From: Anaerolineales bacterium
GTDB lineage: Bacteria > Chloroflexota > Anaerolineae > Anaerolineales > Villigracilaceae
Length of the DNA stretch: 64,000 nucleotides
Direction of reading: 5' to 3'
NCBI GenBank assembly: GCA_016934715.1
Contig: JAFGSI010000039.1
Location: 62,001-126,000, forward strand
The notes under the pieces are model-generated. The model saw only the letters and a program-made list of their open reading frames with translations, did not search any database and had not been told where the DNA came from. This document shows positions 1 through 64,000 of the stretch, piece by piece; position 1 is the first letter of the stretch, and each line of letters begins with the position of its first letter. Position numbers and translations under genes: made by a program.

Positions 1-676
1 GCAGGCAGACGGCGACACCGATCGTCTCCATCCAGGGCAGGTAACCGGGCCAGGGCGGGAGCAGGTCGAGCAGGGTTGGAACAGCCGGCTTGGCGTTGAT
101 GTACAGGAAGTTGGTTCCCAGCCACAGGTTGATGATGTAGACCAGCGCCATATAGAGATTCATGCCGACGAAGACCCGCAGCAGCGATTTCCAGGTCGGG
201 CGGAGGCCCTCGACCGTGGTCATGTATACCGCTGCAGCGATCAGCAGTCCATGGGCGATGAAGGTTTGGAAAAACCGGTAATGGGGGAAGCCCCAGATCC
301 CCACGTCGGGGGTCAGGAGGGCCTGCAGGCCGCCGCCGATGCCCAGAAAATAGGCAAATTCGTAGATCCAGCGATTCTTGCAGACCAGCATGATCCCCGA
401 GAGCCAGATCAGCAGGCTGCAGATGTGCAGCGGCAGCTGGTCGATGGTCCAGTGGCCCCAAGAGATGTTCCAGATGTGCCAGCCGGCCTCGTTCAGCCAC
501 AGCAGGAGGGCCAGCGTCCAGCGGAACGGGCCGCGGGCCCGCTCGGATTGGCTGCGCAGGGTCAGCAGCCCGAGAATCAGGGCGGCCAGGGCCAGCAGCG
601 TCGCCACGTGGGCTGGCCCGAACCATTCGAACGCTGCCCCATGGTAGTCGTAGACGAAGTACTGGCCCAGGTCCAC
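1..676 (-). CDS. YwaF/TIGR02206-like integral membrane protein, C-terminus cut by window edge
   Basis: About 225 codons are visible; the stop lies beyond base 1. Translation from a GTG at 676 begins MDLGQYFVYDYHGAAFEWFG and continues with alternating hydrophobic helices. It carries the motif LPLHICSLLIW and a track (GIGGGLQALLTPD, then GFPHYRFFQTFIAHG) that matches the next gene upstream almost position by position. That motif set is typical of the YwaF/TIGR02206 family of multi-pass membrane proteins, whose biochemical role is unknown. The start lies three bases past the stop of the paralogue at 680-1426, so the two are co-transcribed and probably translationally coupled. I infer a tandem duplication. 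A GTG start without a strong ribosome-binding site fits coupling. Confidence 0.75.
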   Translation of the reverse strand, partial: MDLGQYFVYDYHGAAFEWFGPAHVATLLALAALILGLLTLRSQSERARGPFRWTLALLLWLNEAGWHIWNISWGHWTIDQLPLHICSLLIWLSGIMLVCKNRWIYEFAYFLGIGGGLQALLTPDVGIWGFPHYRFFQTFIAHGLLIAAAVYMTTVEGLRPTWKSLLRVFVGMNLYMALVYIINLWLGTNFLYINAKPAVPTLLDLLPPWPGYLPWMETIGVAVCL

Positions 677-679
677 TGC

Positions 680-1426
680 TTACATCGCCGCCCTGGCTCT
701 CTCCCTGCGGATCGCGGCCCAGTCCTTGATGGCGAAGGGCAGGTAGAGCAGCAGGAAGACAGCCAGCCCGATCAGGATCATGTAGAAGATGTAGACGGGC
801 CATTCCGGCAGGATGTCGAGCAGCGAGCCGGTCGGCGGCTTGTAGGCGATGAACAGGTAGTTGCTTCCGATCCACTGGTTGACAAAAAAGACGATCACCA
901 GGTAGACCAGCAGGGTGGTGCCGACCCGCGCCAGTGATTTCCAGGTCGGGCGCAAGCCGTAAACCAGCGTCATGTAGATGGCGGCAGTGATGATCAGCCC
1001 GTGCGAGAGGAAGGTCTGGAAGAAGCGGAAGTGGGGGAAGCCGTAGATGCCCAGGTCGGGGGTCAGCAGGGCCTGCATGGCTCCGCCGATGCCCAAGAAG
1101 TAGCAGAACTCATAGATATGGTAGTTCCCGGTGATCAGCATCAAGGCCCCGGTCCAGACCAGCAGCGAGCAGGCGTGCAGCGGCAGCATGGTCTGGATGG
1201 TCCACTGGCCGGTGAAGCCGTTCCACAGGTGCCAGGCCAGTTCGTTGGCCCACAGGATGGCGGCCATCACGATCGCGATCGTGCGCTTGGACTTCTTGGG
1301 GGCATTCTGGAGACGCCAGGTCAGGGCGACGTTCAGCAGGACGACCAGCAGCAGGGCGGTGAGGTGGGCAGTGCCAAACCAGGCGAATTCCGGTCCGGTC
1401 CAATCTTGAGCGAAAAATGATTCCAC
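680..1426 (-). CDS. YwaF/TIGR02206-like integral membrane protein
   Basis: 248 residues, starting at GTG (1424-1426) with GGAGG about seven bases upstream. The protein has about seven transmembrane helices, the family motif LPLHACSLLVWTG near residues 80-92, and GIGGAMQALLTPDLGIYGFPH around residues 112-132. These place it in the YwaF/TIGR02206 family, where no reaction has been assigned. It overlaps nothing but sits only three bases before the second copy (1-676), so the pair forms an operon of recent or conserved paralogues. The upstream redoxin lipoprotein gene is on the same strand but separated by about 35 bases and may belong to the same transcript. Family call is firm; function unknown. 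Confidence 0.8.
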   Translation of the reverse strand: MESFFAQDWTGPEFAWFGTAHLTALLLVVLLNVALTWRLQNAPKKSKRTIAIVMAAILWANELAWHLWNGFTGQWTIQTMLPLHACSLLVWTGALMLITGNYHIYEFCYFLGIGGAMQALLTPDLGIYGFPHFRFFQTFLSHGLIITAAIYMTLVYGLRPTWKSLARVGTTLLVYLVIVFFVNQWIGSNYLFIAYKPPTGSLLDILPEWPVYIFYMILIGLAVFLLLYLPFAIKDWAAIRRERARAAM

Positions 1427-1460
1427 GTGATTCCTCCGCGGTTATGAGATCATCCCGTCG

Positions 1461-1955
1461 TCATTCGTCCAGATACGGCAGGACCCGGTCGATCAGGAAC
1501 TGGAAGTCGTCCATCGTCCCGATCCAGTACTCGCGCACCACTCCTTGGCGGTCGATGACATAACTGGTCGGCAGGGCTGGCGAACTCCCGCGGACGTCGG
1601 CGATCAGGACATCGAAGATGTAGGTGTTCTCGGCGATAAAATCAACAACCGCCTCGGGCGGCCCGCCCCAGTGCACGGCGACCACGCTCAGGCCCTCTTC
1701 CCGGTACACCTGGTAGAGGGCCTCGAAATCGGGGAACTCTGCCAGGCAAGGGGCGCAGGCCAGATTCCAATAGTTGAAGAGCACCACCCTGCCGCGGTAG
1801 TCACTCAGCAGGACCGGGTTCCCATCCAGATCCTGCAGGGTGAGCTCGGGGGCGGGTTCCCCGACCCGCAGATTGAGCAGGTCGCTGCCTGAGCTGCTGC
1901 AGGAAGCAACCAGGAGCCCCAGAAGGAGGATGAACAGGATCCGCGCTTTCATCAT
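1461..1955 (-). CDS. Redoxin/TlpA-like thioredoxin-fold lipoprotein
   Basis: Thiol-disulfide exchange protein anchored outside the membrane. The N-terminus is a lipoprotein signal (ILFILLLGLLVASC, lipobox LVASC). A thioredoxin-fold AhpC/TSA or TlpA domain follows, with the active site read as CAPC in NLACAPCLAEFP and a cis-proline-like SPALPTSYVID region near the end. An earlier in-frame GTG at 1970 exists, but the ATG at 1955 is preceded by GGAG at good spacing, so I chose it. Length of about 164 residues is normal for a TlpA-type protein. Likely role is reduction of extracytoplasmic disulfides, such as in cytochrome c maturation, but no partner is adjacent. A ccdA-like fragment lies 12 kb away. 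Confidence 0.85.
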   Translation of the reverse strand: MMKARILFILLLGLLVASCSSSGSDLLNLRVGEPAPELTLQDLDGNPVLLSDYRGRVVLFNYWNLACAPCLAEFPDFEALYQVYREEGLSVVAVHWGGPPEAVVDFIAENTYIFDVLIADVRGSSPALPTSYVIDRQGVVREYWIGTMDDFQFLIDRVLPYLDE

Positions 1956-2016
1956 TTTGAAAAGCTCCACGGGAGAAGTCTCCCTGTATCCCTGGAGAGG
2001 CTGGGAGAGGGCCGGT

Positions 2017-3468
2017 CTAGAAGGGTCCGTAATTGATCGCCACGGCCACGGCCAGGAAGGCGATCGTAGCCAGGATGACCCACGGCCACAGCCGCAGGAC
2101 CCATTTCAGCCACTTGTGATACGGGACGACGGTCAGGCTGAGGGTGATCAGCAGCAGGGCATTGGTCGGGTAGACCAGGTTGGAGAATCCGTCCCCAAAG
2201 CAGTAGGCGCTGACGGCGATCTGGCGGTTGACTTCCACCAGGTCGGCCAGCGGCATCAGGATCGGGATGACCAGCAGGGCCTTGGCTGATCCGGAGGTGA
2301 CGAACAACTCCAGCACCAGGGTCAACCCGTAGATGATCAGGGAGGAAGTGAACGGGTCGGCACCTGCGAAAGCGGTCGAGGCCCAGTGCAGCAGGGTGTC
2401 GAGGATGCCACCTGAGGCAATGATGTGCTTGACGCTGGCGGCCATCATCAGCAGCGGGATGGCCGGGGCGATACCGACGAATCCATCCCAGGTGGCCTTC
2501 CAGGCGCCCTGGCCGACCCCGGCGATCAGGGCGGCTCCGACCCCGCCGATGACAAACAGCAGCCCCGAAAGCGGCATGGCCAGGTCGTTGAGTGACGGGA
2601 TCCACGAGAGGGTCATCACCGCCACCAGGATCAGGGCAAAGAAGATTCCCAGGAAGATGGCGGCGCGCTTCATGCGCGGATCGGCTGTCGTCTCGGCATC
2701 AAGGTGGAACGACCCGAATTTGCCCCTTTCTTTCCGATCCTCTTCATAGACGGGTGAAGCTTCTGGCCTGCGGTCCACTTTTTTTGCATAGCGGACTAGG
2801 AAGGTTGCCAGAAGGATGAAGACGAGTACGAACAGGACGATGCGCAGCTGCCAGCCGGAGAAGAGCGGCAGGCCGGCCAGCCGGTGGGCAGTGCCGATGG
2901 TGAAGAAGTTGAACACCGCTGTTGAGAAGCCGACGTTGGTTGCCAGGATCGAGATTCCCAGACCGGTCAGCGAGTCCCAGCCGAGGGTGTATGCCAGGGC
3001 GATGATGATCGGTACCAGCGGGACAGCTTCTTCGAGAATACCGAAGAACCCGCCCAGGGCCATGAAGAAGAAGGTCAGCACGACCAGCAGGATGTACTTC
3101 TTGGCACCGAATTTCTGGACGATCTTGTAGATCACATAGTGCAGGATGCCGCTTCTGTCCATCACAGCGAAGGCGATCCCGACCAGGACGATGAACAGGA
3201 TCACGCCGATGATCGTCATCCCGCCCTCAGCAGTGAAGACTTCGAAGGGCGCGGTGAACCAGCGCCAAACCGGGTATTCAGGCCGCTCGGTAAGGGCGAA
3301 GGACTCGGCGTCGATGACCTGGCGCCCGTCGACTTCGGTGCGGGCATATTGCCCGGCCGGGATGAGGCGGGTCAGGAGGCCGGCGACCAGCATCAGAAAG
3401 AAGATGATGGCCATGGCCTGGATGAAGGCCTTGACGCTGATCCGGATGCCGGATTTAGATTCTGTCAT
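2017..3468 (-). CDS. YfcC/DcuC-superfamily carrier (basic amino acid or dicarboxylate transporter)
   Basis: 483 residues with about 12 hydrophobic helices. The family features of YfcC (C4-dicarboxylate anaerobic carrier superfamily) are visible: an N-terminal helix ending in LTRLIPAGQY, the segment GGMTIIGVILFIVLVGIAFAV, the re-entrant-like EEAVPLVPIIIALAY, and the C-terminal GDGFSNLVYPTNALLLITLS. Members are secondary transporters, with some acting on arginine/ornithine and others on dicarboxylates; substrate cannot be read from the sequence. ATG at 3468 has GGAGAAAT just upstream. It is a monocistronic-looking gene between the redoxin lipoprotein and an SDR on the same strand. Confidence 0.85.
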   Translation of the reverse strand: MTESKSGIRISVKAFIQAMAIIFFLMLVAGLLTRLIPAGQYARTEVDGRQVIDAESFALTERPEYPVWRWFTAPFEVFTAEGGMTIIGVILFIVLVGIAFAVMDRSGILHYVIYKIVQKFGAKKYILLVVLTFFFMALGGFFGILEEAVPLVPIIIALAYTLGWDSLTGLGISILATNVGFSTAVFNFFTIGTAHRLAGLPLFSGWQLRIVLFVLVFILLATFLVRYAKKVDRRPEASPVYEEDRKERGKFGSFHLDAETTADPRMKRAAIFLGIFFALILVAVMTLSWIPSLNDLAMPLSGLLFVIGGVGAALIAGVGQGAWKATWDGFVGIAPAIPLLMMAASVKHIIASGGILDTLLHWASTAFAGADPFTSSLIIYGLTLVLELFVTSGSAKALLVIPILMPLADLVEVNRQIAVSAYCFGDGFSNLVYPTNALLLITLSLTVVPYHKWLKWVLRLWPWVILATIAFLAVAVAINYGPF

Positions 3469-3527
3469 TATTTCTCCTGTGCCAATACAGATGTGCCTGG
3501 ATTTGGGGATGCTGCTCCAGGGGGGAT

Positions 3528-4382
3528 CTAGGCTGCCTGGCTGGCGATCTCCAGGCTGACCTGCCAGAGCCTTTTGGCGACTTCGAGGTCGTGGGAGGCC
3601 GGGCTTGATTCGGCCGGCTGGCAGTCGACGAAGTATAGGCCGCTCAGGCCTTCGATTTCAGGGGAGGCTGCCAGACAGATGCTGGTCTTGGCACCCTGGT
3701 CTGGGTCGCGGGCGAAGAATAATCCGGCCAGCCAGGTCCCGAGGTTGTAGAACGGGCCGTTGTTGCGGGCGAAGCCGGTGGCGACGAAGCCCGGGTGCAG
3801 GGCGTTGACCGTGACGCCGGTCCCTTCCAGGCGGCGGGCCAGTTCATAGGTGAAGAGTAAATTGGCGAGCTTGGACTGCCCGTAGGCCTTCCAGCCGTTG
3901 TACCCCTTTTCTCCCTGCAGGTTCTCGAAGTCGAAGGTCGCGTTCATGTGGGCGCGCGAAGAGACGTTGACCACCCGGGCCGGAGCGCTGCTCTTGAGGG
4001 TCTCCAGCAGCAGGTTGGTCAGGATAAAATAGCTCATGTGGTTGAGGGCGAAGGTCATTTCGAGGCCGTCGGGGGTCAAGTGGCGTTTGGTGTAATAAGC
4101 GCCAGCGTTGTTGACCAGAATGTGCAGCCGGGTGTGGCGTTTCTTGAACACCGCAGCGGTCTCCATGCTGCCTCCCAGCGTGGACAGGTCGGCAGCAATG
4201 TATTCGACCGGGGAACCGGTCTCGGCCTGGATCTGCCCGGCGACGCGGGCGCACTTTTTGGCGCTGCGGCTGACCAGGGTCACCTGACCTCCCAAGCGGG
4301 CCAGTTCGCGGGCTGTCACCAGGCCGATCCCGTTCGTCGCCCCTGTGACCAGGATGGTCCTGCCTTTGAGAGATAACTCCAT
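3528..4382 (-). CDS. Short-chain dehydrogenase/reductase (retinol-dehydrogenase-like)
   Basis: 284-residue SDR. The NAD(P)-binding motif TGATNGIG lies near residues 12-19, NNAGAYY near 90, and the catalytic Ser and YxxxK appear as VNVSSRAH and AYGQSKLANLL. The spacing and the segment HPGFVATGFARN are typical of the retinol dehydrogenase/WWOX-like branch, which often reduces aldehydes or ketones of broad structure. The reading frame is open much further upstream, to 4853, but that extension overlaps the divergent nitroreductase and has a shadow-like composition. The ATG at 4382 aligns with the family start and is preceded by a weak AAAGGG. Substrate unknown. Confidence 0.9.
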   Translation of the reverse strand: MELSLKGRTILVTGATNGIGLVTARELARLGGQVTLVSRSAKKCARVAGQIQAETGSPVEYIAADLSTLGGSMETAAVFKKRHTRLHILVNNAGAYYTKRHLTPDGLEMTFALNHMSYFILTNLLLETLKSSAPARVVNVSSRAHMNATFDFENLQGEKGYNGWKAYGQSKLANLLFTYELARRLEGTGVTVNALHPGFVATGFARNNGPFYNLGTWLAGLFFARDPDQGAKTSICLAASPEIEGLSGLYFVDCQPAESSPASHDLEVAKRLWQVSLEIASQAA

Positions 4383-4507
4383 GAGTGCCCTTTCGTAGAA
4401 AAAAGATACCTGTAGTTTAGTGCAGATTGACGATCCCGTCAAAGGGGGTAGTCGAGCAATCGAAAAATGTGGTAAATTACAGGAGCAGTTGTGGACAAGG
4501 AGGAGTG

Positions 4508-5023
4508 ATGGACTTTTTTGAGATCGTGCACGCTCGTCATTCCGTGCGGGCCTTCGTCGAGACCCCGGTGGAGGATGAGAAGGTAAGGCGCATCCTGGAG
4601 GTGGCCAACCGGGCTCCTTCGGCTGGCAACCTGCAGGGGTACGAGATCTACGTCGTCCGTCAGGAGCAGCACAAGCGGGCCCTGGTGCGGGCGGCTTACG
4701 ACCAGGAGTTCCTGGCCGAGGCCTCTCTGGTGCTGATCTTTTGTGCCAACCCGTCCCGTTCGGCGGTCCGGTATGCAGAGCGCGGTGAGCAGTTGTACTC
4801 GGTCCAGGATGCCACGATCGCCTGCACCTACGCCATGCTGGCGGCCGCTGCATTGGGACTGGCCTCGGTCTGGGTGGGAGCTTTCCAGGAGGATGGTGTC
4901 CGCCAGGCGATTGGCATCTCCCAGGAACTGGTGCCGGTGGCGATGCTCCCGCTCGGTTACGCTGGCAAGGAGCCGCGCCAGACTCCCCGGCGCGGACTGC
5001 GGGATATCATCCACGAAACGTGA
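4508..5023 (+). CDS. Nitroreductase-family FMN oxidoreductase
   Basis: 171 residues. Starts MDFFEIVHARHSVRAFVETP, the usual N-terminus of the nitroreductase family, where the RHSVRAF segment helps bind FMN. ANRAPSAGNLQGYEIYVV near residues 32-49 and the later GLASVWVGAF are further family landmarks. The ATG at 4508 has AAGGAGG about seven bases upstream; an earlier in-frame start at 4427 lacks this. An extended -10 element (TGGTAAATT, 4470-4478) lies just upstream, giving a likely own promoter. The gene is divergent from the SDR and convergent with the membrane protein that follows. Natural substrate unknown: nitro compounds, quinones or flavin are all possible. Confidence 0.9.
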   Translation: MDFFEIVHARHSVRAFVETPVEDEKVRRILEVANRAPSAGNLQGYEIYVVRQEQHKRALVRAAYDQEFLAEASLVLIFCANPSRSAVRYAERGEQLYSVQDATIACTYAMLAAAALGLASVWVGAFQEDGVRQAIGISQELVPVAMLPLGYAGKEPRQTPRRGLRDIIHET

Positions 5024-5046
5024 AATGCAGGTCGAAAGATCGCCGC

Positions 5047-5083
5047 AGAACCTCCCGCAGGCCTTGAACCGGCGGGAGGTTCT
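5047..5083. terminator. Bidirectional hairpin terminator between convergent genes
   Basis: A 12-bp perfect stem, AGAACCTCCCGC (5047-5058) with GCGGGAGGTTCT (5072-5083), sits between the stop codons of the nitroreductase (+) and the membrane protein (-). Position and symmetry fit a shared terminator; there is no long T-run on either side. Confidence 0.65.
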
Positions 5084-5085
5084 CT

Positions 5086-5718
5086 CTAGATCCAGCCCAG
5101 GACAGGGATGAACAGGATCAGGGCCAGGATGTCCAGGGCCCAGATGCTTCCGACGGTGATCACCTTTTGCTTCATGGTCTTCATGTCGAAGACCCAAAAA
5201 GCGACCACGAAGAAGGTGAAGTAGCCGACCAGGAAGATCAGCCAGGGGGCGCCGCGGTTCCACCACGCATAATCCCAGGTCAGGGCACTGGCAGCGTTGA
5301 GCAGGTATTCGATGAAAACGCAGAAGGCCGAGCCGGCGATGGCGATGAACCAGCGATTGGGGATGCCCAGGATCTTGTCCTCTTTCTTCGGAAGCAGCAT
5401 CTTGGACCAGATGATGCCCGAGACAGCGAACATGAACATGATCTCGATGTTCAGACCGGCCAGGATCAGGAATGCCGTGTCTCCGGGGGCAGCCCAGACC
5501 GGGGCGTAGCCGGTGAAGTGCAGGACCAGCGAGTTCCAGATCTCGTTGAACCAGTCCATCCCCCAGAAGGCCAGTCCGGCCAGGACCAGGTTCCAGTTGC
5601 GCTTCTCGGTCTCTTGGACGTAGACATAGAAGATGAAGGCCAGCAAGGGGATGATGTACCACTTGAACTGGCTGCCATCACGGAGGATGGAGAGGGCTTG
5701 CAGGGCGTTCTCGGTCAT
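5086..5718 (-). CDS. Unknown multi-pass membrane protein
   Basis: 210 residues with about six transmembrane helices (for example near residues 20-36, 45-60, 84-105, 123-140, 154-172 and 185-208). I do not recognise the family. Aromatic-rich loops (FWGMDWFNEIWNSLVLHFTGY and TWDYAWWNRGAPW) stand out, and a Lys/Asp-rich cytoplasmic-type loop KKEDKILGIPNRW lies in the middle. The ATG at 5718 has GGAGAC close upstream. It is transcribed alone, away from the neighbouring hypothetical gene, and ends at the shared hairpin. No catalytic motif is visible. Confidence 0.8.
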   Translation of the reverse strand: MTENALQALSILRDGSQFKWYIIPLLAFIFYVYVQETEKRNWNLVLAGLAFWGMDWFNEIWNSLVLHFTGYAPVWAAPGDTAFLILAGLNIEIMFMFAVSGIIWSKMLLPKKEDKILGIPNRWFIAIAGSAFCVFIEYLLNAASALTWDYAWWNRGAPWLIFLVGYFTFFVVAFWVFDMKTMKQKVITVGSIWALDILALILFIPVLGWI

Positions 5719-5757
5719 GGATGTCTCCTTTTGGATCAGGGTCCGGTTCGGCTGGCA

Positions 5758-6168
5758 TCATCCAATTGGGCCGCCAGTCCTCCCGGGAAAAGATGCCTCG
5801 TGCTTGTTTCGCGACACCCGCCTCGCGAGATTCTGCCAGACCACCCGCCGCAATTTCCCGGCCTCCGGTCTGGACTGCTGTGCGACCAGGTGCTCTGCCC
5901 GCTCGACCCGGCACGGGATGACGGCGGGCGGGTCCTTGGTGCCCGGGTCGCTTTCGAGCCGGGCCCGCTCGAGCGGGGCGTGCAAGCCGAATTTCGAGAG
6001 GTGCGGGCGCGCCCTGACGCCCCAGGTGATCAGCGGTTCGATCTGCGCAAGGCCCCGGCCCGCCTCATCCAGGTCGAGTGCCATGGCCAGGATCGCGCCC
6101 GAGGTGGAGCGTTCCTCCGCGGGCCGGGATGGGTCGCGATGCTCTTGAGCGTCGAGGGTCGGGAACAT
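5758..6168 (-). CDS. Hypothetical small basic protein
   Basis: 136 residues with no recognised domain. I keep it because its codons almost all end in G or C, as in the true genes here, and because it starts 10 bases after the stop of the methyltransferase gene on the same strand. The middle (TWGVRARPHLSKFGLHAPLERARL) looks amphipathic and the C-terminal third is Arg/Lys-rich (RRVVWQNLARRVSRNKHE). There is no clear ribosome-binding site, so the true start could be the internal Met at about residue 29. Several opposite-strand open frames overlap it but have the composition of shadows. Existence is probable rather than certain. Confidence 0.45.
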   Translation of the reverse strand: MFPTLDAQEHRDPSRPAEERSTSGAILAMALDLDEAGRGLAQIEPLITWGVRARPHLSKFGLHAPLERARLESDPGTKDPPAVIPCRVERAEHLVAQQSRPEAGKLRRVVWQNLARRVSRNKHEASFPGRTGGPIG

Positions 6169-6178
6169 TTCGCGGTTG

Positions 6179-6742
6179 TTAGTCCATGGCTTTTTGCATC
6201 AGATAGCTGTTGATATCTCCGACCGGCGGCGGGATGCGGTACAGGAAGATCAGGTTCTCCCTGTCGAGCGCTTCCGGCTGCCAGCCGGGAAAGTCGACGT
6301 TGATGCTGACCACTCGTGCTCCGACGCGCAGCTGCCTCTCCAGGTAGCTCTTCAGTTTTTCCCCATAGCGACTGTGGCCGTACCAGTAGATCACATCGGC
6401 GTCAGACAGGTCGCAGCGGTAGAAATTTCCCCAGCGGACGGCCACACGACCCCCGACGCCGGCCAGGGCCGCCCGGATCAGGGCGATCAGGCAGTGCAAT
6501 GGCGAGACCTCGATCCCGATTGCCCGGGCTCCGCGCCGGGCAGCCGAGATCAGCACGCGTCCGTCGCCGCAGCCCAGGTCGTAGAAGATCTCGCCGGGCT
6601 GCAGGCTGGCCAGTTCCAGGGCCCGCTGGGTGCGCCGGGCGAGGGTCGGGACCCAGGGAATGCCGGTCAAGATCGGGACAAAGATCCAGGTCAGACCGGC
6701 CAGGGCGAGCAGGAGGAGGAAGATCAACGGAGGGGTGGACAT
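6179..6742 (-). CDS. Class I SAM-dependent methyltransferase with N-terminal membrane anchor
   Basis: 187 residues. An N-terminal helix (PLIFLLLLALAGLTWIFVPIL, about residues 5-25) suggests membrane attachment. It is followed by the SAM-binding motif I, EIFYDLGCGDGRVLISAARRG, and an acidic motif II in AIGIEVSPLHC. The fold is the Rossmann-like methyltransferase fold, but the usual post-motif-III segment is short and divergent. Target unknown. The same layout (one helix plus a DLGCGDGR core) is seen in small methyltransferases of unknown function in many environmental bacteria. It precedes the hypothetical gene at 5758-6168 by 10 bases, so the two probably share a transcript. Confidence 0.8.
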   Translation of the reverse strand: MSTPPLIFLLLLALAGLTWIFVPILTGIPWVPTLARRTQRALELASLQPGEIFYDLGCGDGRVLISAARRGARAIGIEVSPLHCLIALIRAALAGVGGRVAVRWGNFYRCDLSDADVIYWYGHSRYGEKLKSYLERQLRVGARVVSINVDFPGWQPEALDRENLIFLYRIPPPVGDINSYLMQKAMD

Positions 6743-6795
6743 GATTCCTGGAAGGGGCCTCTCGCCGAAAACCGGACCACGGGAGGCTGTGGCGT

Positions 6796-8124
6796 TTAGT
6801 GAAATCTTTGCAGCGCTCGAAAGACGGCCTCCACGCCGAAGTCCAGGGCATCAACCGGCAGGCGCTCGTCGGCTCCATGGACCGCGCCCAGAAAGCTGAA
6901 ATCCTCGGGCAGCTGCAGCGGGGTAAAACCGTAGGTCTGGATGCCCAGCCGGGACAGGAAGCGGGCGTCCGTTACCGCGCCGAGCACGAACGGGACGGCG
7001 GTTCCGCGTGGGTCAAGCTCGTGCAGGACTCCGCCCAGGGTCTCGAACAGGGCCATGTCAGGTGTGGCTGGCCCGGGGTCAGAGCGGTTGATCTCCACCT
7101 CGCCGAAGCGGCCGATCAGCTTACGTACCTCAGCCAGCATCGTTGCAGGGTCCAACCCGGGCAGCAGGCGTCCGTCCATCTCCAGGGTCACCTCGGCGGG
7201 AATGACGTTGACCTTCGCACTGGCCTGCAGCATGGTCGGGCTGACGGTGTTGTGGAACAGGTTGCTGAACATGGCACCGCGCCCACCAAGCAGTTTCAGG
7301 ATCCGGTCGGTCAGGAGCGGGTTGAGCAGCTGGCCAAGCAGGGCGCCGGTGGCCCCCGGCAGGATCCTGCGGATGGATTCGAACATCAACCGGACGGCCG
7401 GGGTGATGTGGACCGGCAGAGCTCTCCGGTCAAGGGCCGCCAGGACCCGGCCGAGTTTTGCCATCGCCTGCCCCTGGACGGGCATCGAAGCGTGACCGCC
7501 CTTGCCGCGCAGGGTCGCCTTCATCCAGCAGATCTGTTTCTCGGCGACCATGATCGGGTAGACCCGTGTTCCGGCCATACTCATGTTAAAGCCGCCGAAC
7601 TCGCCGAAGGCGTAGCGCACGCCCTCGAACAGCCTGGGATGTTCGTGGACCAGGTAGCGGACCCCGAAGTCGTCTCCGGCCTCTTCATCGGCCACGGCAG
7701 CGAAGAGCACATCGCCGGGCAGGTCTACGCCCTTCGCTTTGGCCTTCAGGAAGGCGGCCAGCATCAATGCCACCGGGCCTTTCATGTCAAGGGCGCCGCG
7801 GCCCCAGATGTACCCGTCGACGATGCGGCCTTCAAAGGGCGGGTGGGTCCATTGCTGGTTCTCCGTGGTGACCACATCGACGTGACCGTAGAGCAGCAAC
7901 GGGGGGGCCTGGCCGCGACCCTTCAGCCGGGCGATCAGGTTGGGCCGTTCTGGCGTCCGGGCGACGATGGTTGTCGGGATGCCGGCCTCTTTGAGCAGTC
8001 CTTGGATGTATTCGATGCAGGCTCGCTCGTTGCCGGGCGGATTGGTGGTGTCGAAGCGGATCAGGTTCTGCAGCAGTTCGAGCGGGCGCTCGTAGATCGG
8101 GGTGGGATTGGCTTTGGGCGGCAT
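6796..8124 (-). CDS. M20-family metallopeptidase (ArgE/DapE/carboxypeptidase-like)
   Basis: About 442 residues. Metal-binding and catalytic landmarks of the M20 family are visible in order: RFDTTNPPGNE, LLLYGHVDVV (His ligand), WGRGALDMKGPVA (bridging Asp), AVADEEAGDDFG (catalytic and binding Glu) and a dimerisation domain starting around residue 190 (KGKGGHASMP-like). A late His appears in FTPLQLPEDFSFLGAVHGADERL. The family hydrolyses peptide or acyl-amino bonds using two zinc ions; the exact substrate is open. An earlier in-frame ATG at 8151 lacks a ribosome-binding site, whereas GGAG lies eight bases before the ATG at 8124. No operon partner is evident. Confidence 0.9.
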   Translation of the reverse strand: MPPKANPTPIYERPLELLQNLIRFDTTNPPGNERACIEYIQGLLKEAGIPTTIVARTPERPNLIARLKGRGQAPPLLLYGHVDVVTTENQQWTHPPFEGRIVDGYIWGRGALDMKGPVALMLAAFLKAKAKGVDLPGDVLFAAVADEEAGDDFGVRYLVHEHPRLFEGVRYAFGEFGGFNMSMAGTRVYPIMVAEKQICWMKATLRGKGGHASMPVQGQAMAKLGRVLAALDRRALPVHITPAVRLMFESIRRILPGATGALLGQLLNPLLTDRILKLLGGRGAMFSNLFHNTVSPTMLQASAKVNVIPAEVTLEMDGRLLPGLDPATMLAEVRKLIGRFGEVEINRSDPGPATPDMALFETLGGVLHELDPRGTAVPFVLGAVTDARFLSRLGIQTYGFTPLQLPEDFSFLGAVHGADERLPVDALDFGVEAVFRALQRFH

Positions 8125-8288
8125 GGCTTGGTCTCCAGGGAATTCGGGCATTCGAGCTGCAATGCAAGCTTCTGGGTGTGGTCCAGGCCCGTCATGACGG
8201 GCGCTGCGGTGGCTGAGGAAGGCAGCTCCATATATTCTTGGTCATTGACTTCTTCTCACATGCATGAGTATAGCATGACCTGCCCGGT

Positions 8289-8999
8289 TCAATTCTCGCT
8301 GAGGGCCAACTCTTTGATGACGGCGCGCATCCGCTCCCAGTGGGATCCCTTCCAGTAGACCTGGTTACAGTCGGTGCAGGAGGCGAATGTGTCGAAATAG
8401 TCCCTGGTCAGCGGCTCAAGCCGGTCGAGCACGGCGGCCTTCTCGACCGACACCAGCAATCCATTGCACCGCATGCAACGCGTGAATGGGCGAGCCCGCC
8501 GCGCCAGGTCGAAGCGGCGCACGACTTCCACCAGCTGCTGCTCCGGGCTGAGCGAGCGCGGGCAGTAGCCGGCAGCGACGACCTTGCGCATCAGCAGCTG
8601 ACGGTCGCGGCTGAGCAGGATCCGCCTCTCGACCCGAAGCAGATCGGCCATTTCTTCGTCGCGGTAGTCGTTGCGGTACAGGCAGTCGAAACCGAGCATG
8701 CGTAGATGGGCGGCCAGCCGCCCGAGATGAATATCGAGCAGGAAGTGTACTTCGCCTTCCCACCCTGGTGAGACCGGCCGAATCTCGATCCGGTCGTCCT
8801 TGCGCGGCCGGTAACCTGCCTCTACCGGCACCCCGTTCGCCAGGACGAGCCCCACCTCGACGTGCGGCACGCCCAGGGCTTCGATCAGGTGCTTGATGCT
8901 CTGGTGGGGGGCAAAGGTCAGCGGAAAGACCCTGCCGCGCCGGTCGCGCTCCAGGAAGAAGTCCAGGTCACCGCCAAATGCGAAAGTCGCCGTGTTCAC
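8289..8999 (-). CDS. Mut7-C RNase-domain protein with N-terminal ubiquitin-like domain
   Basis: About 236 residues. The N-terminal 80 residues look like the beta-grasp Ub-Mut7C domain (NTATFAFGGDLDFFL, then VLANGVPVEAGYRPRKDDRIEIRPVSPG). The rest is the Mut7-C PIN-like domain (FLLDIHLGRLAAHLRMLGFDCLYRND with the acidic residues expected at an RNase site). A Cys4 zinc ribbon follows, CMRC near 170 and CTDC near 215. The family is predicted to act on RNA; no substrate is known. The longest frame starts at a TTG (9035). I prefer the GTG at 8999, because a TATCAT -10 (9007-9012) would start transcription almost exactly there, giving a leaderless mRNA. Confidence 0.85.
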   Translation of the reverse strand: MNTATFAFGGDLDFFLERDRRGRVFPLTFAPHQSIKHLIEALGVPHVEVGLVLANGVPVEAGYRPRKDDRIEIRPVSPGWEGEVHFLLDIHLGRLAAHLRMLGFDCLYRNDYRDEEMADLLRVERRILLSRDRQLLMRKVVAAGYCPRSLSPEQQLVEVVRRFDLARRARPFTRCMRCNGLLVSVEKAAVLDRLEPLTRDYFDTFASCTDCNQVYWKGSHWERMRAVIKELALSEN

Positions 9000-9197
9000 T
9001 GTTTTGATGATAGTGCAGAATGGCGTGCGAGTCAAAGCCGTTCGTGTTCCAGAAACGGCCCTGGAGAGGCTGTGAACACCCTGCTGACCGGCGACCTGGG
9101 TTCCTGATCGGCGGCTTTGGCGGTGAAGGCAGTGTCGAAACCTGGTTCAATCTTCCGGCGCAGCCCCGAACTCTTGGGGGGGATGCACCTGCGAAGA

Positions 9198-9225
9198 AAG
9201 AGCCCAGGCGTACGCCTGGGCTCTT
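9198..9225 (-). terminator. Perfect 28-bp palindromic terminator after msrQ
   Basis: AAGAGCCCAGGCG (9198-9210) is followed by TA and its exact reverse complement CGCCTGGGCTCTT (9213-9225). On the minus strand it lies nine bases past the msrQ stop and is followed by TCTTC, a fair intrinsic terminator. The symmetry would also stop transcription from the other side. Confidence 0.75.
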
Positions 9226-9234
9226 GGTTAAGTT

Positions 9235-9918
9235 TCACCTAGCCGGGCTGGGGCGGCCTCTGGCCTTGAACCTTTGTCTCAGCCCGCTGATCCACTTGCG
9301 CACAACCGGGATACGCAGGACCAGCAGCAGGATCAGCAGCAGGCCCAGGATCAGCGGCTTGAGGATGTCGCCGCTCAGGGTCAGCAGGTTGCCCTTCTTG
9401 GCCCAGGCATAGTGGGCGACATCCACCACCGCTGCCAGGTAAACCAGCCGGTGCAGGCTGGTCCAGCCCCGGCCCATTTTCTTCATGAACCATTTGAACG
9501 AGGTGATGGCCAGGGGCACCAGGATCAGAAAGGCGGTCATGCCCATCAGAGCATAGGGTTTTGTGAGCAGGACCTCGTTGAGCACGTTCAGGCTGAAGCC
9601 ATAGTCCACACCGATGAACATCAGGGCGTGCAGGCTGGCGTACAGGAAGGCATACAGTCCCAGCGCCCGGCGGCGTTTGAGCATCTCGCGCCAGCCGAAG
9701 AGCGTGTTGAGCGGGGTGCAGGCAAGGGAAGCGATCAGGAAGTAGGCCGCAGAGCGCCCCAGCCGCTGGGTGACCTCCTGGATCGGGTTGATGGTCAGGT
9801 TGGCGGTGAGGAAATCCACGATGATCCAGGCCAGCGGTAGCCAGCCCAGTATGTGAATCACCACCTGTAGCCAGCTCAGCCTGGCTTTCCTGCGCACTTT
9901 GACCCGTTTTGGATCCAA
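9235..9918 (-). CDS. msrQ: MsrQ heme-binding membrane subunit of the methionine sulfoxide reductase system
   Basis: 227 residues, about six transmembrane helices, ferric-reductase-like fold. MsrQ carries heme b and passes quinol- or flavin-derived electrons to periplasmic or extracellular MsrP. Visible marks: GRSAAYFLIASLACTPL near residue 55, RRALGLYAFLYASLHALMFIGVDYG (family RRxLGL and a heme-ligand His), and GWTSLHRLVYLAAVVDVAHYAWAKKG with two further His. The C-terminus is basic. The gene directly follows msrP on the same strand (about 80 bases apart) and ends in a strong palindrome, so msrP-msrQ is the operon. Confidence 0.93.
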   Translation of the reverse strand: MDPKRVKVRRKARLSWLQVVIHILGWLPLAWIIVDFLTANLTINPIQEVTQRLGRSAAYFLIASLACTPLNTLFGWREMLKRRRALGLYAFLYASLHALMFIGVDYGFSLNVLNEVLLTKPYALMGMTAFLILVPLAITSFKWFMKKMGRGWTSLHRLVYLAAVVDVAHYAWAKKGNLLTLSGDILKPLILGLLLILLLVLRIPVVRKWISGLRQRFKARGRPSPAR

Positions 9919-10001
9919 ATCCTTCCTCCGTCCTCATCTGTCCGGGCAGTCCATCCGCGCACGTGAAGTGCGTCCTGGCATTTAACGTGGACCAGACGCC
10001 A

Positions 10002-10982
10002 CTAATAATCCACGCTCAGGTCCATGCCGGTATACAGGCTGGCAACCTCTTCGGAGTAGCCGTTGAACATCAGCGTCGCACGGCGGTTCAGTTCGCCAAT
10101 GCGGCGCTCGGAGGCCTGCGACCAGCGCGGGTGGTCCACGCCGGGATTGACGTTGGAGTAGAAGCCATATTCGCCCGGGGCGATCGTGTTCCAGAGAGTC
10201 TCCGGACGCTGCTCGGTCAGTTCGATCTTGACGATCGCCTTGATCGATTTGAATCCGTACTTCCACGGCACCACCAGGCGCAGCGGGGCGCCGTTCTGGT
10301 TGGGCAGCGGCTGGCCGTACAGACCGGTGGCGACCAGGGTCAGGCGGTGGTAGGCCTCGTCCAGGCGCAGGCCCTCGGTGTAGGGCCAGGGGTAGAATGG
10401 GCCAGACTGCCCGGGGTACTGACCGGGGTCGTAGAGCGTGGTGAAGGCCACGTACTCGGCGCTGCTCATCGGCTCCACCTCCTGCAGCAGGTCGCCCAAT
10501 TCAAAGCCCTGCCACGGGATGACCATGCTCCAGGCTTCCACGCAGCGCAGGCGGTAGACGCGCTCCTTTTGTTCGAAGCGCAGCAGGTCCTCAACGGCAT
10601 AGGTCTTCGGATTGTGGACCAACCCGCCGACCTCCACCGACCAGGGGCTGGTCTGGAAGCCTTCCGACAGGCGCGCCACGCCCTCCTTGTCCGTGGTGAA
10701 CTCGTAGTAGTTGTTGTAATTGGTGATCTCTTCGAACCGGTTGGCCGGGTCGCCCAACTCGTCGGACACTCCGCCCGGGGCGCTGTCGGGGATCGGGATT
10801 CCGGGGGTGGGCGAGACGGTCGTCCCTGACCCGATTCCCGTTCCCCGCGGGGCGCAGGCCGCCAGCAGGGTCGCGGCACTGGCGATCCCCATGGTCTTCA
10901 GCCAGTCGCGGCGGGAGAAATAGGCGCTCTCGGAGGTGATCTCCGAGGACGGGACAGCCACGTGTTTCAGTTTGTTGTCCAT
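10002..10982 (-). CDS. msrP: MsrP molybdopterin-dependent protein-methionine-sulfoxide reductase, catalytic subunit
   Basis: 326 residues. A Tat-type signal (FSRRDWLKTMGIASAATLLAAC) also ends in a lipobox-like Cys, so the mature enzyme may be lipid-anchored after Tat export. The sulfite-oxidase fold has the Mo-ligand Cys in YRLRCVEAWSMVIPWQGFELGDLL and the family segments NNYYEFTTDKEGV and VEVGGLVHNPKTY. It repairs methionine sulfoxide in exported proteins with electrons from MsrQ. The ATG at 10982 has AGGAGG ten bases upstream. The upstream two-component genes on the same strand recall the HprSR control of E. coli msrPQ; that parallel is an inference. Confidence 0.95.
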   Translation of the reverse strand: MDNKLKHVAVPSSEITSESAYFSRRDWLKTMGIASAATLLAACAPRGTGIGSGTTVSPTPGIPIPDSAPGGVSDELGDPANRFEEITNYNNYYEFTTDKEGVARLSEGFQTSPWSVEVGGLVHNPKTYAVEDLLRFEQKERVYRLRCVEAWSMVIPWQGFELGDLLQEVEPMSSAEYVAFTTLYDPGQYPGQSGPFYPWPYTEGLRLDEAYHRLTLVATGLYGQPLPNQNGAPLRLVVPWKYGFKSIKAIVKIELTEQRPETLWNTIAPGEYGFYSNVNPGVDHPRWSQASERRIGELNRRATLMFNGYSEEVASLYTGMDLSVDY

Positions 10983-11128
10983 ACCAGTAAGCCTCCTTGG
11001 AACTGCGTTAAGTATCGCGAAAAGAGATTACAGAATTGTTTCCGGCAGCTTGCGATTTGATTAAACAGGATCCCCTGCAGGCAGATCCGCTTCTGGACAG
11101 CCGGTTCCTTTTGGGGAATGCTGCGCGA

Positions 11129-12406
11129 TCAGTCGCCCTCGCGATTCTTTGACGACAGATCGGTCTTTTTGGACAGGGTGAAGATGAATCGAGCGCCTTC
11201 ACCGGGGCTGCTGTCTACGCGGATCTGCCCGCCGTGAGCCTCGACGATCCCCTTGGCGATTGCCAGCCCCAGGCCCGATCCACCGGTTTTGCGGCTGCGC
11301 GATTTCTCGCCCCGGTAGAAGCGCTTGAAGACGTGCGGTAGATCGGTGTCCAGGATGCCCTCGCCCGTGTCGCTGACTGTCACCCGCACCGCCTCCCCGT
11401 CCGGTGCAGCCTGAACGGTCACCCGTCCTCCGGCGGGGGTGTGGCGCAGGGCATTGCCCACCAGGTTGTTCAGCACTCGCCCGATCCGTTGGACGTCCAT
11501 CATCACCGTGTCCACACCCGTGGAAACGCTGCCCTCCAGACCTACTTCCTGGCCGGCGGCTTGTGCCGAGAAACTTTCGAGCGTGTCTGAAATCAGGTCG
11601 GAGAGCGAAGCAGGTTCCAGGTTGAGCGGGATTCCGCCGGCCTCAAGTTGCGAGACGATGAACAGGTCTTCCACCAGGAAGGCCAGGAGATCGGTCTGCT
11701 TCTTGGCCTGCTGCAGGTAGCGCTGTGAGGTCTCCGGGTCACCGATTATCCCGTCGGCCAGAGCCTCGACCAGAACTCGGATGCCGGTCAGGGGCGTGCG
11801 CAGGTCGTGACCGGCCCAGGCGACCAGATCGCGACGCAGGGCGTCGAGCTCGCGCTGTTTGGCCTCGGCCTCCTGCAGCCGGGTGGCCATCTGATTAAAG
11901 GTCCGGGCCAGGTCGGCGACCTCGTCCTTACCGCTGACCGGCACCCTGGCTGACAGGTCCCCGGCCTGGATCTGGCGGGCGGCTGCCTCCAGACTGCGAA
12001 TGCGGTCGGTGACCGTGTTGGAGATGAAGACGCCAAGCACCATGGCGATCCCGCCGGCGAAGAGCAGCAGGATCGTTCCCAGCAGCAGGTCGTGCTGGCT
12101 GGCGAACATCAACCGGGCGGTGACCCAGACGTTGAAGAAGGTCAGCAGGCTGGCCAGGGCGTACCCCCCCAGCAGGGTCCAGCGCAAACCGGGGAAGCGC
12201 TCCATCCAGCCGAAACGATAGGCCGCGTAGCCGATCAAACCTGAAACCAGGGCGGTCAGGCTCAGGGACTGGGCCATGTGCCCCAGGTCACCCAGCGGTG
12301 GCTGCATGACCAGGTAGAACACGCCAAGGGAGGTCGCAGCGATGACCAGCACTCCGCCCAGCAGGCGCAGGACGGCGTTCAGAGATGGGGAAATACGCAT
12401 CGCCAT
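11129..12406 (-). CDS. HAMP-domain sensor histidine kinase
   Basis: 425 residues. Four predicted N-terminal helices (within residues 10-125) with very short outside loops lead to a HAMP linker (SNTVTDRIRSLEAAARQIQAGDLSARV). A HisKA domain follows, with phospho-acceptor His in AGHDLRTPLTGI, and a HATPase_c domain (NNLVGNALRHTPAGG, DTGEGILDTDLPHVFKRFYRG, GSGLGLAIAKGIVEAHGG). The ATG at 12406 has AGGAG five bases upstream; the longer frame starts inside the regulator gene. The lack of a large outside domain suggests an intramembrane stimulus. It follows its response regulator by 14 bases, and msrP is the next gene on the strand. Confidence 0.93.
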   Translation of the reverse strand: MAMRISPSLNAVLRLLGGVLVIAATSLGVFYLVMQPPLGDLGHMAQSLSLTALVSGLIGYAAYRFGWMERFPGLRWTLLGGYALASLLTFFNVWVTARLMFASQHDLLLGTILLLFAGGIAMVLGVFISNTVTDRIRSLEAAARQIQAGDLSARVPVSGKDEVADLARTFNQMATRLQEAEAKQRELDALRRDLVAWAGHDLRTPLTGIRVLVEALADGIIGDPETSQRYLQQAKKQTDLLAFLVEDLFIVSQLEAGGIPLNLEPASLSDLISDTLESFSAQAAGQEVGLEGSVSTGVDTVMMDVQRIGRVLNNLVGNALRHTPAGGRVTVQAAPDGEAVRVTVSDTGEGILDTDLPHVFKRFYRGEKSRSRKTGGSGLGLAIAKGIVEAHGGQIRVDSSPGEGARFIFTLSKKTDLSSKNREGD

Positions 12407-12420
12407 GATATTCTCCTGAA

Positions 12421-13101
12421 CTACGGCTCGAACTTGTACCCGACGCCCCAAACGGTCAGCAGGTGGGTTGGATCGGCAGGGTCAGGCTCGATCTTCTCGC
12501 GCAGGCGCCGAATGTGCACCGTGACCGTGCTGGGGTCGATGTAATCTGCCGACCCCCAGACTGACTCGAGCAGCCGGTCGCGGCTGAAGACCTGGCGTGG
12601 GTGTTGGGCCAGGTGATAGAGCATGTCGAACTCCCTGGCGGTCAGCTCGACCTCCTGACCGCGCACGGTGACCAGACGGGACTGCGGATCGATCCTCAGG
12701 CCGGGAAAGGTCAACGGGGCAGCCTCGGACGCCTCCCCGCGCTGCAGGCGCCGCAGGACCGCTCGCACCCGGCTGACCAGTTCCTGCGGGCTGAAGGGCT
12801 TGACGACGTAATCATCGGCTCCCAGTTCCAGCCCGGCGATGCGGTCGCTTTCCTCGCGGCGCGAGGTCAGCAAGATGATCGGCACATCGGAGCGGTCACG
12901 CAGGCTGCGGGTCAAGGCAAAGCCGTCCAGACCGGGCAGCATCACGTCCAGGATCACCAGGTCGGGCACCTGGCGGTCCAGGCCATCCCTGGCCGCCAGC
13001 CCGTCGGCGTAGACCTGGACCTGGTATCCAGCCCGTTTCATATACAGGCTGACCACCTCGGAAATGCTGGGTTCGTCTTCAACGATCGCGATCAGGGGCA
13101 T
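12421..13101 (-). CDS. OmpR/PhoB-family response regulator
   Basis: 226 residues. N-terminal receiver domain with acidic pocket EDEP near residue 7, phospho-acceptor Asp in DLVILDVMLPGLDGF, Thr in PIILLTSRREESD and Lys in DDYVVKPFSPQEL. The C-terminal winged helix is of the PhoB type (LTAREFDMLYHLAQHPRQVFSRDRLLESVWG and DPSTVTVHIRRLREKIEPDP). The ATG at 13101 is preceded by GAGGAAA and begins MPLIAIVEDEPS, the usual start; the longer frame to 13140 adds 13 unlikely residues. First gene of the regulator-kinase operon. Target genes may include msrPQ directly downstream. Confidence 0.94.
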   Translation of the reverse strand: MPLIAIVEDEPSISEVVSLYMKRAGYQVQVYADGLAARDGLDRQVPDLVILDVMLPGLDGFALTRSLRDRSDVPIILLTSRREESDRIAGLELGADDYVVKPFSPQELVSRVRAVLRRLQRGEASEAAPLTFPGLRIDPQSRLVTVRGQEVELTAREFDMLYHLAQHPRQVFSRDRLLESVWGSADYIDPSTVTVHIRRLREKIEPDPADPTHLLTVWGVGYKFEP

Positions 13102-13157
13102 GTTTTCCTCAAGCTGGCTTTCATTGTACATGTTAGCCATTAACAGGTGATGAGCAA

Positions 13158-13530
13158 ATGATTCCCTGCCCTGCCGCAGCTGCAGGTCCCGGCGCCGCGC
13201 CCCCCTCCTTCAATGCCTTCGCCTATGGTCTGCTTTATGGGCCGATCGCCCTGCCGTGCTCTGGTCCGCTGGTGGTGGGCATCTTTGCCTATTCGCTGGC
13301 CGCCGGGGAGGTGCTCGGCAAACTGAGTGTCTTCCTGTGGTTTGGGCTGGGATTCGGTGTCCCGTTGCTGGGGCTTTCCCTGCTCTCGGGAGTCGTGCAG
13401 CGCGGCATCACGCGCTGGTTCGCCCGGCATTCCCGGGCCGCGAATCTGGTCGGCGGGCTGTTGCTGGTCGGGAATGGAATCTATGATCATTGCCAACTGG
13501 GAGTTGATCCGGATCTTTTTCGGTGTCTGA
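13158..13530 (+). pseudogene. Broken remnant of a CcdA/DsbD-type disulfide-transfer membrane protein
   Basis: The reading frame from about 13200 gives NAFAYGLLYGPIALPCSGPL, then LGKLSVFLWFGLGFGVPLLG and RAANLVGGLLLVGNGIYD. This is the C-terminal half of CcdA-like cytochrome c biogenesis proteins, including a PC pair. The N-terminal half (three helices and the first redox Cys) is missing. Near 13487 the frame shifts: the natural C-terminus WELIRIFFGV-stop is found in another frame ending at 13530. The remnant abuts the promoter of the response regulator, so a deletion probably removed the 5' part. A start at 13158 with an Ala/Pro-rich leader exists but has no family match. I treat it as non-functional. 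Confidence 0.7.
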
Positions 13531-13594
13531 GCCGACAGGATGCCAGCGGCTTTGCCCGGGTACCATTCCTCCCGGGCGGTGCAGGTGATGGCTC

Positions 13595-15013
13595 CTAGTC
13601 GAGGGGGATGTTATTCTCGCGGGCGATCCAGACCAGGTACTTCTCGTCCAGGATGGCAATCTCATGGGCGCTAAGGAAATAATTGCGCATCTGGCCGTTC
13701 TTCATCCGCAGTTCGACCGTGTGATCGGTGATCTGCCTGTCTTTGCGGAGCTGGCGCAGGAATTCGGCCCGCTGTTGCGCTGTCCACATACCCAGCTGGA
13801 GCAGGCTCATCCCCAGCGCGTCCTGTCGCGCGTAGCCGGTATTCAAGATGAAGGAACGGTTCATCTCGACGATCTTGCCATCCTTGTGACGGAAGATCAG
13901 TACGATCGGGATCAGTCCCTCGGCCGTCTGGTCGTTGGCACTGCCGTCGGGGTTGTAGGCCAGGCGGAGTTCGGCCTGTTTGCGTTCGGTGATGTCGTGG
14001 ATAACGAAGACTCGCCCGGCAACATGGTCACGGTGATCGCGGATCGGGGAGACGCGCAGGTCGAAGTAGGCGGCGTAATCCTGGTCAAGGTTGATCTTGA
14101 TCTCGGTGTGGGCATCGTCGATATGGGCAAAACGCTCGGTCAACTCGGGCCAGTCCTTCAGCGCCTCTTTCATCGGCTTGCCAATCAGCTTCTTGGTATA
14201 CAGGCTGGTGTACTGTTCGAAGGCCTTGTTGAGCAGGACGATGCGTCCCTTTTCGTCGACCACCATCACGCCGTCACTCATGCTCTCCAGCACTGCCTCG
14301 CTGGCCACCGGCACAAGGTCGAGCAGGCCAAAGCGGAAGATGCCCCACAGATAGGCCACAGCGGCGATCGTGACGCCAAACGGCGAGAGGTCCAGGAAAG
14401 GCACCGGGCTCAGGCCGGTGATGTACATGAAATTCCCGAACCAGATCGCTGCCACACCCACCAGGCTGCTGACGATCTGGCGCCGGTAAGGCGAAGAGCT
14501 GGTCAGGCTGCGCTGAAGGATGACCACTGATCCGGCGACCATGAAGACATAGGAGTAAGCGATGATGGCCCAGAAGGCCGGTCCGTGGCCAAAGGTCATG
14601 ACCAGCAGATTGCCCTGGGGTTCCTGCTCCAGGGTTGGCCAGACAAGCTGGTGCAGGTCATTCGTCCAGACCAGTGTGAGTGCCAGTAGCGGGAAGAGCC
14701 ACGGGACCAGACGGTGCCAACGCTTTCGCCCTCGGCCGGCACGGGTATAGTCCAGGGTAAAGGACAGCCACAGGAGCGAAATGGTGGAGATGCCGAAATA
14801 CTGGATCTTCCCGAAGAGGACCTGGAGGTCGAAATCAGAAACGCCCAGTTCCAGCGCGTAGAACAGCGACCAGACGGAGACGCTGAGCGACATGCCAATC
14901 AGCGCCAGCGCGCCGGGCGATTTCCAGCGCTTGGCCGCGATCAAGATCGACGCGATGGAAATGAAGCATGCGAAGAAGAGGGCGTACGAATAGGGGTTGA
15001 GTTGCCAGTGCAT
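13595..15013 (-). CDS. 7TM sensor protein with PAS domains and no kinase output
   Basis: 472 residues. The first 215 hold seven transmembrane helices with the histidine-kinase N-terminal 7TM layout (FGKIQYFGISTISLLWLSFTLDYT; then GPAFWAIIAYSYVFMVAGSVVIL). A PAS domain follows near residues 235-350 (LESMSDGVMVVDEKGRIVLLN, ending FVIHDITERKQAELR). A second PAS-like domain follows (IPIVLIFRHKDGKIVEMNRS to YLVWIARENN). No HisKA, GGDEF, EAL or phosphatase domain follows; the protein simply ends. It may signal through a partner or be a shortened kinase. ATG at 15013 has no strong ribosome-binding site. A TACAAT -10 lies about 22 bases upstream. It is transcribed alone. Confidence 0.85.
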   Translation of the reverse strand: MHWQLNPYSYALFFACFISIASILIAAKRWKSPGALALIGMSLSVSVWSLFYALELGVSDFDLQVLFGKIQYFGISTISLLWLSFTLDYTRAGRGRKRWHRLVPWLFPLLALTLVWTNDLHQLVWPTLEQEPQGNLLVMTFGHGPAFWAIIAYSYVFMVAGSVVILQRSLTSSSPYRRQIVSSLVGVAAIWFGNFMYITGLSPVPFLDLSPFGVTIAAVAYLWGIFRFGLLDLVPVASEAVLESMSDGVMVVDEKGRIVLLNKAFEQYTSLYTKKLIGKPMKEALKDWPELTERFAHIDDAHTEIKINLDQDYAAYFDLRVSPIRDHRDHVAGRVFVIHDITERKQAELRLAYNPDGSANDQTAEGLIPIVLIFRHKDGKIVEMNRSFILNTGYARQDALGMSLLQLGMWTAQQRAEFLRQLRKDRQITDHTVELRMKNGQMRNYFLSAHEIAILDEKYLVWIARENNIPLD

Positions 15014-15280
15014 AAGCAGGGTGTACTTCTACTATTGTAACCTTGATGGTGGACTTCCGTCAATTTCAGAAAATCACGAGTCTGCTGCCGCAGAGGCTCG
15101 CGGTGCTGGATTTTTCCAGGGGAGTGCGTCATGATGCGAACCGAAATCGTTGCTACCACCTGGCTTGACGGCAACTTTCGTGCAGCTATTTCTGCAAGAA
15201 GCAGGTGGCTGATTCTGGAAAAATCCGACCAAAGGTGCCACTTCGAAACACGCAGAGAGCGAATCTGTGATCGGTTGAAT

Positions 15281-16114
15281 TTAACGCTTCGCAGCTTCGT
15301 AGCCCAGGATCGCCTTCTTGCGGGTCGTTCCGTAGCGATATTCCCCAAAGTCGCCGCTCTGGCGCAGGACCCGGTGACAGGGGATCAGGTAGGCGACCGG
15401 GTTGCGCCCGACCGCATTCCCGACCGCCCGCTCAGCCCCCGGGCCTGACACCTGCCGTGCCAGCGCCCCGTAACTGGTCGCTTCGCCCGGGGCCAGACCC
15501 AGCAGCGCCTCCCAGACCTTGATCTGGAAATTGGTTCCGCGCAGGTGGATGCTCAGCGGGAGGCCCGGCCGGGGAGCAAAGACCTGTTCGACCAGTAGTC
15601 CCGTCCGGGCCTGGGATTCTGCCAGGGCGGCGTGCGGCCATGCGTTCCGCAGGGTTGCCAGGGCCTGCGGGTGTTCCTCGTCGACGAAGGCCAGGTGGCA
15701 GATGCCGCGACCGGTCGCGGCCAGCAGGCACTCGCCGAACGGGGTGGGGTGAAAGCCGTAGCTGATCTCCACCCCCGTGCCTCCCGAGCGGATCTCGCCG
15801 GGGGTGACCGCCTCGGTCTGGACCAGCAGGTCGTGCAGGCGGCCCGGGCTGGACAACCCCGCTGCATGGGCTGTCTCCAGGACCGGGGTCTGGGCGAGCA
15901 GCGCCTTGGCATATTCCTTGGTCAGGTATTGCAGGAAGCGTTTGGGGCTGATCCCTGCCCAGCGGCTGAACAGGCGCTGAAAGTGATATTCGCTCAGCCC
16001 GACGTGGGCGGCCACCTCGGCCAGGTCCGGCTGGCGGCGGGCGTTCCGCTCCAGATAAAGGATGGCCTGTTCGACACGCCGGTAATCTTCGCTTGGTTGA
16101 TGGAAATTGGTCAT
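15281..16114 (-). CDS. AraC-type HTH fused to O6-methylguanine-DNA methyltransferase (Ada-like, no Cys-zinc domain)
   Basis: 277 residues. Residues 10-105 form an AraC-like helix-turn-helix pair (LAEVAAHVGLSEYHFQRLFSRWAGISPKRF). The C-terminal half is the suicide methyltransferase: GTNFQIKVWEALLGLAPGEATSYGALA then the acceptor motif PCHRVL near residue 245, with the family segment GAERAVGNAVGRNPVAYLIP. It removes methyl groups from O6-methylguanine and likely regulates DNA-repair genes. Full Ada has an N-terminal Cys-zinc domain that senses phosphotriesters; it is absent here. A TACAAT -10 (16121-16126) ends six bases before the ATG at 16114, and there is no ribosome-binding site, so a leaderless mRNA is likely. 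Confidence 0.92.
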   Translation of the reverse strand: MTNFHQPSEDYRRVEQAILYLERNARRQPDLAEVAAHVGLSEYHFQRLFSRWAGISPKRFLQYLTKEYAKALLAQTPVLETAHAAGLSSPGRLHDLLVQTEAVTPGEIRSGGTGVEISYGFHPTPFGECLLAATGRGICHLAFVDEEHPQALATLRNAWPHAALAESQARTGLLVEQVFAPRPGLPLSIHLRGTNFQIKVWEALLGLAPGEATSYGALARQVSGPGAERAVGNAVGRNPVAYLIPCHRVLRQSGDFGEYRYGTTRKKAILGYEAAKR

Positions 16115-16164
16115 GGTCTTATTGTACCGATTCCTGTCGGGTTCGCCACCCGAAACTTGCGTTT

Positions 16165-17064
16165 TTAATAATGGCGGGCCAGCTCCGAAGCGTAGCGCCT
16201 GCCCACGGTCTCCCGGTTCGCCTCCAGCCAGTTGGCGAGCTGTGTGACCCCGCGCGGCCTTTCGGTCGAGACCAGCAGCCCGGCCATCAGGCCATCCACT
16301 TCCTCGGGAGTCAGAACCACGTCCCGGACGAACAGGCTGATGGCCTGCGCCGCTGCCAGCGCCAACCGGGGCGGCAGGTGCAGGATCGGGCGTGGGTGAC
16401 CGATCGCCGCGCCCACCAACCGGATCAGTTCGTCAAAGGTGAAGAGATCCGGGCCGACCGCATCCCAGATGGTGTCTTCCTTCATGTTGCCAGCCTGCAC
16501 GGCCAGCGCGGCCAGGTCATCCACGTAGATTGGCTGGAGCCGGTACTGCCCGTCGCCGATCTGGCCGAAGAAAGGGAAGCGCCGCAGCAGCCAGGCGATG
16601 TTGTTGATCAGGATGTCTTCGGCTCCGAAGAGCACCGTCGGGCGCAGGATGGCATAACCCATCCGGCTGGCGATGACTGCCTGCTCATTGGCCGCTTTGC
16701 CCGAGAAATAGGGTAAAGGCGAGTCGAAGGATGGGTTGGTGATGCTGACGTGCACCATGCGGCGCACACCGGCGGCCTGCGCCGCTTGCACCAGGGTCCG
16801 GGTGTTGGCGACCGCCCTGGGCTGGGTGTTGCCACCCCGGTCGAAACGGATCCAGTAAGTGTTGTAGAGCACCTCGGCGCCCTCCAGGCTTCGCGCCAGC
16901 TCCGACTCGTCGAAGCCAAGCGGGTAGGCCTTGACCCGCCCGCCGAAGGGGTCGGGCCGCTCAGGGTGGCCGGTCAGGGTGATGACCTCATGGCCCTGGT
17001 CCAGCAGGCGGCGGGCGATATACTTGCCCGTATACGAGAAAGCACCGGTGACTGCGGTTCTCAT
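16165..17064 (-). CDS. NmrA/NDUFA9-like NAD(P)-binding protein
   Basis: 299 residues. Begins MRTAVTGAFSYTGKYIARRLLDQGHEV, an atypical SDR with a TGxxxxxGxxI nucleotide-binding turn. Later landmarks are VHVSITNPSFDSPLPYFSGKAANEQAV (the YxxxK site is read as YFSGK, a common change in this subfamily) and PIYVDDLAALAVQAG. Proteins of this type work as epimerase-like enzymes, quinone-binding complex I accessory subunits or redox sensors; which one cannot be told here. ATG at 17064 has GGAG six bases upstream; an earlier start at 17091 lacks that. The GbsR-type regulator gene is immediately upstream on the same strand, about 77 bases away, and may control it. Confidence 0.85.
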   Translation of the reverse strand: MRTAVTGAFSYTGKYIARRLLDQGHEVITLTGHPERPDPFGGRVKAYPLGFDESELARSLEGAEVLYNTYWIRFDRGGNTQPRAVANTRTLVQAAQAAGVRRMVHVSITNPSFDSPLPYFSGKAANEQAVIASRMGYAILRPTVLFGAEDILINNIAWLLRRFPFFGQIGDGQYRLQPIYVDDLAALAVQAGNMKEDTIWDAVGPDLFTFDELIRLVGAAIGHPRPILHLPPRLALAAAQAISLFVRDVVLTPEEVDGLMAGLLVSTERPRGVTQLANWLEANRETVGRRYASELARHY

Positions 17065-17141
17065 TTTGTCTCCTTTACCAATCAGCGACATGAATCTACC
17101 CGATGGCGTTCACCACGGTTCAGGATGGGGATCAACGGGTC

Positions 17142-17669
17142 TTACTTCAGGATCTTAAGCACGCTCTGGACGGTGTTCAGTCCGAGACTCTCCAAACGGG
17201 TGACGGCGGCGGTCAGGCTATCGAGGGCGTCGAAGAAGGACTGCAGGGCCCGCAGGCGTTCGACCAGGAAGGCCTGCTCCGGGTCAGCGGGCCTGCCGTC
17301 CGCTTCCAATTTACTGAGCGCTTGTGTCACCGACGACACCGCGTGGTCGAACTCGTGATTCTTGCGCTCCTTCAGGATGGAGCGGATAGCCTTGTAAAAA
17401 TCCGTTTCGGCCTGGTAGTAGTCCTTGCGATCGCCCAGACGGGACACCCCGTGGACCAGGCCTAACCGGGCCAGGGAGCGGACGTTGGTGCTTACCGCGC
17501 CCTTGGTCAGGTTCGTTCGGGCAACGAGTTCGTCGAGCGAGAGCGGCCCGGGGGAGAGATACAGCACCGCGAAGCTGGCGCCCATCCCCCTGGGGAAGCC
17601 CCAGAACTGGCCGATATTGCTCAGCCCTTCCACGATTTCGCTCTTGATCTGTTCGCTCGATTGGTTCAT
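17142..17669 (-). CDS. GbsR/MarR-like transcriptional regulator
   Basis: 175 residues. Opens with VEGLSNIGQFWGFPRGMGASFAVLYLSPGPLSLDELVARTNLTKGAVSTNVRSLARLGLV, the winged-helix of the GbsR family of MarR-like repressors (the KGAVSTNVRSL segment is the recognition helix). It continues with a long helical C-terminal half (residues 90-170) probably used for dimerisation. GbsR-type proteins bind small ligands such as choline or respond to stress. Upstream, 17675-17700 is AT-rich with repeated TATGTA units around the likely -10, a plausible self-operator. The next gene downstream is the NmrA-like oxidoreductase. Confidence 0.87.
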   Translation of the reverse strand: MNQSSEQIKSEIVEGLSNIGQFWGFPRGMGASFAVLYLSPGPLSLDELVARTNLTKGAVSTNVRSLARLGLVHGVSRLGDRKDYYQAETDFYKAIRSILKERKNHEFDHAVSSVTQALSKLEADGRPADPEQAFLVERLRALQSFFDALDSLTAAVTRLESLGLNTVQSVLKILK

Positions 17670-17732
17670 AGGGTGTTATGTATGTATAGTATGTACTAAA
17701 CGAATTATACGTCATGGTCAGAAGAGCGTCAA

Positions 17733-17756
17733 GGGCCGGGATTCGATCCCCGGCCC
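17733..17756 (-). terminator. GC-rich hairpin after the lctP-ppnP operon
   Basis: GGGCCGGG (17733-17740) pairs with CCCGGCCC (17749-17756) around a short loop. It sits about 45 bases past the ppnP stop on the minus strand and before the GbsR regulator promoter. The inner GATTCGATCCC resembles a tRNA T-arm, but no other tRNA parts are present. Confidence 0.5.
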
Positions 17757-17802
17757 GGGTGGTCTTGCGGTGTGCGCTGGCCCAGATGGGTCCCGGAATC
17801 GA

Positions 17803-18117
17803 TCATCCGTAGGAGCAGCAGTAATCCACCGGCCCCTCGAGCTTCAGTTTGAAGGTTGCGTTGGCGGGGACTTCGAAGGTTTGGCCAGCTTTGAAGGTCT
17901 GCCATGCCGACTGGCCCGGCAGGAGCACTTCCATTTGCCCGTAGAGCATTTCCATCACCTCGCGGGCCCCGGTGCTGAATTCGTATTCACCGGGCAGCAT
18001 AAAACCGAGTGTCTTGCGCGTGCCGTCGGCGAACAGGATCGTGCGGCTGGTAACCTTCCCGTCGAAATAGAGATTGGCTTTCTTGATGACCGTGACGTTT
18101 TCGAACTGGTCTGCCAT
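17803..18117 (-). CDS. ppnP: Pyrimidine/purine nucleoside phosphorylase PpnP
   Basis: 104 residues, a single cupin-like domain of the PpnP (DUF1255, formerly YaiE) family. Visible landmarks are [23 protein letters not shown] at the start, [24 protein letters not shown] in the middle and [23 protein letters not shown] at the end. The family cleaves nucleosides with phosphate to give free bases and ribose-1-phosphate. It lies 37 bases after lctP on the same strand, with GGAGG upstream of its ATG, so the two are probably one operon. No functional link with lactate transport is known to me. Confidence 0.93.
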
Positions 18118-18154
18118 GAGGCTCCTCCTTTTGGAATTTGGGTTGCGAGATGAA

Positions 18155-19711
18155 TTAGAATGCCCAGGCCAGCGTCATGGCCGCTGCCACGGCGGTGATG
18201 ACCAGCGAGATCCCGAAGGTGACCCGCAGTACGCCAGCCTCCTCGCCGATCCGGCCGATGGCGGCCGAGGCGTTCTGCAGCTTGGCCGGCGAGATGACCG
18301 AGGCCAACCCGCCGCCGATCCCGCTGGCGGCGGCGATCAGCAGGCCGAGGGCGCCGATCTTCTCGGCCGTGGTCAGGTGCAGGGCAGTCAGCATGGCGAT
18401 TGCCGAGGCCTCCGAGCCGCTGACGAAGCCGGCCAGCAAGCCCAGGTAGGGAGCGGCCAGCGGGTAGAAACGCCCGAAGCCGGCCGAGGCGGCGTTGGCC
18501 AGCACGGCGACCATGTTGTGGCTCGGGTCGCTCAGGGTCCAATCCAATCCCTTGCCGGAGTGATTGATCATGTAGGCGATGGCGAAAAAGACTGCCGAGG
18601 CCAGCATCGGACGTGGGGCCCGTTTGATCCATTTTTGGAGCGATTCACCGAGCTGCTGCCTGGTCGGCCTAAGGAAGGGCAGGGCCAGCAGGGTGCTGAC
18701 CAGGATCCAGAAATAGGCCTGCCAGAACAGGCGCACCTTCTCCGGTGCTCCGGGGATGATCTCGAGTGGCATGGCCCAGGTCTGGAAGGTCAACTGGTAG
18801 AAGGGCAGGGCGGGGAGATTGACCAGCACGGCGAAGGCGACCAGGATCAGCCAGGGGGAGAGGGCAGCCCGCAGCGAAAGCCGGGCTCCGGCAGCCCGAT
18901 CGGCCTCGTTCAGGAGGCTCCGGTCGTAGAGTCTGCTTCGTGTAGCCACTAAATACGCCAGCATGATCACGACGACGCCCAGGCCGGCCGCCACGCCGGT
19001 CAGGGGCACCAGGTGCAGGCTGTTCATCCCGATCGCGATGGCCCCCGCGGTCAGTCCTGCAATTAATGCGGGTAGCAATCCCTTCCAGACCAGCTTCCAT
19101 TTACCGACGATCCACAGCATTCCCAGGGCGATGCAGGTGCTGATGACCGGCATGAAGCGGGCGAAGTACCCGCCGACCTCGTCCACCGGCAGACCGACGA
19201 AGCCCGAGAAGACGACCACCGGCACGCCCAGCAGGGCGTAGGTGCACAGGGCATCGTAGCCCAGGGCGGGCAGGGCGATGGCGACGAAGGATGAGTAGCC
19301 CAGTGCCAGCATGATCGGCGGCAGGATCGAGACCGGAGTGGCGCCCATGGCGGCGAGCAGGGTCCCGAAACCGACGTTGACGATCATGATCTGGACGACC
19401 TGGTTGTGTGGGGCGATCGCCTTGAGCAACGTCACCACCCTGGCAATGGCCCCCGTCTCAGCCATGATGAAGACTTGCAACAGCGAGGTGGCCACCATCA
19501 GTGTGATCGGGAAGGAGGCTACCACGCCGGCCAGACTGGCTGTCAGTGCCACCCGCAGCGGGGTCTGAAAATACAGCCAGGCGACCAGGGCAGTGGCCAG
19601 CCAGCCGATGATCCCGGCCACGTCAGCGGCCGTCCGGCGCCAGATGAGCAGGATGAGGACGATCAGGATGGGCAGCAGGGCCAGAACGACGGCGGGTAGA
19701 TCCAAGGTCAC
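18155..19711 (-). CDS. lctP: L-lactate permease, LctP family
   Basis: 518 residues with about 13-14 transmembrane helices. Family marks are visible: [29 protein letters not shown] near residue 60, [26 protein letters not shown] near 115, [24 protein letters not shown] near 170, and [24 protein letters not shown] with [21 protein letters not shown] near the C-terminus. LctP proteins carry lactate or glycolate with protons. GGAGGTGACC lies before the ATG at 19711. With ppnP it forms a two-gene operon. The presence of a lactate carrier fits an organism that ferments or oxidises organic acids. Confidence 0.92.
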
Positions 19712-19794
19712 CTCCGGGTGGGGATCGCCTGTATAAGTATAAGCAAAACAATCGATTGGGGCAACATCCGAAGGCGTGCCAGTTAAATGCCAGA

Positions 19795-19816
19795 ACTCCC
19801 CGCCGGGGCGGGGAGT
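19795..19816 (-). terminator. Hairpin terminator after the 19835-20524 gene
   Basis: ACTCCCCG (19795-19802) and CGGGGAGT (19809-19816) form a perfect 8-bp stem around a CCGGGG loop, 18 bases past the stop of the membrane-protein gene. It separates the redox cluster from the lctP promoter region. Confidence 0.65.
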
Positions 19817-19834
19817 AGCTGTTGTTGGCAGGGA

Positions 19835-20524
19835 TTATTCGGTAATGACCTTGTGGGCCGGTTGGATGGGACGCCCGGCCGGTCGCGGCAGGAACCAGGC
19901 CCCGATCCCGGCCAGGAGGGAACCCAGGCCGATGAGGGTCAAGGCTGCGTGCCAGACGTCGGCGTAATTGACCCCGCCGATGGTGTGGGTCGGGGCCATC
20001 AGGAATTGGATCGTCAGAGCCAGCAGACCACAGGCACCCAGGGCGAAAGCTGCCGCCTTCCCGCCGGTCTGGTCTTCCCCGGCCGGTTTTTCGTAGTTGA
20101 CCCCCTGCCAGATCCCCGGAATGCCGAAGAGCAGGAAGATGATCAGGGTCAGGACGTTGGTGTACAGAACGGCGTCCACCGGCAGCGACCCGCCGCGCAG
20201 GGCGCGCGAGGCGACCAGGTGAATGGCGTTGATGGCGGTGCCGATAATCAGGGCGATCAGGGCGTCGCGATAGGCTTTCCTGGTCCCCTTGATCAACTGG
20301 ACCACCGCCCGCACGCCGAGGATCCCGGCCGCGATACCGATCAGGACGAACAGGATCCATAGCCACTGGTAGGGGGCGATTCCGGAAAAACTCTCGCCAA
20401 AACCGGTCGGGTTGAGCGCCACGCAGGTCGTCCCGGCGCCGCCCATCAGAGTGAAAAAGGCCGTCAGACTCATGAAAACGATCCCGACGATGCGCAGGGT
20501 TTTGGCCCACCATGTGTTTCTCAT
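19835..20524 (-). CDS. Small membrane protein A2 of the 19.8-27.6 kb redox cluster
   Basis: 229 residues, about seven transmembrane helices. I do not recognise a named family, but it resembles the gene at 26396-27172. Both have an early Cys (34 here, 44 there), a helix preceded by a Gly-x-Leu-Pro loop, and two His exactly 12 residues apart near a late helix (H180 in PTHTIGGVNY and H192 in DVWHAAL; H164 and H176 in the partner). Such paired membrane His can bind heme, so I infer a heme- or quinone-related subunit. ATG at 20524 has AGGAGG at good spacing. A CRP-like site at 20587-20602 lies about 41 bp above a CATACT -10, giving it its own promoter. Confidence 0.82.
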   Translation of the reverse strand: MRNTWWAKTLRIVGIVFMSLTAFFTLMGGAGTTCVALNPTGFGESFSGIAPYQWLWILFVLIGIAAGILGVRAVVQLIKGTRKAYRDALIALIIGTAINAIHLVASRALRGGSLPVDAVLYTNVLTLIIFLLFGIPGIWQGVNYEKPAGEDQTGGKAAAFALGACGLLALTIQFLMAPTHTIGGVNYADVWHAALTLIGLGSLLAGIGAWFLPRPAGRPIQPAHKVITE

Positions 20525-20586
20525 AACGATCCTCCTTTTCCTCATTTGACGTTGATTAAAGTATGTACGCTTTCTCGGTACGTGTA

Positions 20587-20602
20587 TGTGATAAAAGTCA
20601 CG
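20587..20602 (-). promoter_or_regulatory. CRP-like operator for gene A2
   Basis: TGTGATAAAAGTCACG matches the TGTGA-N6-TCACA pattern at nine of ten positions. Its centre (20594.5) is 41.5 bp above a start site predicted from CATACT at 20560-20565 on the minus strand, the class II activator position. Confidence 0.55.
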
Positions 20603-20608
20603 CAGTGG

Positions 20609-21202
20609 TTACGCCAGGGCGAAACCTAACACGAATGCAGCAGTCATCAAAAGCAACAGGCCCGGCAGGATTTTGAGGATTGTCGCCTGCGACAGCACAG
20701 GCCTGCCAGCCTTGAGAAAGGACAGCATCAATCCCCCTAAACCAATGAGCGCACCACCCGCGCCCACCAGGGCGAATCCAGGGGCGGCGCGGCCGCTCAG
20801 GGCCCAGGCGATCGGGAGCAGGAAGATCGTCAGCCCGGCAATGCCGTGGACGATTGTCAGGAGGTAGACTGGCAGCCGGCCGCGGAATGGCACCAGGCGG
20901 GTGAACAGGATGGCCAGGAAGCCGAGGACGGCAAAGACCAGGTAGCCGGCCCGGAGCAGGAGCCAGTGCTCCCAGACCAGACCGAGCGACAGGCTGAGCG
21001 GGATGGTCGTTGAGAGGATGACGACGATCGGGCTGTCCAGGGCCTCCAGTCCCAGGATGATGAGCAGCAGGCTGGCGACGAGCAGCATACCGAATCCGAC
21101 CGTGTATGCAAAGATCGGCAGGGCTTCGGCACCGTCGATGCCGATAGCCACCTGCCAGGCGGCCAGCAGGCCGGTCAACAACAGCAGGATCCGGGCGGTC
21201 AC
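20609..21202 (-). CDS. Small membrane protein B2 of the redox cluster
   Basis: 197 residues, six or seven transmembrane helices, family not recognised. It is clearly related to the gene at 25633-26244. Shared segments include LLLIILGLEALDSPIVVIL / LLLIFLGLGILSSPYVLTV, LGFLAI / VGFLAI, the single conserved intramembrane His in VHGIAGLTIFLLP / FHGVAGLVIFLGP (His119 here), and a C-terminal GAGGALIGLGG / GVGGLLIGLGG followed by a Leu-rich helix. The shared HG motif could bind heme or quinone. Start is GTG at 21202, with no clear ribosome-binding site. The longer open frame to 21404 is in another phase and is a shadow. It lies between the hemerythrin gene and A2. Confidence 0.82.
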   Translation of the reverse strand: MTARILLLLTGLLAAWQVAIGIDGAEALPIFAYTVGFGMLLVASLLLIILGLEALDSPIVVILSTTIPLSLSLGLVWEHWLLLRAGYLVFAVLGFLAILFTRLVPFRGRLPVYLLTIVHGIAGLTIFLLPIAWALSGRAAPGFALVGAGGALIGLGGLMLSFLKAGRPVLSQATILKILPGLLLLMTAAFVLGFALA

Positions 21203-21502
21203 GGTGATTTTTATGGTCTGTAGATCGGGTGGAAACCCTCGTCTTTCGGCGAGCCGTTTTCAACCCTTCTCCTTTCGGAAGGTGTTTGAAAAAGAGGTTG
21301 TAGGCGCTGCTCGCGTGGAGCAAACGGTGTGTCCTTTTCCATAAGAAATTGCGGACAGGGGTGGCTGCTGGCGGCCAATGCCCAGCGTCAAGGGAATGAC
21401 CCATGGAACGCAGGTTGCCTTGTGGTCAACAGGCTGCTGTCGGCCAGCTTGTGCGTGCGGAGCCTGGAATGGGCTTCCGGCCCCGCTGCTAGCCGCCGCC
21501 TT
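21203..21502. other. 300-bp intergenic stretch with an imperfect hairpin
   Basis: No convincing gene. An inverted repeat at 21257-21293 pairs TTTTCAA with TTTGAAAA and CCTTC with GAAGG. It could end the hemerythrin transcript or shape the leader of the B2 gene. I see no clear promoter with a good -35 here. Confidence 0.4.
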
Positions 21503-22078
21503 TCAGTCGGGAGCGGATGAGATGGTCTTGCGGCTTTCCTTCTCGAGCACTTCTGCCAGGGCCGGATATTTTTCCGGGATACCTGCTTTTCCTTCTTCGC
21601 CAAGGGCCTGCTCGAAGTCAGTGTTCACTTGTTCCTGCTGGTCAGGTGGGATGGCACGGTCGGCCATTGGAAAGAGGACCCTGTCTTCTTTTTGGATGTG
21701 TTGTTGAAGAAGGGCCACATAGCCGAAGGCGTTCTGCACCACGGCACTGCGGGCGGATAGGTCGCCGGCCTCCCATTTTTGGGCTGCGTCGTTCAGCGCG
21801 CTCGTGAAGGCCCGGCCCTGTTCGTGTTCGGCAAGCATCACCCCGATGGGACCGCCGCTGGTCGGGATGCCCGCCTTGTTCATGGCCACGAAGAGAATGC
21901 CTTCCTCTTTTCGGTGATGGCTGCCATCGGCATAATTTCTGATGAACAGGGCCGCATTGATGAAGAACGCAGGTCGCATTTCCTGGCCTTGGGCAACCCG
22001 TTCGGCGGCGGTCTGCAGCGCGGCGAGCACACGTTCGATCACACGGTGTTCCTCCATCAGGATCTGGGTGGCATACAT
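21503..22078 (-). CDS. Hemerythrin-like domain protein
   Basis: 191 residues. An HHE-type hemerythrin fold: LMEEHRVIERVLAALQTAAER (first His), then FIRNYADGSHHRKEEGILFVAMN (HHxxEE), GPIGVMLAEHEQGRAFTSAL (HE) and ALLQQHIQKEDRVLFPMADRAI (HxxxED). These His and acidic residues would hold a di-iron site that binds O2 or NO. The length and layout match the family of cytosolic hemerythrins often found beside respiratory, nitrosative- or oxygen-stress genes. ATG at 22078 has GGAG at good spacing; the very long upstream frame is a shadow. It follows the prenyltransferase gene by about 80 bases on the same strand, so it may share a transcript with it. Confidence 0.93.
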   Translation of the reverse strand: MYATQILMEEHRVIERVLAALQTAAERVAQGQEMRPAFFINAALFIRNYADGSHHRKEEGILFVAMNKAGIPTSGGPIGVMLAEHEQGRAFTSALNDAAQKWEAGDLSARSAVVQNAFGYVALLQQHIQKEDRVLFPMADRAIPPDQQEQVNTDFEQALGEEGKAGIPEKYPALAEVLEKESRKTISSAPD

Positions 22079-22155
22079 ATTGGTCTCCTGGCTTGAAAAA
22101 ACGGTCCTGCCGGTCGGTGAGCGCTGGAAAACGGTCTGCTGCACCCGGGCGGGTT

Positions 22156-23022
22156 TCAGATCGAAAGCAGGATCATTGCCGCAAGCATGTACAGCGAGGC
22201 GTATTTGAACAGCCCAAAGTTGATCCGCTCGGTAGGCCGGAAGACGCTGGCGACCGCCAGCAGGAATAAACCGATCGACAGGACCACCAGCAGGCGTATG
22301 AAGCCCCACTGCATGCCGATCAGGATCCCGGCGGTTCCGATTGATAGGGCGGCGATCACGCTCGAAAGGGCGATGGTGAAACGCGTGGCCGGGAAGCCGT
22401 AGGTCGACGGGAAGGTCGGAATCTTTGCGGCCTGGTAGTCTGTGTGGTAGCGCATCGAGAAGGTCAGGATGTGGGTCGGGATCCAGAACAGGACCGCCAG
22501 GGTCAGCAGGACGCCGATGCCGTCGATCTGGCCCAGGCCGTAGGCCCGCCCGGCCAGGATCGGCATCCCACCGGCGATCCCACCCCAGACGATCGACCAG
22601 GCTGTGCGGCGCTTGAGCCACAGAGTGTAGACCACCACGTCGAAGAACAGCCCGGCGAAAACGATCAGCCCGTAGAGCGGGTTCATCGCCACCGCCAGAC
22701 CGACGCCCAGGACTGAAAGGACCAGCCCGAGGCGCACGGCCTCGGTCGGGGTGACGCGCCTGTCCGCCAGGGGGCGGTGGTGGGTGCGGTTCATCACCGC
22801 ATCGATATCGCGGTCGTACCACATATTGATGATCGTGCTGCCGGCAATCGCCAGGTACAGGCTGACCCCCAGGCCGAGGAAGTGGTACCAGTGCATCACC
22901 GGGCAGCGGGCACTCATATAGCCTGCCAGGCCGGTGGAGAGCAGCAGGCCGGTTTGCAATGACTTGGTCAGCGGCCAGTAGAGCTTGAATTTTGTCCTGA
23001 TCAGACGGAGCACAGAGTGCAT
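22156..23022 (-). CDS. UbiA-family prenyltransferase, heme-o-synthase (CtaB/CyoE)-like
   Basis: 288 residues, about nine transmembrane helices. The first Asp-rich motif is NMWYDRDIDAVMNRTHHRPL (NxxxDxxxD). The second catalytic region runs FWIPTHILTFSMRYHTDYQAAKIPTFPSTYG, which matches the DYxxAxxPxxP block of protoheme IX farnesyltransferase more than that of menaquinone or chlorophyll enzymes. The expected reaction is farnesylation of heme b to heme o, needed by some heme-copper enzymes. ATG at 23022 has GGAG six bases upstream; the longer frame adds a basic leader I consider unlikely. The presence of this gene supports a heme O/A cofactor in the neighbouring oxidase-like protein, as an inference. 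Confidence 0.82.
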   Translation of the reverse strand: MHSVLRLIRTKFKLYWPLTKSLQTGLLLSTGLAGYMSARCPVMHWYHFLGLGVSLYLAIAGSTIINMWYDRDIDAVMNRTHHRPLADRRVTPTEAVRLGLVLSVLGVGLAVAMNPLYGLIVFAGLFFDVVVYTLWLKRRTAWSIVWGGIAGGMPILAGRAYGLGQIDGIGVLLTLAVLFWIPTHILTFSMRYHTDYQAAKIPTFPSTYGFPATRFTIALSSVIAALSIGTAGILIGMQWGFIRLLVVLSIGLFLLAVASVFRPTERINFGLFKYASLYMLAAMILLSI

Positions 23023-23116
23023 TCGGTTTCTCCGGCGAGGAATAGGCTGATGATAATCGATAAATGGGCTGGTTGGATGCATCCTCTGGGTAGACGACAA
23101 GCCGTCCCCCGGACGA

Positions 23117-24019
23117 TCACGGATCTCTCACGCAGCGGAAGCCGACACCCGGGCTGTAGTACATCGGCGGGGCACTGTTGCGGACCCAAATGCGCAGGTC
23201 CATTTCATAGGTGTCCTTCGAGCCGCCGCGCAGGAGGCGGTCGCTTAAGCCGGGTTCCAGGTTGCCCATCCACTGCCAGACATTACCGGCCATGTCATAC
23301 AGGCCGTAAGGGCTGGCCGAGTCGAGCGTCCTATAATCGCCGTAGGTCTGGCCGTTGTAGAATCCGACCGGGCTGGTGCGCGAGCCGAATGACCCCATGT
23401 TCTCGAACGGGTCGCGGCTGGCGTAGTAATTGGCATTGTTGCGGGCGATCTCGTCGCCCCACGGGAAGGGCCGGTCGTCGTCGGTCCCGCGGGCAGCCTT
23501 TTCCCATTCGAGCTCGGTCGGCAGACGCCCCGCATAGTAGAGGCAGTAGTCCCGGGCTCCGAACCAGGAGACATTGGTCATTGGGTGGTTCTCCCAGCCG
23601 GGCACGACTGCGAAATGTTCCCCGTCGAAGGTGAAGCGTGAGGCCGGATCGTTGAGGGGCACGAAAATGTACTCGCCGGGTCCTATTTCGATCTCGTGCT
23701 TGGCGCCCAGGAATTCGTCGCCCGGGTAGAAGCCGACACCCCGATCGCCATCGATGCGCAGGAGGTCGTCGGACAGGGCCGCGTTCAGAAATGCCACGTA
23801 TTGGGCCACGGTCACGTCGGTGACCATGATCTCGTAGTCGTAGTCGAGCGTGACCGGGTCGTTGTGCTGCCCGGCGAGGAATTCCCCGGCCGGGATCAGG
23901 ACCCAGGTCTCGGGGTTGACGCCGGTTTCGAAGACCGGGACCGCCGCGTCCAGGTCTACGGTCCCGCAGGCCGAGACGAGTAGAACCAGGGTCAAGAGCG
24001 GGAAAAACAAGCGTTTCAT
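23117..24019 (-). CDS. SUMF1/FGE-domain lipoprotein coupled to the oxidase-like gene
   Basis: 300 residues. A lipoprotein signal ends LLVSAC at about residue 18. The rest is a formylglycine-generating-enzyme fold: WVLIPAGEFLAGQ near 45, a long insertion, ENHPMTNVSWFGARDYCLYYAGRLPTELEWEKAARG near 165, YDMAGNVWQWMGN near 255, and RLLRGGS...VGFRCVRD at the end. Two Cys that bind copper in true FGE are not both present, so the role is probably structural or as an unknown oxygenase. The start codon overlaps the stop of the 12-TM gene (TGATG at 24017-24021), a mark of translational coupling. SUMF1-type NirV proteins sit beside nitrite reductases in some denitrifiers; the parallel is suggestive only. 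Confidence 0.85.
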   Translation of the reverse strand: MKRLFFPLLTLVLLVSACGTVDLDAAVPVFETGVNPETWVLIPAGEFLAGQHNDPVTLDYDYEIMVTDVTVAQYVAFLNAALSDDLLRIDGDRGVGFYPGDEFLGAKHEIEIGPGEYIFVPLNDPASRFTFDGEHFAVVPGWENHPMTNVSWFGARDYCLYYAGRLPTELEWEKAARGTDDDRPFPWGDEIARNNANYYASRDPFENMGSFGSRTSPVGFYNGQTYGDYRTLDSASPYGLYDMAGNVWQWMGNLEPGLSDRLLRGGSKDTYEMDLRIWVRNSAPPMYYSPGVGFRCVRDP

Positions 24020-25494
24020 CACTGCACCTCCTCGGAGAGATCGTCCTGTTCCAGTTCGTGGGTCCAGCGGCCTTTCTTTTTGAACAGGTCGAGCAGCCTC
24101 CAGATCATGACCAGCGCCAGGACGACCAGCAGCATCCCCAGCCCGAAATCGATCAGCAGCATCAGGTTGTTGACCAGCGGCTGCTGGGTTGCCTCGGAGA
24201 TGAACAGGCGTTTCATTTCGAAGACCGTCACCGCTCCGAAGGCGATGTTGGACAGGATGATGATCGCCCAGCCGTACCACTGGCGCAGCCTGCCTTTCAG
24301 GCCGATCATGTCGCCGTAGTAGAGCAGGATGATGGTGGCGACGATCGCCGACAGGACGTGCCAGTGGCCGGTCAGTTCAATGCGCTCCTCGCGCGCCGGC
24401 CAGAGGCGGAAAATCTCATCCAGCCGGACGGCCATGAAGATGCCAAGCCCGCTGGTGGTGAAGTTCATGAAGACCATCTGCCACATCGGGCCGAAGCGCA
24501 GCGGGTCACGCAGCAGGGCCTTGAATTTCTGCCAGCCGGTCGGCTTTTCGATTTCGGCCACGCCCTGGCGAATGAGCTTGTCCCAGGTGAAGATGACCAG
24601 CATCAGCGCGCCCAGCATGGCCGGGGTGGCTCCGACGTAGATGATCATGTGGGCAATCGGCTGGAGCGAGGTGGTCACGCCCCACACGCCCAGGTTGAGC
24701 ACGATCGTTCCCAGGATGATCAGCGGCATGGCGATCTTGTGCAGGAGGCCCTTGAAGTCCAGCCAGCGCCCGAGGATCAGGGTCAGCATGATGGCGATCA
24801 GGGCCAGCATGATGTGCAGGTGGCCGATGATTGAGTACTGCATGGTGGTCTTTTCGGGCAGGCGGATGACGTTCTCGGCCAGGAAGACCTCGAAGCCGTT
24901 GCCGAAGAACGAACCCGGGATGGCCCCAAACAGGGCCGAGAGGATTGTGGTCAGGGCGGTGGCGAAGAAGGCCGTGCGCTCCACGTCCAAACCCTTCCTG
25001 GTGCGGGAGTAGGCCGGATCGGGCTGGGCGTATTCCTTCTGCCAGGGCCACAGGGCGATCGTCAGCAGGACGCCGGCGAAGAAGACCAGCGTCAGACCGG
25101 CGATGTACAGGCCGTGCAGGGCCCAGTTGTGCCCCCAGTAGGCGAAGCCCATGCCGAAGAGCATCGCCATCAGGTACCCGACGGTGATCAGGGCTCGCAC
25201 GGCGATCTTGTAGAATTCTTTCATCTTCAAAAGGCCGGTGATCATGTAGGTTTCGATGGCGACCACCGCCATGGCGATCGAGTGATACAGGATGATGATC
25301 CGCCCTTCGCGCTCGGCCTGGACCAGGTCCATGCCCAGGGCGCGCACGACCACGTCCCGGACCCCGTACTCGGCCATCGGTCCGGAAAGCATGCCGAACA
25401 GGGCCGTTTCCATTGCGATCATGGCGATCGCTACCAATATCAGACCCTTGGTGGATTTGAACAGGTAGCTCAGGCGTTCCTTGATGAACTGCAT
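24019..25494 (-). CDS. Divergent 12-TM heme-copper-oxidase-like membrane protein
   Basis: 491 residues with about twelve transmembrane helices. His71 (LYHSIAMAVVAIETYMITG), His225/227 (GHLHIMLALIAIMLTLILG) and His377/379 (GHWHVLSAIVATIILLYYG) fall in helices 2, 6 and 10, the helices carrying ligands in heme-copper oxidase subunit I. Sequence around these three helices is repeated within the protein (His, then Ala at +4, then Gly at +15/16). The HH pair on helix 7 that binds CuB in known oxidases and NO reductases is absent; a lone His282 lies on helix 8. I therefore call it oxidase-like, not an oxidase. ATG at 25494 has AGGAG six bases upstream. An FNR-like box governs its promoter. Substrate unknown. 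Confidence 0.8.
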   Translation of the reverse strand: MQFIKERLSYLFKSTKGLILVAIAMIAMETALFGMLSGPMAEYGVRDVVVRALGMDLVQAEREGRIIILYHSIAMAVVAIETYMITGLLKMKEFYKIAVRALITVGYLMAMLFGMGFAYWGHNWALHGLYIAGLTLVFFAGVLLTIALWPWQKEYAQPDPAYSRTRKGLDVERTAFFATALTTILSALFGAIPGSFFGNGFEVFLAENVIRLPEKTTMQYSIIGHLHIMLALIAIMLTLILGRWLDFKGLLHKIAMPLIILGTIVLNLGVWGVTTSLQPIAHMIIYVGATPAMLGALMLVIFTWDKLIRQGVAEIEKPTGWQKFKALLRDPLRFGPMWQMVFMNFTTSGLGIFMAVRLDEIFRLWPAREERIELTGHWHVLSAIVATIILLYYGDMIGLKGRLRQWYGWAIIILSNIAFGAVTVFEMKRLFISEATQQPLVNNLMLLIDFGLGMLLVVLALVMIWRLLDLFKKKGRWTHELEQDDLSEEVQ

Positions 25495-25535
25495 GTGCGG
25501 CTCCTTTGTGAGAGAATGCACGTACTTCCTCGTAC

Positions 25536-25577
25536 AAAATATCACAGATTGTCGAAAAAGTCTTTGACTTTCGTCAA
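25536..25577 (-). promoter_or_regulatory. FNR/DNR-like promoter of the oxidase-like gene
   Basis: TTGACTTTCGTCAA (25564-25577) matches the TTGAT-N4-ATCAA layout with a perfect inverted repeat. An extended -10 (TGATATTTT on the minus strand, hexamer 25536-25541) predicts a start near 25529, putting the box centre 41.5 bp upstream. That is the usual class II position for a Crp/Fnr activator. Confidence 0.65.
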
Positions 25578-25585
25578 GTTATCGC

Positions 25586-25618
25586 CCTCCCCCGTCGCTG
25601 TTTGCGGGACGGGGGAGG
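25586..25618 (-). terminator. Hairpin terminator after the B1 gene
   Basis: CCTCCCCCGTC (25586-25596) and GACGGGGGAGG (25608-25618) form an 11-bp perfect stem with an 11-base loop, 14 bases past the B1 stop on the minus strand. No T-run follows, but placement separates B1 from the FNR-box promoter. Confidence 0.6.
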
Positions 25619-25632
25619 TTCGGGATGGAGGT

Positions 25633-26244
25633 CTACCTCCGGATGTCTTTGACGAAGCCCCAGGTGAATGCCAGGGTCATCAGCAGCAGGAGCGGGGTCA
25701 GGATGGCCATCACGAAAGCCGGGCTGAAAAAGAGCAGCTGGGCACCGTTGGCGATGAAGGCCAGGGCGATCCCACCCAGGCCGATCAGCAGTCCGCCGAC
25801 CCCGACCATCCAGAAGCCCTTGGCGGCCTTTTTCGCGAAGAACGGGCCGAGGAAGATGACCAGCCCGGCCACACCGTGGAAGAGCGGGACCGAGATCTTG
25901 CGCCCGAGTTCGGCCCCGGCGATGCTGGTCACGGCGATGGCCAGGAAGCCGACCAGGGCGAACCATTTGAAGGCGCGTTTGTATTGTGGAAAGTACTGCT
26001 CTACCAGGCCGATCGAGATTCCGAGTGGAATCAGGCTGGCCACGGTCAGGACATAGGGCGAGGACAGGATGCCCAGGCCGAGAAAGATGAGCAGGAGACC
26101 GGAAACCAGCAGGACCAGGAAGCCCATGATGTAGTAGACGTCATACAGGGCTTTGGCCTTGCTCCAGCGGGTGTAAAAGCGCCAGAGCAGATAGGCTGCG
26201 GTCAGGCCGGTCAGCAGCAGGAACAGATTGTCGAGTGTGAACAT
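25633..26244 (-). CDS. Small membrane protein B1 of the redox cluster
   Basis: 203 residues, six or seven transmembrane helices. Unrecognised family, paralogue of the gene at 20609-21202 (see there for shared segments). The conserved intramembrane His is His123 in LFHGVAGLVIFLGP. The protein is slightly more basic between helices (RRFYTRWSKAKAL-like loop and QYKRAFKW). Two ATGs lie six bases apart; GGAGA is adjacent to the first, so the second (26244) has better spacing. A perfect CRP-like palindrome at 26331-26346 lies 41.5 bp above an AATAAT -10, and hairpins flank the gene on both sides, so it is a single-gene transcript under CRP-type control. Confidence 0.83.
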   Translation of the reverse strand: MFTLDNLFLLLTGLTAAYLLWRFYTRWSKAKALYDVYYIMGFLVLLVSGLLLIFLGLGILSSPYVLTVASLIPLGISIGLVEQYFPQYKRAFKWFALVGFLAIAVTSIAGAELGRKISVPLFHGVAGLVIFLGPFFAKKAAKGFWMVGVGGLLIGLGGIALAFIANGAQLLFFSPAFVMAILTPLLLLMTLAFTWGFVKDIRR

Positions 26245-26303
26245 GTGCATTCTCCTTGTGAGGTTGGGATTGCCTGCAGGGAGGCTGATACTCCCGCAAG
26301 TGT

Positions 26304-26346
26304 ATTATTGCACAGGGAGAACATGCCGGCTGTGACCTAGGTCACA
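26304..26346 (-). promoter_or_regulatory. CRP-like promoter of gene B1
   Basis: TGTGACCTAGGTCACA (26331-26346) is a perfect palindrome and a full match to TGTGA-N6-TCACA. The minus-strand hexamer AATAAT (26304-26309) is a five-of-six -10 that puts the site centre exactly 41.5 bp upstream of the predicted start at about 26297. Confidence 0.7.
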
Positions 26347-26350
26347 AATG

Positions 26351-26377
26351 GGCGACGTGTTTTTTGGACACGTCGCC
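26351..26377 (-). terminator. Hairpin terminator after the A1 gene
   Basis: GGCGACGTGT (26351-26360) pairs with ACACGTCGCC (26368-26377) around a TTTTTGG loop, 18 bases past the A1 stop on the minus strand. It separates the lipoprotein-A1 operon from the B1 promoter. Confidence 0.7.
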
Positions 26378-26395
26378 TCCGGGATCACTCGGTTC

Positions 26396-27172
26396 CTATT
26401 CCGTCGCGCCGGTCAGGCGCTGCCACAGCCCGGGCCAGACGAACAGGACGATCAGGATGACGCAGGAGATCGGTGCCAGGGCGAACAGGGAGAAGCGTCC
26501 CAGCTGCTGCGCCGTGACGACGGCCAGAGGGATTCCGACCACCAGTTCGGCCACGCCGGCGACCAAACCAGTGACACGCATCCACTCCTTGGGTTTCATG
26601 ATGATCCCGACCGTCACGACTGCCCAACCGATCATGGCAACCAGGTGCAGGCGCTGGACCAGGGTGAAGATCGGGTCGCCGTGGGTGATGATCCGGCTGG
26701 TGCTCGAGATGCCGTTCATAAAGCAGAAGATATAGGCGACGCCGGCCAGCAGGGCCAGCAGGATCTGGCTCCAGGAGATCTTCCCGACCACCTTGAGCAT
26801 CAGGAAGTAGAGGATCACGTACGGCCAGAAGAGCGAGAAATAGATCGGCGGCAGGCCGGCGGCCATGTAGGGCACGTTGATGAACCAGCTGCCCAGCAAT
26901 GCCAGGACCAACGCCACCACCGACAGGAAGAAGGCCCAGTTCTTCTTGGTGAAAAAGCCGTAGGCGCTGACGGCGAACAGCACCCCGCCCAGCATGCCGA
27001 GGTCGGCCATCCCGGGGTGGATGTATTTGAGCAGGATCTCGCATCCCGGTTCGGCCGATTCGGCCCCCATCCCGATCCGGTACCACTGCATGAACAGGAC
27101 GATGTGCCCGATGATGCCCATCAGGGACGCGATCGTAGCCAGGATGCCTCCGAGCAGGTTCTTGTTTTTCAT
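26396..27172 (-). CDS. Small membrane protein A1 of the redox cluster
   Basis: 258 residues, about seven transmembrane helices, paralogue-like partner of the gene at 19835-20524. His23 and His52 lie near the first helices. His164 and His176, 12 residues apart (IITHGDPIFTLVQRLHLVAM), match the His180/His192 pair of A2. The AGLPPIYFSLFWPYVILYFL segment also aligns with A2. I recognise no named family. The His pattern suggests heme or quinone contacts, which is an inference. The ATG at 27172 has AGGAGA at ideal spacing. It follows the Cys-rich lipoprotein gene by 22 bases, forming a two-gene operon that ends in a strong hairpin. Confidence 0.83.
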   Translation of the reverse strand: MKNKNLLGGILATIASLMGIIGHIVLFMQWYRIGMGAESAEPGCEILLKYIHPGMADLGMLGGVLFAVSAYGFFTKKNWAFFLSVVALVLALLGSWFINVPYMAAGLPPIYFSLFWPYVILYFLMLKVVGKISWSQILLALLAGVAYIFCFMNGISSTSRIITHGDPIFTLVQRLHLVAMIGWAVVTVGIIMKPKEWMRVTGLVAGVAELVVGIPLAVVTAQQLGRFSLFALAPISCVILIVLFVWPGLWQRLTGATE

Positions 27173-27194
27173 GATCTCTCCTTCGTTAATGGAA

Positions 27195-27611
27195 TTAGGG
27201 TTGGGCGATCTCGCCGGTATGGCAAGAACAACCGTTGTAGTAGGGTGCGTCGTTGTGGGCGGCCACGTAGATGACCGTTCCCGGGTCGACCGTGAAATCA
27301 CAATCCTCCAGGAAGGTTGGATATTCCTCGTCATCCCAGGCCATGATCTCCAGATCGCAGGCCACGTAGACCGTCCCGCTCAGGTGGGCGTTGCACAGCG
27401 GGCCGCGGACCAGTTGGTCGACGTCCAGCGGCCGGCCGCGCACCTCGACGCTGACCGGCGCCGGCTCCAGGTCCGTGGCCGAAAGCAGGTCCGGGAAGGC
27501 GTCCGGGTCGCTGACGTAGGTGACGCTGCCCTCCGGACAGGCCGGCTGGCTCCCGCAGGCGGACAACAGGATCAGCAACAGCCCAAAACAGATCGTGCCG
27601 ACAGGCTTCAT
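27195..27611 (-). CDS. Cys-rich lipoprotein with a C-terminal CxCH motif
   Basis: 138 residues. A short signal ends in LLSAC (lipobox), so the protein should be anchored outside the membrane. The mature part contains seven or more Cys and ends ...NDAPYYNGCSCHTGEIAQP. CSCH is one residue short of the c-type heme motif CxxCH, while the following TGE is typical of heme sites. I cannot say whether it binds heme, copper or neither. No family recognised. ATG at 27611 has GGAG eight bases upstream. It is first in an operon with A1; a palindrome centred about 41.5 bp above its predicted start site suggests Crp/Fnr control. Confidence 0.82.
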   Translation of the reverse strand: MKPVGTICFGLLLILLSACGSQPACPEGSVTYVSDPDAFPDLLSATDLEPAPVSVEVRGRPLDVDQLVRGPLCNAHLSGTVYVACDLEIMAWDDEEYPTFLEDCDFTVDPGTVIYVAAHNDAPYYNGCSCHTGEIAQP

Positions 27612-27644
27612 GGTTTTCTCCGAGGCGGTTCAGTTTCTACGTGA

Positions 27645-27700
27645 AATGTAGCACAAATGCAGCCAATGGTCTTTGCCTTAACGCAAATCCGTTGTAGAAT
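27645..27700. promoter_or_regulatory. Shared divergent Crp/Fnr-type control region
   Basis: TTTGCCTTAACGCAAA (27672-27687) has perfect TTTGC/GCAAA arms. On the minus strand, TACATT (27645-27650) predicts a start near 27638, 41.5 bp from the palindrome centre. On the plus strand the left arm is part of a -35 (TTTGCC) spaced 17 bp from TAGAAT (27695-27700), which would let a bound regulator repress its own gene. Confidence 0.55.
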
Positions 27701-27729
27701 GAATTCAGCCTGTATTGAGGAGAGGAAAG

Positions 27730-28404
27730 ATGGATCTGGCCGAGATGCTTTCCCGCACGAACCTGTTTGACCATCTGGACAACGCTGGGATGCGGACCCT
27801 CCTGTCCGGAGCGCAGCCGCGCCGGGTTGGCAAGGACGAATGGCTGACCCATTCCGGCGATGTGTGGCCGTATCTTTTCTTCCTCTGCAAGGGGGAGGTG
27901 GTCGCCGTCAAGGAGTCGGCCGAGGGGCGCAGCCTGGTCCTGGCGACCCTGCGCACGGGGGAGGTCTTCTGGGGCCTGGCATTGTTCCACGAGGCGGCGC
28001 CCATGCCGGCCGGCCTGCGTGCTGTCCAGGAGTCTGAAATCGTTCTCTGGCCGCGCCAGATGTTGCTGCCGCTTCTGCTGGCGGACGGGAGCCTGTCCTG
28101 GAAGCTGGCCGGGATGGTGATCGAACGCGTCCAGTTGGCCAGCGAGATCGTCGACCAATTGGCCTTCCAGCCGGTGGCCGGACGACTGGCTCGCCTGCTG
28201 GTGGAATCGGCCGGGCAGGGCGGGCCGGTGACCCGCGACCTGACCCTGGACGAGATGGCTGCCCGCATCGGCACGACCCGCGAGATGGTCTGCCGCTTCC
28301 TGCATCGCTTCTCCGACCGAGGGTTGATCGACATCACCCGCACCGAATTTTCGGTACGAGACCGGCAGGGGCTGGAGGAGATGGCCCGCCAGGGAAAAGG
28401 TTAA
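27730..28404 (+). CDS. Crp/Fnr-family regulator with CRP-like recognition helix
   Basis: 224 residues. N-terminal cyclic-nucleotide-binding-like barrel (about residues 10-120), long dimer helix near 125-150, and C-terminal winged helix (LTLDEMAARIGTTREMVCRFLHRFSDRGLI). The recognition helix has Arg184, Glu185 and Arg189, equivalent to the R-E-R trio by which CRP reads TGTGA. Fe-S cysteines of FNR are absent, and the nucleotide-binding Arg/Glu set is not obvious, so the ligand may be heme or unknown. ATG at 27730 has GAGGAGAGG upstream. Divergent from the lipoprotein operon, with a shared operator region; convergent with the second regulator, two bases apart. Confidence 0.92.
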   Translation: MDLAEMLSRTNLFDHLDNAGMRTLLSGAQPRRVGKDEWLTHSGDVWPYLFFLCKGEVVAVKESAEGRSLVLATLRTGEVFWGLALFHEAAPMPAGLRAVQESEIVLWPRQMLLPLLLADGSLSWKLAGMVIERVQLASEIVDQLAFQPVAGRLARLLVESAGQGGPVTRDLTLDEMAARIGTTREMVCRFLHRFSDRGLIDITRTEFSVRDRQGLEEMARQGKG

Positions 28405-28406
28405 TG

Positions 28407-29126
28407 CTATGGTTGCCGGGGAAACTCGTCCTGGGCGAATTGCGACCTGATTTGCGCCAGATCGGTCAAGGTATCCAGTGAGAGCACCGCAATTTCGGTC
28501 CGGCTCACCCGGATCGCCCCGGCGCTCTTGAGAGCGTTGAGTGAGCGGCTGATGGCTTCCGGTACGCTGGCGATCCGGGAGGCCATCTCCTCAATGGAGC
28601 AGTCGCGCCGCTGGATCGTCTGGCGGCCGTGGCTGCTCAGGTCGAGAATCAGCTTGGCGGTGCGGGCGACAACCGAGCGGAAGGACAGATCTTCATAGTG
28701 GGCGATCATCTGTCGACTGCGCGTAGCCAAAACGCTCAGTAAGCTCAACCCCAGATGCGGGTAGCGGCGGACCAATTTATGGAAGGCGTCGTGTTCCACC
28801 CGCCAGACAGTGCACTTCTCGATCGCCACCGCGCTGGTCGGATTCGGCCCGCCGTCCAGGACGGCGACCTCATTAAACATGATCACCGGCTGGATGACAG
28901 CCATGATCGTTGTCTGTCCCTGCGGGCCGATCTTGCACAGGTGGACGCGCCCGTGCAGCAGGACGAACATTCCCGCGCAGGGATCGCCCTCGGAAAAGAG
29001 GGTCACCCCGGCAGGAAAATGGTGCACCTGCCCGCTGGCGACGATCGTGTGCAGGTCGCCTAATCCCATTTTCTGAAAGTGGCGAACCGATTGCAGTCTG
29101 CCAATCAGGTCTTCCTGGCTGTCCAT
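28407..29126 (-). CDS. Crp/Fnr-family regulator with FNR/DNR-like recognition helix
   Basis: 239 residues. Sensor barrel near residues 20-130 (FPAGVTLFSEGDPCAGMFVLLHGRVHLCKIG), dimer helix, and winged helix with CSIEEMASRIASVPEAISRSLNALKSAGAI. Glu190, Ser193 and Arg194 match the E-S-R trio by which FNR and DNR read TTGAT. There is no N-terminal Cys cluster for a 4Fe-4S centre, so an NO- or heme-sensing DNR/NNR-type role is likelier than O2-sensing FNR. A perfect TATAAT (29135-29140) ends eight bases before the ATG and there is no ribosome-binding site, so the transcript is probably leaderless. It ends convergently against the CRP-like regulator. Confidence 0.92.
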   Translation of the reverse strand: MDSQEDLIGRLQSVRHFQKMGLGDLHTIVASGQVHHFPAGVTLFSEGDPCAGMFVLLHGRVHLCKIGPQGQTTIMAVIQPVIMFNEVAVLDGGPNPTSAVAIEKCTVWRVEHDAFHKLVRRYPHLGLSLLSVLATRSRQMIAHYEDLSFRSVVARTAKLILDLSSHGRQTIQRRDCSIEEMASRIASVPEAISRSLNALKSAGAIRVSRTEIAVLSLDTLTDLAQIRSQFAQDEFPRQP

Positions 29127-29325
29127 CTGGAACCATTATACCTGCACGGGACAGGCACGGAACCGGCTGTGAGCGCCTGAACTGCTGGAAGCTCTCTCTT
29201 TTTCAGGGGGTGCCAGTCCTTTTCCGGGCGGATGAGTCCACAGAACGAGCAGGGAGAGGTGATCTCTGCGGCCGACCTCGTAAAGAAAAGAAATCAAGAC
29301 CTGCCTTCCCGCCGAAACCCTCAAG

Positions 29326-29350
29326 ACTACCCATTTGGGTAGTTTTTTTT
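29326..29350 (+). terminator. Strong intrinsic terminator without an upstream gene
   Basis: ACTACCC (29326-29332), loop ATTT, GGGTAGT (29337-29343) and a run of eight T. The nearest plus-strand stop codon is over 900 bases upstream, beyond an opposite-strand gene, so it likely ends an unannotated RNA or attenuates gltB transcription. Confidence 0.85.
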
Positions 29351-29364
29351 CGTCCCTAGGTTTG

Positions 29365-29370
29365 TATAAT
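29365..29370 (+). promoter_or_regulatory. -10 element of the gltB promoter
   Basis: TATAAT, a perfect consensus hexamer, 15 bases past the terminator T-run and about 65 bases before the gltB ATG. No strong -35 is visible at the expected spacing, so an activator may help. Confidence 0.55.
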
Positions 29371-29434
29371 CAACATTTAACACTTTCCCCCGATAAGATT
29401 CTTCTCCCATTTGTTGCCGCACAGGAGGAGCACC

Positions 29435-32400
29435 ATGCACCAATCCGAGAAATCCCGGCGACAGGCGCCCGGTCTGCCGCACCAGCAGGGGCTCTATAAC
29501 CCCAGTTTCGAGCACGACGCCTGCGGGATCGGGATGGTAGTCAACATCAACGGCCAGAGATCGAACCGCGTCATCCGCCAGGCGCTGATCGTGCTCGACA
29601 ACCTGACTCACCGCGGGGCGCGCGGTGCCGAACCCAATACCGGCGATGGAGCTGGGATCCTGATCCAGGTTCCGCATGCTTTTCTGCAGCGCAAGGCCAA
29701 CGGCAAGGGTTTCAGCCTGCCAGATCCCGGTCAGTACGGCGTCGGGATGCTTTTCCTGCCCCCTGATGTCACCCATCGGCGGGCGATCGAAGTGGAGTTC
29801 GAGAAGATCGTCGCCGCCGAGGGCCAGCGGGTGATCGGCTGGCGGTCGGTGCGGCGGAACAAGGCCGGGATCGGCGCCACGGCCCTGCGGGTCGAGCCGA
29901 AGATCCGCATGGTTTTTATCGGCCGGAATCCGGCCATCGCCAGCGACATCGACTTCGAGCGCAAGCTGTACGTCATCCGCAGGCGCTCCGAGAGCGAGAT
30001 CCGTTATGGCGGGCGCCTGGAAGGCGGGGAGTACTTCTACGTCTGCAGCCTGTCCTATAAGACGCTGGTCTATAAGGGCATGCTTGTTTCAAACCAGCTG
30101 CAGGGGTATTTCGTCGACCTGGCCGACGAGGACATGCAGAGCGCCCTGGCACTGGTCCACTCGCGTTTCAGCACCAACACTTTCCCGAGCTGGGAACGAG
30201 CCCACCCCAACCGCTACATTCTCCACAATGGCGAGATCAACACCCTGCGCGGTAACATCAACTGGCTGCGGGCCCAGGAAAATCTGTTCCAATCGGAAGC
30301 CTTCGGCATGGATATGAAGAAGTTGCTGCCAATCGTCCATCCTGATGGGAGCGACTCGGCCATGTTTGACAACTACCTGGAATTCCTGGTCCTGGCCGGG
30401 AGGTCGCTGCCGCACGTCATGATGATGATGATCCCCGAACCCTGGTCGCACCACGCGACGATGGACGAACCCCGGCGGGCCTTCTACGAGTACCACGCCA
30501 ACCTGATGGAGCCCTGGGACGGCCCGGCGGCGATCGCCTTCACCGACGGGATTCTGGCCGGGGCAGTTCTCGACCGCAATGGGCTGCGTCCATCGCGGTA
30601 CTACGTCACCCGCGATGACCAGTTGATCCTGGCTTCCGAGGTCGGGGTGCTCGATATTCCGGCCGGGGAGGTGGTCTCCAAGGGCCGGCTCGAGCCGGGC
30701 CGTATGCTGCTGGTCGACACCCGGGAAGGACGGATCATCAGTGACGAGGAGATCAAAGGGCGCCTGGCCGCCGAGCATCCCTACCGCGACTGGCTGGACA
30801 AGTACCAGGTTCGGCTGGAGGAGTTGCCGGAGCCTGGGGCCGGGCAGGTGCCGCCGTCCGACCCGGCGACCCTGATCCAGCGCCAGCAGGCCTTCGGGTA
30901 TACCACCGAGGAACTGCGCCTGCTGCTCGGACCCATGGCCGAATCCGGCGTCGAGCCGGTCGGGGCGATGGGCAATGATGTCCCGCTGGCCGTCCTATCA
31001 GAGAAGCCCAAGTTGCTGTACAACTACTTCAAGCAGCTCTTCGCCCAGGTGACCAACCCGCCGATCGATTCGATCCGCGAGGAACTGGTCATCGCCACGG
31101 AGGTGATGGTCGGGGCCGAAAGCAGCCTGCTGGCGCCAACCCCTCACAACTGTCACCAGATCCGGCTGGACTGCCCGATCCTGACCAACACCGAACTGGC
31201 TCAGATCCGCCACACGCGCATCCCGGGCTTCATCACCCTGACCCTGCCGATCCTCTTTCCGGCCGGGACGGGAGGGGACGGGCTGGCGTCAGCCATAGAT
31301 GAACTCTGCCAGGCGGCCGAGGCGGCGATTGCGCGTGGGATCAACCTGTTGATCCTGACCGACCGCGGCGTGGATGCCGAACATGCCCCCATCCCGGCCC
31401 TGCTGGCCGTCTCCGGGTTGCACCAGCATCTGGTTCGCAAGGGCACGCGAACCCAGATCGGCCTGATCCTGGAAAGCGGCGAGCCGCGCGAGGTCCATCA
31501 CTTTGCCGCCCTGATCGGTTTCGGGGCCACGGCGGTCAACCCGTACCTGGTCTTCGAATCGCTTGAGAACCTGATCGTCGACGGGACGCTGGTCGGCGTC
31601 GACTACCTGGCGGCCGTCAGGAACTATATCAAAGCGGCGGTCAAGGGGGTGGTCAAGACGATGGCCAAGATGGGCATCTCTACCATCAAGAGCTACAGCG
31701 GAGCGCAAATTTTTGAGGCCATCGGCATCCACCAGAGTGTGATCGAGAAATACTTCACCCGCACGCCCTCGCGCATTGGCGGGATCGACCTGGAGATCAT
31801 TGCCCGTGAGGCGGGGATGTTCCATCTCCGGGCTTTTCCCCGGCGCCCGGTCCATGTGCCTTCCCTGCCGACCGGGGGGGAGTACCAGTGGCGCCAGGAT
31901 GGCGAGTACCACCTGTTCAACCCCAAGACGATCCACACCCTGCAGCAGGCCTGCCGCAGAGGGGACTACGCCACCTTCAAGGAATACGCGCAGGCGGTGG
32001 ATGACCAGACTGGCCGATTGGGGACCCTGCGTGGCCTGCTGGCGTTCCGCTTCCCGCCTGAAGCGGTTCCGCTGGAGGAGGTTGAGCCGATTGAGTCGAT
32101 CGTGCGGCGCTTCAAGACCGGGGCGATGAGCTACGGTTCGATCAGCCAGGAAGCGCACGAAGCCCTGGCGATCGCCATGAACCGCCTGGGTGGGCGCAGC
32201 AATACCGGCGAGGGTGGTGAGGACCCGGCGCGCTTCGAGCCCTTGCCAAGCGGCGACTCGCGCCGCAGCGCCATCAAGCAGGTCGCTTCGGGACGCTTCG
32301 GGGTGACCAGCGAGTATCTGGTGAACGCCGACGAGATCCAGATCAAGATGGCTCAGGGCGCCAAGCCGGGCGAGGGGGGGCAGCTTCCGGGGCGCAAGGT

Positions 32401-34066
32401 CTATCCGTGGATCGCCCGGACGCGCTACTCGACCCCTGGCGTGGGATTGATCTCGCCCCCTCCGCACCATGACATCTACTCGATCGAAGACCTGGCCGAA
32501 TTGATCCACGACCTGAAGAATGCCAATTCCCTGGCGCGCATCAGTGTAAAGCTGGTCTCCGAGGTCGGGGTCGGGACGATTGCCGCCGGGGTTGCCAAGG
32601 CTCACGCTGACGTGGTCCTGATCAGCGGTTTCGATGGTGGGACTGGCGCCTCACCGGTCAGCAGCATCAAGCACGCTGGTCTGCCCTGGGAACTGGGTGT
32701 TGCCGAAACCCACCAGACCCTTGTCCTGAACAACCTGCGCGACCGGATCGTGATCGAGACCGACGGCCAGCTTAAGACCGGCCGTGACGTGGTCATCGCA
32801 GCTCTGCTGGGGGCTGAAGAGTTCGGATTCGCAACCGCCCCGTTGATCGTCCTGGGCTGCGTGATGATGCGTGTCTGTCACCTGGATACATGTCCGGTAG
32901 GCGTGGCGACCCAGAATCCGGAACTGCGCAGGAAGTTCAGCGGTGACCCGGCCCACGTGGTCAATTTCATGTCCTTCATTGCCGAAGATGTGCGTGAATG
33001 GATGGCCCGGCTCGGTTTCCGCAGCCTGGACGAGATGGTCGGGCGCTCTGACCGGCTCCAGGTTCGGGAGCCCATCGATCACTGGAAGGCCAGTGGCCTG
33101 GACTTCAGCGAGCTCCTCTACCAGCCGGATATGGAAGAAGAAGACTGGCGCGCCCAGCGCGGCAGCCGCGACCGCAGTCTGGAAGCCTGTCTTGATCGGC
33201 GGGTCCTGCTAGACCTGTGCAGGCCGGCCATTCAAAAGGGAGAGCCGGTCACGGCAGTCCTCCCGATCCGCAATATCCACCGGGTGGTTGGGACACTGGT
33301 GGGGAGCGAGATCACCCGCCGGCATGGTGCTGCAGGCCTGCCCGATGACACCATCCGGCTGCAATTTCAGGGCTCGGCCGGCCAAAGTTTTGGGGCTTTT
33401 ATCCCGAAAGGCATGACCCTGCTCCTGGAAGGTGACACGAACGATTATCTCGGCAAGGGCCTCTCAGGAGGCAAGATCATCGTCTTTCCGCCGGAGGGGG
33501 CACTTTTCCCCGCTGAGCAGAACGTGATCACCGGCAACGTGGCCTTCTACGGTGCTACCAGTGGCGAGGCCTATGTGCGCGGCCTGGCCGGGGAACGCTT
33601 CTGTGTGCGCAACAGCGGCGCCCTGGCGGTCGTAGAGGGGGTCGGCGACCACGGCTGCGAGTATATGACCGGCGGCCGGGTGGTTGTGCTTGGCCGCACC
33701 GGGCGCAACTTCGCCGCCGGCATGTCGGGTGGGGTCGCCTACGTGCTGGATGAAGATGGCTCCTTCCCGATTCGCTGCAACCACCAGATGGTCGACCTGC
33801 AACCGCTCGCTGACCCCGGCGAGATCGAGGAGCTCAAGGGCATGGTCCTGCGCCATGCCGATTACACCGGCAGCACCCTGGCACAGCGGGTGCTTGCCGA
33901 CTGGGAGAGCCTGCTGCCGAGGTTTGTCCGGGTGATGCCGCGCGACTACCAGCGGATGCAGCAGGCCTTCAGGGAGGTCGCGGCCTCCGGTTTGAGCGGC
34001 GAACAGGCAGTCATGGCTGCCTTCGAAATGAACAAGGGTGACGTCAGCCGCGTGGGCGGCAACTGA
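29435..34066 (+). CDS. gltB: Glutamate synthase large subunit
   Basis: 1543 residues, the normal length. The glutaminase (class II amidotransferase) domain opens with a short propeptide; cleavage should expose Cys30 (FEHDACGIG), the nucleophile. The central and FMN-binding synthase domains follow ([72 protein letters not shown]). The 3Fe-4S cysteines are in [19 protein letters not shown]. The C-terminal GxGxG repeat domain runs from about residue 1280. With GltD it makes two glutamates from glutamine and 2-oxoglutarate, using NAD(P)H. The ATG at 29435 has AGGAGGAG; gltD follows 13 bases after the stop. Confidence 0.97.
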
Positions 34067-34079
34067 CGGGAGGTGGAGG

Positions 34080-35588
34080 ATGGCCAAGGCGACCGGTTTC
34101 ATGGAATTCCAACGCGAGCTGCCCTCCGACCGCACGCCGGGCGAGCGGGTCGGCGATTGGATGGAATTCCACGAGCACTTCGACGATGGTAAACTTCAGC
34201 GCCAGGGGGCTCGCTGCATGGACTGCGGTACGCCTTTCTGTCATACCGGGGTGCTGATCCGTGGGGTTACCCTGGGTTGCCCGATCCACAACCTGATTCC
34301 CGAATGGAATGACCTGGTCTACCGCGGTCAGTGGCGCCAGGCCTACGAGCGCCTGCAGAAAACCAACAACTTCCCCGAGTTCACCGGGCGGGTCTGCCCT
34401 GCGCCCTGCGAAGGCTCGTGTACCCTGGGGATCAACGAGCCACCGGTGACGATCAAGACGATCGAACAGGCGATCATCGACCGGGCTTTCACCGAGGGCT
34501 GGGTCGTCGCCCGCCTGCCATTGAGCCGGACCGGGAAGCGGGTGGCCGTCGTCGGGTCCGGTCCGGCCGGGCTGGCCTGTGCCGATCAGCTCAACCAGGC
34601 TGGCCACGCGGTGACCGTTTTTGAACGCGCCGACCGATTCGGCGGGCTGCTGGTCTACGGCATCCCAAATATGAAGCTCGACAAGTCGATCGTCAAGCGG
34701 CGCCTCGACCTGCTGATGGCCGAAGGGATCAAGTTCGTCAACAATGTCGAGATCGGGCGCAATTATCCCGCAGAGAAACTGCTCGGCGAATTCGACGCGG
34801 CTGTCCTGTGCTGCGGAGCGACACAGCCGCGTGACCTGACCGTCGAGGGCCGCGAATTGTCAGGCATTCATTTTGCCATGGAGTACCTGCATGGCAATAC
34901 CAAGCACCTGCTCGATCGCCAGCACGGCGACGTCCAGGTCGATGGTGGTTTTGCATATCCGTATATTACCGCCGAGGGGAAAGATGTGGTTGTCATCGGC
35001 GGCGGCGATACCGGCACCGACTGCGTGGCCACCGCTCTGCGCCAAGGCTGCCGCGGGCTGGTCCAGCTCGAGATCCTGCCGTGCCCCCCCGATTCGCGTC
35101 CGCCGGATAATCCCTGGCCGGAGTGGCCGCGCATCTTCCGTACGGACTATGGCCAGGAGGAGTGCCAGGCCCTGCGCGGCGCGGATCCACGCAGGTTCGC
35201 TGTGATGACCAGGCGCTTCCTGGGGGACGCGCGCGAACGGGTCTGCGGGGTCGAGACAGTTCAGGTCGAGTGGGTGACTGGCGGCGAGGGCCGCGCGTCG
35301 CCGCGCCCTCTCCCCGGCAGTGAACAAACCCATCCGGCCGATCTGGTCCTGCTGGCGATGGGTTTCCTGGGCCCGGAAGAAACCATCTTAAAGCAGCTCG
35401 ACCTGGCAAGCGACGCGCGCGGCAATATCCAGACGAACAACGGGAAATACGCCACTCGCCTGCCGGGCTTGTTCGCCGCCGGCGATATGCGCCGCGGCCA
35501 GAGTCTGGTGGTCTGGGCTATCCAGGAGGGATGCGGGGCGGCACGTGAAGTCGACCGATATCTGATGGGGATCTCCGACCTGCCCTGA
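34080..35588 (+). CDS. gltD: Glutamate synthase small subunit (NAD(P)H:FAD, Fe-S)
   Basis: 502 residues. N-terminal Fe-S cysteines appear in ARCMDCGTPFCHTG, GCPIHNLIPEW and GRVCPAPCEGSCTLG. The FAD-binding turn is VVGSGPAGLACADQLNQAGH and the NAD(P)H-binding turn VIGGGDTGTDCVATALRQG. It feeds electrons from NAD(P)H through FAD and two 4Fe-4S clusters to GltB. ATG at 34080 is in a GGAGGTGGAGG context. The gene ends the gltBD operon. The large subunit and this one together place ammonia assimilation at this locus; no nitrogen regulator gene is adjacent, though the two Crp/Fnr genes lie just upstream on other transcripts. Confidence 0.96.
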   Translation: MAKATGFMEFQRELPSDRTPGERVGDWMEFHEHFDDGKLQRQGARCMDCGTPFCHTGVLIRGVTLGCPIHNLIPEWNDLVYRGQWRQAYERLQKTNNFPEFTGRVCPAPCEGSCTLGINEPPVTIKTIEQAIIDRAFTEGWVVARLPLSRTGKRVAVVGSGPAGLACADQLNQAGHAVTVFERADRFGGLLVYGIPNMKLDKSIVKRRLDLLMAEGIKFVNNVEIGRNYPAEKLLGEFDAAVLCCGATQPRDLTVEGRELSGIHFAMEYLHGNTKHLLDRQHGDVQVDGGFAYPYITAEGKDVVVIGGGDTGTDCVATALRQGCRGLVQLEILPCPPDSRPPDNPWPEWPRIFRTDYGQEECQALRGADPRRFAVMTRRFLGDARERVCGVETVQVEWVTGGEGRASPRPLPGSEQTHPADLVLLAMGFLGPEETILKQLDLASDARGNIQTNNGKYATRLPGLFAAGDMRRGQSLVVWAIQEGCGAAREVDRYLMGISDLP

Positions 35589-35675
35589 TCTTTCGGCCGG
35601 TTTGAGTGCCGCGGGTTGCAAGGAACTGCGCGCTAGGGCCGGAACGCGCCCCCGTCTGTGTGTGGGTGGAGCTGC

Positions 35676-36509
35676 CTACTGCCCGGAAGGGACGAAACGT
35701 GCCAGGCTGTTCAGGTCTTTCTCTCCCAGGAAGGCTGCGGCAGAGACGAGATCGTGTTCGCCTACCAGGCGGGAGGCGGCGGCGTTGCGGAAGTCACGTG
35801 GCCGCACCTCTCCCACACCTGCCTGCGCAGCGTATTTGTGAACCACATGCCAGACGATGAATGGGCTGATCGCACCCTTGTTCCGGCTGGCGAATAAGGG
35901 CCCTGCCTTCCCGGCTGGCTCGCGTTCTTCCAGATATTCCCTCAGCGCCACCCGCGATCGTATGCTGAGCGGGATTCGCCGGGTAGGCCGCCCCCTGTCG
36001 CCAGCGACGGTCAGCCAGGCTGAAGCAGCTTCGAGTTCCAGGTCGTCAAGACGCAGCCCGGCCAGTTCGGCAGGACGCAGCCCGGCGTCGGCCAGCAGTT
36101 CGAGCAGGGCCCGGTCACGGCGGGTCCCGGTAGTGCGGGCAGCATGGAGGATCTTCTCGAGCGTGGCGGCAGCCGGTGGGTTCGGGGTGGGATGGATTTG
36201 CGAAGGACCGCGTACCCCGTTGGTCGGATCCAGGCTGATGAGCCCCTGGCGCGTCGCCCAGGCGTAGAAGCGGCGCAGCGAGGACAGGCGTCGATTGACC
36301 GTTGCCGGGGCGTGGGTCTTCGCCATCGCTGCTCGCCAGTCGAGCACGTCGCCGCGCAATATGGTGACCGGGTCAAAATTCTCGCCGGTGGCAGCCTCGA
36401 ACCAGGCGGCGAAGGCCCGCAGGTCGCCCAGGCAGGCCCGCACCGAGCGGGGCGCGACCGGGGTGTTGCGCAGATGGTCACCGAATTTCTCGATCTGGGA
36501 AGCTTTCAC
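35676..36509 (-). CDS. Tyrosine-recombinase-fold protein lacking the catalytic Tyr
   Basis: 277 residues with the XerC/XerD layout: an N-terminal SAM-like core-binding domain (about 1-95, NRRLSSLRRFYAWATRQGLI) and a C-terminal catalytic-fold domain. Arg I is present (DAGLRPAELAGLRLDDL) and Arg II is kept in PRDFRNAAASRL. The neighbouring His become Arg and Asn, the later LGH motif reads LGEKDLNS, and the terminal nucleophile site that normally reads ARYVP is ARFVP (codon TTC), so Tyr is Phe. DNA cleavage should be impossible. It may keep a DNA-binding or architectural role. GC content and codon use match neighbours, so it is not a fresh insertion. No att repeats were found nearby. Confidence 0.85.
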   Translation of the reverse strand: MKASQIEKFGDHLRNTPVAPRSVRACLGDLRAFAAWFEAATGENFDPVTILRGDVLDWRAAMAKTHAPATVNRRLSSLRRFYAWATRQGLISLDPTNGVRGPSQIHPTPNPPAAATLEKILHAARTTGTRRDRALLELLADAGLRPAELAGLRLDDLELEAASAWLTVAGDRGRPTRRIPLSIRSRVALREYLEEREPAGKAGPLFASRNKGAISPFIVWHVVHKYAAQAGVGEVRPRDFRNAAASRLVGEHDLVSAAAFLGEKDLNSLARFVPSGQ

Positions 36510-36666
36510 CTTCTCAACATTATATCAAAAATAACTATTTTTATGATCGATTTACTGCGTGGTGGAAAAGCGCCTCGGGAGGCACCCAAATCTGATCCGT
36601 GGCAGTGGCGGTGACCCCTTCTGGTTGTGGGTGCCGACCTTAAAGCTCAAAGGCGCACTTCTGTGC

Positions 36667-37071
36667 CTATGGGTTCCATGCTTCGTCAGAAGGATGAGGG
36701 AGGAGATCCTTTAGTTTTACAGTGCGGTCTTCAGCCAGAACAACATCCGTAGTGGACAAATTCGTCTTGTCAATTTGGTACATGAATTCTCTACATCGGC
36801 CACAGGGTGGAAGCACAACGCCGTCGCCCCAGACTGCGACGATTTTTGAAATTCTGCTCTCGCCGGCTGTTATCATGGCCGCGATTGCGCTATGTTCTGC
36901 GCAAAATCCGATCCCGCTTCCAATGTCCATGCAAACGCCGAAGTAGAGATTGCCGGCAGAGCTAAGTAAGGCACAGGCAACCTCGCCAGCGGAGTTGTCA
37001 TTGGATAACTTTCTCGGCCGAAGCACTGCTTTCGCTTTTTCGATCATCTGAAGATTATCAAGTTCGTTCAT
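36667..37071 (-). CDS. Cytidine/blasticidin-S-type deaminase
   Basis: 134 residues from the ATG at 37071. The zinc-binding motifs of the cytidine deaminase superfamily are present: FCAEHSAIAAM (Cys-Ala-Glu) and LPPCGRCREFMYQI (PCxxC). Substrate Asn/Glu-like contacts and the segment GVCMDIGSGIGFCAEHSAI suit Cdd-like or blasticidin-S deaminases. It would deaminate cytidine or a related base. The longer frame to 37224 adds a Ser/Arg-rich tail with no family match. No ribosome-binding site precedes the ATG. The DNA from about 36500 to 37350 is lower in GC than its surroundings, so recent gain is possible. Confidence 0.8.
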   Translation of the reverse strand: MNELDNLQMIEKAKAVLRPRKLSNDNSAGEVACALLSSAGNLYFGVCMDIGSGIGFCAEHSAIAAMITAGESRISKIVAVWGDGVVLPPCGRCREFMYQIDKTNLSTTDVVLAEDRTVKLKDLLPHPSDEAWNP

Positions 37072-37373
37072 CCAATTTTGGCGGAGGAAGCCGCCCCTCC
37101 TATTTTGCGAATAGAAATTCCCGTTCGAGCTAAGCTCCAGACGGCAGCACTGGTGGCGGAGGCCTTGTCCCAACATGCCATCCGTTGGCGTACTCGAGAG
37201 AGAGCTGCTGTTTCTACCCGCCACATATCCTCGATAGACCCTGGCATGCTTTCCTCTCGTACCGGGTGCAGTGGTCCGTCCCGAAAATATTCACCGGAAG
37301 TCTTCGATTTCCCGTGGGGATCAGGTACCTCCCTTGGAGGCGGTTTTTGATTCCACTCAGCCCTCATGGAATG
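37072..37373. other. Intergenic stretch of about 300 bases, lower GC
   Basis: No gene is supported. Short open frames on both strands lack ribosome-binding sites and family matches. An AGGAGGGGCGGC/CTCC hairpin-like segment sits just before the deaminase start. No repeat or transposase remnant is visible. Confidence 0.5.
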
Positions 37374-38708
37374 CTACTCGACCACCAATCCCCCGATGAA
37401 TTCCCGGATGACCGAATCTTTCGGAACGATGCTCTCATCCTCAACCGGCGTCACAGTCTTGAGCATGTTGTGGATCCGCTCTGCCCGTTCGAAAGCATCC
37501 AGGCGCAGCGGATCATTCCGGTAGCGTTCAACCCATTCCGCGAAGTGATCCACTAGCCTGGCATGGTAGACGGGTAATTCATACGGCATGCCGCTGTTGA
37601 TAATATGATCCGCCATCCCAATATAGGGGATGATGCCTCTCAATTCTCCCGCTCGCACATAATGCCAGTGTGTAAGTGTGCTCTCAAAATCGTATGCCCG
37701 GTGGACAGAATCCCGCAACATCCTGCGCATGAGGCGGATATCTGTCCAACGCACGTATTCGCCATCGTTGTCCTTCATTTGCAACAAGGGCTCGATATAG
37801 ATGTTCACCTTGTTATCAGCGATCCCGTCCGTCAGGGGTGGGTATAAGCCATATAAGCTGTCGATCAGGATAATGTCGCCTTCCTTCAACTTAATCGGTG
37901 TTCGATCTGGATAGCGCTTGCCGGTCTTGAAGTCATAGAAGGGGATGCGCACTTCCTGACCCGCCAGGAGCAGGTGCAGATGCTGGTTGATAAGATCGAT
38001 ATCCAATGCTTGGGGAGTTTCGAAGTCATAATCCCCAAATTCATCCCTGGGATGCAGTTCGAGGTCGAAGTAGTAATTGTCGAGGTTGAGTTCGACAAAG
38101 CGCAGGCCCTTTTGGCCCAGGCCATGGGCAACCTTCATCGTGGTAGTAGTTTTTCCAGAGGAGGAGGGCCCGGCTACGGTCACCACCCGGACCTCGTTTC
38201 TGCGTTCTTCGATCAATCTGGTCACAGTCTGGATATCCTCGGCGTAAGCCGCCTCCGACTCAGCTACGATTTGTGGGAATTCCCCGTTCTTGATTCGCCC
38301 ATTTAGCTTCTTGATCGTATTCAAATCATGGTCGACACTCCAGTTCAATACATGCCAGATTTTTTCCCACGGAATATATTCGGAACGCTGGGTGACATGC
38401 CCCTGTTCTTTCTTCCGGCGCCGGTTCCGCTCTTCCCGGTAGAGGATATAGGCCTTCGAAACCTTCGCGTGACCGTTTTCGATCAGCACCTTCTCGACAA
38501 GATCCTGGATCTCCTCAACTGTCGGGTGTTTCTTGGGCCCAAAGCGGGTTTCCAGGATTTCGACCACCTGCTTGCTGAGGCCTTCGGCGATCTCCCGGTT
38601 TCTTCCGCCGACCGAAACTGCGGCGCGATAGATCGCATTCGTGATTCGATCTTGAGAAAATGGTACGATCGCGCCATTCCTTTTAACCACATACTTGAGC
38701 TTGGCCAT
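37374..38708 (-). CDS. ATP-cone-containing uridine-kinase-like protein
   Basis: 444 residues. The first 95 form an ATP-cone (KYVVKRNGAIVPFSQDRITNAIYRAAVSVGGR to KVSKAYILYREERNRRRK), normally a nucleotide sensor of ribonucleotide reductases. The kinase part has the P-loop GPSSSGKTTTTMKVAHGL near residue 170, a DNYYFDLELHPRDEFGDYDFETPQALD block and a DIILIDSLYGLYPPL block, all typical of uridine kinase/phosphoribulokinase P-loop kinases. Nucleoside phosphorylation under control of ATP/dATP is the likely role. The ATG at 38708 with AAAGG upstream is preferred over the GTG at 38714. Stands alone between the deaminase and tRNA-Asp; the deaminase may share pyrimidine salvage with it. Confidence 0.9.
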   Translation of the reverse strand: MAKLKYVVKRNGAIVPFSQDRITNAIYRAAVSVGGRNREIAEGLSKQVVEILETRFGPKKHPTVEEIQDLVEKVLIENGHAKVSKAYILYREERNRRRKKEQGHVTQRSEYIPWEKIWHVLNWSVDHDLNTIKKLNGRIKNGEFPQIVAESEAAYAEDIQTVTRLIEERRNEVRVVTVAGPSSSGKTTTTMKVAHGLGQKGLRFVELNLDNYYFDLELHPRDEFGDYDFETPQALDIDLINQHLHLLLAGQEVRIPFYDFKTGKRYPDRTPIKLKEGDIILIDSLYGLYPPLTDGIADNKVNIYIEPLLQMKDNDGEYVRWTDIRLMRRMLRDSVHRAYDFESTLTHWHYVRAGELRGIIPYIGMADHIINSGMPYELPVYHARLVDHFAEWVERYRNDPLRLDAFERAERIHNMLKTVTPVEDESIVPKDSVIREFIGGLVVE

Positions 38709-38794
38709 ACGCACCTTTTGCCTTTCAACTTTCTCATACTATCATATGCTTACAGCATACTCCCTTTTTGACGCAACGGAGCGGAGGAAAGAAA

Positions 38795-38822
38795 AACCTG
38801 ACGACAGAAATGTCATCAGGTT
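38795..38822 (-). terminator. Terminator of tRNA-Asp
   Basis: AACCTGACGACA (38795-38806) and TGTCATCAGGTT (38811-38822) form a 12-bp stem with one G-T-type mismatch. On the minus strand the hairpin is followed by TTTCTTT, 12 bases past the tRNA end. Good placement and T-run. Confidence 0.75.
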
Positions 38823-38833
38823 CTCTAAGCCAG

Positions 38834-38907
38834 CGGCCCCGACGGGATTCGAACCCGCGATCTCGGCCTTGACAGGGCCGCATGTTAAGCCACTACACCA
38901 CGGGACC
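38834..38907 (-). tRNA. tRNA-Asp (GTC)
   Basis: The minus strand reads GGTCCCGTGGTGTAGTGGCT at the 5' end, anticodon loop CCTGTCAAG (anticodon GTC), T-arm GGGTTCGAATCCC and closes with CGGGGCC plus discriminator G. The seven-base acceptor stem pairs fully if one T-G wobble is allowed. CCA is not encoded, so a CCA-adding enzyme is needed. Confidence 0.96.
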
Positions 38908-39030
38908 GTAGCGGGCGAAATATACCACACGCCTAATCTGAAGTCAAGGAGTTGGCACGCCCCGCTAGCAGGCCCAGTGTTTGGCGCGCCAGGAATGGGC
39001 TCGCCCGGAACTGGCATGCCCGGTCGGCGA

Positions 39031-40188
39031 TCAGGGCGCCCCGGCCCCATAGAAATTCGGATCGGTGGGAGTTTGCCCGGAAGTATCATAGACATAGACC
39101 TGGTCGCCGACCTGGGCCCAGTCATAGAACCAGTGCGAATCGCCCAGTGAAAGGTTGACGCAACCGTGCGAGCGCGGATAGCCGAAGAACGAGTGCCAGT
39201 AAGCCCCATGCAGGGCCCGGCTCTGGTCGTAGTACATGGTCCAGGGCACGTCTTCGAGATAGTAGAAGTCCGAGAGATCGGCCTCAAAGGCGCCGCGCAT
39301 CGTCTCGACTTCCTTCTTCTCGTAAATGGCGAAGAGGCCGGGCTGGGTCCAGAAAGGGTCGATTCCGGTCGAGACCATGGTGGCGAAGACCAGCCGGTTG
39401 CCCTCGTAAGCCGAGATGGTCTGCTGGTACAGGTCGATATCGATCCAGCGGGACGTGGTGATCCCCTCCGGGATCGCATTGCGCGGCGTGACGACGGCCA
39501 CGACCCGGTTCTCGAGCCACTCGCCTGGGGCGACCATCAGCCAGTCAACGCCATCGACGTTGCGGGTGGCGAAGACCTGGACGATATCAAATCGGGAGTA
39601 ATGGGTTTCGCCGACCGGGACACTGAATCCCGGTTCGCTGCGGGGCTGGACCTGGTCGAGTACCCAGCCGAAGGGGTTGGGCGGCGGGGAACTGAACAGC
39701 AGTCCCTGGAAGGGATACGGCAGTCCGACTCTCGAACCGTCGCCGCGGATCCAGGCGCCGTTGCGCAGGTAGTAGTAAATCCCCCCCTCCGCCTGGACCC
39801 GGTCCTGATAGGAAACATAGAGAATGTCGCCCGGCCCGATCATCTGGGCCGAGGTCGGGCTGTTGATGGCGGCGGTCAGGGAGGAAAAGATAGGTGTGCC
39901 GGCATCGTCCACCCTGAAGTAGTTGAACGGCACATTCCCCAGGGCCGGATCGGGGGGATAGGCCGGCAGGGGCAGGATTGGATAAGGCACCCCCTGATCG
40001 GCCAGGGCGGTGATCGTCTGTGACGGACCAAGGGGCAGGCAGTCGTCCGGGATGGCGGTGTAGAGGTCAGGCGGGCAGACCACGGCCCCACTGTCCGGTT
40101 CAGGGTCTGTCTGGGCAGCGGTCACGGGTGGGAGAGGGCTGGCCACTACCAGGAGACAGGTCAGAAGGGGGAAAAAGATACGTCGCAT
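39031..40188 (-). CDS. Secreted L,D-transpeptidase (YkuD domain)
   Basis: 385 residues. An N-terminal signal peptide (RRIFFPLLTCLLVVASPLPPVTA) is followed by a roughly 200-residue region with a short LysM-like or SH3-like sequence. A C-terminal YkuD domain (about residues 250-365) follows. The catalytic motif is HSFFGYPRSHGCVNLSLGDS, with Cys as nucleophile. It cross-links peptidoglycan stem peptides or attaches proteins to them. The ATG at 40188 (AGGA upstream) is preferred over the longer frame. TGCTATAAT, an extended -10, sits about 20 bases upstream, so the leader is very short. The gene is transcribed alone, away from the Roadblock operon. Confidence 0.92.
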   Translation of the reverse strand: MRRIFFPLLTCLLVVASPLPPVTAAQTDPEPDSGAVVCPPDLYTAIPDDCLPLGPSQTITALADQGVPYPILPLPAYPPDPALGNVPFNYFRVDDAGTPIFSSLTAAINSPTSAQMIGPGDILYVSYQDRVQAEGGIYYYLRNGAWIRGDGSRVGLPYPFQGLLFSSPPPNPFGWVLDQVQPRSEPGFSVPVGETHYSRFDIVQVFATRNVDGVDWLMVAPGEWLENRVVAVVTPRNAIPEGITTSRWIDIDLYQQTISAYEGNRLVFATMVSTGIDPFWTQPGLFAIYEKKEVETMRGAFEADLSDFYYLEDVPWTMYYDQSRALHGAYWHSFFGYPRSHGCVNLSLGDSHWFYDWAQVGDQVYVYDTSGQTPTDPNFYGAGAP

Positions 40189-40274
40189 AGGCATCCTGTT
40201 GGGCGGGATTATAGCACGAATCCCGGGCTTACCGATTTGTAATGGTGCGTGTTCAAAATGGAGCGGTAGGTAAC

Positions 40275-40303
40275 TTGACACAATGTCCGCCCTGTGCTAA
40301 ATT
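40275..40303 (+). promoter_or_regulatory. Sigma-70-type promoter of the Roadblock-V4R operon
   Basis: TTGACA (40275-40280), a 17-base spacer and TAAATT (40298-40303) preceded by TGC (extended -10). This is the best-matching promoter of the window and lies 57 bases before the TTG start of the Roadblock gene. Confidence 0.75.
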
Positions 40304-40359
40304 AGCAACAGTACTCATGCTGTGTTTTCGATGTTCGCTGCTGTACCAAGGAGGCAGTC

Positions 40360-40731
40360 TTGACCAAGAATCGCACCCAATTGATGGTGGACCGTCTGCG
40401 GGAATTGCAGGCGTCGTCTCCGGATATTGAAGCTTCGGCCGTTGTCAGTGTCGACGGCTTGAGTATAGCTTCAGCCCTGCCTCAGGGTGTGGAAGAAGAT
40501 CGCGTCTCGGCGATGTCGGCGGCCATGCTCTCTCTCGGGGAGCGGATCGCTACAGAACTGGGGCGCGGTTCGCTCGAGCAGGTTTACATTAAGGGTGAAA
40601 AGGGCTACGTCATGTTAATGTCCGTCGGTGAAGAAGCCGTGCTGACGGCCCTGGCGCGCGAACAGGCTAAACTCGGTCTGATCTTCCTCGATATGCGCCG
40701 TGCGGCGGAAGACCTGACCAAACTCATCTAA
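40360..40731 (+). CDS. Roadblock/LC7-domain protein
   Basis: 123 residues, one Roadblock/LC7 (MglB-like) domain. It opens LMVDRLRELQASSPDIEASAVVSVDGLSIASALP, the family start, and ends in EQAKLGLIFLDMRRAAEDLTKLI. In bacteria such proteins often regulate small GTPases or bind membrane or cytoskeletal partners; no GTPase gene is adjacent. Start is TTG (40360) with AAGGAGG eight bases upstream and no upstream ATG. The gene leads an operon with the V4R protein, a response regulator and a glycosyltransferase, with spacings of 11, 23 and 8 bases. The tight spacing suggests a shared job, probably signalling tied to surface lipid or glycan synthesis. Confidence 0.88.
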   Translation: MTKNRTQLMVDRLRELQASSPDIEASAVVSVDGLSIASALPQGVEEDRVSAMSAAMLSLGERIATELGRGSLEQVYIKGEKGYVMLMSVGEEAVLTALAREQAKLGLIFLDMRRAAEDLTKLI

Positions 40732-40742
40732 GGTGGCAAATT

Positions 40743-41378
40743 ATGGAGCCTATTCCGAAAGCTGGTTATTACTACGCCAACAAGTTTGCCCGAATCGCCC
40801 TTTCGGCCTATGAAGAAGTCATGGGCAAGAATGGCCTCAATGCCATTCTCAACCTGGCCGGCCTGTCCCAGCTGATCGACAACTATCCGCCCGACAACCT
40901 GGAACGGGAGTTCGATTTCGCCGACTTCACTGCCATCCACGTTGGGCTGGAGGAGATGTATGGGCCGCGTGGCGGCCGCGGCCTGGCCCTGCGAGCTGGA
41001 CGGGCGACTTTCAATGATGCACTGAAGAATTTTGGCGCCCTGGCCGGCGTTGGCGACCTGGCTTTCAAGGTGCTTCCGCTGGTAGCCAAGTTGCGCGTCG
41101 GTCTGCCTGCAGCAGCCAAGATCTTTTCGCAGGTCACCGACCAGCATTCGACTGTGGATGAGACCGAGAACGAGTTTATCTGGACGATTCACCGCTGCCC
41201 GATCTGCTGGTCGCGCAAGGGCGCCGACAAACCGGTCTGCTACATCTCGACTGGCCTGCTGCAGGCCATGCTGACATGGGTTTCGGGTGGGTTGGAGTTC
41301 CGGGTCAACGAGTCCAAATGCTGCGCGGTTGGCGACGATGTCTGCGAGTTCGTCATCCAGAAAGAACCGATCGCCTGA
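40743..41378 (+). CDS. V4R-domain (4-vinyl reductase-like) sensor protein
   Basis: 211 residues. The C-terminal half has the V4R ligand-binding signature with conserved Cys: HRCPICWSRKGADKPVCYISTGLLQAMLTW and ESKCCAVGDDVCEFVI. The N-terminal half (YANKFARIALSAYEEVMGKNGLNAILNLAGLSQLIDNYPPD) is a helical lead typical of stand-alone V4R proteins. V4R domains bind small hydrophobic or tetrapyrrole-like molecules and may bind a metal through the Cys set. Here the domain likely senses a ligand for the response regulator that follows. No enzyme domain is attached. The gene starts 11 bases after the Roadblock stop. Confidence 0.85.
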   Translation: MEPIPKAGYYYANKFARIALSAYEEVMGKNGLNAILNLAGLSQLIDNYPPDNLEREFDFADFTAIHVGLEEMYGPRGGRGLALRAGRATFNDALKNFGALAGVGDLAFKVLPLVAKLRVGLPAAAKIFSQVTDQHSTVDETENEFIWTIHRCPICWSRKGADKPVCYISTGLLQAMLTWVSGGLEFRVNESKCCAVGDDVCEFVIQKEPIA

Positions 41379-41401
41379 TCAGGGAAGAAGGGGCTGTAGG
41401 C

Positions 41402-42250
41402 ATGACCGAGGTGAAGCCGAAGATCCTCATCGTTGAAGACGACCTCGATGTCGCCGACATGCTGAACGCTTATTTTCGAGTTCAGGGTTATGAAGTATTC
41501 ACCGTGAATTGGGGCGAAGACGGTGTACGGGCCTGCCAGGCTTCCTGCCCGGATCTGATCATTCTCGACATCCGCCTGCCAGACATCGATGGCTATGAAG
41601 TTGCTCGCCGCCTGCGCGGCGACCGCCGGACGGCCGACGTGCCGATCATCTTCCTGACCGAGAAACGTGAGCGTGCCGATCGCCTGCAGGGCTTTGAGTT
41701 GGGCGCCGATGACTATATCACCAAGCCCTTCGATGTACAGGAACTGCGCCTGCGGGTCCGTAATGCGCTCAAGCGTTCCAGCCAGGATACCCTGACCAAC
41801 CCGGTTACCGGTCTGCCCGATGGCGCGCTGGTAAACGAATACCTGGAAAGCAGCCTGTCAAAATCCGGTTGGGCGATGTTGCTGGTCTCCCTGGAGAACC
41901 TGGATGCCTTCCGGGAATCGTATGGCTTCGTCGCCTCCGACGATGTACTGCGGGCTGTCAGCCTGATGGTCCAAAACGTTTTGCGCGAGGTGGGCAACGG
42001 CGATGATTTCCTCGGTCACCTCGCACCGATCGATTTCGTTCTGGTGACGAAACCTGACTATGTCGCCGCCCTGCAGGAGCGCATCCGCACCCGGCTGGAG
42101 CAGTCGCTGGATTATTTTTATCCGATCAAGGACCGTGAGCAACCCACCCCGAACAATTGGCGTCTGGCAGTCCGGATCAGTGAATTACCTCATGGGTCAT
42201 TTTCCTCGGTGGAACAACTCAAGGCGGCTTTGCTGCAAACCCGCAAATAG
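41402..42250 (+). CDS. Response regulator with degenerate GGDEF-like output
   Basis: 282 residues. The receiver domain (residues 8-125) has EDD, phospho-acceptor Asp in DLIILDIRLPDIDGY, IIFLTEK and KPFDVQEL. From about 140 a GGDEF-type fold is visible (LTNPVTGLPDGALVNEYL; SLENLDAFRESYGFVASDDVLRAVSLMVQNVL). The signature loop is ruined: GNGDDFLGH replaces a GGDEF, and the next strand is LAPIDFVLVT. It cannot be an active diguanylate cyclase, but may bind GTP or act by protein contact. ATG at 41402 is preceded by AAGGGG. Part of the Roadblock operon, 8 bases before the glycosyltransferase gene. Confidence 0.86.
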   Translation: MTEVKPKILIVEDDLDVADMLNAYFRVQGYEVFTVNWGEDGVRACQASCPDLIILDIRLPDIDGYEVARRLRGDRRTADVPIIFLTEKRERADRLQGFELGADDYITKPFDVQELRLRVRNALKRSSQDTLTNPVTGLPDGALVNEYLESSLSKSGWAMLLVSLENLDAFRESYGFVASDDVLRAVSLMVQNVLREVGNGDDFLGHLAPIDFVLVTKPDYVAALQERIRTRLEQSLDYFYPIKDREQPTPNNWRLAVRISELPHGSFSSVEQLKAALLQTRK

Positions 42251-42258
42251 GAGTCTGT

Positions 42259-43008
42259 TTGCGCATTACTGTGATCATCCCGACCTATAACGAAGCGGAG
42301 AACCTCCCTAAACTGGTCTCCGCTTTATTTTTGCTTCCTCTTGATATCGGCGTCCTCGTGGTTGACGACGACAGCCCCGATGGCACCGGCCAGCTCGCCG
42401 ACGAACTGGCCACTGCCCATCCCGAGCGGGTAGCGGTGCTCCACCGTCCAGGAAAGCTTGGCCTGCGTTCCGCCTACCTGGAGGGCTTCAGGGTCGCCCT
42501 GGACTCTGGGGCGGACGCCGTCGCCCAGATGGATGCTGACTTTTCCCATGATCCGCAAGCCCTGGTGGGAATGGTCGAATGCCTGAAGACCTGCGATCTT
42601 GTGCTTGGTTCGCGCTATACGAACGGCGGCCGCGTCGACGAGCGCTGGTCGGTCTGGCGCAAGGCGCTCTCAGCCTTCGGCAACTACTATGCCCGCACGA
42701 TCCTGGGATTGCCGCTGCGTGACGTGACCACAGGTTTCCGCCTGTGGCGGCGGGAGACCCTGCTGGGGATGCCTCTTGAGTGCATCCGGGCCAGCGGCTA
42801 TATCTTTCTGGTCGAGATGGCCTACCTGGCCTACTGCCTGGAATTCCGCCTGGGCGAGGTCCCGATCTATTTTACCGAGCGGCGGGCAGGCAAGTCCAAG
42901 ATGTCGTTCAAGATCCAGATCGAGGCGGCACTGCGGGTATGGCAGGTGCTCTGGACGTACCGGGATTTACGCCGCCGGGGGTTCGCAGCCCGGCGAGGGC
43001 GGGCGTAA
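42259..43008 (+). CDS. Polyprenol-phosphate mannosyltransferase-like GT2
   Basis: 249 residues, family 2 glycosyltransferase of the dolichol/polyprenol-phosphate mannose synthase type. Landmarks are VIIPTYNEAENL, LVVDDDSPDGTGQLAD, MDADFSHDPQAL (the DxD metal site), and a C-terminal GNYYARTILGLPLRDVTTGFRLWRRETL. There are no clear C-terminal transmembrane helices, so it is a soluble or peripheral form. It transfers a sugar from a nucleotide to a polyprenol phosphate on the cytoplasmic side. Start is TTG with GGAG eight bases upstream. It is last of the Roadblock operon and converges with ksgA. Its association with a Roadblock/V4R/receiver trio is notable. Confidence 0.9.
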   Translation: MRITVIIPTYNEAENLPKLVSALFLLPLDIGVLVVDDDSPDGTGQLADELATAHPERVAVLHRPGKLGLRSAYLEGFRVALDSGADAVAQMDADFSHDPQALVGMVECLKTCDLVLGSRYTNGGRVDERWSVWRKALSAFGNYYARTILGLPLRDVTTGFRLWRRETLLGMPLECIRASGYIFLVEMAYLAYCLEFRLGEVPIYFTERRAGKSKMSFKIQIEAALRVWQVLWTYRDLRRRGFAARRGRA

Positions 43009-43034
43009 TCGCAAAGGGCAATGGATCGCCGCCC

Positions 43035-43868
43035 TCACTCATTCTCAACCAGCCTTTTCCATTCCTCCAGACTGAGTGTCTCCGCCCGGCGCTGCGGATC
43101 GATCCCGGCTGCGCCGAGCTTTTGTTCTGCTAACGCCGGCTCGATCGCCAGCCCGCCAGCCAGGGCGTTGCGAAGAGTCTTGCGCTTCTGGGAGAACCCG
43201 GCCCGGGCCAGACGGAAGAAGGTTCCCAATTCCCCGGTCGGGATGACCGGGGAGGAACGGACCTCGATCCGGACCACGGCCGAGTCGACATTCGGAGGTG
43301 GGTAGAAGGCCCCAGCCGGAATATGGGCGGCAACCTCGGCCTGGCCGTAAACCTGCACACTCAGGGCCAACAGGCTCATCCGGCCCGGGCCGGCGCAGAT
43401 GCGTTCGGCAACCTCGCGCTGGACGGTCAGCACCATCCTGCGCGGGCGGGGATGAGCCTCCAGCAGGTGGCGCAGCAAGGCCGAAGTGATGTAATAAGGG
43501 ATGTTGGCCACTACCAGGTAGTCGGAAGCATCCACCAGTTCGGCGGGGGGGAGGGTCAGGATGTCGCCATGCACCAGGTGAACATTTGAATAGGGGGCCA
43601 GGACTGCCTGCAGGGCCGGGAAGAGATCCTGATCCAGCTCGACAGCGGTCACCGTCCGGGCGGCGATCGCCAGGTAGCGGGTCAAACTACCCAGCCCGGG
43701 ACCGATCTCCAGTACACAGTCGTTCAAGCCCAGATCCGCAACGGCGACAATCTCTTGCAGGGCATGATTGTCCTGCAAGAAGTTCTGGCCCAGGCCCTTG
43801 CTCGGGCGCAGCCTGTACTGTTTCAAGATTGCCGCGAGGTTGAGAGGCGGGAGGGAGAGTCCGCTCAT
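43035..43868 (-). CDS. rsmA: 16S rRNA (A1518/A1519) dimethyltransferase RsmA
   Basis: 277 residues. Starts with a KsgA-type lead RLRPSKGLGQNFLQDNHALQEIV, SAM motif I LEIGPGLGSLTRYLA, and catalytic motif NIPYYITSALLRHLLEA. It methylates two adjacent adenines near the 3' end of 16S rRNA; KsgA is the older gene name. The ATG overlaps the stop of the YabE-like gene (ATGA at 43865-43868), so it is translationally coupled to it. Most bacteria have ksgA near other cell-wall or ribonuclease genes; here the partner is a secreted G5/3D-domain protein, a pairing also known from Firmicutes (yabE-rnmV-ksgA). Confidence 0.95.
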   Translation of the reverse strand: MSGLSLPPLNLAAILKQYRLRPSKGLGQNFLQDNHALQEIVAVADLGLNDCVLEIGPGLGSLTRYLAIAARTVTAVELDQDLFPALQAVLAPYSNVHLVHGDILTLPPAELVDASDYLVVANIPYYITSALLRHLLEAHPRPRRMVLTVQREVAERICAGPGRMSLLALSVQVYGQAEVAAHIPAGAFYPPPNVDSAVVRIEVRSSPVIPTGELGTFFRLARAGFSQKRKTLRNALAGGLAIEPALAEQKLGAAGIDPQRRAETLSLEEWKRLVENE

Positions 43869-45070
43869 GGCAACACGTAAGGGATGCTGGCCGGGACGGG
43901 GGTCAAGTAGTAGATGGTGATCCAGCCGCTCCAGGGAACGTAATTATCGTCGGTATAACCCAGATCGACCCAATAGTGGTTGCCGGGGGGCCAGCCTCCG
44001 CCAACGTCCTCGATGGTAGCCCGTCCGTATCCGGGGACATAGATCGGCCAGCCCTGCATGATGTAATACCAGGAACGCACCATGGCAACCACTCCGATGT
44101 CGACTGGCTTGCGGCTGGAGGTATAGTAGTAGCAGACATCCATTGTGTACCCGCCGCAGGGGGCATAGGAAGTGACGTAGACCTGCATCGACCGCCAGTA
44201 TTCGATGGTCACGCCGTCCACGACTGCGGTCCGGATGACGACCTGGGTCCCGTAACCGGTGATCTGGTCACGCGGGGGGCGGACAACGGCCTCCTGCTCG
44301 ATTGTACGCCCGACCTCGGCCCCCTGTTCGTAGCGGACCCGGGTGCGGCTGACCGCCAGGCCCGGCTCGCCGATTTGGATGATCTCCTGCTGGTCGAGTT
44401 CAAGATCGGCGGTCAGTTCGGTGCGAGTCTCGTAGGGTGTCAGGGTCTGGGTCAGGGACACGGATTCGGTGACCCGGATGACCTGGATCCGGCCATCGGC
44501 TGGCAGGGAGGCATTCCCGGCGGGGATGCTGTAATCCAGACCGACCAGCGGGACCCCGGCCCCGGCCAGCGCCTGGGCGACGGTCTCTGCCGATGAGCGG
44601 GTCCGGACCTCGGTCCCGTCGATGACGATGACCAGTTCCCGCCCCGGGCGATAGCTGACCGACATGTTTTCAAACAGGGGCGTCCCGGCGGGCGGGTCGA
44701 GGAAGTCGCCTACATAGAGCTGCAGTCCGGCCTCGGCCAGGGCTTCGCCGACCGTGGGAGCCGAGGTGTAGATCGGCCTGGGTTCCTGCCCGGGAGCAGA
44801 CAACACCAGTGTTACCGCTCGGCGGACCTGCAGTGTGTAGGCGTCTGCCTCGGGCAGGGATCGATCGAGCGGGGTGGATTGACCCAGGTACAGGACCCGG
44901 TCGGCCGGGGCGAGGCTGACCCCGGCCTCTTCCAACCAGGTCCCGGGCAGGCGTTGGCTGGAGGTCAGGGTGTAGACCCGCTCACCGTCAAGGACCGTGA
45001 CCGCCACCGGGGTAGACTGGCAGGAAGCCAGCAGCAATACTCCGACGATCAACCAGAGGAAGCGTCTCAT
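43865..45070 (-). CDS. YabE/Rpf-type lipoprotein with G5-like and 3D domains
   Basis: 401 residues. A lipoprotein signal (FLWLIVGVLLLASC) is followed by three DUF348-like repeats of the PTVGEALAEAGLQLYVGD / SSAETVAQALAGAGVPLVGLDY kind, a G5-like segment, and a C-terminal 3D domain (TSYAPCGGYTMDVCYYYTSSRKPVDIGVVAM...GGWPPGNHYWVDLGYTDD) with conserved Asp residues. Such proteins resemble cell-wall-modifying resuscitation factors (YabE, Rpf) and probably act on peptidoglycan. A TACAAT -10 (extended by TGA) ends seven bases before the ATG at 45070, so the mRNA is likely leaderless. It overlaps ksgA by four bases at its end. Confidence 0.87.
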   Translation of the reverse strand: MRRFLWLIVGVLLLASCQSTPVAVTVLDGERVYTLTSSQRLPGTWLEEAGVSLAPADRVLYLGQSTPLDRSLPEADAYTLQVRRAVTLVLSAPGQEPRPIYTSAPTVGEALAEAGLQLYVGDFLDPPAGTPLFENMSVSYRPGRELVIVIDGTEVRTRSSAETVAQALAGAGVPLVGLDYSIPAGNASLPADGRIQVIRVTESVSLTQTLTPYETRTELTADLELDQQEIIQIGEPGLAVSRTRVRYEQGAEVGRTIEQEAVVRPPRDQITGYGTQVVIRTAVVDGVTIEYWRSMQVYVTSYAPCGGYTMDVCYYYTSSRKPVDIGVVAMVRSWYYIMQGWPIYVPGYGRATIEDVGGGWPPGNHYWVDLGYTDDNYVPWSGWITIYYLTPVPASIPYVLP

Positions 45071-45456
45071 GTGCAGGATTGTATCATGGGGCAAGGTCGT
45101 CCTCACCGTTGCATTCCAGCGGAGGCCTTCTCAAAGGCTTTTTGCCTGCCGCCGTCAGGCGGCAGGCCCTGCCCGCAATTTCCCATGGATCGGGTTTGGG
45201 ATACCCTGTTCGGGCTGCAAGTGCGACAGATCTGGCCTGCAGCGAATGAGCAGCACCATGGCATTGATGCTGATCCCGTCAGGATCGCAATGCATGCGGG
45301 CGAGGCCGTGACTGTATGGGCCAGGACCCCTTCTTCGACCCGCAAAATGTCGGGACCCGCCCTGCAGGCCGGCAGTCGACGGCCGTCCGGCAGCCGAGAG
45401 ATGAGCTGCCCCTGGTCAGGCTTCAGCATGCTTGGCCTTGTCCTTTGCGGCCAGGA
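45071..45456. other. 386-bp gap before the membrane-protein gene, with a perfect hairpin
   Basis: No gene is convincing; several open frames here have no start site or family match. A perfect inverted repeat (GCCTGCCGCC 45144-45153, loop GTCA, GGCGGCAGGC 45158-45167) sits in the middle. It lacks a T-run on either strand, so it is not a clear terminator. Confidence 0.5.
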
Positions 45457-45846
45457 CTACGGGATGGGAGCCAGCAGGGGAAAGAAGAATGGAATGTGCA
45501 GGACCAGCGCTGCCAGGTTGAAGTTGCCCGGGATGAAACCCAGCACGGCGGCGATGAACAGGCCGAGACCGTTTACCAGGAACGCAGCCGCGAAACCGGT
45601 CAGGGCGCTCCATTTCCTCCCCCCGATCAATCCCACAGCGATCATCATGTCGATGCCGCCCGGGCCGAACAGGCACAGGGTGTTGGTCTGGGTGGCACTA
45701 TCTGCACCCAGCACCCCGGCAAAGGTCCAGACCATGCTGAACAGGGCGAACCAGCCGGCGAAGCCAGTCAGGAATTCGAGGGTTTTGGTGCGGCGGTTCC
45801 TGGAAAGATCGCCGGCGGGGTGTTTGTCGAGGTAGGACATGCTCAT
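45457..45846 (-). CDS. Unknown membrane protein coupled to the aminotransferase
   Basis: 129 residues. A short basic lead (SYLDKHPAGDLSRNRRTKTLEF) is followed by four or so transmembrane helices (LTGFAGWFALFSMVWTFAGVLG, GGIDMMIAVGLIGG, ALTGFAAAFLVNGLGLFIAAVLG, AALVLHIPFFFPLLA). No family recognised. Its ATG overlaps the stop of the class V aminotransferase gene (ATGA at 45843-45846), so the two are translated together and should be linked in function. A role as a small carrier or anchor for the enzyme is only a guess. Confidence 0.75.
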   Translation of the reverse strand: MSMSYLDKHPAGDLSRNRRTKTLEFLTGFAGWFALFSMVWTFAGVLGADSATQTNTLCLFGPGGIDMMIAVGLIGGRKWSALTGFAAAFLVNGLGLFIAAVLGFIPGNFNLAALVLHIPFFFPLLAPIP

Positions 45847-46955
45847 CGAAACAGGCTTTTGAGCGCTGACAGCAGAAGGTCGACGTTCTCCGGGCGGCTG
45901 GAGTAGCCCATCAGGCCGATCCGCCAGACTGTGTCCTTCAGGGCCCCGAACCCGGCGGCAATCTCGATGTTGTGCTCCTGTAACAGACGGGCGCGCACGG
46001 CGTGCGGGTCGACCCCTTCTGGGACGCGGGCGGTGGTCAGCGGAGGCAGGCGGTATGCCGGTGGGATGAATGCCGGGGCGCCCAGTTCCTCCAGCCCGAC
46101 CCACAGCCGTTCAGCATTGGCCCGGAAGCGGGTAAAGCCGGATTCCAGGCCTTCCTCGACCAGGATGTTCAGGGCCGCATGCAGGGCGAAATGCAGGCTG
46201 GCCGAAGCGGTGTGGTGATAGGCGTGGGCTCCGTTCCAATAATCGGCATACTGGTGCAGATCGAGGTAGAAGCTGGAAACGGGCGTTTTGCGTTTCTCGA
46301 CGACCTCCCGGGCGCGCGGCCCGAAGGTGATCGGAGCCAGCCCGGAGGGCGCTGACAGGTTCTTCTGGCTGGCAGAGTAGGCCGCGTCGACCTCCCAGGC
46401 ATCGATTCGGACCGGAATCCCGCCCAGCGAGGTGACCGTATCAAGCAGCAGCAGCGCCCCGTGCCGGTGGGCCGCGGCGGCGATCTCGGCGATGTGCAAC
46501 TGCTCGGCCCCCGTGCTTGTTTCGGCATGAACCAGGGCAAGCAGCTTGAAGGGTTTGCGCTGCAAGGCGGCTTCGATCTCCTCCACAGAGAAAATCTCGC
46601 CCAGAGCCTTTTCGATCCTGTCCACCTGGACGCCCAGACGGGTGGACATCTCGGCCAGTCGGGCCCCGAAATAGCCCTTGACGGCCACCAGGATGGGATC
46701 CCCCGGCTCAAGCAGGTTGGCCAGGGCGGCCTCCATCCCGGATGTGCCGGTGCCGGACAGAGCGAAGGTCCATTCGTTTTCGGTCTGGAAAACATGCCGC
46801 AGCAGGGTCTGTTCCTCTGCGTACAGGGCGAGCAGGGAAGGGTCCAGGTGGCCGATGGTCGGGGTGGCCAGGGCCTGCATGGCAGCCGGGTAGGTCATGC
46901 TGGGTCCAGGCCCAAGCAGGATACGATTGGGAACTTCGAATGGCATCGGGAACAT
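45843..46955 (-). CDS. Class V aminotransferase, alanine/serine-glyoxylate type
   Basis: 370 residues, class V PLP fold. Landmarks: LLGPGPSMTYPAAMQALATPTIGHLDP (the N-terminal signature of alanine-glyoxylate and serine-glyoxylate aminotransferases), GTGTSGMEAALANLLEPGD, TSTGAEQLHIAEIAAAAHRHGALLLLDTVTSLGG (Asp that contacts PLP), and SASQKNLSAPSGLAPITFG, where Lys of SQKNL forms the Schiff base. It interconverts amino acids such as alanine or serine with glyoxylate; which donor is preferred cannot be read. The ATG at 46955 has AGAGGTG; the longer frame to 46982 lacks it. It overlaps the downstream membrane-protein gene by four bases. Confidence 0.92.
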   Translation of the reverse strand: MFPMPFEVPNRILLGPGPSMTYPAAMQALATPTIGHLDPSLLALYAEEQTLLRHVFQTENEWTFALSGTGTSGMEAALANLLEPGDPILVAVKGYFGARLAEMSTRLGVQVDRIEKALGEIFSVEEIEAALQRKPFKLLALVHAETSTGAEQLHIAEIAAAAHRHGALLLLDTVTSLGGIPVRIDAWEVDAAYSASQKNLSAPSGLAPITFGPRAREVVEKRKTPVSSFYLDLHQYADYWNGAHAYHHTASASLHFALHAALNILVEEGLESGFTRFRANAERLWVGLEELGAPAFIPPAYRLPPLTTARVPEGVDPHAVRARLLQEHNIEIAAGFGALKDTVWRIGLMGYSSRPENVDLLLSALKSLFR

Positions 46956-46992
46956 AGCACCTCTTTGAGGAGATGCCTGCATTATAGCCTAC

Positions 46993-47021
46993 AAAAAACA
47001 GGGGCGGCAGGACCGCCCCTG
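46993..47021 (-). terminator. Intrinsic terminator after the moeA-VKOR-acidic protein operon
   Basis: CAGGGGCGG (46999-47007) pairs with CCGCCCCTG (47013-47021). On the minus strand the hairpin is followed by six T (46993-46998). A second hairpin, AGACGGCC/GGCCGTCT at 47065-47087, precedes it. Both lie just past the stop of the small acidic protein gene. Confidence 0.85.
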
Positions 47022-47096
47022 GAACGGGAACAAGATCAAGGTCCTGATGGACCGATGAAAAGAGAGACGGCCGCCGGCCGGCCGTCTGGAGAGGAT

Positions 47097-47321
47097 TTAG
47101 AATTCGTCTTCTTCGTCGTCCAGCCAGAGTTCGTCGTCTTCTTCGTCGATTTCTTCTTCCTCCCACTCCTCTTCTTCATCTTCCCAATCGTTATCAGCAC
47201 CTTCTTCATTGGGGGAATAGGTGGCACAGCCGGTATCGGGGTCGAATTCGACCGCCGCGGCGCCGCAGTAGCCCTCGTCGAGAAAGACGCAGTCGGTGTA
47301 ATGGCAGCGAATGCGGGGCAT
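47097..47321 (-). CDS. Small Cys4 zinc-type protein with an acidic tail (DUF1540-like)
   Basis: 74 residues in two parts. Residues 1-36 (MPRIRCHYTDCVFLDEGYCGAAAVEFDPDTGCATY) hold four Cys spaced like the DUF1540 zinc-knuckle-type domain. The rest is almost only Glu, Asp and Trp, with about 25 acidic residues near the C-terminus. That kind of tail may bind a basic partner such as RNA polymerase, DNA-binding protein or chaperone. Function unknown. It follows VKOR by 11 bases on the same strand, so it belongs to the moeA-VKOR operon, and ends at paired terminators. The ATG at 47321 has AGGAGGATT nearby. Confidence 0.85.
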   Translation of the reverse strand: MPRIRCHYTDCVFLDEGYCGAAAVEFDPDTGCATYSPNEEGADNDWEDEEEEWEEEEIDEEDDELWLDDEEDEF

Positions 47322-47332
47322 CGAGAATCCTC

Positions 47333-47806
47333 CTAAGGATTTAAAAATTGCCTTACCAGCCGGATAACGGCAATGATCAGGACCAGGCTGATGATGACCA
47401 GGTTGGCCAGGCAGAACGGGCAGGCGGCTTCGATCTTGGTGGCCGAGATCCAGGTCAGGTAGCTGGAGAAGATCGTCCCGGTCATACCCATGCCAAGGAC
47501 CAGCAGGGGGCCGTTCTCGCTAAGAAAGCGGATGCGGCTTTCCAAAGCCAGGATGGCGACGATCGCCAGGTAGGCCAGCACGCCGAGCAGCGAGACCGGG
47601 ATACCGCCTCCGACCTCAGAATACGGGCTGGTATTGACGGTCCAGCACCCGCTGCTGCCCAGGCACATCTCGGTATTGCCACTGTACTTCAGGACCAGCA
47701 GGTAGATGGCGTTGGCCGCGCCCAGGGTTGACAGGACCAGGGTCGTCCAAAAGAAGATCATCCGGGCAATCGATTTGGGGGTTTTTTTCTTCAGTCGATG
47801 AGCCAT
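47333..47806 (-). CDS. Vitamin K epoxide reductase (VKOR) family protein
   Basis: 157 residues, four transmembrane helices. The redox Cys of bacterial VKOR are visible: loop Cys in GNTEMCLGSSGCWTVNTSPYSEVGG near residues 47-54, and the active CxxC in EAACPFCLANL near 128-131. It passes electrons from quinone pool to disulfide-forming partners, the opposite of DsbB in many actinobacteria-like cells. There is no fused DsbA-type domain. Its ATG lies inside the 3' end of moeA (16-base overlap), so translation is coupled. A redoxin lipoprotein (1461) is a possible partner, but it is far away. Confidence 0.92.
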   Translation of the reverse strand: MAHRLKKKTPKSIARMIFFWTTLVLSTLGAANAIYLLVLKYSGNTEMCLGSSGCWTVNTSPYSEVGGGIPVSLLGVLAYLAIVAILALESRIRFLSENGPLLVLGMGMTGTIFSSYLTWISATKIEAACPFCLANLVIISLVLIIAVIRLVRQFLNP

Positions 47807-49023
47807 GCATCTACCTCCGCGCTTGCAGGCAGCGATTTTACCCCAGACGGGACAATCAGTAAAGCATTTGCCAGGACCAACGAGAGCAGGTTGCCGGAAC
47901 CTTGATGACCGGTGAGATGGGCGACAAATTCGCCCTCTTCCATCCGGACGACTGCGCGCAGGTACGATTCGCGGCCATCCGATTCGAGCGACTCTCCCAG
48001 CCGGACCCGGAGTCGTCGTCCGGGGTCCTTGCCTGGCAACCCGCTCAGGTGGGCGAGTGCCGGGCGGACGAACACCTCGAACCCGATGAAGGCCGAGACC
48101 GGATTGCCCGGCAGCCCGAAGAAGGGTCGGCCGCGGAACTCACCGAAGGCCAGCGGTCTGCCCGGGCGCATGTTCACCCGCCAGAAATCCAGGCTGCCAT
48201 GGGTCTCGATTACTTGCCGGACATAGTCCAGGGCACCCACACTGACCCCGGCTGAAGAGACGATCAGGTCGGCCTGCGCATCGACGGCCTGGTCGAGCAA
48301 GGCTTGAATGGCCCCTGGCTCATCGGGGGCGATGCCGAGCGGTAGGACCTCGGCCCCGGCCTCTTCGGCCAGCATGGCCAGGGTGTAGGAGTTGGCGTCG
48401 CGCACCTTGCCGGGGGCCATGGCAGCCTCGACCGGGATCAACTCGTCGCCACTGGAGAGGATCGCCACTCGCGGCTGCCGGTGGACTTCCACCCAGGCTG
48501 CACCCAGCATGGCCAGCAGGCCAAGATCCTGGGGGCGCAGGCGCCGGGCGGCTGGCAGGACCTGGTCGCCTTCGCGCAGGTCCTCAGCGCGCGGCCGAAC
48601 ATAGGCCCCGACCGGGACGGGATGGTACACCTGCACGATCTCTGGCGCGGGTGTGCCGGCGTGGCGGTCGTCGAAGTCGGTGTCCTCGACCATGACCACT
48701 GCGTCCGCCCCCCGGGGGAGCGGGGCGCCGGTCATGATACGGGCGGCTTCGCCGGAACCGACCGCGATCGTCGGAGCGCTGCCGGCTGCGATGTCGTCCA
48801 CGACGCGCAGGCTGACCGGCTGTGCCTGGCTGGAATGGCGGACGTCATCACTGCGCAGGGCGAATCCGTCTACGGATGAATTATCGAAGGGGGGCAGGTC
48901 GATAGCGGCGCGCACAGCCCGAGCCAGGACGCGCCCGACAGCCTGCACGAGGGGCACGGTCTGTGCCTCGAGGGGCTGGAAACGGGTGAGGATGCGTTCC
49001 TGGGCTTCGCGTACGCTGAGCAT
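47791..49023 (-). CDS. moeA: Molybdopterin molybdenumtransferase MoeA
   Basis: 410 residues. MoeA inserts molybdenum into molybdopterin; here it would supply MsrP at least. Family marks: LPPFDNSSVDGFALRSDDV near residue 45, ITGAPLPRGADAVVMVEDT near 95, VAILSSGDELI near 185, and SAGVSVGALDYVRQVIETHGSLDFWRVNMRPGRPLAFG with the GLPGNPVSAFIGFEVFVRPA loop near 320. A TATAAT lies about 30 bases before the ATG. It leads an operon with VKOR and the DUF1540-like protein. No other molybdenum cofactor genes are in the window. Confidence 0.95.
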   Translation of the reverse strand: MLSVREAQERILTRFQPLEAQTVPLVQAVGRVLARAVRAAIDLPPFDNSSVDGFALRSDDVRHSSQAQPVSLRVVDDIAAGSAPTIAVGSGEAARIMTGAPLPRGADAVVMVEDTDFDDRHAGTPAPEIVQVYHPVPVGAYVRPRAEDLREGDQVLPAARRLRPQDLGLLAMLGAAWVEVHRQPRVAILSSGDELIPVEAAMAPGKVRDANSYTLAMLAEEAGAEVLPLGIAPDEPGAIQALLDQAVDAQADLIVSSAGVSVGALDYVRQVIETHGSLDFWRVNMRPGRPLAFGEFRGRPFFGLPGNPVSAFIGFEVFVRPALAHLSGLPGKDPGRRLRVRLGESLESDGRESYLRAVVRMEEGEFVAHLTGHQGSGNLLSLVLANALLIVPSGVKSLPASAEVDAWLID

Positions 49024-49104
49024 AAGGGCGCCGTCTGAAAAGCGGCGACATTATACCATTTCAGGGGTCGGATTCAGGCATTTTTCGAGAAATAGGATAT
49101 TTGC

Positions 49105-51321
49105 CTATCCTCCCTTGACGCGCACAGCCTCGAGCACGTTGGGCAGGTTCTCCATGCGGGCCAGGATACGGCTCAACTGGGCCAGGTCCTTGACATCGAT
49201 CACCAGGCGCAACTCGGCCAGATTCTTTGAGGTGCGGGCACTGGCGTCGCGAATGTTGACGCCTTCGCTGTCGAGCAGGTTGGTGACGTCGCCCATCAAC
49301 CCCTGGCGGTCGTAAGCTGTCAACCGGACCGGCACCGGGAAGGTGCGCACCTTCTCACCCCAGCTGACCTTGACCAGTCGTTCCCGGTCGCGGATGCGCA
49401 GGATGTTGGGACAGTCCTGGCGGTGGATGGTCGCACCGCGGCCGCGGGTGATGTAACCGATGATCTCGTCGCCGGGGGTCGGGTTGCAACAGCGCGCCAT
49501 GTTGGTTAGGGCATCCTTCAGACCCAGTACGGTCACCGCGTCGGTGGGCGAGGGCGGTTCGCTGGTCGGCGGGACGAAGAGCAGCATATCGTCGCTCTCT
49601 TCGGTCTCGAGCAACAGGTTGACCACCCTGCCGATCGAGATATCGCCGCAGCCCAGGGCAATGTAGAACTCCTCGACATTGCGGTCGAAGTGGTGGGCCA
49701 GGGCCTCCAGGTTCTGCTGGCTCAGCTCGCGCAGCCCCAGGCGGGCGATCTCGTGCTCGAGCATGCCCCGGCCCTGGGCCAGGTTCTGTTCGCGATCCTG
49801 GCGCTTGAACCAGTTGCGGATCTTGGCCCGGGCGCGCTGCGTGCGGACCAGGCCCAGGCTGGGGTTCAGCCAGTCGCGGCTCGGGCCGCCGTGCTTGGCG
49901 GTCAGGATCTCGACCTGTTCACCGGTTTTTAGTCCGTATTCCAGCGGGACGAGTTTGCCGTTGACCTTGGCCCCGCGGCAGCGGTCGCCAATCGAGGTGT
50001 GAACATGGTAGGCAAAGTCGATCGGAGTGGAACCGGATGGCAGGTCGATGATGTCGCCGCGCGGGGTGAAGACGTAAACCCGGTCCTTGAAGACGTCGGT
50101 CTTCATGCTGTCGACGAACTCCTGGGCATCCTCCACGTCCTGGCGCCATTCCATCATTTGGCGCAGGTAATTGACCCGTTCATCATACTTGTCGCGATGG
50201 CCGCCTTCCTTGTAGCGCCAGTGAGCAGCGATGCCGAATTCGGCGTTCGTATCCATATCCGCAGTGCGGATCTGGACCTCGACTGGTTTACCGTCGTCGT
50301 AGATTACGGCAGTGTGCAGGGATTGGTAGAAGTTGTCCTTGGGGGCGGCAATGTAATCATCGAACTCATTGGGCAGCGGCCGCCAGTGGGTGTGGATCAC
50401 ACCCAGGGCAGCATAGCACGAGGGGACATCCGGGACGATCAGGCGGACAGCCCGAATGTCGCGTACCAGTTCGAAAGGCTTGCCCCTCTCGGTCATTTTT
50501 CGAAAGATGGAATAGATGTGTTTGGGCCGCCCGCTGATCTCGACCTCGATGCCGGCATCCTTGAGCACCTGAAAAAAATGATCAATGATGCCCTTGATCT
50601 GCACTTCGCGGGTCTCACGACGTTCGGAAAGCTGGTCGGCAATTTCCTTGTATTTTTCGGGGTTGACGTAGCGAAAAGCCAGGTCCTCGAGTTCCCACTT
50701 GATCTGCCACATGCCCAGCCGGTTGGCCAGAGGAGCAAAGATGTCCAGGGTCTCCTGGGCGATGCGACGGCGTTTGGCCTCCGGAAAGAACCCCAGGGTG
50801 CGCATGTTGTGCAGGCGGTCGGTCAATTTGATCAGCACAACGCGGACATCTTCATCCATGGCCAGGAAGGTCTTGCGCAGGGTCTCATTGGCCAGGTCGC
50901 GTTTGCGGGTGCGCAGGTCCTGTTCGTCGGCCTCTGGAGCAGGACTGTTGAGCAATTCCTCCCTGTGTTCCCCGCGCGAGACGCGCGGCAGTTGGGTCAA
51001 TTTGGTTACCCCCTGGACCAGTTTGGCCACATCCTCCCCGAAGTCTTGGAGCAGGTCTTCGGCGGTGACGGCGGTATCCTCGACCGTGTCGTGAAGCAGG
51101 CCGGCGGCAATCGTGTCGGTCGGCAGGTGCAGGTCCGCCAGCATTGAGGCGACCACCAGGCAGTGATTGATGTACGGCTCGCCGGATGCGCGCCGCTGGC
51201 CTTCGTGGGCCTCCTCGGCCAGGCGGTGGGCGCGCCGAATCAGGTCCCGGTCGGCGGGCGTGTAGTCGTCGCTGAGTTTATCGAGCAGGTCCTCGATGGT
51301 GTACGGCGAGACTTTCTTCAT
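49105..51321 (-). CDS. Bifunctional (p)ppGpp synthetase/hydrolase RelA/SpoT
   Basis: 738 residues, full RSH layout. The HD hydrolase domain (residues 35-190) keeps HCLVVASMLADLHLPTDTIAAGLLHDTVEDT. The synthetase domain (about 230-360) has DIRAVRLIVPDVPSCYAALGVIHTHWRPLPNEFDDYIAAPKDNFYQSLHTAV. The TGS domain starts near 395 and a C-terminal ACT domain ends the chain. With both active sites apparently intact it should both make and break (p)ppGpp. The ATG at 51321 starts MKKVSPYTIEDLLDK; the longer TTG start at 51339 adds six residues. It is alone between moeA and a small membrane protein, all on the same strand. Confidence 0.95.
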   Translation of the reverse strand: MKKVSPYTIEDLLDKLSDDYTPADRDLIRRAHRLAEEAHEGQRRASGEPYINHCLVVASMLADLHLPTDTIAAGLLHDTVEDTAVTAEDLLQDFGEDVAKLVQGVTKLTQLPRVSRGEHREELLNSPAPEADEQDLRTRKRDLANETLRKTFLAMDEDVRVVLIKLTDRLHNMRTLGFFPEAKRRRIAQETLDIFAPLANRLGMWQIKWELEDLAFRYVNPEKYKEIADQLSERRETREVQIKGIIDHFFQVLKDAGIEVEISGRPKHIYSIFRKMTERGKPFELVRDIRAVRLIVPDVPSCYAALGVIHTHWRPLPNEFDDYIAAPKDNFYQSLHTAVIYDDGKPVEVQIRTADMDTNAEFGIAAHWRYKEGGHRDKYDERVNYLRQMMEWRQDVEDAQEFVDSMKTDVFKDRVYVFTPRGDIIDLPSGSTPIDFAYHVHTSIGDRCRGAKVNGKLVPLEYGLKTGEQVEILTAKHGGPSRDWLNPSLGLVRTQRARAKIRNWFKRQDREQNLAQGRGMLEHEIARLGLRELSQQNLEALAHHFDRNVEEFYIALGCGDISIGRVVNLLLETEESDDMLLFVPPTSEPPSPTDAVTVLGLKDALTNMARCCNPTPGDEIIGYITRGRGATIHRQDCPNILRIRDRERLVKVSWGEKVRTFPVPVRLTAYDRQGLMGDVTNLLDSEGVNIRDASARTSKNLAELRLVIDVKDLAQLSRILARMENLPNVLEAVRVKGG

Positions 51322-51408
51322 GACACTCTGGTTTACCAATCTACGGGTTGCCGACCGGGGTTGTGCATGGCGTTGTGGTTTGGGAGCCGGGCGATGCGGA
51401 TCTGCATA

Positions 51409-51768
51409 TCAACGCAAGTTGTCCTTGATATCCTCTCGCGAATCGACGGCCCTTCCGAGCAGGGCGCCCATCCCGATGAAGAGCGCCGCCAGGCCTGCGC
51501 CGCAGGGCAGGGCCCAAGGGGATTGCCACAGGGCCGGCAGGACCAGGCAGACCCCCAGCCCGAGCAGGAAACCGTAGAGCGGTCCTTTGATGATATGGGG
51601 AATTTCGCTCCAGGCATCCCGCAGCGTGTAACGACGGGCTGCGGCCTTGCGTTCTTTGGCAACACTTCTGCGTTGGAACTCGCGCTCCTTGACCAGTGGA
51701 TCGCGGTCGGCCAGCTGGCGTTCGCGCAAACGCCTGAGGCGCTCCTGTTCGTTGCTGTTGTTCGACAT
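51409..51768 (-). CDS. Small two-TM protein with charged N-terminus
   Basis: 119 residues. The first 55 are very rich in Arg, Glu and Gln (LRRLRERQLADRDPLVKEREFQRRSVAKERKAAARRY), likely a coiled or extended cytoplasmic segment. Two helices follow (LYGFLLGLGVCLVLPALWQ and GAGLAALFIGMGALLG). No family recognised. AGGAGG precedes the ATG. It precedes relA/spoT on the same strand and could be co-transcribed with it. A shared role in stringent response is not shown. Confidence 0.8.
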   Translation of the reverse strand: MSNNSNEQERLRRLRERQLADRDPLVKEREFQRRSVAKERKAAARRYTLRDAWSEIPHIIKGPLYGFLLGLGVCLVLPALWQSPWALPCGAGLAALFIGMGALLGRAVDSREDIKDNLR

Positions 51769-51849
51769 GACGGCCTCCTGAAGATTATGCGATAAAATAA
51801 TGGTGCTGCCAGTATAGCATACCTGTCAAGCCGGGCACGAGGACCAGCG

Positions 51850-52344
51850 ATGCCAATCACCAACAATGTTACCCGCCTGCTGGAAGGGCGTAAAGTCCCC
51901 CATCAGGTGTTCGAACTGCCGGCCGAGAAACTCGGCGCGACCGAGACTGCCCGACTGCTGGGCGTGGACCCGGACCGGATTTACAAGACGATCGTCGTGG
52001 CCCGCCCGAAGCCGGGGAAACCCATCCTGGCGGTCATTCCAGGACCCAATCGGGTCGACTTGAAGTCGCTGGCCACGGCCCTCGGCGAGAAGAAGCTTAG
52101 CCTGCCGACCGAGCACGAGGCGGAGGCCCTGACCGGACTGCAGGCTGGCGGAATCTCACCGCTGGCCCTAATCAACCGCGGCTTCCAGGTGGTCATCGAA
52201 GCGGCTGCTCAGGCTCACCCCGAGGTCCATGTCAGCGGTGGGCAGCGCGGCCTGAACATCCGCCTGCCGGTCGCGACCCTGGCGGAACTGACCCGGGCGC
52301 GCTTTGCGGCGATCAGCGTCCCCGATCCGTACAAGGATGACTGA
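51850..52344 (+). CDS. YbaK/EbsC-type aminoacyl-tRNA deacylase
   Basis: 164 residues. YbaK domain: [24 protein letters not shown] (Lys near residue 42 in the active pocket), [49 protein letters not shown] (the conserved GyxxGgxsP loop) and [19 protein letters not shown]. Such proteins remove Cys mischarged onto tRNA-Pro. A good match in length and motifs. The ATG at 51850 has GAGGACCAGCG upstream. It is divergent from the two-TM protein and followed by the ABC ATPase 60 bases on. Confidence 0.93.
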
Positions 52345-52403
52345 ATCGACCTCCGCCCGTCCTCTTTTTCGCCTATAATAGAGAAAACCCAAGGGAGAAG
52401 CTG

Positions 52404-53162
52404 ATGAGCACACCGAACGAGACGAATGGTCCGATCATCCAGTGCCGGGGCGTGAAGAAGTGGTATGGACATTTCCAGGCCCTGGCCGGTATCGACATGG
52501 ACGTCCAAAAGGGCGAGGTGATCGTCATCTTTGGCCCGTCGGGTTCGGGCAAATCGACATTCATCCGCTGCCTGAACCGCCTGGAAGACCACCAGGAGGG
52601 GCAGATCATCGTCGACGGGATCGAACTGAACAACAACACGCACAATGTCGAAGCCGTTCGCATGGAGACCGGGATGGTCTTCCAGCAGTTCAACCTGTTC
52701 CCGCACCTGACCGTGCTGCAGAACGTGACCCTGGCAACCATCCAGGTGCGCAAGTGGCCAAAGACCAAGGCTGAAGAAGTGGCCAACCAGCTGCTCCTGC
52801 GGGTCGGCATTCCGGAGCAGGCCGACAAATTTCCCGCCCAGCTCTCCGGCGGTCAACAGCAGCGTGTGGCGATCGCCCGGGCCCTGGCGATGCAGCCCAA
52901 GATCATGCTCTTCGATGAACCGACTTCGGCCCTCGACCCGGAGATGATCAAGGAAGTCCTGGATGTGATGACCGAACTGGCCCAGAGCGGTATGACCATG
53001 CTGGTCGTGACCCATGAGATGGGCTTTGCCAAGGCAGTCGCCGACCGGATGTATTTTTTCGACCAGGGGCTGATCGTCGAGACCGGTTCGCCGGACGATA
53101 TCTTTAAACGCCCCCAAGAAGATCGCACCAAGCTGTTCCTCTCCCAGATCTTGGAGAAATAA
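52404..53162 (+). CDS. glnQ: Polar amino acid ABC transporter ATPase (GlnQ-like)
   Basis: 252 residues. Complete ABC ATPase: Walker [10 protein letters not shown] near residue 48, family-typical [23 protein letters not shown] signature [35 protein letters not shown], then the H-loop VTHEM. The C-terminus [14 protein letters not shown] is a hallmark of the GlnQ/HisP polar amino acid group. No permease or binding protein gene is adjacent; partners must lie elsewhere in the genome. GGGAGAAGC precedes the ATG. A strong hairpin follows the stop. Confidence 0.93.
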
Positions 53163-53168
53163 AAGCGA

Positions 53169-53194
53169 CGTCCGGTGGTCAGCCACCGGACGTT
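53169..53194. terminator. Hairpin terminator between glnQ and the lipoprotein gene
   Basis: ACGTCCGGTGG (53169-53179) pairs with CCACCGGACGT (53184-53194) around TCAG, seven bases past the glnQ stop. The opposite-strand lipoprotein ends about 40 bases on, so the hairpin may serve both. Confidence 0.8.
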
Positions 53195-53235
53195 CGAGAA
53201 ATGCCTGTGCAGCGCAAGAGAGAGCTCGCGCTTGA

Positions 53236-53691
53236 TCATGCGTCAAATTCCGCGACTTTTTCTGCGTTGATCCAGACCGTGTAGTGACCATCCGGGAAAC
53301 TACCCAGTGGGAGACTGGCGTCGAAGGGTTCAAGCACCTGGATGCAAATCTGGTCCGGGTCGGTGACCGAATACGCCTCGATCAGGATCCGGTTCTGGTC
53401 GTCGGGTGGCAGGACAATCAGGCGCAGGGCGTGGCAGGGGGTTGGCAGGCTGCCCGTCAGGTAGAGCGAGAACTGAAGTGGAAAACTTTCCATCGTGACC
53501 AGCTGCACCGGGTCCAGGTAGATGTTGCCCCTCACCAGGGCTCCGTCACCGGGTTGGGGGGCGTATTCGGGCGCCAGCGGTTGGGCATTGTCCTGGTTGC
53601 TGACCGGGCGCTCGGGGTTATCGCTGGCCGGGGTCCTGGCACAGGCCGCCAGCAGGGGAATGAACATCAGGATTGGGATCAGGCTTCGCAT
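53236..53691 (-). CDS. Putative lipoprotein, unknown function
   Basis: 151 residues. The signal (LIPILMFIPLLAAC) ends in a lipobox. A Pro/Asn-rich linker (about 20-50) leads to a C-terminal domain that looks like a beta-sandwich. Two Cys (HALRLIVLPP region preceded by PTPC, and QICIQVL) may form a disulfide. The end, SFPDGHYTVWINAEKVAEFDA, looks like an Ig-like strand. I recognise no family. GGAG precedes the ATG. It is alone between glnQ and the rtcB operon, on the same strand as rtcB. Confidence 0.8.
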   Translation of the reverse strand: MRSLIPILMFIPLLAACARTPASDNPERPVSNQDNAQPLAPEYAPQPGDGALVRGNIYLDPVQLVTMESFPLQFSLYLTGSLPTPCHALRLIVLPPDDQNRILIEAYSVTDPDQICIQVLEPFDASLPLGSFPDGHYTVWINAEKVAEFDA

Positions 53692-53752
53692 GGTTAGCTC
53701 CTTTCGGTTTTATTGGTAAGTAGACGACCCGTCGGAAGGGAATGTTCCCGCT

Positions 53753-56701
53753 TTAGCCCTTGATCACTGCCAGCGGGCGCAGGCGGGCCACCTTGCGGGT
53801 CAGGCCGGCCGCCGTCACGGTTTCGACGACCGCCTCGACATCCTTGTAGGCCGCTGGGGCCTCCTCGGCCAGACCGGGCAACGACCCGGCACGGACGTGG
53901 ATGCCCAACCGCTCGAGCTCGCGCCGCAGGCTGTCACCGCGAATCTCGTGCTTGGCCTGGGCCCGGCTCATCACCCGCCCGGCCCCATGACAGGTGGAAC
54001 CCCAGGCGCGTCGCATTGACTCTTCCGTTCCGGCCAGAACCCAGGAACTCGTGCCCATACTCCCGGGAACCAGTACCGGCTGACCGGTCTGGGTGTACTC
54101 GGGTGGCAGCCCGGGCGCCCCCGGGCCAAAGGCACGCGTCGCTCCTTTGCGGTGCACGCAGACCTTGATCTGCTTGCCGTCCACTTCATGGATTTCGAGC
54201 TTGCCGATGTTGTGGGCGATGTCGTAGACCTGGGTCAGCTGCCAGCCGCCGGCCTTGCCGGCGAAGATGTCTTCGAAGGCTCCCCGGGCGGCGTGGGCCA
54301 GGACCTGGCGGTTGACAAAGGCGAAATTAGCCGCCGCGCGCATCGCCCCGAGATAGGCTTGTCCCTCCGGGCTGTCCATCGGGGCGCAGACCAGTTCCCG
54401 GTCGGGCAGGCTGATGCCGTAGCGCCGGACCGCGCCCTGGAATTCCTGGACATAATCAGTGCAGACCTGGTGGCCGAGGCCGCGTGAGCCGCAGTGGATC
54501 TGGAGAACAAGGCAGCCTTCTCGCAGGCCGAAGACAGCCGCGGTGACCGGGTCGAAGATCTCTTCGACCACATCCACCTCGATGAAATGGTTGCCTGCCC
54601 CAAGCGAGCCGATTTGATCGCGGCCGCGCTTTTTGGCCCGCTCGCTGACCTTGGTTGGGTCGGCCCCTTCCAGGCAGCCGCCCTCTTCGGTGCGGGCCAG
54701 GTCTTGCGCGCTGGCGTAACCGTTCTTGCCTGCCCAGCGCGAACCGTCCCGCAGGACCCGATCCAGCTCGGGGACGCTGACCTGCACCACGCCCCCGGTC
54801 CCGACTCCGCTCGGGCAAACCTGGTTGAGGCGGGTGGCCAGGACGTCCAGGTGGGGACGGGCGGCTTCCAGTTCCAGGCCCGAGGCCAGCAGGCGGACCC
54901 CGCAGTTCGAGACGACGAACCCGCCGGCGATAAAATTGTGATCCTGGTGGTCTACGCTGAAATCATAGACCGGCTGGCAGGCGGAAATTTCCTCAATCGA
55001 CGCGATCCGATCCCATACGTAGGCGCTGTCGCCGATGGGCAGGTCGCGACGGAACTCATTGAAGGTGGGCAGGCCTTCCCTGGCGGGCGAGGTGGTTCGA
55101 CCGCCTTCATGCTGCGAGGTTTGAACGATGCCGGTTTTCGTCTCGCAGTTGTTCGGGTGGGTCGCGCTCTCGCCCGATGCGATTCCTGGGACTGCCATCT
55201 GGCAGGTCTGGAGGTGCTGGCGTTTGTGTTCCAGGTACAGTAGAGCGGCCGCAGCCAGTGTACGGCGGGAGCGGTTATATTCGAAACCGATCCTGCTCCA
55301 CAGGCGTGCCAGATTTTCCGGATCGGCGTGCAGGACAAGTTTCAACCGGATGAACTTCTTCCCGTCCGAATCGACCTGCTCGGAGGGTGAGCTGATCGGA
55401 TGGGTTTGCACGCCGAATTCCCCCAACCAATCCGCCACCTGTCGCAGGAATTCTCTCCCGCTGTGGTCGAGCCGGGGGTGTTTGACGATGGAGATGGTGG
55501 GCGCGGAGAAATCTGTCCCATGCTCGCTCACGATTTGCGCGCCGCTCGTCTGGGCGCCCAAAAAGGCTGCCAGGAAGAGGCGTTTTTGCCAGCGCGGAGC
55601 ATGCTGGTACCAGGTGGGCAGGGGATAGTCCCGGGTCGCACGGTTGCCGGTTGGGGCACCCAGGCAGGCAAGCAGTGCCGCCAGGGCGGTGCTGTTGACT
55701 GTCAGCCTGTGATCTGTTTGCTCGAACGGATGCTCTCCACAGGTCGTCCGAAGGATGTGTTTCCGCCTGCGTTCCATGATGAGGCCGGGACGAAACCCAA
55801 GCTTGATGATGTCCCTGCGGATATCCTCCAGGTCGGTCAGATTCCCCTGGAACGCGATCCGTCCCGTATCGGGCCTGTCGATCCGGAGGCTCCCGCCGCC
55901 GAAAATGCGACCTGCGATTTTACACAGGGTAGGAATGCCAGGAGAGTCATATTGCAGTGGGAGCAAATGCCGCTCGTGCACCTGGGCGAGGATCTGCTGG
56001 ATCACTTTTCCTCTTGTTGGATGCTCGATCCGGGCAAGGTAAGCACGATAATCCAGCTCAGACAGGATGACTTTCGTGGATGGCGTTTCATAGTCCACCC
56101 CCTGGAACAGGGCCACAGCAACCTGATCGTTGGGACGCAACCGGCCAAGCGGGACCATGCCGTCCTGAGTCCAGAATGGGTGGTCAGCAGTCGCGGATAC
56201 GATCAGTCCGCCGCAGGTCGTCACGCGCAGCAAGGGTGTGTGCGGATCCTGTTTGAGCCAGCGGACCGGCCGTGTGTTTCCCGTGTGCAGCCCGCCGATG
56301 TCGAGGCAGGCCAGATCCTCCGCGGTGCTCAAGGAAACCATCTCGTCGATCCGGCGTGTATAGCCGTGCGAATGCAGGATCCGGGTTTCGCCGGTCAGGC
56401 AGTTGATGTCATATCCGACCCCGCCGGGCGAGATCACTCCTTGCGGGAACTCGGTCGCCGCCACGCCGCCAATCGGGAATCCGTAGCCCTGGTGCATGTC
56501 GGGCATGACCACCACCGCCCCGACCAGGCCAGGCAGAGTGGCCGTGTTGATGGCCTGCTCGAGCGACCGGTCGTGGAGCACCTGTTCCAGCAAATCCCGG
56601 GTGGCAAAGATGCGTACCGGTACGCGCATGTCCGTTCGGAATGTGATGGGGATCTCCCATTCGTACTGGCTGATGGGGGTCAAGTCGTCCAATCGGATCA
56701 T
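53753..56701 (-). CDS. rtcB: RtcB RNA-splicing ligase carrying an intein
   Basis: 982 residues as translated; removing the intein leaves a 483-residue RtcB. N-extein 1-100 ends in GGVGYDIN; C-extein resumes [14 protein letters not shown] and runs to the end. Conserved RtcB parts are visible: [43 protein letters not shown], a metal-bound His region, and the GTP-accepting His in [13 protein letters not shown]-like sequence. RtcB joins 2',3'-cyclic phosphate and 5'-OH RNA ends using GTP and Mn. Its ATG at 56701 is 14 bases past the archease stop, with GAGG upstream. The metal-binding Cys of RtcB is the first residue after the intein, so splicing is needed for activity. Confidence 0.95.
54905..56401 (-). 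other. RtcB intein, 499 residues, degenerate homing endonuclease
   Basis: The insertion starts with Cys ([10 protein letters not shown], block A), has block B TADHPFWT, and ends with block [14 protein letters not shown] followed by the extein Cys. The junctions match the conserved site DIN/CGVRL. Two LAGLIDADG-like helices are seen ([12 protein letters not shown] and [14 protein letters not shown]), but the catalytic acidic residues are Gly and Gln. The endonuclease is probably dead while the splicing blocks look intact. The penultimate residue is Ser where most inteins have His. The intein accounts for the 1,497-base insertion. Confidence 0.9.
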
Positions 56702-56715
56702 GCCAGCCTCACTCT

Positions 56716-57123
56716 CTACACGTCGAACACGATCTCGACCTCGCACCCGTTCGCTGATTCGCGAATATGCAGAAGATGGTAGGTCACTGCCTTGATGGCT
56801 TTGGAGAGCGCCGTCAGCGGGGCGCCGGCCATCTTGACCTCCAGCCGACCCTTTGCCAGCCGGACATCGAAGGTATCGAAGGCCAGCCATTCCTGCTCGG
56901 CGAAATAGATCAGTTCGGACAGGAAGGCGACCAGCAGGGACTCGGAGTCCGGCCCGGCCGCGTCGAAGGTCCGTTCCACCCGAGGATCATCCGCCAACTG
57001 CACTCCTGAAAGGGCATTCATCCCCCGGGCGGATTCGGCGAACAGGCTCTCCAGGTCCGGGGCCCAGACCCGGAGCGCCCAATCGGCAGTGTGCGCCCGT
57101 TCTTCATAACCTTGCAGGTTCAT
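56716..57123 (-). CDS. Archease, RtcB activator
   Basis: 135 residues. Archease fold: begins [38 protein letters not shown], with the conserved Asp of HTADWAL, then [21 protein letters not shown] and a C-terminal [10 protein letters not shown] and EIVFDV. It speeds RtcB guanylation and ligation. Its stop is 14 bases before the rtcB start, the standard operon. TACAAT (57130-57135, extended by TGC) ends six bases before the ATG, which has no ribosome-binding site, so translation is probably leaderless. The longer frame to 57666 is a shadow of the subtilase gene on the other strand. Confidence 0.93.
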
Positions 57124-57210
57124 AATTCTATTGTAGCATTTTCCATCCAGGGATGCTGTTGTTGTACAATAAAAGTGCAGTCTGTGAATCGATCTACCAA
57201 AGGAGCCCGC

Positions 57211-59382
57211 ATGAACCGACGAGTGGCACGTTTCTTCTCCCTGGTGACCATCCTGGCCCTGTTGGCCTCCGGCGTGCCAGTATCCGCGGCGCAGACGGGA
57301 GCCGAATCCGCTCGCCAGATCTGGAGAATTCCCGAACGGCGTCCCGTGGTCGGCCCGCTGGACCTGACGGCCATCCCCAAGGTGGACAGCCAGGGGAATC
57401 CGATCCTCTTTCCGGTTGACGACCTGGCTGACATGCGCATCCTGCTCAACGGGCAGACAGTGCGCGCGTTCCCGCTGGATGCCTATTCGTCCTGGGGCTG
57501 GTGGCGGATCAACGCCGGGACCATTTGGCCGGACCAGACGCCCAGCCCGTGGATCTGCCTGTTGGACACCGGCGTCGACGCCGAACACCCTGACCTGCGC
57601 AATGTGGTGACCCCTGGCTGGGATTTTGTCAACGATGACAATCTCCCCGAGGACGACAATGGCCACGGGACGTTCGTTGCCGGGATCCTCGCGGCCCGGA
57701 TCGATAATCAGGTCGATTCAGCCATTGGTCTCTCCATCGGCCGGGTGCTGGCCGTCAAGGTGCTCAATGCCCAGGGCTGGGGCAGCTCGGTCGACATCGC
57801 TGCCGGCATCCGCGCGTGCGCCGAGAACGATGCGGTCCGGGTCATCAGCCTCAACTTTGTCGGTGCGACCGCCGATCCGCTCATTTACGAAGCACTTGCG
57901 TACGCCATCACGGAACAGGGCAAGTTGGTGATCGCCCCGGCCGGGTACGACAGCAGTTCAGCCCAGACATACCCGGCTGCCTGGGCCGACCCGGATACCT
58001 GTGCCGACGGCACGCTGGCCATGGCTCGTCCGTGCCCCTCCGGGCAGGCGAACACGATCCATTCGGGCCTGATCGCCGTAGCCGGGGCGCGCTATACCGA
58101 CGGCACCGACGCAACGGCAACCTGGGTCGATCTCAACTCCAGCAGCCGGCCAGAGGCGGGCGAATATTTCAGCGATTGTATGCTGCCGTATTCCAATTAC
58201 GGATCCTGGGTCCAGCTGGTTGCCCCAGGGGAGAGCATCTTCTCGACCGTGCCGGTCAGCAACCCGTACTGGATGCGCACCTATGCCGGGGCGGATCCTG
58301 AGGGCGACGGTTACGATACCTGGAGCGGGGTCTCGCTGGCAGCGGCGTACGCGGCCGGGGCTGCCGGGCGGGCCTGGAATATCTACCCGGCTGCCACGAA
58401 TGCCTCCATCAAGCAGGTCCTGATCGACTCCGGCCAGGCGCTGGCGACGAACTTCGACGCCTCGGCGATCGAGCCGGCGGAGGGCTACAATGACGAAGGA
58501 TACCTGGGGGACGCCCCCTTCTGCTGGCCCGATGATTCCAGGGGCGGTCAGTATTCCATGGATGACGCCCGTTACCTGGACCTGGCGGCGGCGATGAACC
58601 GCGCCATGGTGGTCGTCTACGTGACCGAAGCCACCACCGGCCTGCCGCTGCTTGATACGCGCGTGACCCTCACCAGGGCCAACACCAATACCGTGGTCGC
58701 AATTTCTGTCTTGAGGGGTGTCCGCAACCCGGCTGTGCTGCTTCTCAATGTCCCGGTCGGTCAGACCTATGAGACGCGCGTTGTGCGCACGTCCTCTATC
58801 ACCTCGCCGGTCATGGTTGGGGCGGTGGAGGTCGACACGCCGGGCCTGATCTTCAATCCATTTCTGAATGTTGCTGTCCCGCCGACCGGGCGGATGACGG
58901 CCGTGATCACCTGGGGCGGCCTCGACGGCAACAGCGACCTCGATCTGTATACCTTCCTGCCCACCGAGAGCGGTCCGGGCGGCGTGGTCGGCTTCGGGGC
59001 CTCCGGCCACCCGGATGATGTCGGGTCGGGTGACCTGGCCGGGCACCCTTTCGCCCTGTGGAATCGCAATGGCGGGAACGATCTTCTGGGAGATGGGTTT
59101 GGCATGGAGTCGGTCGGCCTGACCTACCAGCCCGGGACGATGGCACCGTATTACAACCGAGTCTCCGCCGACCGCTATGTGTTCTTCGTTACCGACTACG
59201 GCAGCGGAGCCCTCGACGCGAATACGGTGGTCTTTCGACTGTGGAATAACGGCGGGATTACCTACACGGTCGTCAAGCTGGACACCTGTGCTGCCGGGGA
59301 AGACTGGTGGCAGGTGGGGACACTGATGTTCACCACCCTGACCGAGACGAATGTCTGCGGCACGCAGGACCTCTGGCCATAA
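57211..59382 (+). CDS. Secreted subtilisin-like serine protease
   Basis: 723 residues. A signal peptide (RRVARFFSLVTILALLASGVPVSAAQ) precedes a subtilase domain with the triad: Asp in CLLDTGVDAEHPDLRN, His in NGHGTFVAGILAA and Ser in WSGVSLAAAYAAGAAG (the usual GTSMAAP loop reads GVSLAAAY). The region after about 400 has an Ig-like or peptidase-associated beta domain with Thr/Pro-rich loops. No membrane anchor or sorting motif is seen, so the protease is released or surface-held by other means. AAAGGAGC precedes the ATG. TACAAT -10 near 57166-57171 gives it a promoter divergent from archease. Confidence 0.92.
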   Translation: MNRRVARFFSLVTILALLASGVPVSAAQTGAESARQIWRIPERRPVVGPLDLTAIPKVDSQGNPILFPVDDLADMRILLNGQTVRAFPLDAYSSWGWWRINAGTIWPDQTPSPWICLLDTGVDAEHPDLRNVVTPGWDFVNDDNLPEDDNGHGTFVAGILAARIDNQVDSAIGLSIGRVLAVKVLNAQGWGSSVDIAAGIRACAENDAVRVISLNFVGATADPLIYEALAYAITEQGKLVIAPAGYDSSSAQTYPAAWADPDTCADGTLAMARPCPSGQANTIHSGLIAVAGARYTDGTDATATWVDLNSSSRPEAGEYFSDCMLPYSNYGSWVQLVAPGESIFSTVPVSNPYWMRTYAGADPEGDGYDTWSGVSLAAAYAAGAAGRAWNIYPAATNASIKQVLIDSGQALATNFDASAIEPAEGYNDEGYLGDAPFCWPDDSRGGQYSMDDARYLDLAAAMNRAMVVVYVTEATTGLPLLDTRVTLTRANTNTVVAISVLRGVRNPAVLLLNVPVGQTYETRVVRTSSITSPVMVGAVEVDTPGLIFNPFLNVAVPPTGRMTAVITWGGLDGNSDLDLYTFLPTESGPGGVVGFGASGHPDDVGSGDLAGHPFALWNRNGGNDLLGDGFGMESVGLTYQPGTMAPYYNRVSADRYVFFVTDYGSGALDANTVVFRLWNNGGITYTVVKLDTCAAGEDWWQVGTLMFTTLTETNVCGTQDLWP

Positions 59383-59464
59383 TGGGTCCCGTTGGGGATT
59401 GGATCCAAGACGGGTTCGCCCAAATGCCGGCGCCGAGGCCCCGGAGGTATCCGTGGGGAGGAGG

Positions 59465-61729
59465 TCAGTGGATCAGGCTGTCGGCTTCCGCCCGCTGGAA
59501 ATGGGCCCGATAGGCTTCCGTCTCGGCCAGCAGGGATTCGATCTCCATCCAAAGTTGGGCTGCGCCGGCCGGATCCTGCATGACCGTTCCTGTCTCAAGT
59601 ACGAGGGTTCCCGCATCTTCCTCGATGACCTTGATCTTGCCGCGCGCGACCATCCAGGTGATGGCTTTGCGGACGAGGGTCTCTCGCTGGGCGGTGGCCG
59701 CAGCCAGTTCGCTGTAGGAGGTCTTCCCGCCGCGTTGGTGAAGGACGTACTTCAACAGACCGACCAGGCGATCGAGGAAGCCTTCCTGTGATTCAACGGT
59801 TGCTGCCGGGCGGAACAGATCAACGGTCTGTGGTCTTACCTTTTCCAGCACTGCCTGCAGGACTTCCGGTCCGGGCGGCGTGGTCCAGATGGCCAGTCGG
59901 GCTGAGCGGCCCAGGCTGTTGCGGTCAAGCCCGCCAACAGCCTCTCGCTGCTCGCCTTCCGACCAGACGAGTGTCTCGGGGGACAGCGATCTCAGGATCC
60001 GGAGTTGGTCCCCTGCCTGACGATGGTCCTCGACACGAATGGCTGGCGGTTGGATTTCAATTACCTCGCCCTCGCGGCGGCGACAAGCGATAAAGGTCAT
60101 CTGCGCCTGCCGGGCCCCGCGCCAGTCGCTGATGCGAACGCTGAAGGCCAGGTCGAAGTGCCCCTCCGGGAGGTCCTGGTCGGAGCTGTCCCACCATAGC
60201 ACGGTCTGGGTGTTCGCGGTTCCGTCGACGACGGTCAATTTGCGGTGCTCGTGATTTCTGCCGATCTCGGTGACGCTCTCCAGCCGCAGGTCTCTCGCCG
60301 CCAGGACCAGTTTCTCGTTGCCCGGGCCGAAGGGCGCCAGGGTATCAATGCGCCTGGCCAGGTCGAGGGTCACTTCGGACAGGCCTACCCAACCGTCGAT
60401 CTGCAGAACGGGCTCGGCCGCAATGCCTGCGAGCATCTTCTCCACGGTCTGGCCCAGACGCCTGCGGAACTCGGGTAGATTTTGTGGGTCCAGGGCCAAC
60501 CCGGCGGCCATTGGATGCCCGCCGAAGGTGAGCAACAGGTCTTTCTGGATGGCGATGGCGGTGGTGATGTTCAGTCCCTGGATCGAGCGTGCTGAGCCGC
60601 GCGCCGCTTCTCCGGGCGGGGTGAAGAAGAGGATCGCCGGTTTGTGGTAGCGTTCGACCAGCCGGCTGGCGACGATCCCGACGACCCCGCCCGGCCAGGT
60701 CGGGTGGCCGAGGACGATCACCGGGGTGGTCAGCAGGTCGGGGTTGGCGCGCAGCTGGGCCTCCGCCGCCTGGGTGACCTGGCTGCAGAGCAACTGCCGC
60801 TGGGCGTTGTAGTTCTCCAGCTGGGCTGCCAGCAGGCGGGCCCGTTCCGGGTTGGCCGTGGTCAGCAGCTCGACGGCGGGATTGGCATCCCCCAGGCGGC
60901 CCAGGGCGTTCAACCGCGGTCCGAATACAAAGCCGATGTGTTCCTCGTTTAGGTTGGCTGGAGCCAGTTCGGCCAGGTCCATCATTGCCTTCAGGCCCAG
61001 CCGCCCGGTCTTCCGCAAGGTAACCAACCCCTGCTGGACCAGGTAGCGGGAGTCGCCACGCAGCCGGGCCAGGTCGGCGACCAGCCCCAGGGCTGTCAAA
61101 TCGAGCAGGATGGCGGAATCCTGACCCGCCAGCAAGGATTCGGCCAGCTTGTAGGCCACCCCCGAACCGGACAGGTCGACCAGGGGATGGGCGTCTGGGA
61201 GCAGTTTCGGGTTGACGATCGCCGTTGCCGCCGGCAGGCGTGGAGGCAGGTCGTGGTGATCGGTGATGATGACATCCACACCGTGGGCCCGGGCGCGGGC
61301 TACCGCATCAAAGGCGCTGATGCCTGTGTCACAGGTCAGGATCAGGCGGGCGCCGGCCGCGATGACTTCCTCCAGCCGCTCGACCCGGATGCCGTGGCTC
61401 TCGGTCGAACGGACCGGGATGTGATAGAGGACGTTCGCCTGCAGACCGCGCAGAGTCTCGACCAGGATAGCGGTGGCGGTCTGCCCGTCGACATCGAAGT
61501 CGCCCCAGACGCAGATCTGCTCGCCGCGGTGGACCGCTTCCCAGATCCGCCCGGCGGCTGACTCCAGACCGGGCAACTCGCCGGGTGGAGTGGGAACGTA
61601 GGCCTCTGGATCCAGGAAAGCGCGCCTTGCCTCCGGTGTGGTCACCCCGCGCCGGGCGAGCGTCTGCCCGATGAGCGGGTGCAGGTCCGGGAATGGGGAG
61701 CAGGTGGCTGCAGGTTCGATCCAGCGCAT
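59465..61729 (-). CDS. recJ: RecJ single-strand-specific 5'-3' exonuclease
   Basis: 754 residues. DHH phosphoesterase with DHHA1: WGDFDVDGQTATAILVETLRG (motif I), DCDTGISAFDAVARARAHGVDVIITDHHDLP (motif III DHH), and LDLTALGLVADLARLRGDSR (motif IV). An OB fold follows, and a C-terminal extension past residue 560 with a basic and acidic mix. The ATG at 61729 has AAGGGA upstream; the longer frame overlaps the nuclease gene and is not real. RecJ degrades single strands in mismatch and recombination repair. It is 11 bases after the RecB-type nuclease gene, and the two are probably co-transcribed. The C-terminal part is long compared with E. coli RecJ and unmatched. Confidence 0.93.
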   Translation of the reverse strand: MRWIEPAATCSPFPDLHPLIGQTLARRGVTTPEARRAFLDPEAYVPTPPGELPGLESAAGRIWEAVHRGEQICVWGDFDVDGQTATAILVETLRGLQANVLYHIPVRSTESHGIRVERLEEVIAAGARLILTCDTGISAFDAVARARAHGVDVIITDHHDLPPRLPAATAIVNPKLLPDAHPLVDLSGSGVAYKLAESLLAGQDSAILLDLTALGLVADLARLRGDSRYLVQQGLVTLRKTGRLGLKAMMDLAELAPANLNEEHIGFVFGPRLNALGRLGDANPAVELLTTANPERARLLAAQLENYNAQRQLLCSQVTQAAEAQLRANPDLLTTPVIVLGHPTWPGGVVGIVASRLVERYHKPAILFFTPPGEAARGSARSIQGLNITTAIAIQKDLLLTFGGHPMAAGLALDPQNLPEFRRRLGQTVEKMLAGIAAEPVLQIDGWVGLSEVTLDLARRIDTLAPFGPGNEKLVLAARDLRLESVTEIGRNHEHRKLTVVDGTANTQTVLWWDSSDQDLPEGHFDLAFSVRISDWRGARQAQMTFIACRRREGEVIEIQPPAIRVEDHRQAGDQLRILRSLSPETLVWSEGEQREAVGGLDRNSLGRSARLAIWTTPPGPEVLQAVLEKVRPQTVDLFRPAATVESQEGFLDRLVGLLKYVLHQRGGKTSYSELAAATAQRETLVRKAITWMVARGKIKVIEEDAGTLVLETGTVMQDPAGAAQLWMEIESLLAETEAYRAHFQRAEADSLIH

Positions 61730-61740
61730 GGTTTCCCTTC

Positions 61741-62565
61741 TCAGAAAGCGATCTCCTGGACCTGCTCGAAGTCGAAATCGTATTCTTGTAATTCGGCTTC
61801 GAGGTTGTCCCCCTGGCCGGCTGCCGCCCCACGTTCGCAGTAGGAACGGTAAGTACAGTAGGCACACCGGGTGGTCTCATCCGTCATCGGAAAGTCCATG
61901 CGGGTGGTGCTGATCTCGATGACAAGTTGTTTAACCGCTTCCAGGTCGCGCTGGTACTGGGCAACGGTGTAGGGGAAGCGGGCCGGTCTGGTGGGGAAGT
62001 CGGCATACCAGTAGATCATCTCGACCTGTTCGGGGGCGAGAGGAATCCCTCCGTTGAGGTGGGCTCCGGCCATGACGAGCAGCAGGCGGTAGACGCGTGT
62101 TTGCCAGCGTACGGCCATCCATTCGTCGCGCGGCCGTTTGTGGTACGTCTTCCAGTCGAAGATAAGCGCCTTCTCCCCGGTTTGGATGGCGGCCAGGTCG
62201 TATTTCGCCAGCAGGCGGTGGCCAGCGACCGGGGCGGAGAGGCTGAGTTCAGCGTATTGCGCATAGCCGGTTATCCCGAAATCATCCCCAAGATAGTTCT
62301 CCCACCAGCGCGAGAGGTTGGCGGTGGAGGCGAAACGGGCCAGTTTCTCTGCCGGTAGACCCAGGCGGTGCTGCTGAACCAACCGGTGAAAGTGTTGGCC
62401 TTCTTGCTGGCGGCGTTCGTTTTCCAGGGTCGGTTCCGATTCCACGGCCGGCCATTGCAATCGTTCGCCGTAGCGCAGCCAGAAGCGGCGCGGGCAGTCC
62501 GAATAATCCTGGAGCGAGGACTGGCTGAAGGTGAAGCTCGCGGAGATCGCTGGTAGTTCGCGCAT
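61741..62565 (-). CDS. PD-(D/E)XK nuclease with Fe-S-type cysteines (RecB/AddB/Cas4-like)
   Basis: 274 residues. RecB-family nuclease core: the conserved Asp in AKYDLAAIQTGEKALIFDWKTYHKRP (D...DxK) and a Gln/Tyr motif after it (VRWQTRVYRLLL). Cys25 (YSDCPRRFWLRY) plus the cluster CAYCTYRSYC near residue 245 suggest a 4Fe-4S staple like those of AddB and Cas4. No Cas genes are near, so CRISPR is not implied. The gene sits 11 bases before recJ and may act with it in DNA-end processing. A TAAAAT (62571-62576) ends five bases before the ATG, which suggests a leaderless start, though it overlaps the stop of the methyltransferase gene. Confidence 0.9.
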   Translation of the reverse strand: MRELPAISASFTFSQSSLQDYSDCPRRFWLRYGERLQWPAVESEPTLENERRQQEGQHFHRLVQQHRLGLPAEKLARFASTANLSRWWENYLGDDFGITGYAQYAELSLSAPVAGHRLLAKYDLAAIQTGEKALIFDWKTYHKRPRDEWMAVRWQTRVYRLLLVMAGAHLNGGIPLAPEQVEMIYWYADFPTRPARFPYTVAQYQRDLEAVKQLVIEISTTRMDFPMTDETTRCAYCTYRSYCERGAAAGQGDNLEAELQEYDFDFEQVQEIAF

Positions 62566-62573
62566 GGGTTATT

Positions 62574-63386
62574 TTACCGTGTGCCTTCCAACTGCCGCGC
62601 TATAAAAAGGCCTGAATCTTTAAAGATGTGGATTGCGCCTTGCGATTGGATTTTCCGGGTCACGAAAGCGCGGAAGGCCTCCAGGTGCGGCTCCAGGATC
62701 TCTGCGTGCATGCCGGAGCGAAGATAGGCGACCAGGGGCTCACTTTCGGTGATCTCCAGTGAATCCTCGTAGCGTCGCAATTCGACCTGGGCAAAACAGG
62801 CCTCGAGTTGGGCTGCGCCGTCCTCGAGGGTGAAGTCCAGCTCATGGTCGGATCTGCGCAGGTCACCGCTCTGGTCGAAATCGTGGACCAGCTCAGTCAG
62901 CTCCTTCAGGTGGGTTCTTCCCACGCTGGTCGCGAAGAATGTCCCGCCAGGGGCGAGCACCCGCAGTACTTCCCGGAAGGCGTGCATTTTCTCCGGGACA
63001 TAGTAGAGCATGTGATTGGCGATCACGGCGTCGAATTGGTCGTCCTCGGCAGGGATGGATCGGATGTCTGCCAGGTGGAATCGGAAGGGATGGGAAGTAC
63101 CCTTCAGGCGGGCTTTCGTCTCGGCAAGCATGCCCTTCGAAAAATCGCTGAGGGTGATCTCCCAGCCGGACGGGATACGGTCCAGGTTCTCCAGCCACAG
63201 GTCACCGCGGCCGCAGGCCAGCTCGAGGATGCGCACCTGCGGGGGCAGAGCGATCTGTTCAAAGAGCCAACGGAACCAGCCGTACGGGTTGGTACTGAAA
63301 CGGGTGTGCAGGTCGATGCGGGCGCTCAACTTGACGGCCGTCTTGTACTGGTGTTCGAGGAGAGTTTCTGTATTTTCAACAGGCAT
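62574..63386 (-). CDS. Class I SAM-dependent methyltransferase
   Basis: 270 residues. SAM motif I ILELACGRGDLWLENLDRIP near residue 52, then DFSKGMLAETKARLKG, DIRSIPAEDDQFDAVIANHMLYYVPEK (motif II and post region), and VLRVLAPGGTFFATSVGRTHLKEL. This layout is the UbiE/Methyltransf_11 type. Substrate unknown; small-molecule methylation is likely. The ATG at 63386 has AGGAAGGA nine bases upstream. The longer frame to 63572 begins in a region without coding character. It is divergent from the GntR-type regulator and is followed at its 3' end by the nuclease gene with an overlap of promoter and stop. Confidence 0.9.
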   Translation of the reverse strand: MPVENTETLLEHQYKTAVKLSARIDLHTRFSTNPYGWFRWLFEQIALPPQVRILELACGRGDLWLENLDRIPSGWEITLSDFSKGMLAETKARLKGTSHPFRFHLADIRSIPAEDDQFDAVIANHMLYYVPEKMHAFREVLRVLAPGGTFFATSVGRTHLKELTELVHDFDQSGDLRRSDHELDFTLEDGAAQLEACFAQVELRRYEDSLEITESEPLVAYLRSGMHAEILEPHLEAFRAFVTRKIQSQGAIHIFKDSGLFIARQLEGTR

Positions 63387-63700
63387 GGTGACAATCCTTC
63401 CTGTGGCTCGCGACCGAGGCACGCGACATTTCCCTTGCGGTTTTTCGTGGCGGAGGTCTGGCGAGCCTGGAAGCCGGGCCGGTGGACTCGCCTCCGCCAG
63501 GTTGTGCGGGAATGCGTTGGCGGTTGGACCCTTTTCAGCCGGTTGTTCCAAAAGGCCACCGATCCTGGACATGCTGGCGTGCAGTTGTTCTTGGGGGATG
63601 CATCCGCCATTCTCTTCGCTGGTCAGATTATACGCTTTTTCTGCTCAAGTTCGTGAAGGGACCTGACGATTGTCACTAGACTCGTGCGGAGGAGAGTCGC
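63387..63700. other. Intergenic stretch of about 310 bases with no gene seen
   Basis: Short open frames on both strands here lack ribosome-binding sites and family matches. No hairpin or repeat of note. It holds the promoter region of the divergent methyltransferase and the upstream part of the GntR-regulator promoter. Confidence 0.5.
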
Positions 63701-63730
63701 TATAATTAACTGGTCAGACCACTTACCAGT
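63701..63730 (+). promoter_or_regulatory. TATAAT and FadR-like operator of the GntR-family gene
   Basis: A perfect TATAAT (63701-63706) is followed by TGGTCAGACCA (63711-63721), a perfect palindrome close to the TGGT-N3-ACCA core read by FadR-type GntR regulators. A second arm, ACCAGT (63725-63730), pairs with ACTGGT (63709-63714). The position over the start site suggests self-repression. Confidence 0.6.
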
Positions 63731-63742
63731 ATGGAGATTCCG

Positions 63743-64000
63743 ATGGACGAATGGCAACCTGTCCCCAAACCTGCTGAACTGGCTGAGCGACGTCTGCTTG
63801 AAGGCATCCTCACCGCCCACTTCCCGGTCAACAGCAGCCTGCCGGCCGAACGCGAACTGGCTGAGCAGCTTGGCGTCACCCGGCCGACGCTGCGCGAGGC
63901 CCTCCAGCGCCTGTCGCGTGATGGCTGGATTGAGATCCGGCAGGGCAAGTCGACCCGGGTGCGCGATTACTGGCGCGAGGGCAGCCTGGGGGTCCTGGCC
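63743..64000 (+). CDS. GntR/FadR-family regulator, C-terminus beyond window
   Basis: 86 residues visible. The N-terminal winged helix of the FadR subfamily is complete: LAERRLLEGILTAHFPVNSSLPAERELAEQLGVTRPTLREALQRLSRDGWIEIRQGKSTRVRDYW. The recognition helix TRPTLREALQRLSRDG is typical of proteins that read TGGT-NNN-ACCA. The FadR/FCD-type ligand domain would lie past base 64000, so the ligand (acyl-CoA, sugar acid or other) cannot be read. The ATG at 63743 has GGAG seven bases upstream; an ATG at 63731 is also in frame. The operator-like palindrome directly upstream suggests autoregulation. Confidence 0.9.
   Translation, partial: MDEWQPVPKPAELAERRLLEGILTAHFPVNSSLPAERELAEQLGVTRPTLREALQRLSRDGWIEIRQGKSTRVRDYWREGSLGVLA

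Follow-up and report, generated by a model that had tools for sequence, protein, structure and literature searches.

A highly diverged membrane protein family of Anaerolineae with a predicted heme-copper-oxidase fold and a linked heme O synthase: a possible nitric oxide reductase

The window, a stretch of 64,000 nucleotides from an Anaerolineales bacterium (contig JAFGSI010000039.1), encodes TM12, a protein with twelve transmembrane helices that has the predicted fold of heme-copper oxidase subunit I and is linked to the supply of heme O. We see about an even chance that TM12 represents an undescribed, highly diverged family of heme O enzymes of the oxidase fold, most likely nitric oxide (NO) reductases. 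NO is the most likely substrate, albeit not a well-supported one. The gene belongs to a block of nine genes, listed here in transcription order together with the associated regulatory features.

27195-27611, minus strand: Cys-rich lipoprotein, first gene; accessory, found at 13 of the 77 loci with enough flanking sequence
26396-27172, minus strand: memA, membrane protein, second gene; upstream of TM12 at 43 of the 77 loci with enough flanking sequence
25633-26250, minus strand: mem205, small membrane protein, predicted seven-helix bundle, third gene
25564-25577, minus strand: Crp/Fnr-type palindrome TTGACGAAAGTCAA, a TTGAC-N4-GTCAA box that lies about 80 bp upstream of the start of TM12
24019-25494, minus strand: TM12, 491 residues, predicted heme-copper-oxidase fold, proposed catalytic subunit, fourth gene
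23117-24019, minus strand: lipoprotein with a SUMF1 domain (PF03781, 1.8e-35), core partner, fifth gene
22156-23022, minus strand: CtaB, heme O synthase (TIGR01473, 213.6 bits), sixth gene
21503-22078, minus strand: hemerythrin (PF01814, 1.9e-19), seventh gene; accessory, rare at other loci
20609-21202, minus strand: mem197, paralogue of mem205, eighth gene
19835-20545, minus strand: mem236, membrane protein with conserved C33, H101 and H179 (P0006 numbering), ninth gene
27715-28404, plus strand: Crp/Fnr regulator, divergent to the operon
28407-29126, minus strand: second Crp/Fnr regulator

The first-pass annotation had described nine same-strand genes at 19835-27611 followed at once by two Crp/Fnr genes, and all of these were found in place. 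The start codon of the SUMF1 lipoprotein gene overlaps the stop codon of TM12. Pfam and NCBIfam confirmed the SUMF1, hemerythrin and heme O synthase identities, and neither collection gave a significant match for TM12 or any of the four small membrane proteins.

The core of TM12, the SUMF1 lipoprotein and CtaB recurs in that order across Anaerolineae, bacteria that are common yet little studied, with CtaB following TM12 at 84 of 86 loci and the SUMF1 gene at 80 of 86. The block is more than a chance arrangement because its gene order recurs in about 100 loci; the synteny check proposed with the annotation thus found the genes together, not only singly. The annotation had also treated the nine genes as one unit, which was not borne out since the hemerythrin and the Cys-rich lipoprotein are optional. 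The hemerythrin lies near TM12 only in the window, at L066 and, on the opposite strand, at L109. TM12 was found in 56 of the 298 sampled genomes of its class, about one in five, and its relatives among the best 80 of 297 public matches come from Chloroflexota. The cultured thermophile Thermanaerothrix daxensis carries the operon (L074). We found no description of the family or the operon in the full-text literature searched, which covered papers outside subscription; a survey of new NO reductase families was reportedly made in 2024.

The predicted structure of TM12 gives good support for a heme-copper oxidase subunit I fold and agrees with the earlier reading of the protein as oxidase-like. 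The AlphaFold2 model (pLDDT 85.8, pTM 0.90) has the twelve-helix oxidase fold and superimposes on CcoN of the cbb3 oxidase over 404 residues (VIA Z 22.7, rmsd 4.1 Å), followed by ba3 (Z 21.1) and cNOR (Z 20.8). Among the 50 Foldseek matches listed, ranks 1-35 were oxidase chains with probabilities of 0.94-1.00 and unrelated chains reached at most 0.47, while the E-values were marginal, the best being 9.1e-3 and none reaching 0.001.

At the sequence level, the TM12 family appears to have diverged from the oxidases beyond the reach of standard family searches. None of the 51 TM12 members matched PF00115 (COX1) at E-values up to 1, and the window protein gave no match to it either. Profile comparison by hhalign gave a probability of 1.2% against a 17-sequence oxidase profile and 0.3% against a profile of NO reductase-like oxidases. 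When the settings were relaxed and each of eight oxidases served as master, six of them yielded one or more alignments that placed H225 on the canonical TM6 histidine and H377/H379 on the HxH motif of TM10. We did not count this alignment as evidence because helix-permuted controls score as high: 63 of 196 reached the TM12-oxidase score, and in 18 of 196 at least three canonical ligands were matched. A proof of homology from sequence was accordingly rejected. TM12 matched no characterised family, in line with the annotation, which could not name it.

Seven histidines are invariant in TM12, namely H71 (TM2), H127 (TM4), H225 and H227 (an HxH motif in TM6), H282 (start of TM8), and H377 and H379 (an HxH motif in TM10). 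They are kept in all 89 distinct full-length relatives, or 95 of 95 when duplicates are counted, as is M229 (TM6, four residues after H225) in the 89. An alignment of 51 members, which takes in relatives of 31-43% identity, likewise shows the seven histidines and M229 as invariant. H71, H377 and H379 sit on TM2 and TM10 like the heme ligands of oxidases, a positional equivalence that is not significant against helix-permuted controls. The CuB/FeB site combines one TM6 histidine with a TM7 histidine pair; TM12 has the former and lacks the latter, as TM7 of the window protein (residues 250-272) contains no histidine and none is invariant there in the alignment. The tyrosine four residues after the TM6 histidine, part of the active site of O2 reductases, is likewise absent, with methionine at this position in 89 of 89 relatives. 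In cbb3 oxidases, the active-site tyrosine is located on another helix, an arrangement that could also apply to TM12.

The link between TM12 and heme O supply is well supported. The window CtaB scores above the curated TIGR01473 cut-off of 210.3 bits and is the only CtaB found in the source genome, where it adjoins TM12 and not the canonical oxidase that is also present; no CtaA (heme A synthase) was found in this genome. PF00115 is absent from 11 of 58 TM12 genomes, and these eleven carry CtaB in 11/11 and CtaA in 0/11 cases, with CtaB within 1.7 kb of TM12 in eight of them. Five of the eleven are less than 90% complete and G471 has 9% contamination; G498 carries TM12 in fragments, and G367 has a partial TM12 and a CtaB with an internal stop. 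Among oxidase-less genomes without TM12, one of ten has CtaB (Fisher p 3.4e-5 against the 11/11 with TM12), and the well-assembled subset gave 5/5 with TM12 versus 0/8 without (p 7.8e-4). Six relatives without TM12 but with an oxidase also retain CtaB of the TM12 type.

Physical gene linkage, which offers hints, is the only evidence for NO that we retained. NirS ends the TM12 cluster in G460 and G624, so far as direct linkage goes from one genus, and genes for DUF438-hemerythrin-PAS proteins, NO reductase-like PF00115 proteins and NnrS-like proteins lie near TM12 at six, five and seven distinct loci, respectively. Co-occurrence of NirS or NirK as proof of an NO role was rejected, as together they show no association with TM12 (20/48 genomes with TM12 versus 10/28 without, p 0.64). 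NirS alone leans toward TM12 (12/48 versus 2/28, p 0.07), whereas NirK does not; neither was found in the source genome. An exact Crp/Fnr box precedes TM12 at 14 of 88 loci where 0.5 would be expected, and this box is rare before other genes. A search allowing up to two mismatches gave no Fnr box between the Cys-rich lipoprotein gene and the divergently transcribed regulator.

The four small membrane proteins had been described as bearing histidines, which held for three of them: mem205 and mem197, paralogues with 44% identity, each have one conserved histidine (58/59 and 72/73 rows) and mem236 has two (67/73 and 72/73 rows), but memA keeps none. The confident seven-helix model of mem205 matched only generic 7-TM structures such as GPCRs and rhodopsins (best VIA Z 14.0); its sequence had no match in the PDB and only scattered weak hits in Pfam. 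For the SUMF1 lipoprotein, the best match among solved structures was SUMF2. Its only conserved cysteines over 94 rows are C21 (the lipobox), C162 and C299, with none in the C-terminal core, where the catalytic cysteine pair of the formylglycine-generating enzyme (FGE) presumably lies. No recognisable cytochrome c or cupredoxin electron-donor subunit is encoded among the core genes.

The earlier proposal of a respiratory or gas-detoxifying module with a catalytic subunit that could not be named is supported by the synteny, the oxidase fold, the heme O link and the conserved Crp/Fnr box, and we infer that the module is a terminal reductase. TM12 would act as the catalytic subunit of a membrane-bound redox enzyme and receive its heme O from the CtaB whose gene lies two genes downstream. 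H71 and H379 may hold a low-spin heme and H377 the high-spin heme o, while H225 with M229 and/or H227, plus H282, could build a non-heme metal site that substitutes for the usual CuB trio. Since the core genes include none for a recognisable cytochrome c or cupredoxin, electrons would probably come from the membrane quinone pool, via quinol. The substrate, most likely NO to be reduced to N2O, would bind between heme o and the metal. On the outer face the SUMF2-like lipoprotein may act as a cap, the small membrane proteins could serve as accessory subunits or assembly factors, and the Crp/Fnr regulators would switch transcription via the box just upstream of TM12.

A rather unlikely alternative is that TM12 reduces O2 as a quinol oxidase with heme o, either for microaerobic respiration or to remove the gas. 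The nearest folds by Z score, cbb3 and ba3, are O2 reductases, heme O serves the bo3-type quinol oxidases, and both the Crp/Fnr-type box and the CopD-like copper proteins encoded near TM12 at ten distinct loci would fit such a role. However, methionine replaces tyrosine at H225+4, the TM7 histidine pair is missing, and the adjoining genes in other genomes suggest NO over O2.

It is unlikely, too, that TM12 is a non-respiratory heme or metal protein whose role, like that of NnrS, a heme- and copper-containing NO-response protein, is to sense, bind or buffer NO. NnrS-like genes near TM12 at seven distinct loci, the hemerythrin and DUF438-hemerythrin-PAS neighbours, and the lack of a recognised electron-input subunit are consistent with this idea. 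Membership of TM12 in NnrS itself was rejected, since none of the 51 members matched PF05940 and hhalign against the NnrS-like neighbours gave a probability of 1.35%; moreover, a heme O supply of its own would point to a high-spin heme with a catalytic role. Very improbably, TM12 might act on heme O, as an alternative heme A synthase or a heme O carrier for canonical oxidases, which the source genome with its oxidase, its lack of a detected CtaA and its sole CtaB beside TM12 could suggest, but in eleven TM12 genomes there is no canonical oxidase for it to serve, 27 of the 58 already possess CtaA, and the predicted fold is that of an oxidase.

Returning to the NO reductase, we advance a more specific form of it only tentatively: TM12 might be a new branch of the oxidase fold with a rebuilt metal site (H225, H227, H282 and perhaps M229) and an extra cofactor site, formed by H127 of TM4 with H227 of TM6, that is empty in canonical oxidases, acting as a heme-o, quinol-dependent NO reductase missed by profile-based nitrogen-cycle surveys. 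Heme-copper oxidases and NO reductases decide microbial O2 use and N2O release and are counted in genomes by sequence models. If our proposal is true, the respiratory and denitrification inventories of Anaerolineae would be incomplete, because a family of the same fold is missed by such models in 56 of 298 genomes. TM12 would also offer a natural case for probing the extent to which a binuclear active site can be rebuilt, and the question is directly testable as T. daxensis is in culture and has the operon.

Compared with subunit I of heme-copper oxidases (PF00115; cbb3, ba3, cNOR), TM12 shares the predicted twelve-helix fold, histidines on TM2, TM6 and TM10 (HxH), and a heme O synthase alongside. 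It differs in lacking a sequence match (0/51) and the TM7 histidine pair, in its additional invariant histidines on TM4, TM6 and TM8, and in the methionine in place of tyrosine after the TM6 histidine; at its locus, a SUMF1 lipoprotein takes the place of a cupredoxin or cytochrome c subunit. The window CtaB resembles CtaB/CyoE (TIGR01473) by score but sits with TM12 rather than with the canonical oxidase of its genome. The lipoprotein has the domain of SUMF1/SUMF2 (PF03781), yet none of its conserved cysteines falls at the presumed FGE catalytic pair. Like NnrS, TM12 is a polytopic membrane protein with conserved histidines, and NnrS-like genes lie near it at seven distinct loci, although it has neither a family match nor profile similarity to NnrS. 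Finally, eNOR has a PF00115-type subunit I, recognised by glutamine in place of tyrosine, and a cupredoxin subunit II, and such two-subunit NO reductases were reported in Anaerolineales (PMC8756737). TM12 shows neither of these features, but shares with eNOR the oxidase fold, which in TM12 is predicted, the occurrence in Anaerolineales and the proposed NO chemistry.

All nine genes that the first-pass annotation had placed on one strand at 19835-27611 were found, as were the two Crp/Fnr genes that come next. The window spans C60:62001-126000 of draft genome G000, which has 4.1 Mb and a completeness of 97.8%. A confident family could be assigned to three of the nine: the lipoprotein with a SUMF1 domain, the heme O synthase (CtaB), which scores barely over the curated cut-off, and the hemerythrin. 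No significant family match was obtained for the proposed catalytic subunit, the 491-aa protein TM12 (24019-25494, minus strand), or for the four small membrane proteins (the paralogues mem205 and mem197, mem236 and memA). The Cys-rich lipoprotein (27195-27611) was also without a confident family; a C-x-C-H motif is near-invariant among its relatives (CSCH in 16 of 17 rows), and the protein could possibly bind metal. By eye, the flanks (17803-19711 and 29411-34066) appear ordinary, encoding small cupin-like, lactate permease-like and glutamate synthase-like proteins.

Across all 89 distinct full-length relatives, seven His residues and M229 of TM12 are conserved without exception; for the His this holds in 95 of 95 when duplicates are counted. 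A 51-member alignment that includes a diverged branch shows the same invariance. The AlphaFold2 model computed from this alignment is confident (pLDDT 85.8, pTM 0.90) except for residues 198-208, and predicts twelve TM helices with the invariant His all on even-numbered ones:

TM2: H71
TM4: H127
TM6: H225 and H227
TM8: H282
TM10: H377 and H379

Among the best 50 Foldseek matches of the model in the PDB, ranks 1-35 were oxidase chains with probabilities of 0.94-1.00 and unrelated matches reached at most 0.47, with marginal E-values (best 9.1e-3, none at 0.001). VIA gave Z scores of 22.7 against cbb3 (404 residues, 4.1 A), 21.1 against ba3 and 20.8 against cNOR, all exceeding the Z of 14 at which, by the tool's own guidance, helical models lacking a clear match usually peak. 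At the sequence level, no family member matched the COX1 profile of oxidase subunit I (PF00115) at E up to 1, and profile comparison with oxidases was not better than helix-permuted controls.

Sampling of the phylum turned up TM12 relatives in 18 of 400 genomes, and sampling of the class in 56 of 298. A public genome collection held 297 stretches with a relative, and the closest among the best 80 is from an Anaerolineales MAG (85% identity). Downstream of TM12, the 86 close-relative loci with 3.5 kb or more of 3' flank had CtaB (84), the SUMF1 lipoprotein (80), mem236 (67) and a mem205/197 protein (60); upstream, the 77 loci with enough 5' flank had Crp/Fnr (51), a mem205/197 protein (44), memA (43) and the Cys-rich lipoprotein (13). 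Among the loci examined, only three had hemerythrin near TM12: the window, L066 and L109, where it is on the opposite strand. From these counts, the core is TM12-SUMF1-CtaB with small membrane proteins. The diverged branch (14 loci at about 31-43% identity) yielded no SUMF1, and four of its loci (L121, L126, L127, L128) have CtaB immediately behind TM12 or nearby. One cluster without TM12 (L169:7276-12982, G427:C1) combines memA, CtaB and mem205 with several more memA-like proteins and a Crp/Fnr gene. The redox module that the first-pass annotation had read here is real, conserved and unnamed.

Of 88 loci, 14 have an exact TTGA-N6-TCAA box within 160 bp 5' of TM12 (0.5 expected under a Markov model, maximum 3 in 200 runs), and 38 have the box when one mismatch is allowed (8.9 expected, maximum 21). 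The window holds one copy:

25564-25577, minus strand: TTGACGAAAGTCAA, 5' of TM12

The exact box was rare before other genes of the loci: CtaB 0/95, SUMF1 0/93, mem205/197 1/116, mem236 1/70, memA 0/54, Crp/Fnr 1/38, other same-strand ORFs 2/397 and opposite-strand ORFs 3/329, with upstream stretches that are approximate because ORF starts were set mechanically. This distribution is consistent with regulation by the neighbouring Crp/Fnr proteins and suggests that a separate transcript of TM12-SUMF1-CtaB is possible. Across the whole window, TTGATNNNNATCAA with at most two mismatches has 32 copies, mostly within genes (13.5 expected; none of 100 shuffles reached 32).

Of 61 genomes with TM12, the 58 carrying more than a fragment were surveyed for heme and oxidase genes. 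CtaB was present in 57, G490 being the exception, and CtaA (heme A synthase) in 27. Eleven lack a PF00115 protein (G072, G367, G427, G431, G439, G471, G498, G546, G549, G630, G646; five of these fall below 90% completeness, G367 has only part of TM12 and a CtaB with an internal stop, and in G498 TM12 is split). All eleven have CtaB and none has CtaA; in eight, no more than 1.7 kb separates CtaB from TM12, and in G431, G498 and G630 CtaB is on another contig. Of 30 comparison genomes that have no TM12, PF00115 is missing from ten, and G403 alone among these has CtaB. The difference (11/11 vs 1/10) gives a Fisher p of 3.4e-5. With the set limited to a completeness of 90% or more and a contamination of 5% or less (5/5 vs 0/8), p is 7.8e-4; both values are uncorrected for relatedness. 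Against a one-to-one link between TM12 and CtaB, six TM12-less relatives with an oxidase retain a second CtaB scoring like the operon type:

L161-L166 (G028, G120, G096, G255, G387, G248): second operon-type CtaB, without TM12

In two cases it adjoins a mem205/197 protein. These copies are possibly remnants of a lost operon, or reused by other oxidases. In the window's genome, the operon CtaB is the sole copy found, CtaA was not found, and the only recognisable COX1 belongs to a caa3-looking oxidase elsewhere (L140, G000:C75:32000-51900); the TM12 operon may therefore also serve this oxidase. By eye, L140 includes a cytochrome-c-fused subunit II, Sco-like and SURF1-like proteins and, upstream, molybdopterin and multiheme proteins resembling alternative complex III.

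Several neighbours may bear on NO. In G460 and G624, of one genus, TM12, SUMF1, CtaB and lastly NirS follow on the same strand:

L174:378-2642 and L175:11522-13756, TM12 strand: NirS closing the cluster, fused to cytochrome c domains and with cytochrome d1

NirS also lies about 10 kb from TM12 on the opposite strand in G005. Counting duplicates once, NnrS-like genes are near TM12 in seven loci (four on its strand within 3.5 kb), and DUF438-hemerythrin-PAS genes in six, all on the same strand within 1.3 kb (domains checked in two); also recurrent are a PF00115 protein (5 loci, same strand, four within 0.7 kb), CopD-like (10), BON (17), NapH-like ferredoxin (9) and FmdE-like (6) genes. For Thermanaerothrix daxensis, a carrier of the TM12 operon, the published account lists NirS, NrfA, an A-family oxidase and bd, and mentions no NOR (PMC4653793). 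At the genome level the NO link fails: NirS occurs in 12 of 48 genomes with TM12 and 2 of 28 without, NirK over cut-off in 12 and 8, and either in 20 and 10; the window's genome has neither.

For the SUMF1 lipoprotein, the nearest solved structure is SUMF2, and no conserved Cys occurs at the position of the FGE catalytic pair, making a structural role likelier than formylglycine formation. The mem205 model is a confident seven-helix bundle with generic matches only. No electron-input subunit was found for TM12, and we infer quinol as the donor.

That TM12 is a heme-O protein of oxidase fold we consider probable. The best-supported reading is that these membrane proteins form a new family, oxidase-like in fold and linked to heme O, which has an operon of its own under Crp/Fnr control. 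NO reduction is favoured but unproven, and with it included the whole statement is evenly poised between holding and failing.

One type of PF00115 protein, which adjoins TM12 in some loci, appears altered:

L151-L155; L035:10316-11944; L124:8073-9689: PF00115 proteins of type A4 with apparently altered TM6

By eye, seven members of this type have DGN in TM6, against GHP in oxidases; within WGLDMVADGN, Asn apparently replaces the CuB His, and the TM7 HH and TM10 HxH are retained. Adjoining one of them, a short subunit II-like protein (L124:7635-8054) has a weak CoxB match; by eye, the Cys of the CuA motif are apparently replaced, so that it seems to be without CuA ligands. In L145, L148 and L160, PF00115 proteins appear to have GHPAQQ in TM6, with Gln in the place of Tyr as reported for eNOR (PMC8756737). 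TM12 differs from oxidases in having no TM7 His pair, and in place of the Tyr four residues past their TM6 His it has Met four past H225. The spacing of H71, H225, H282, H377 and H379 may resemble that of ba3 numbering.
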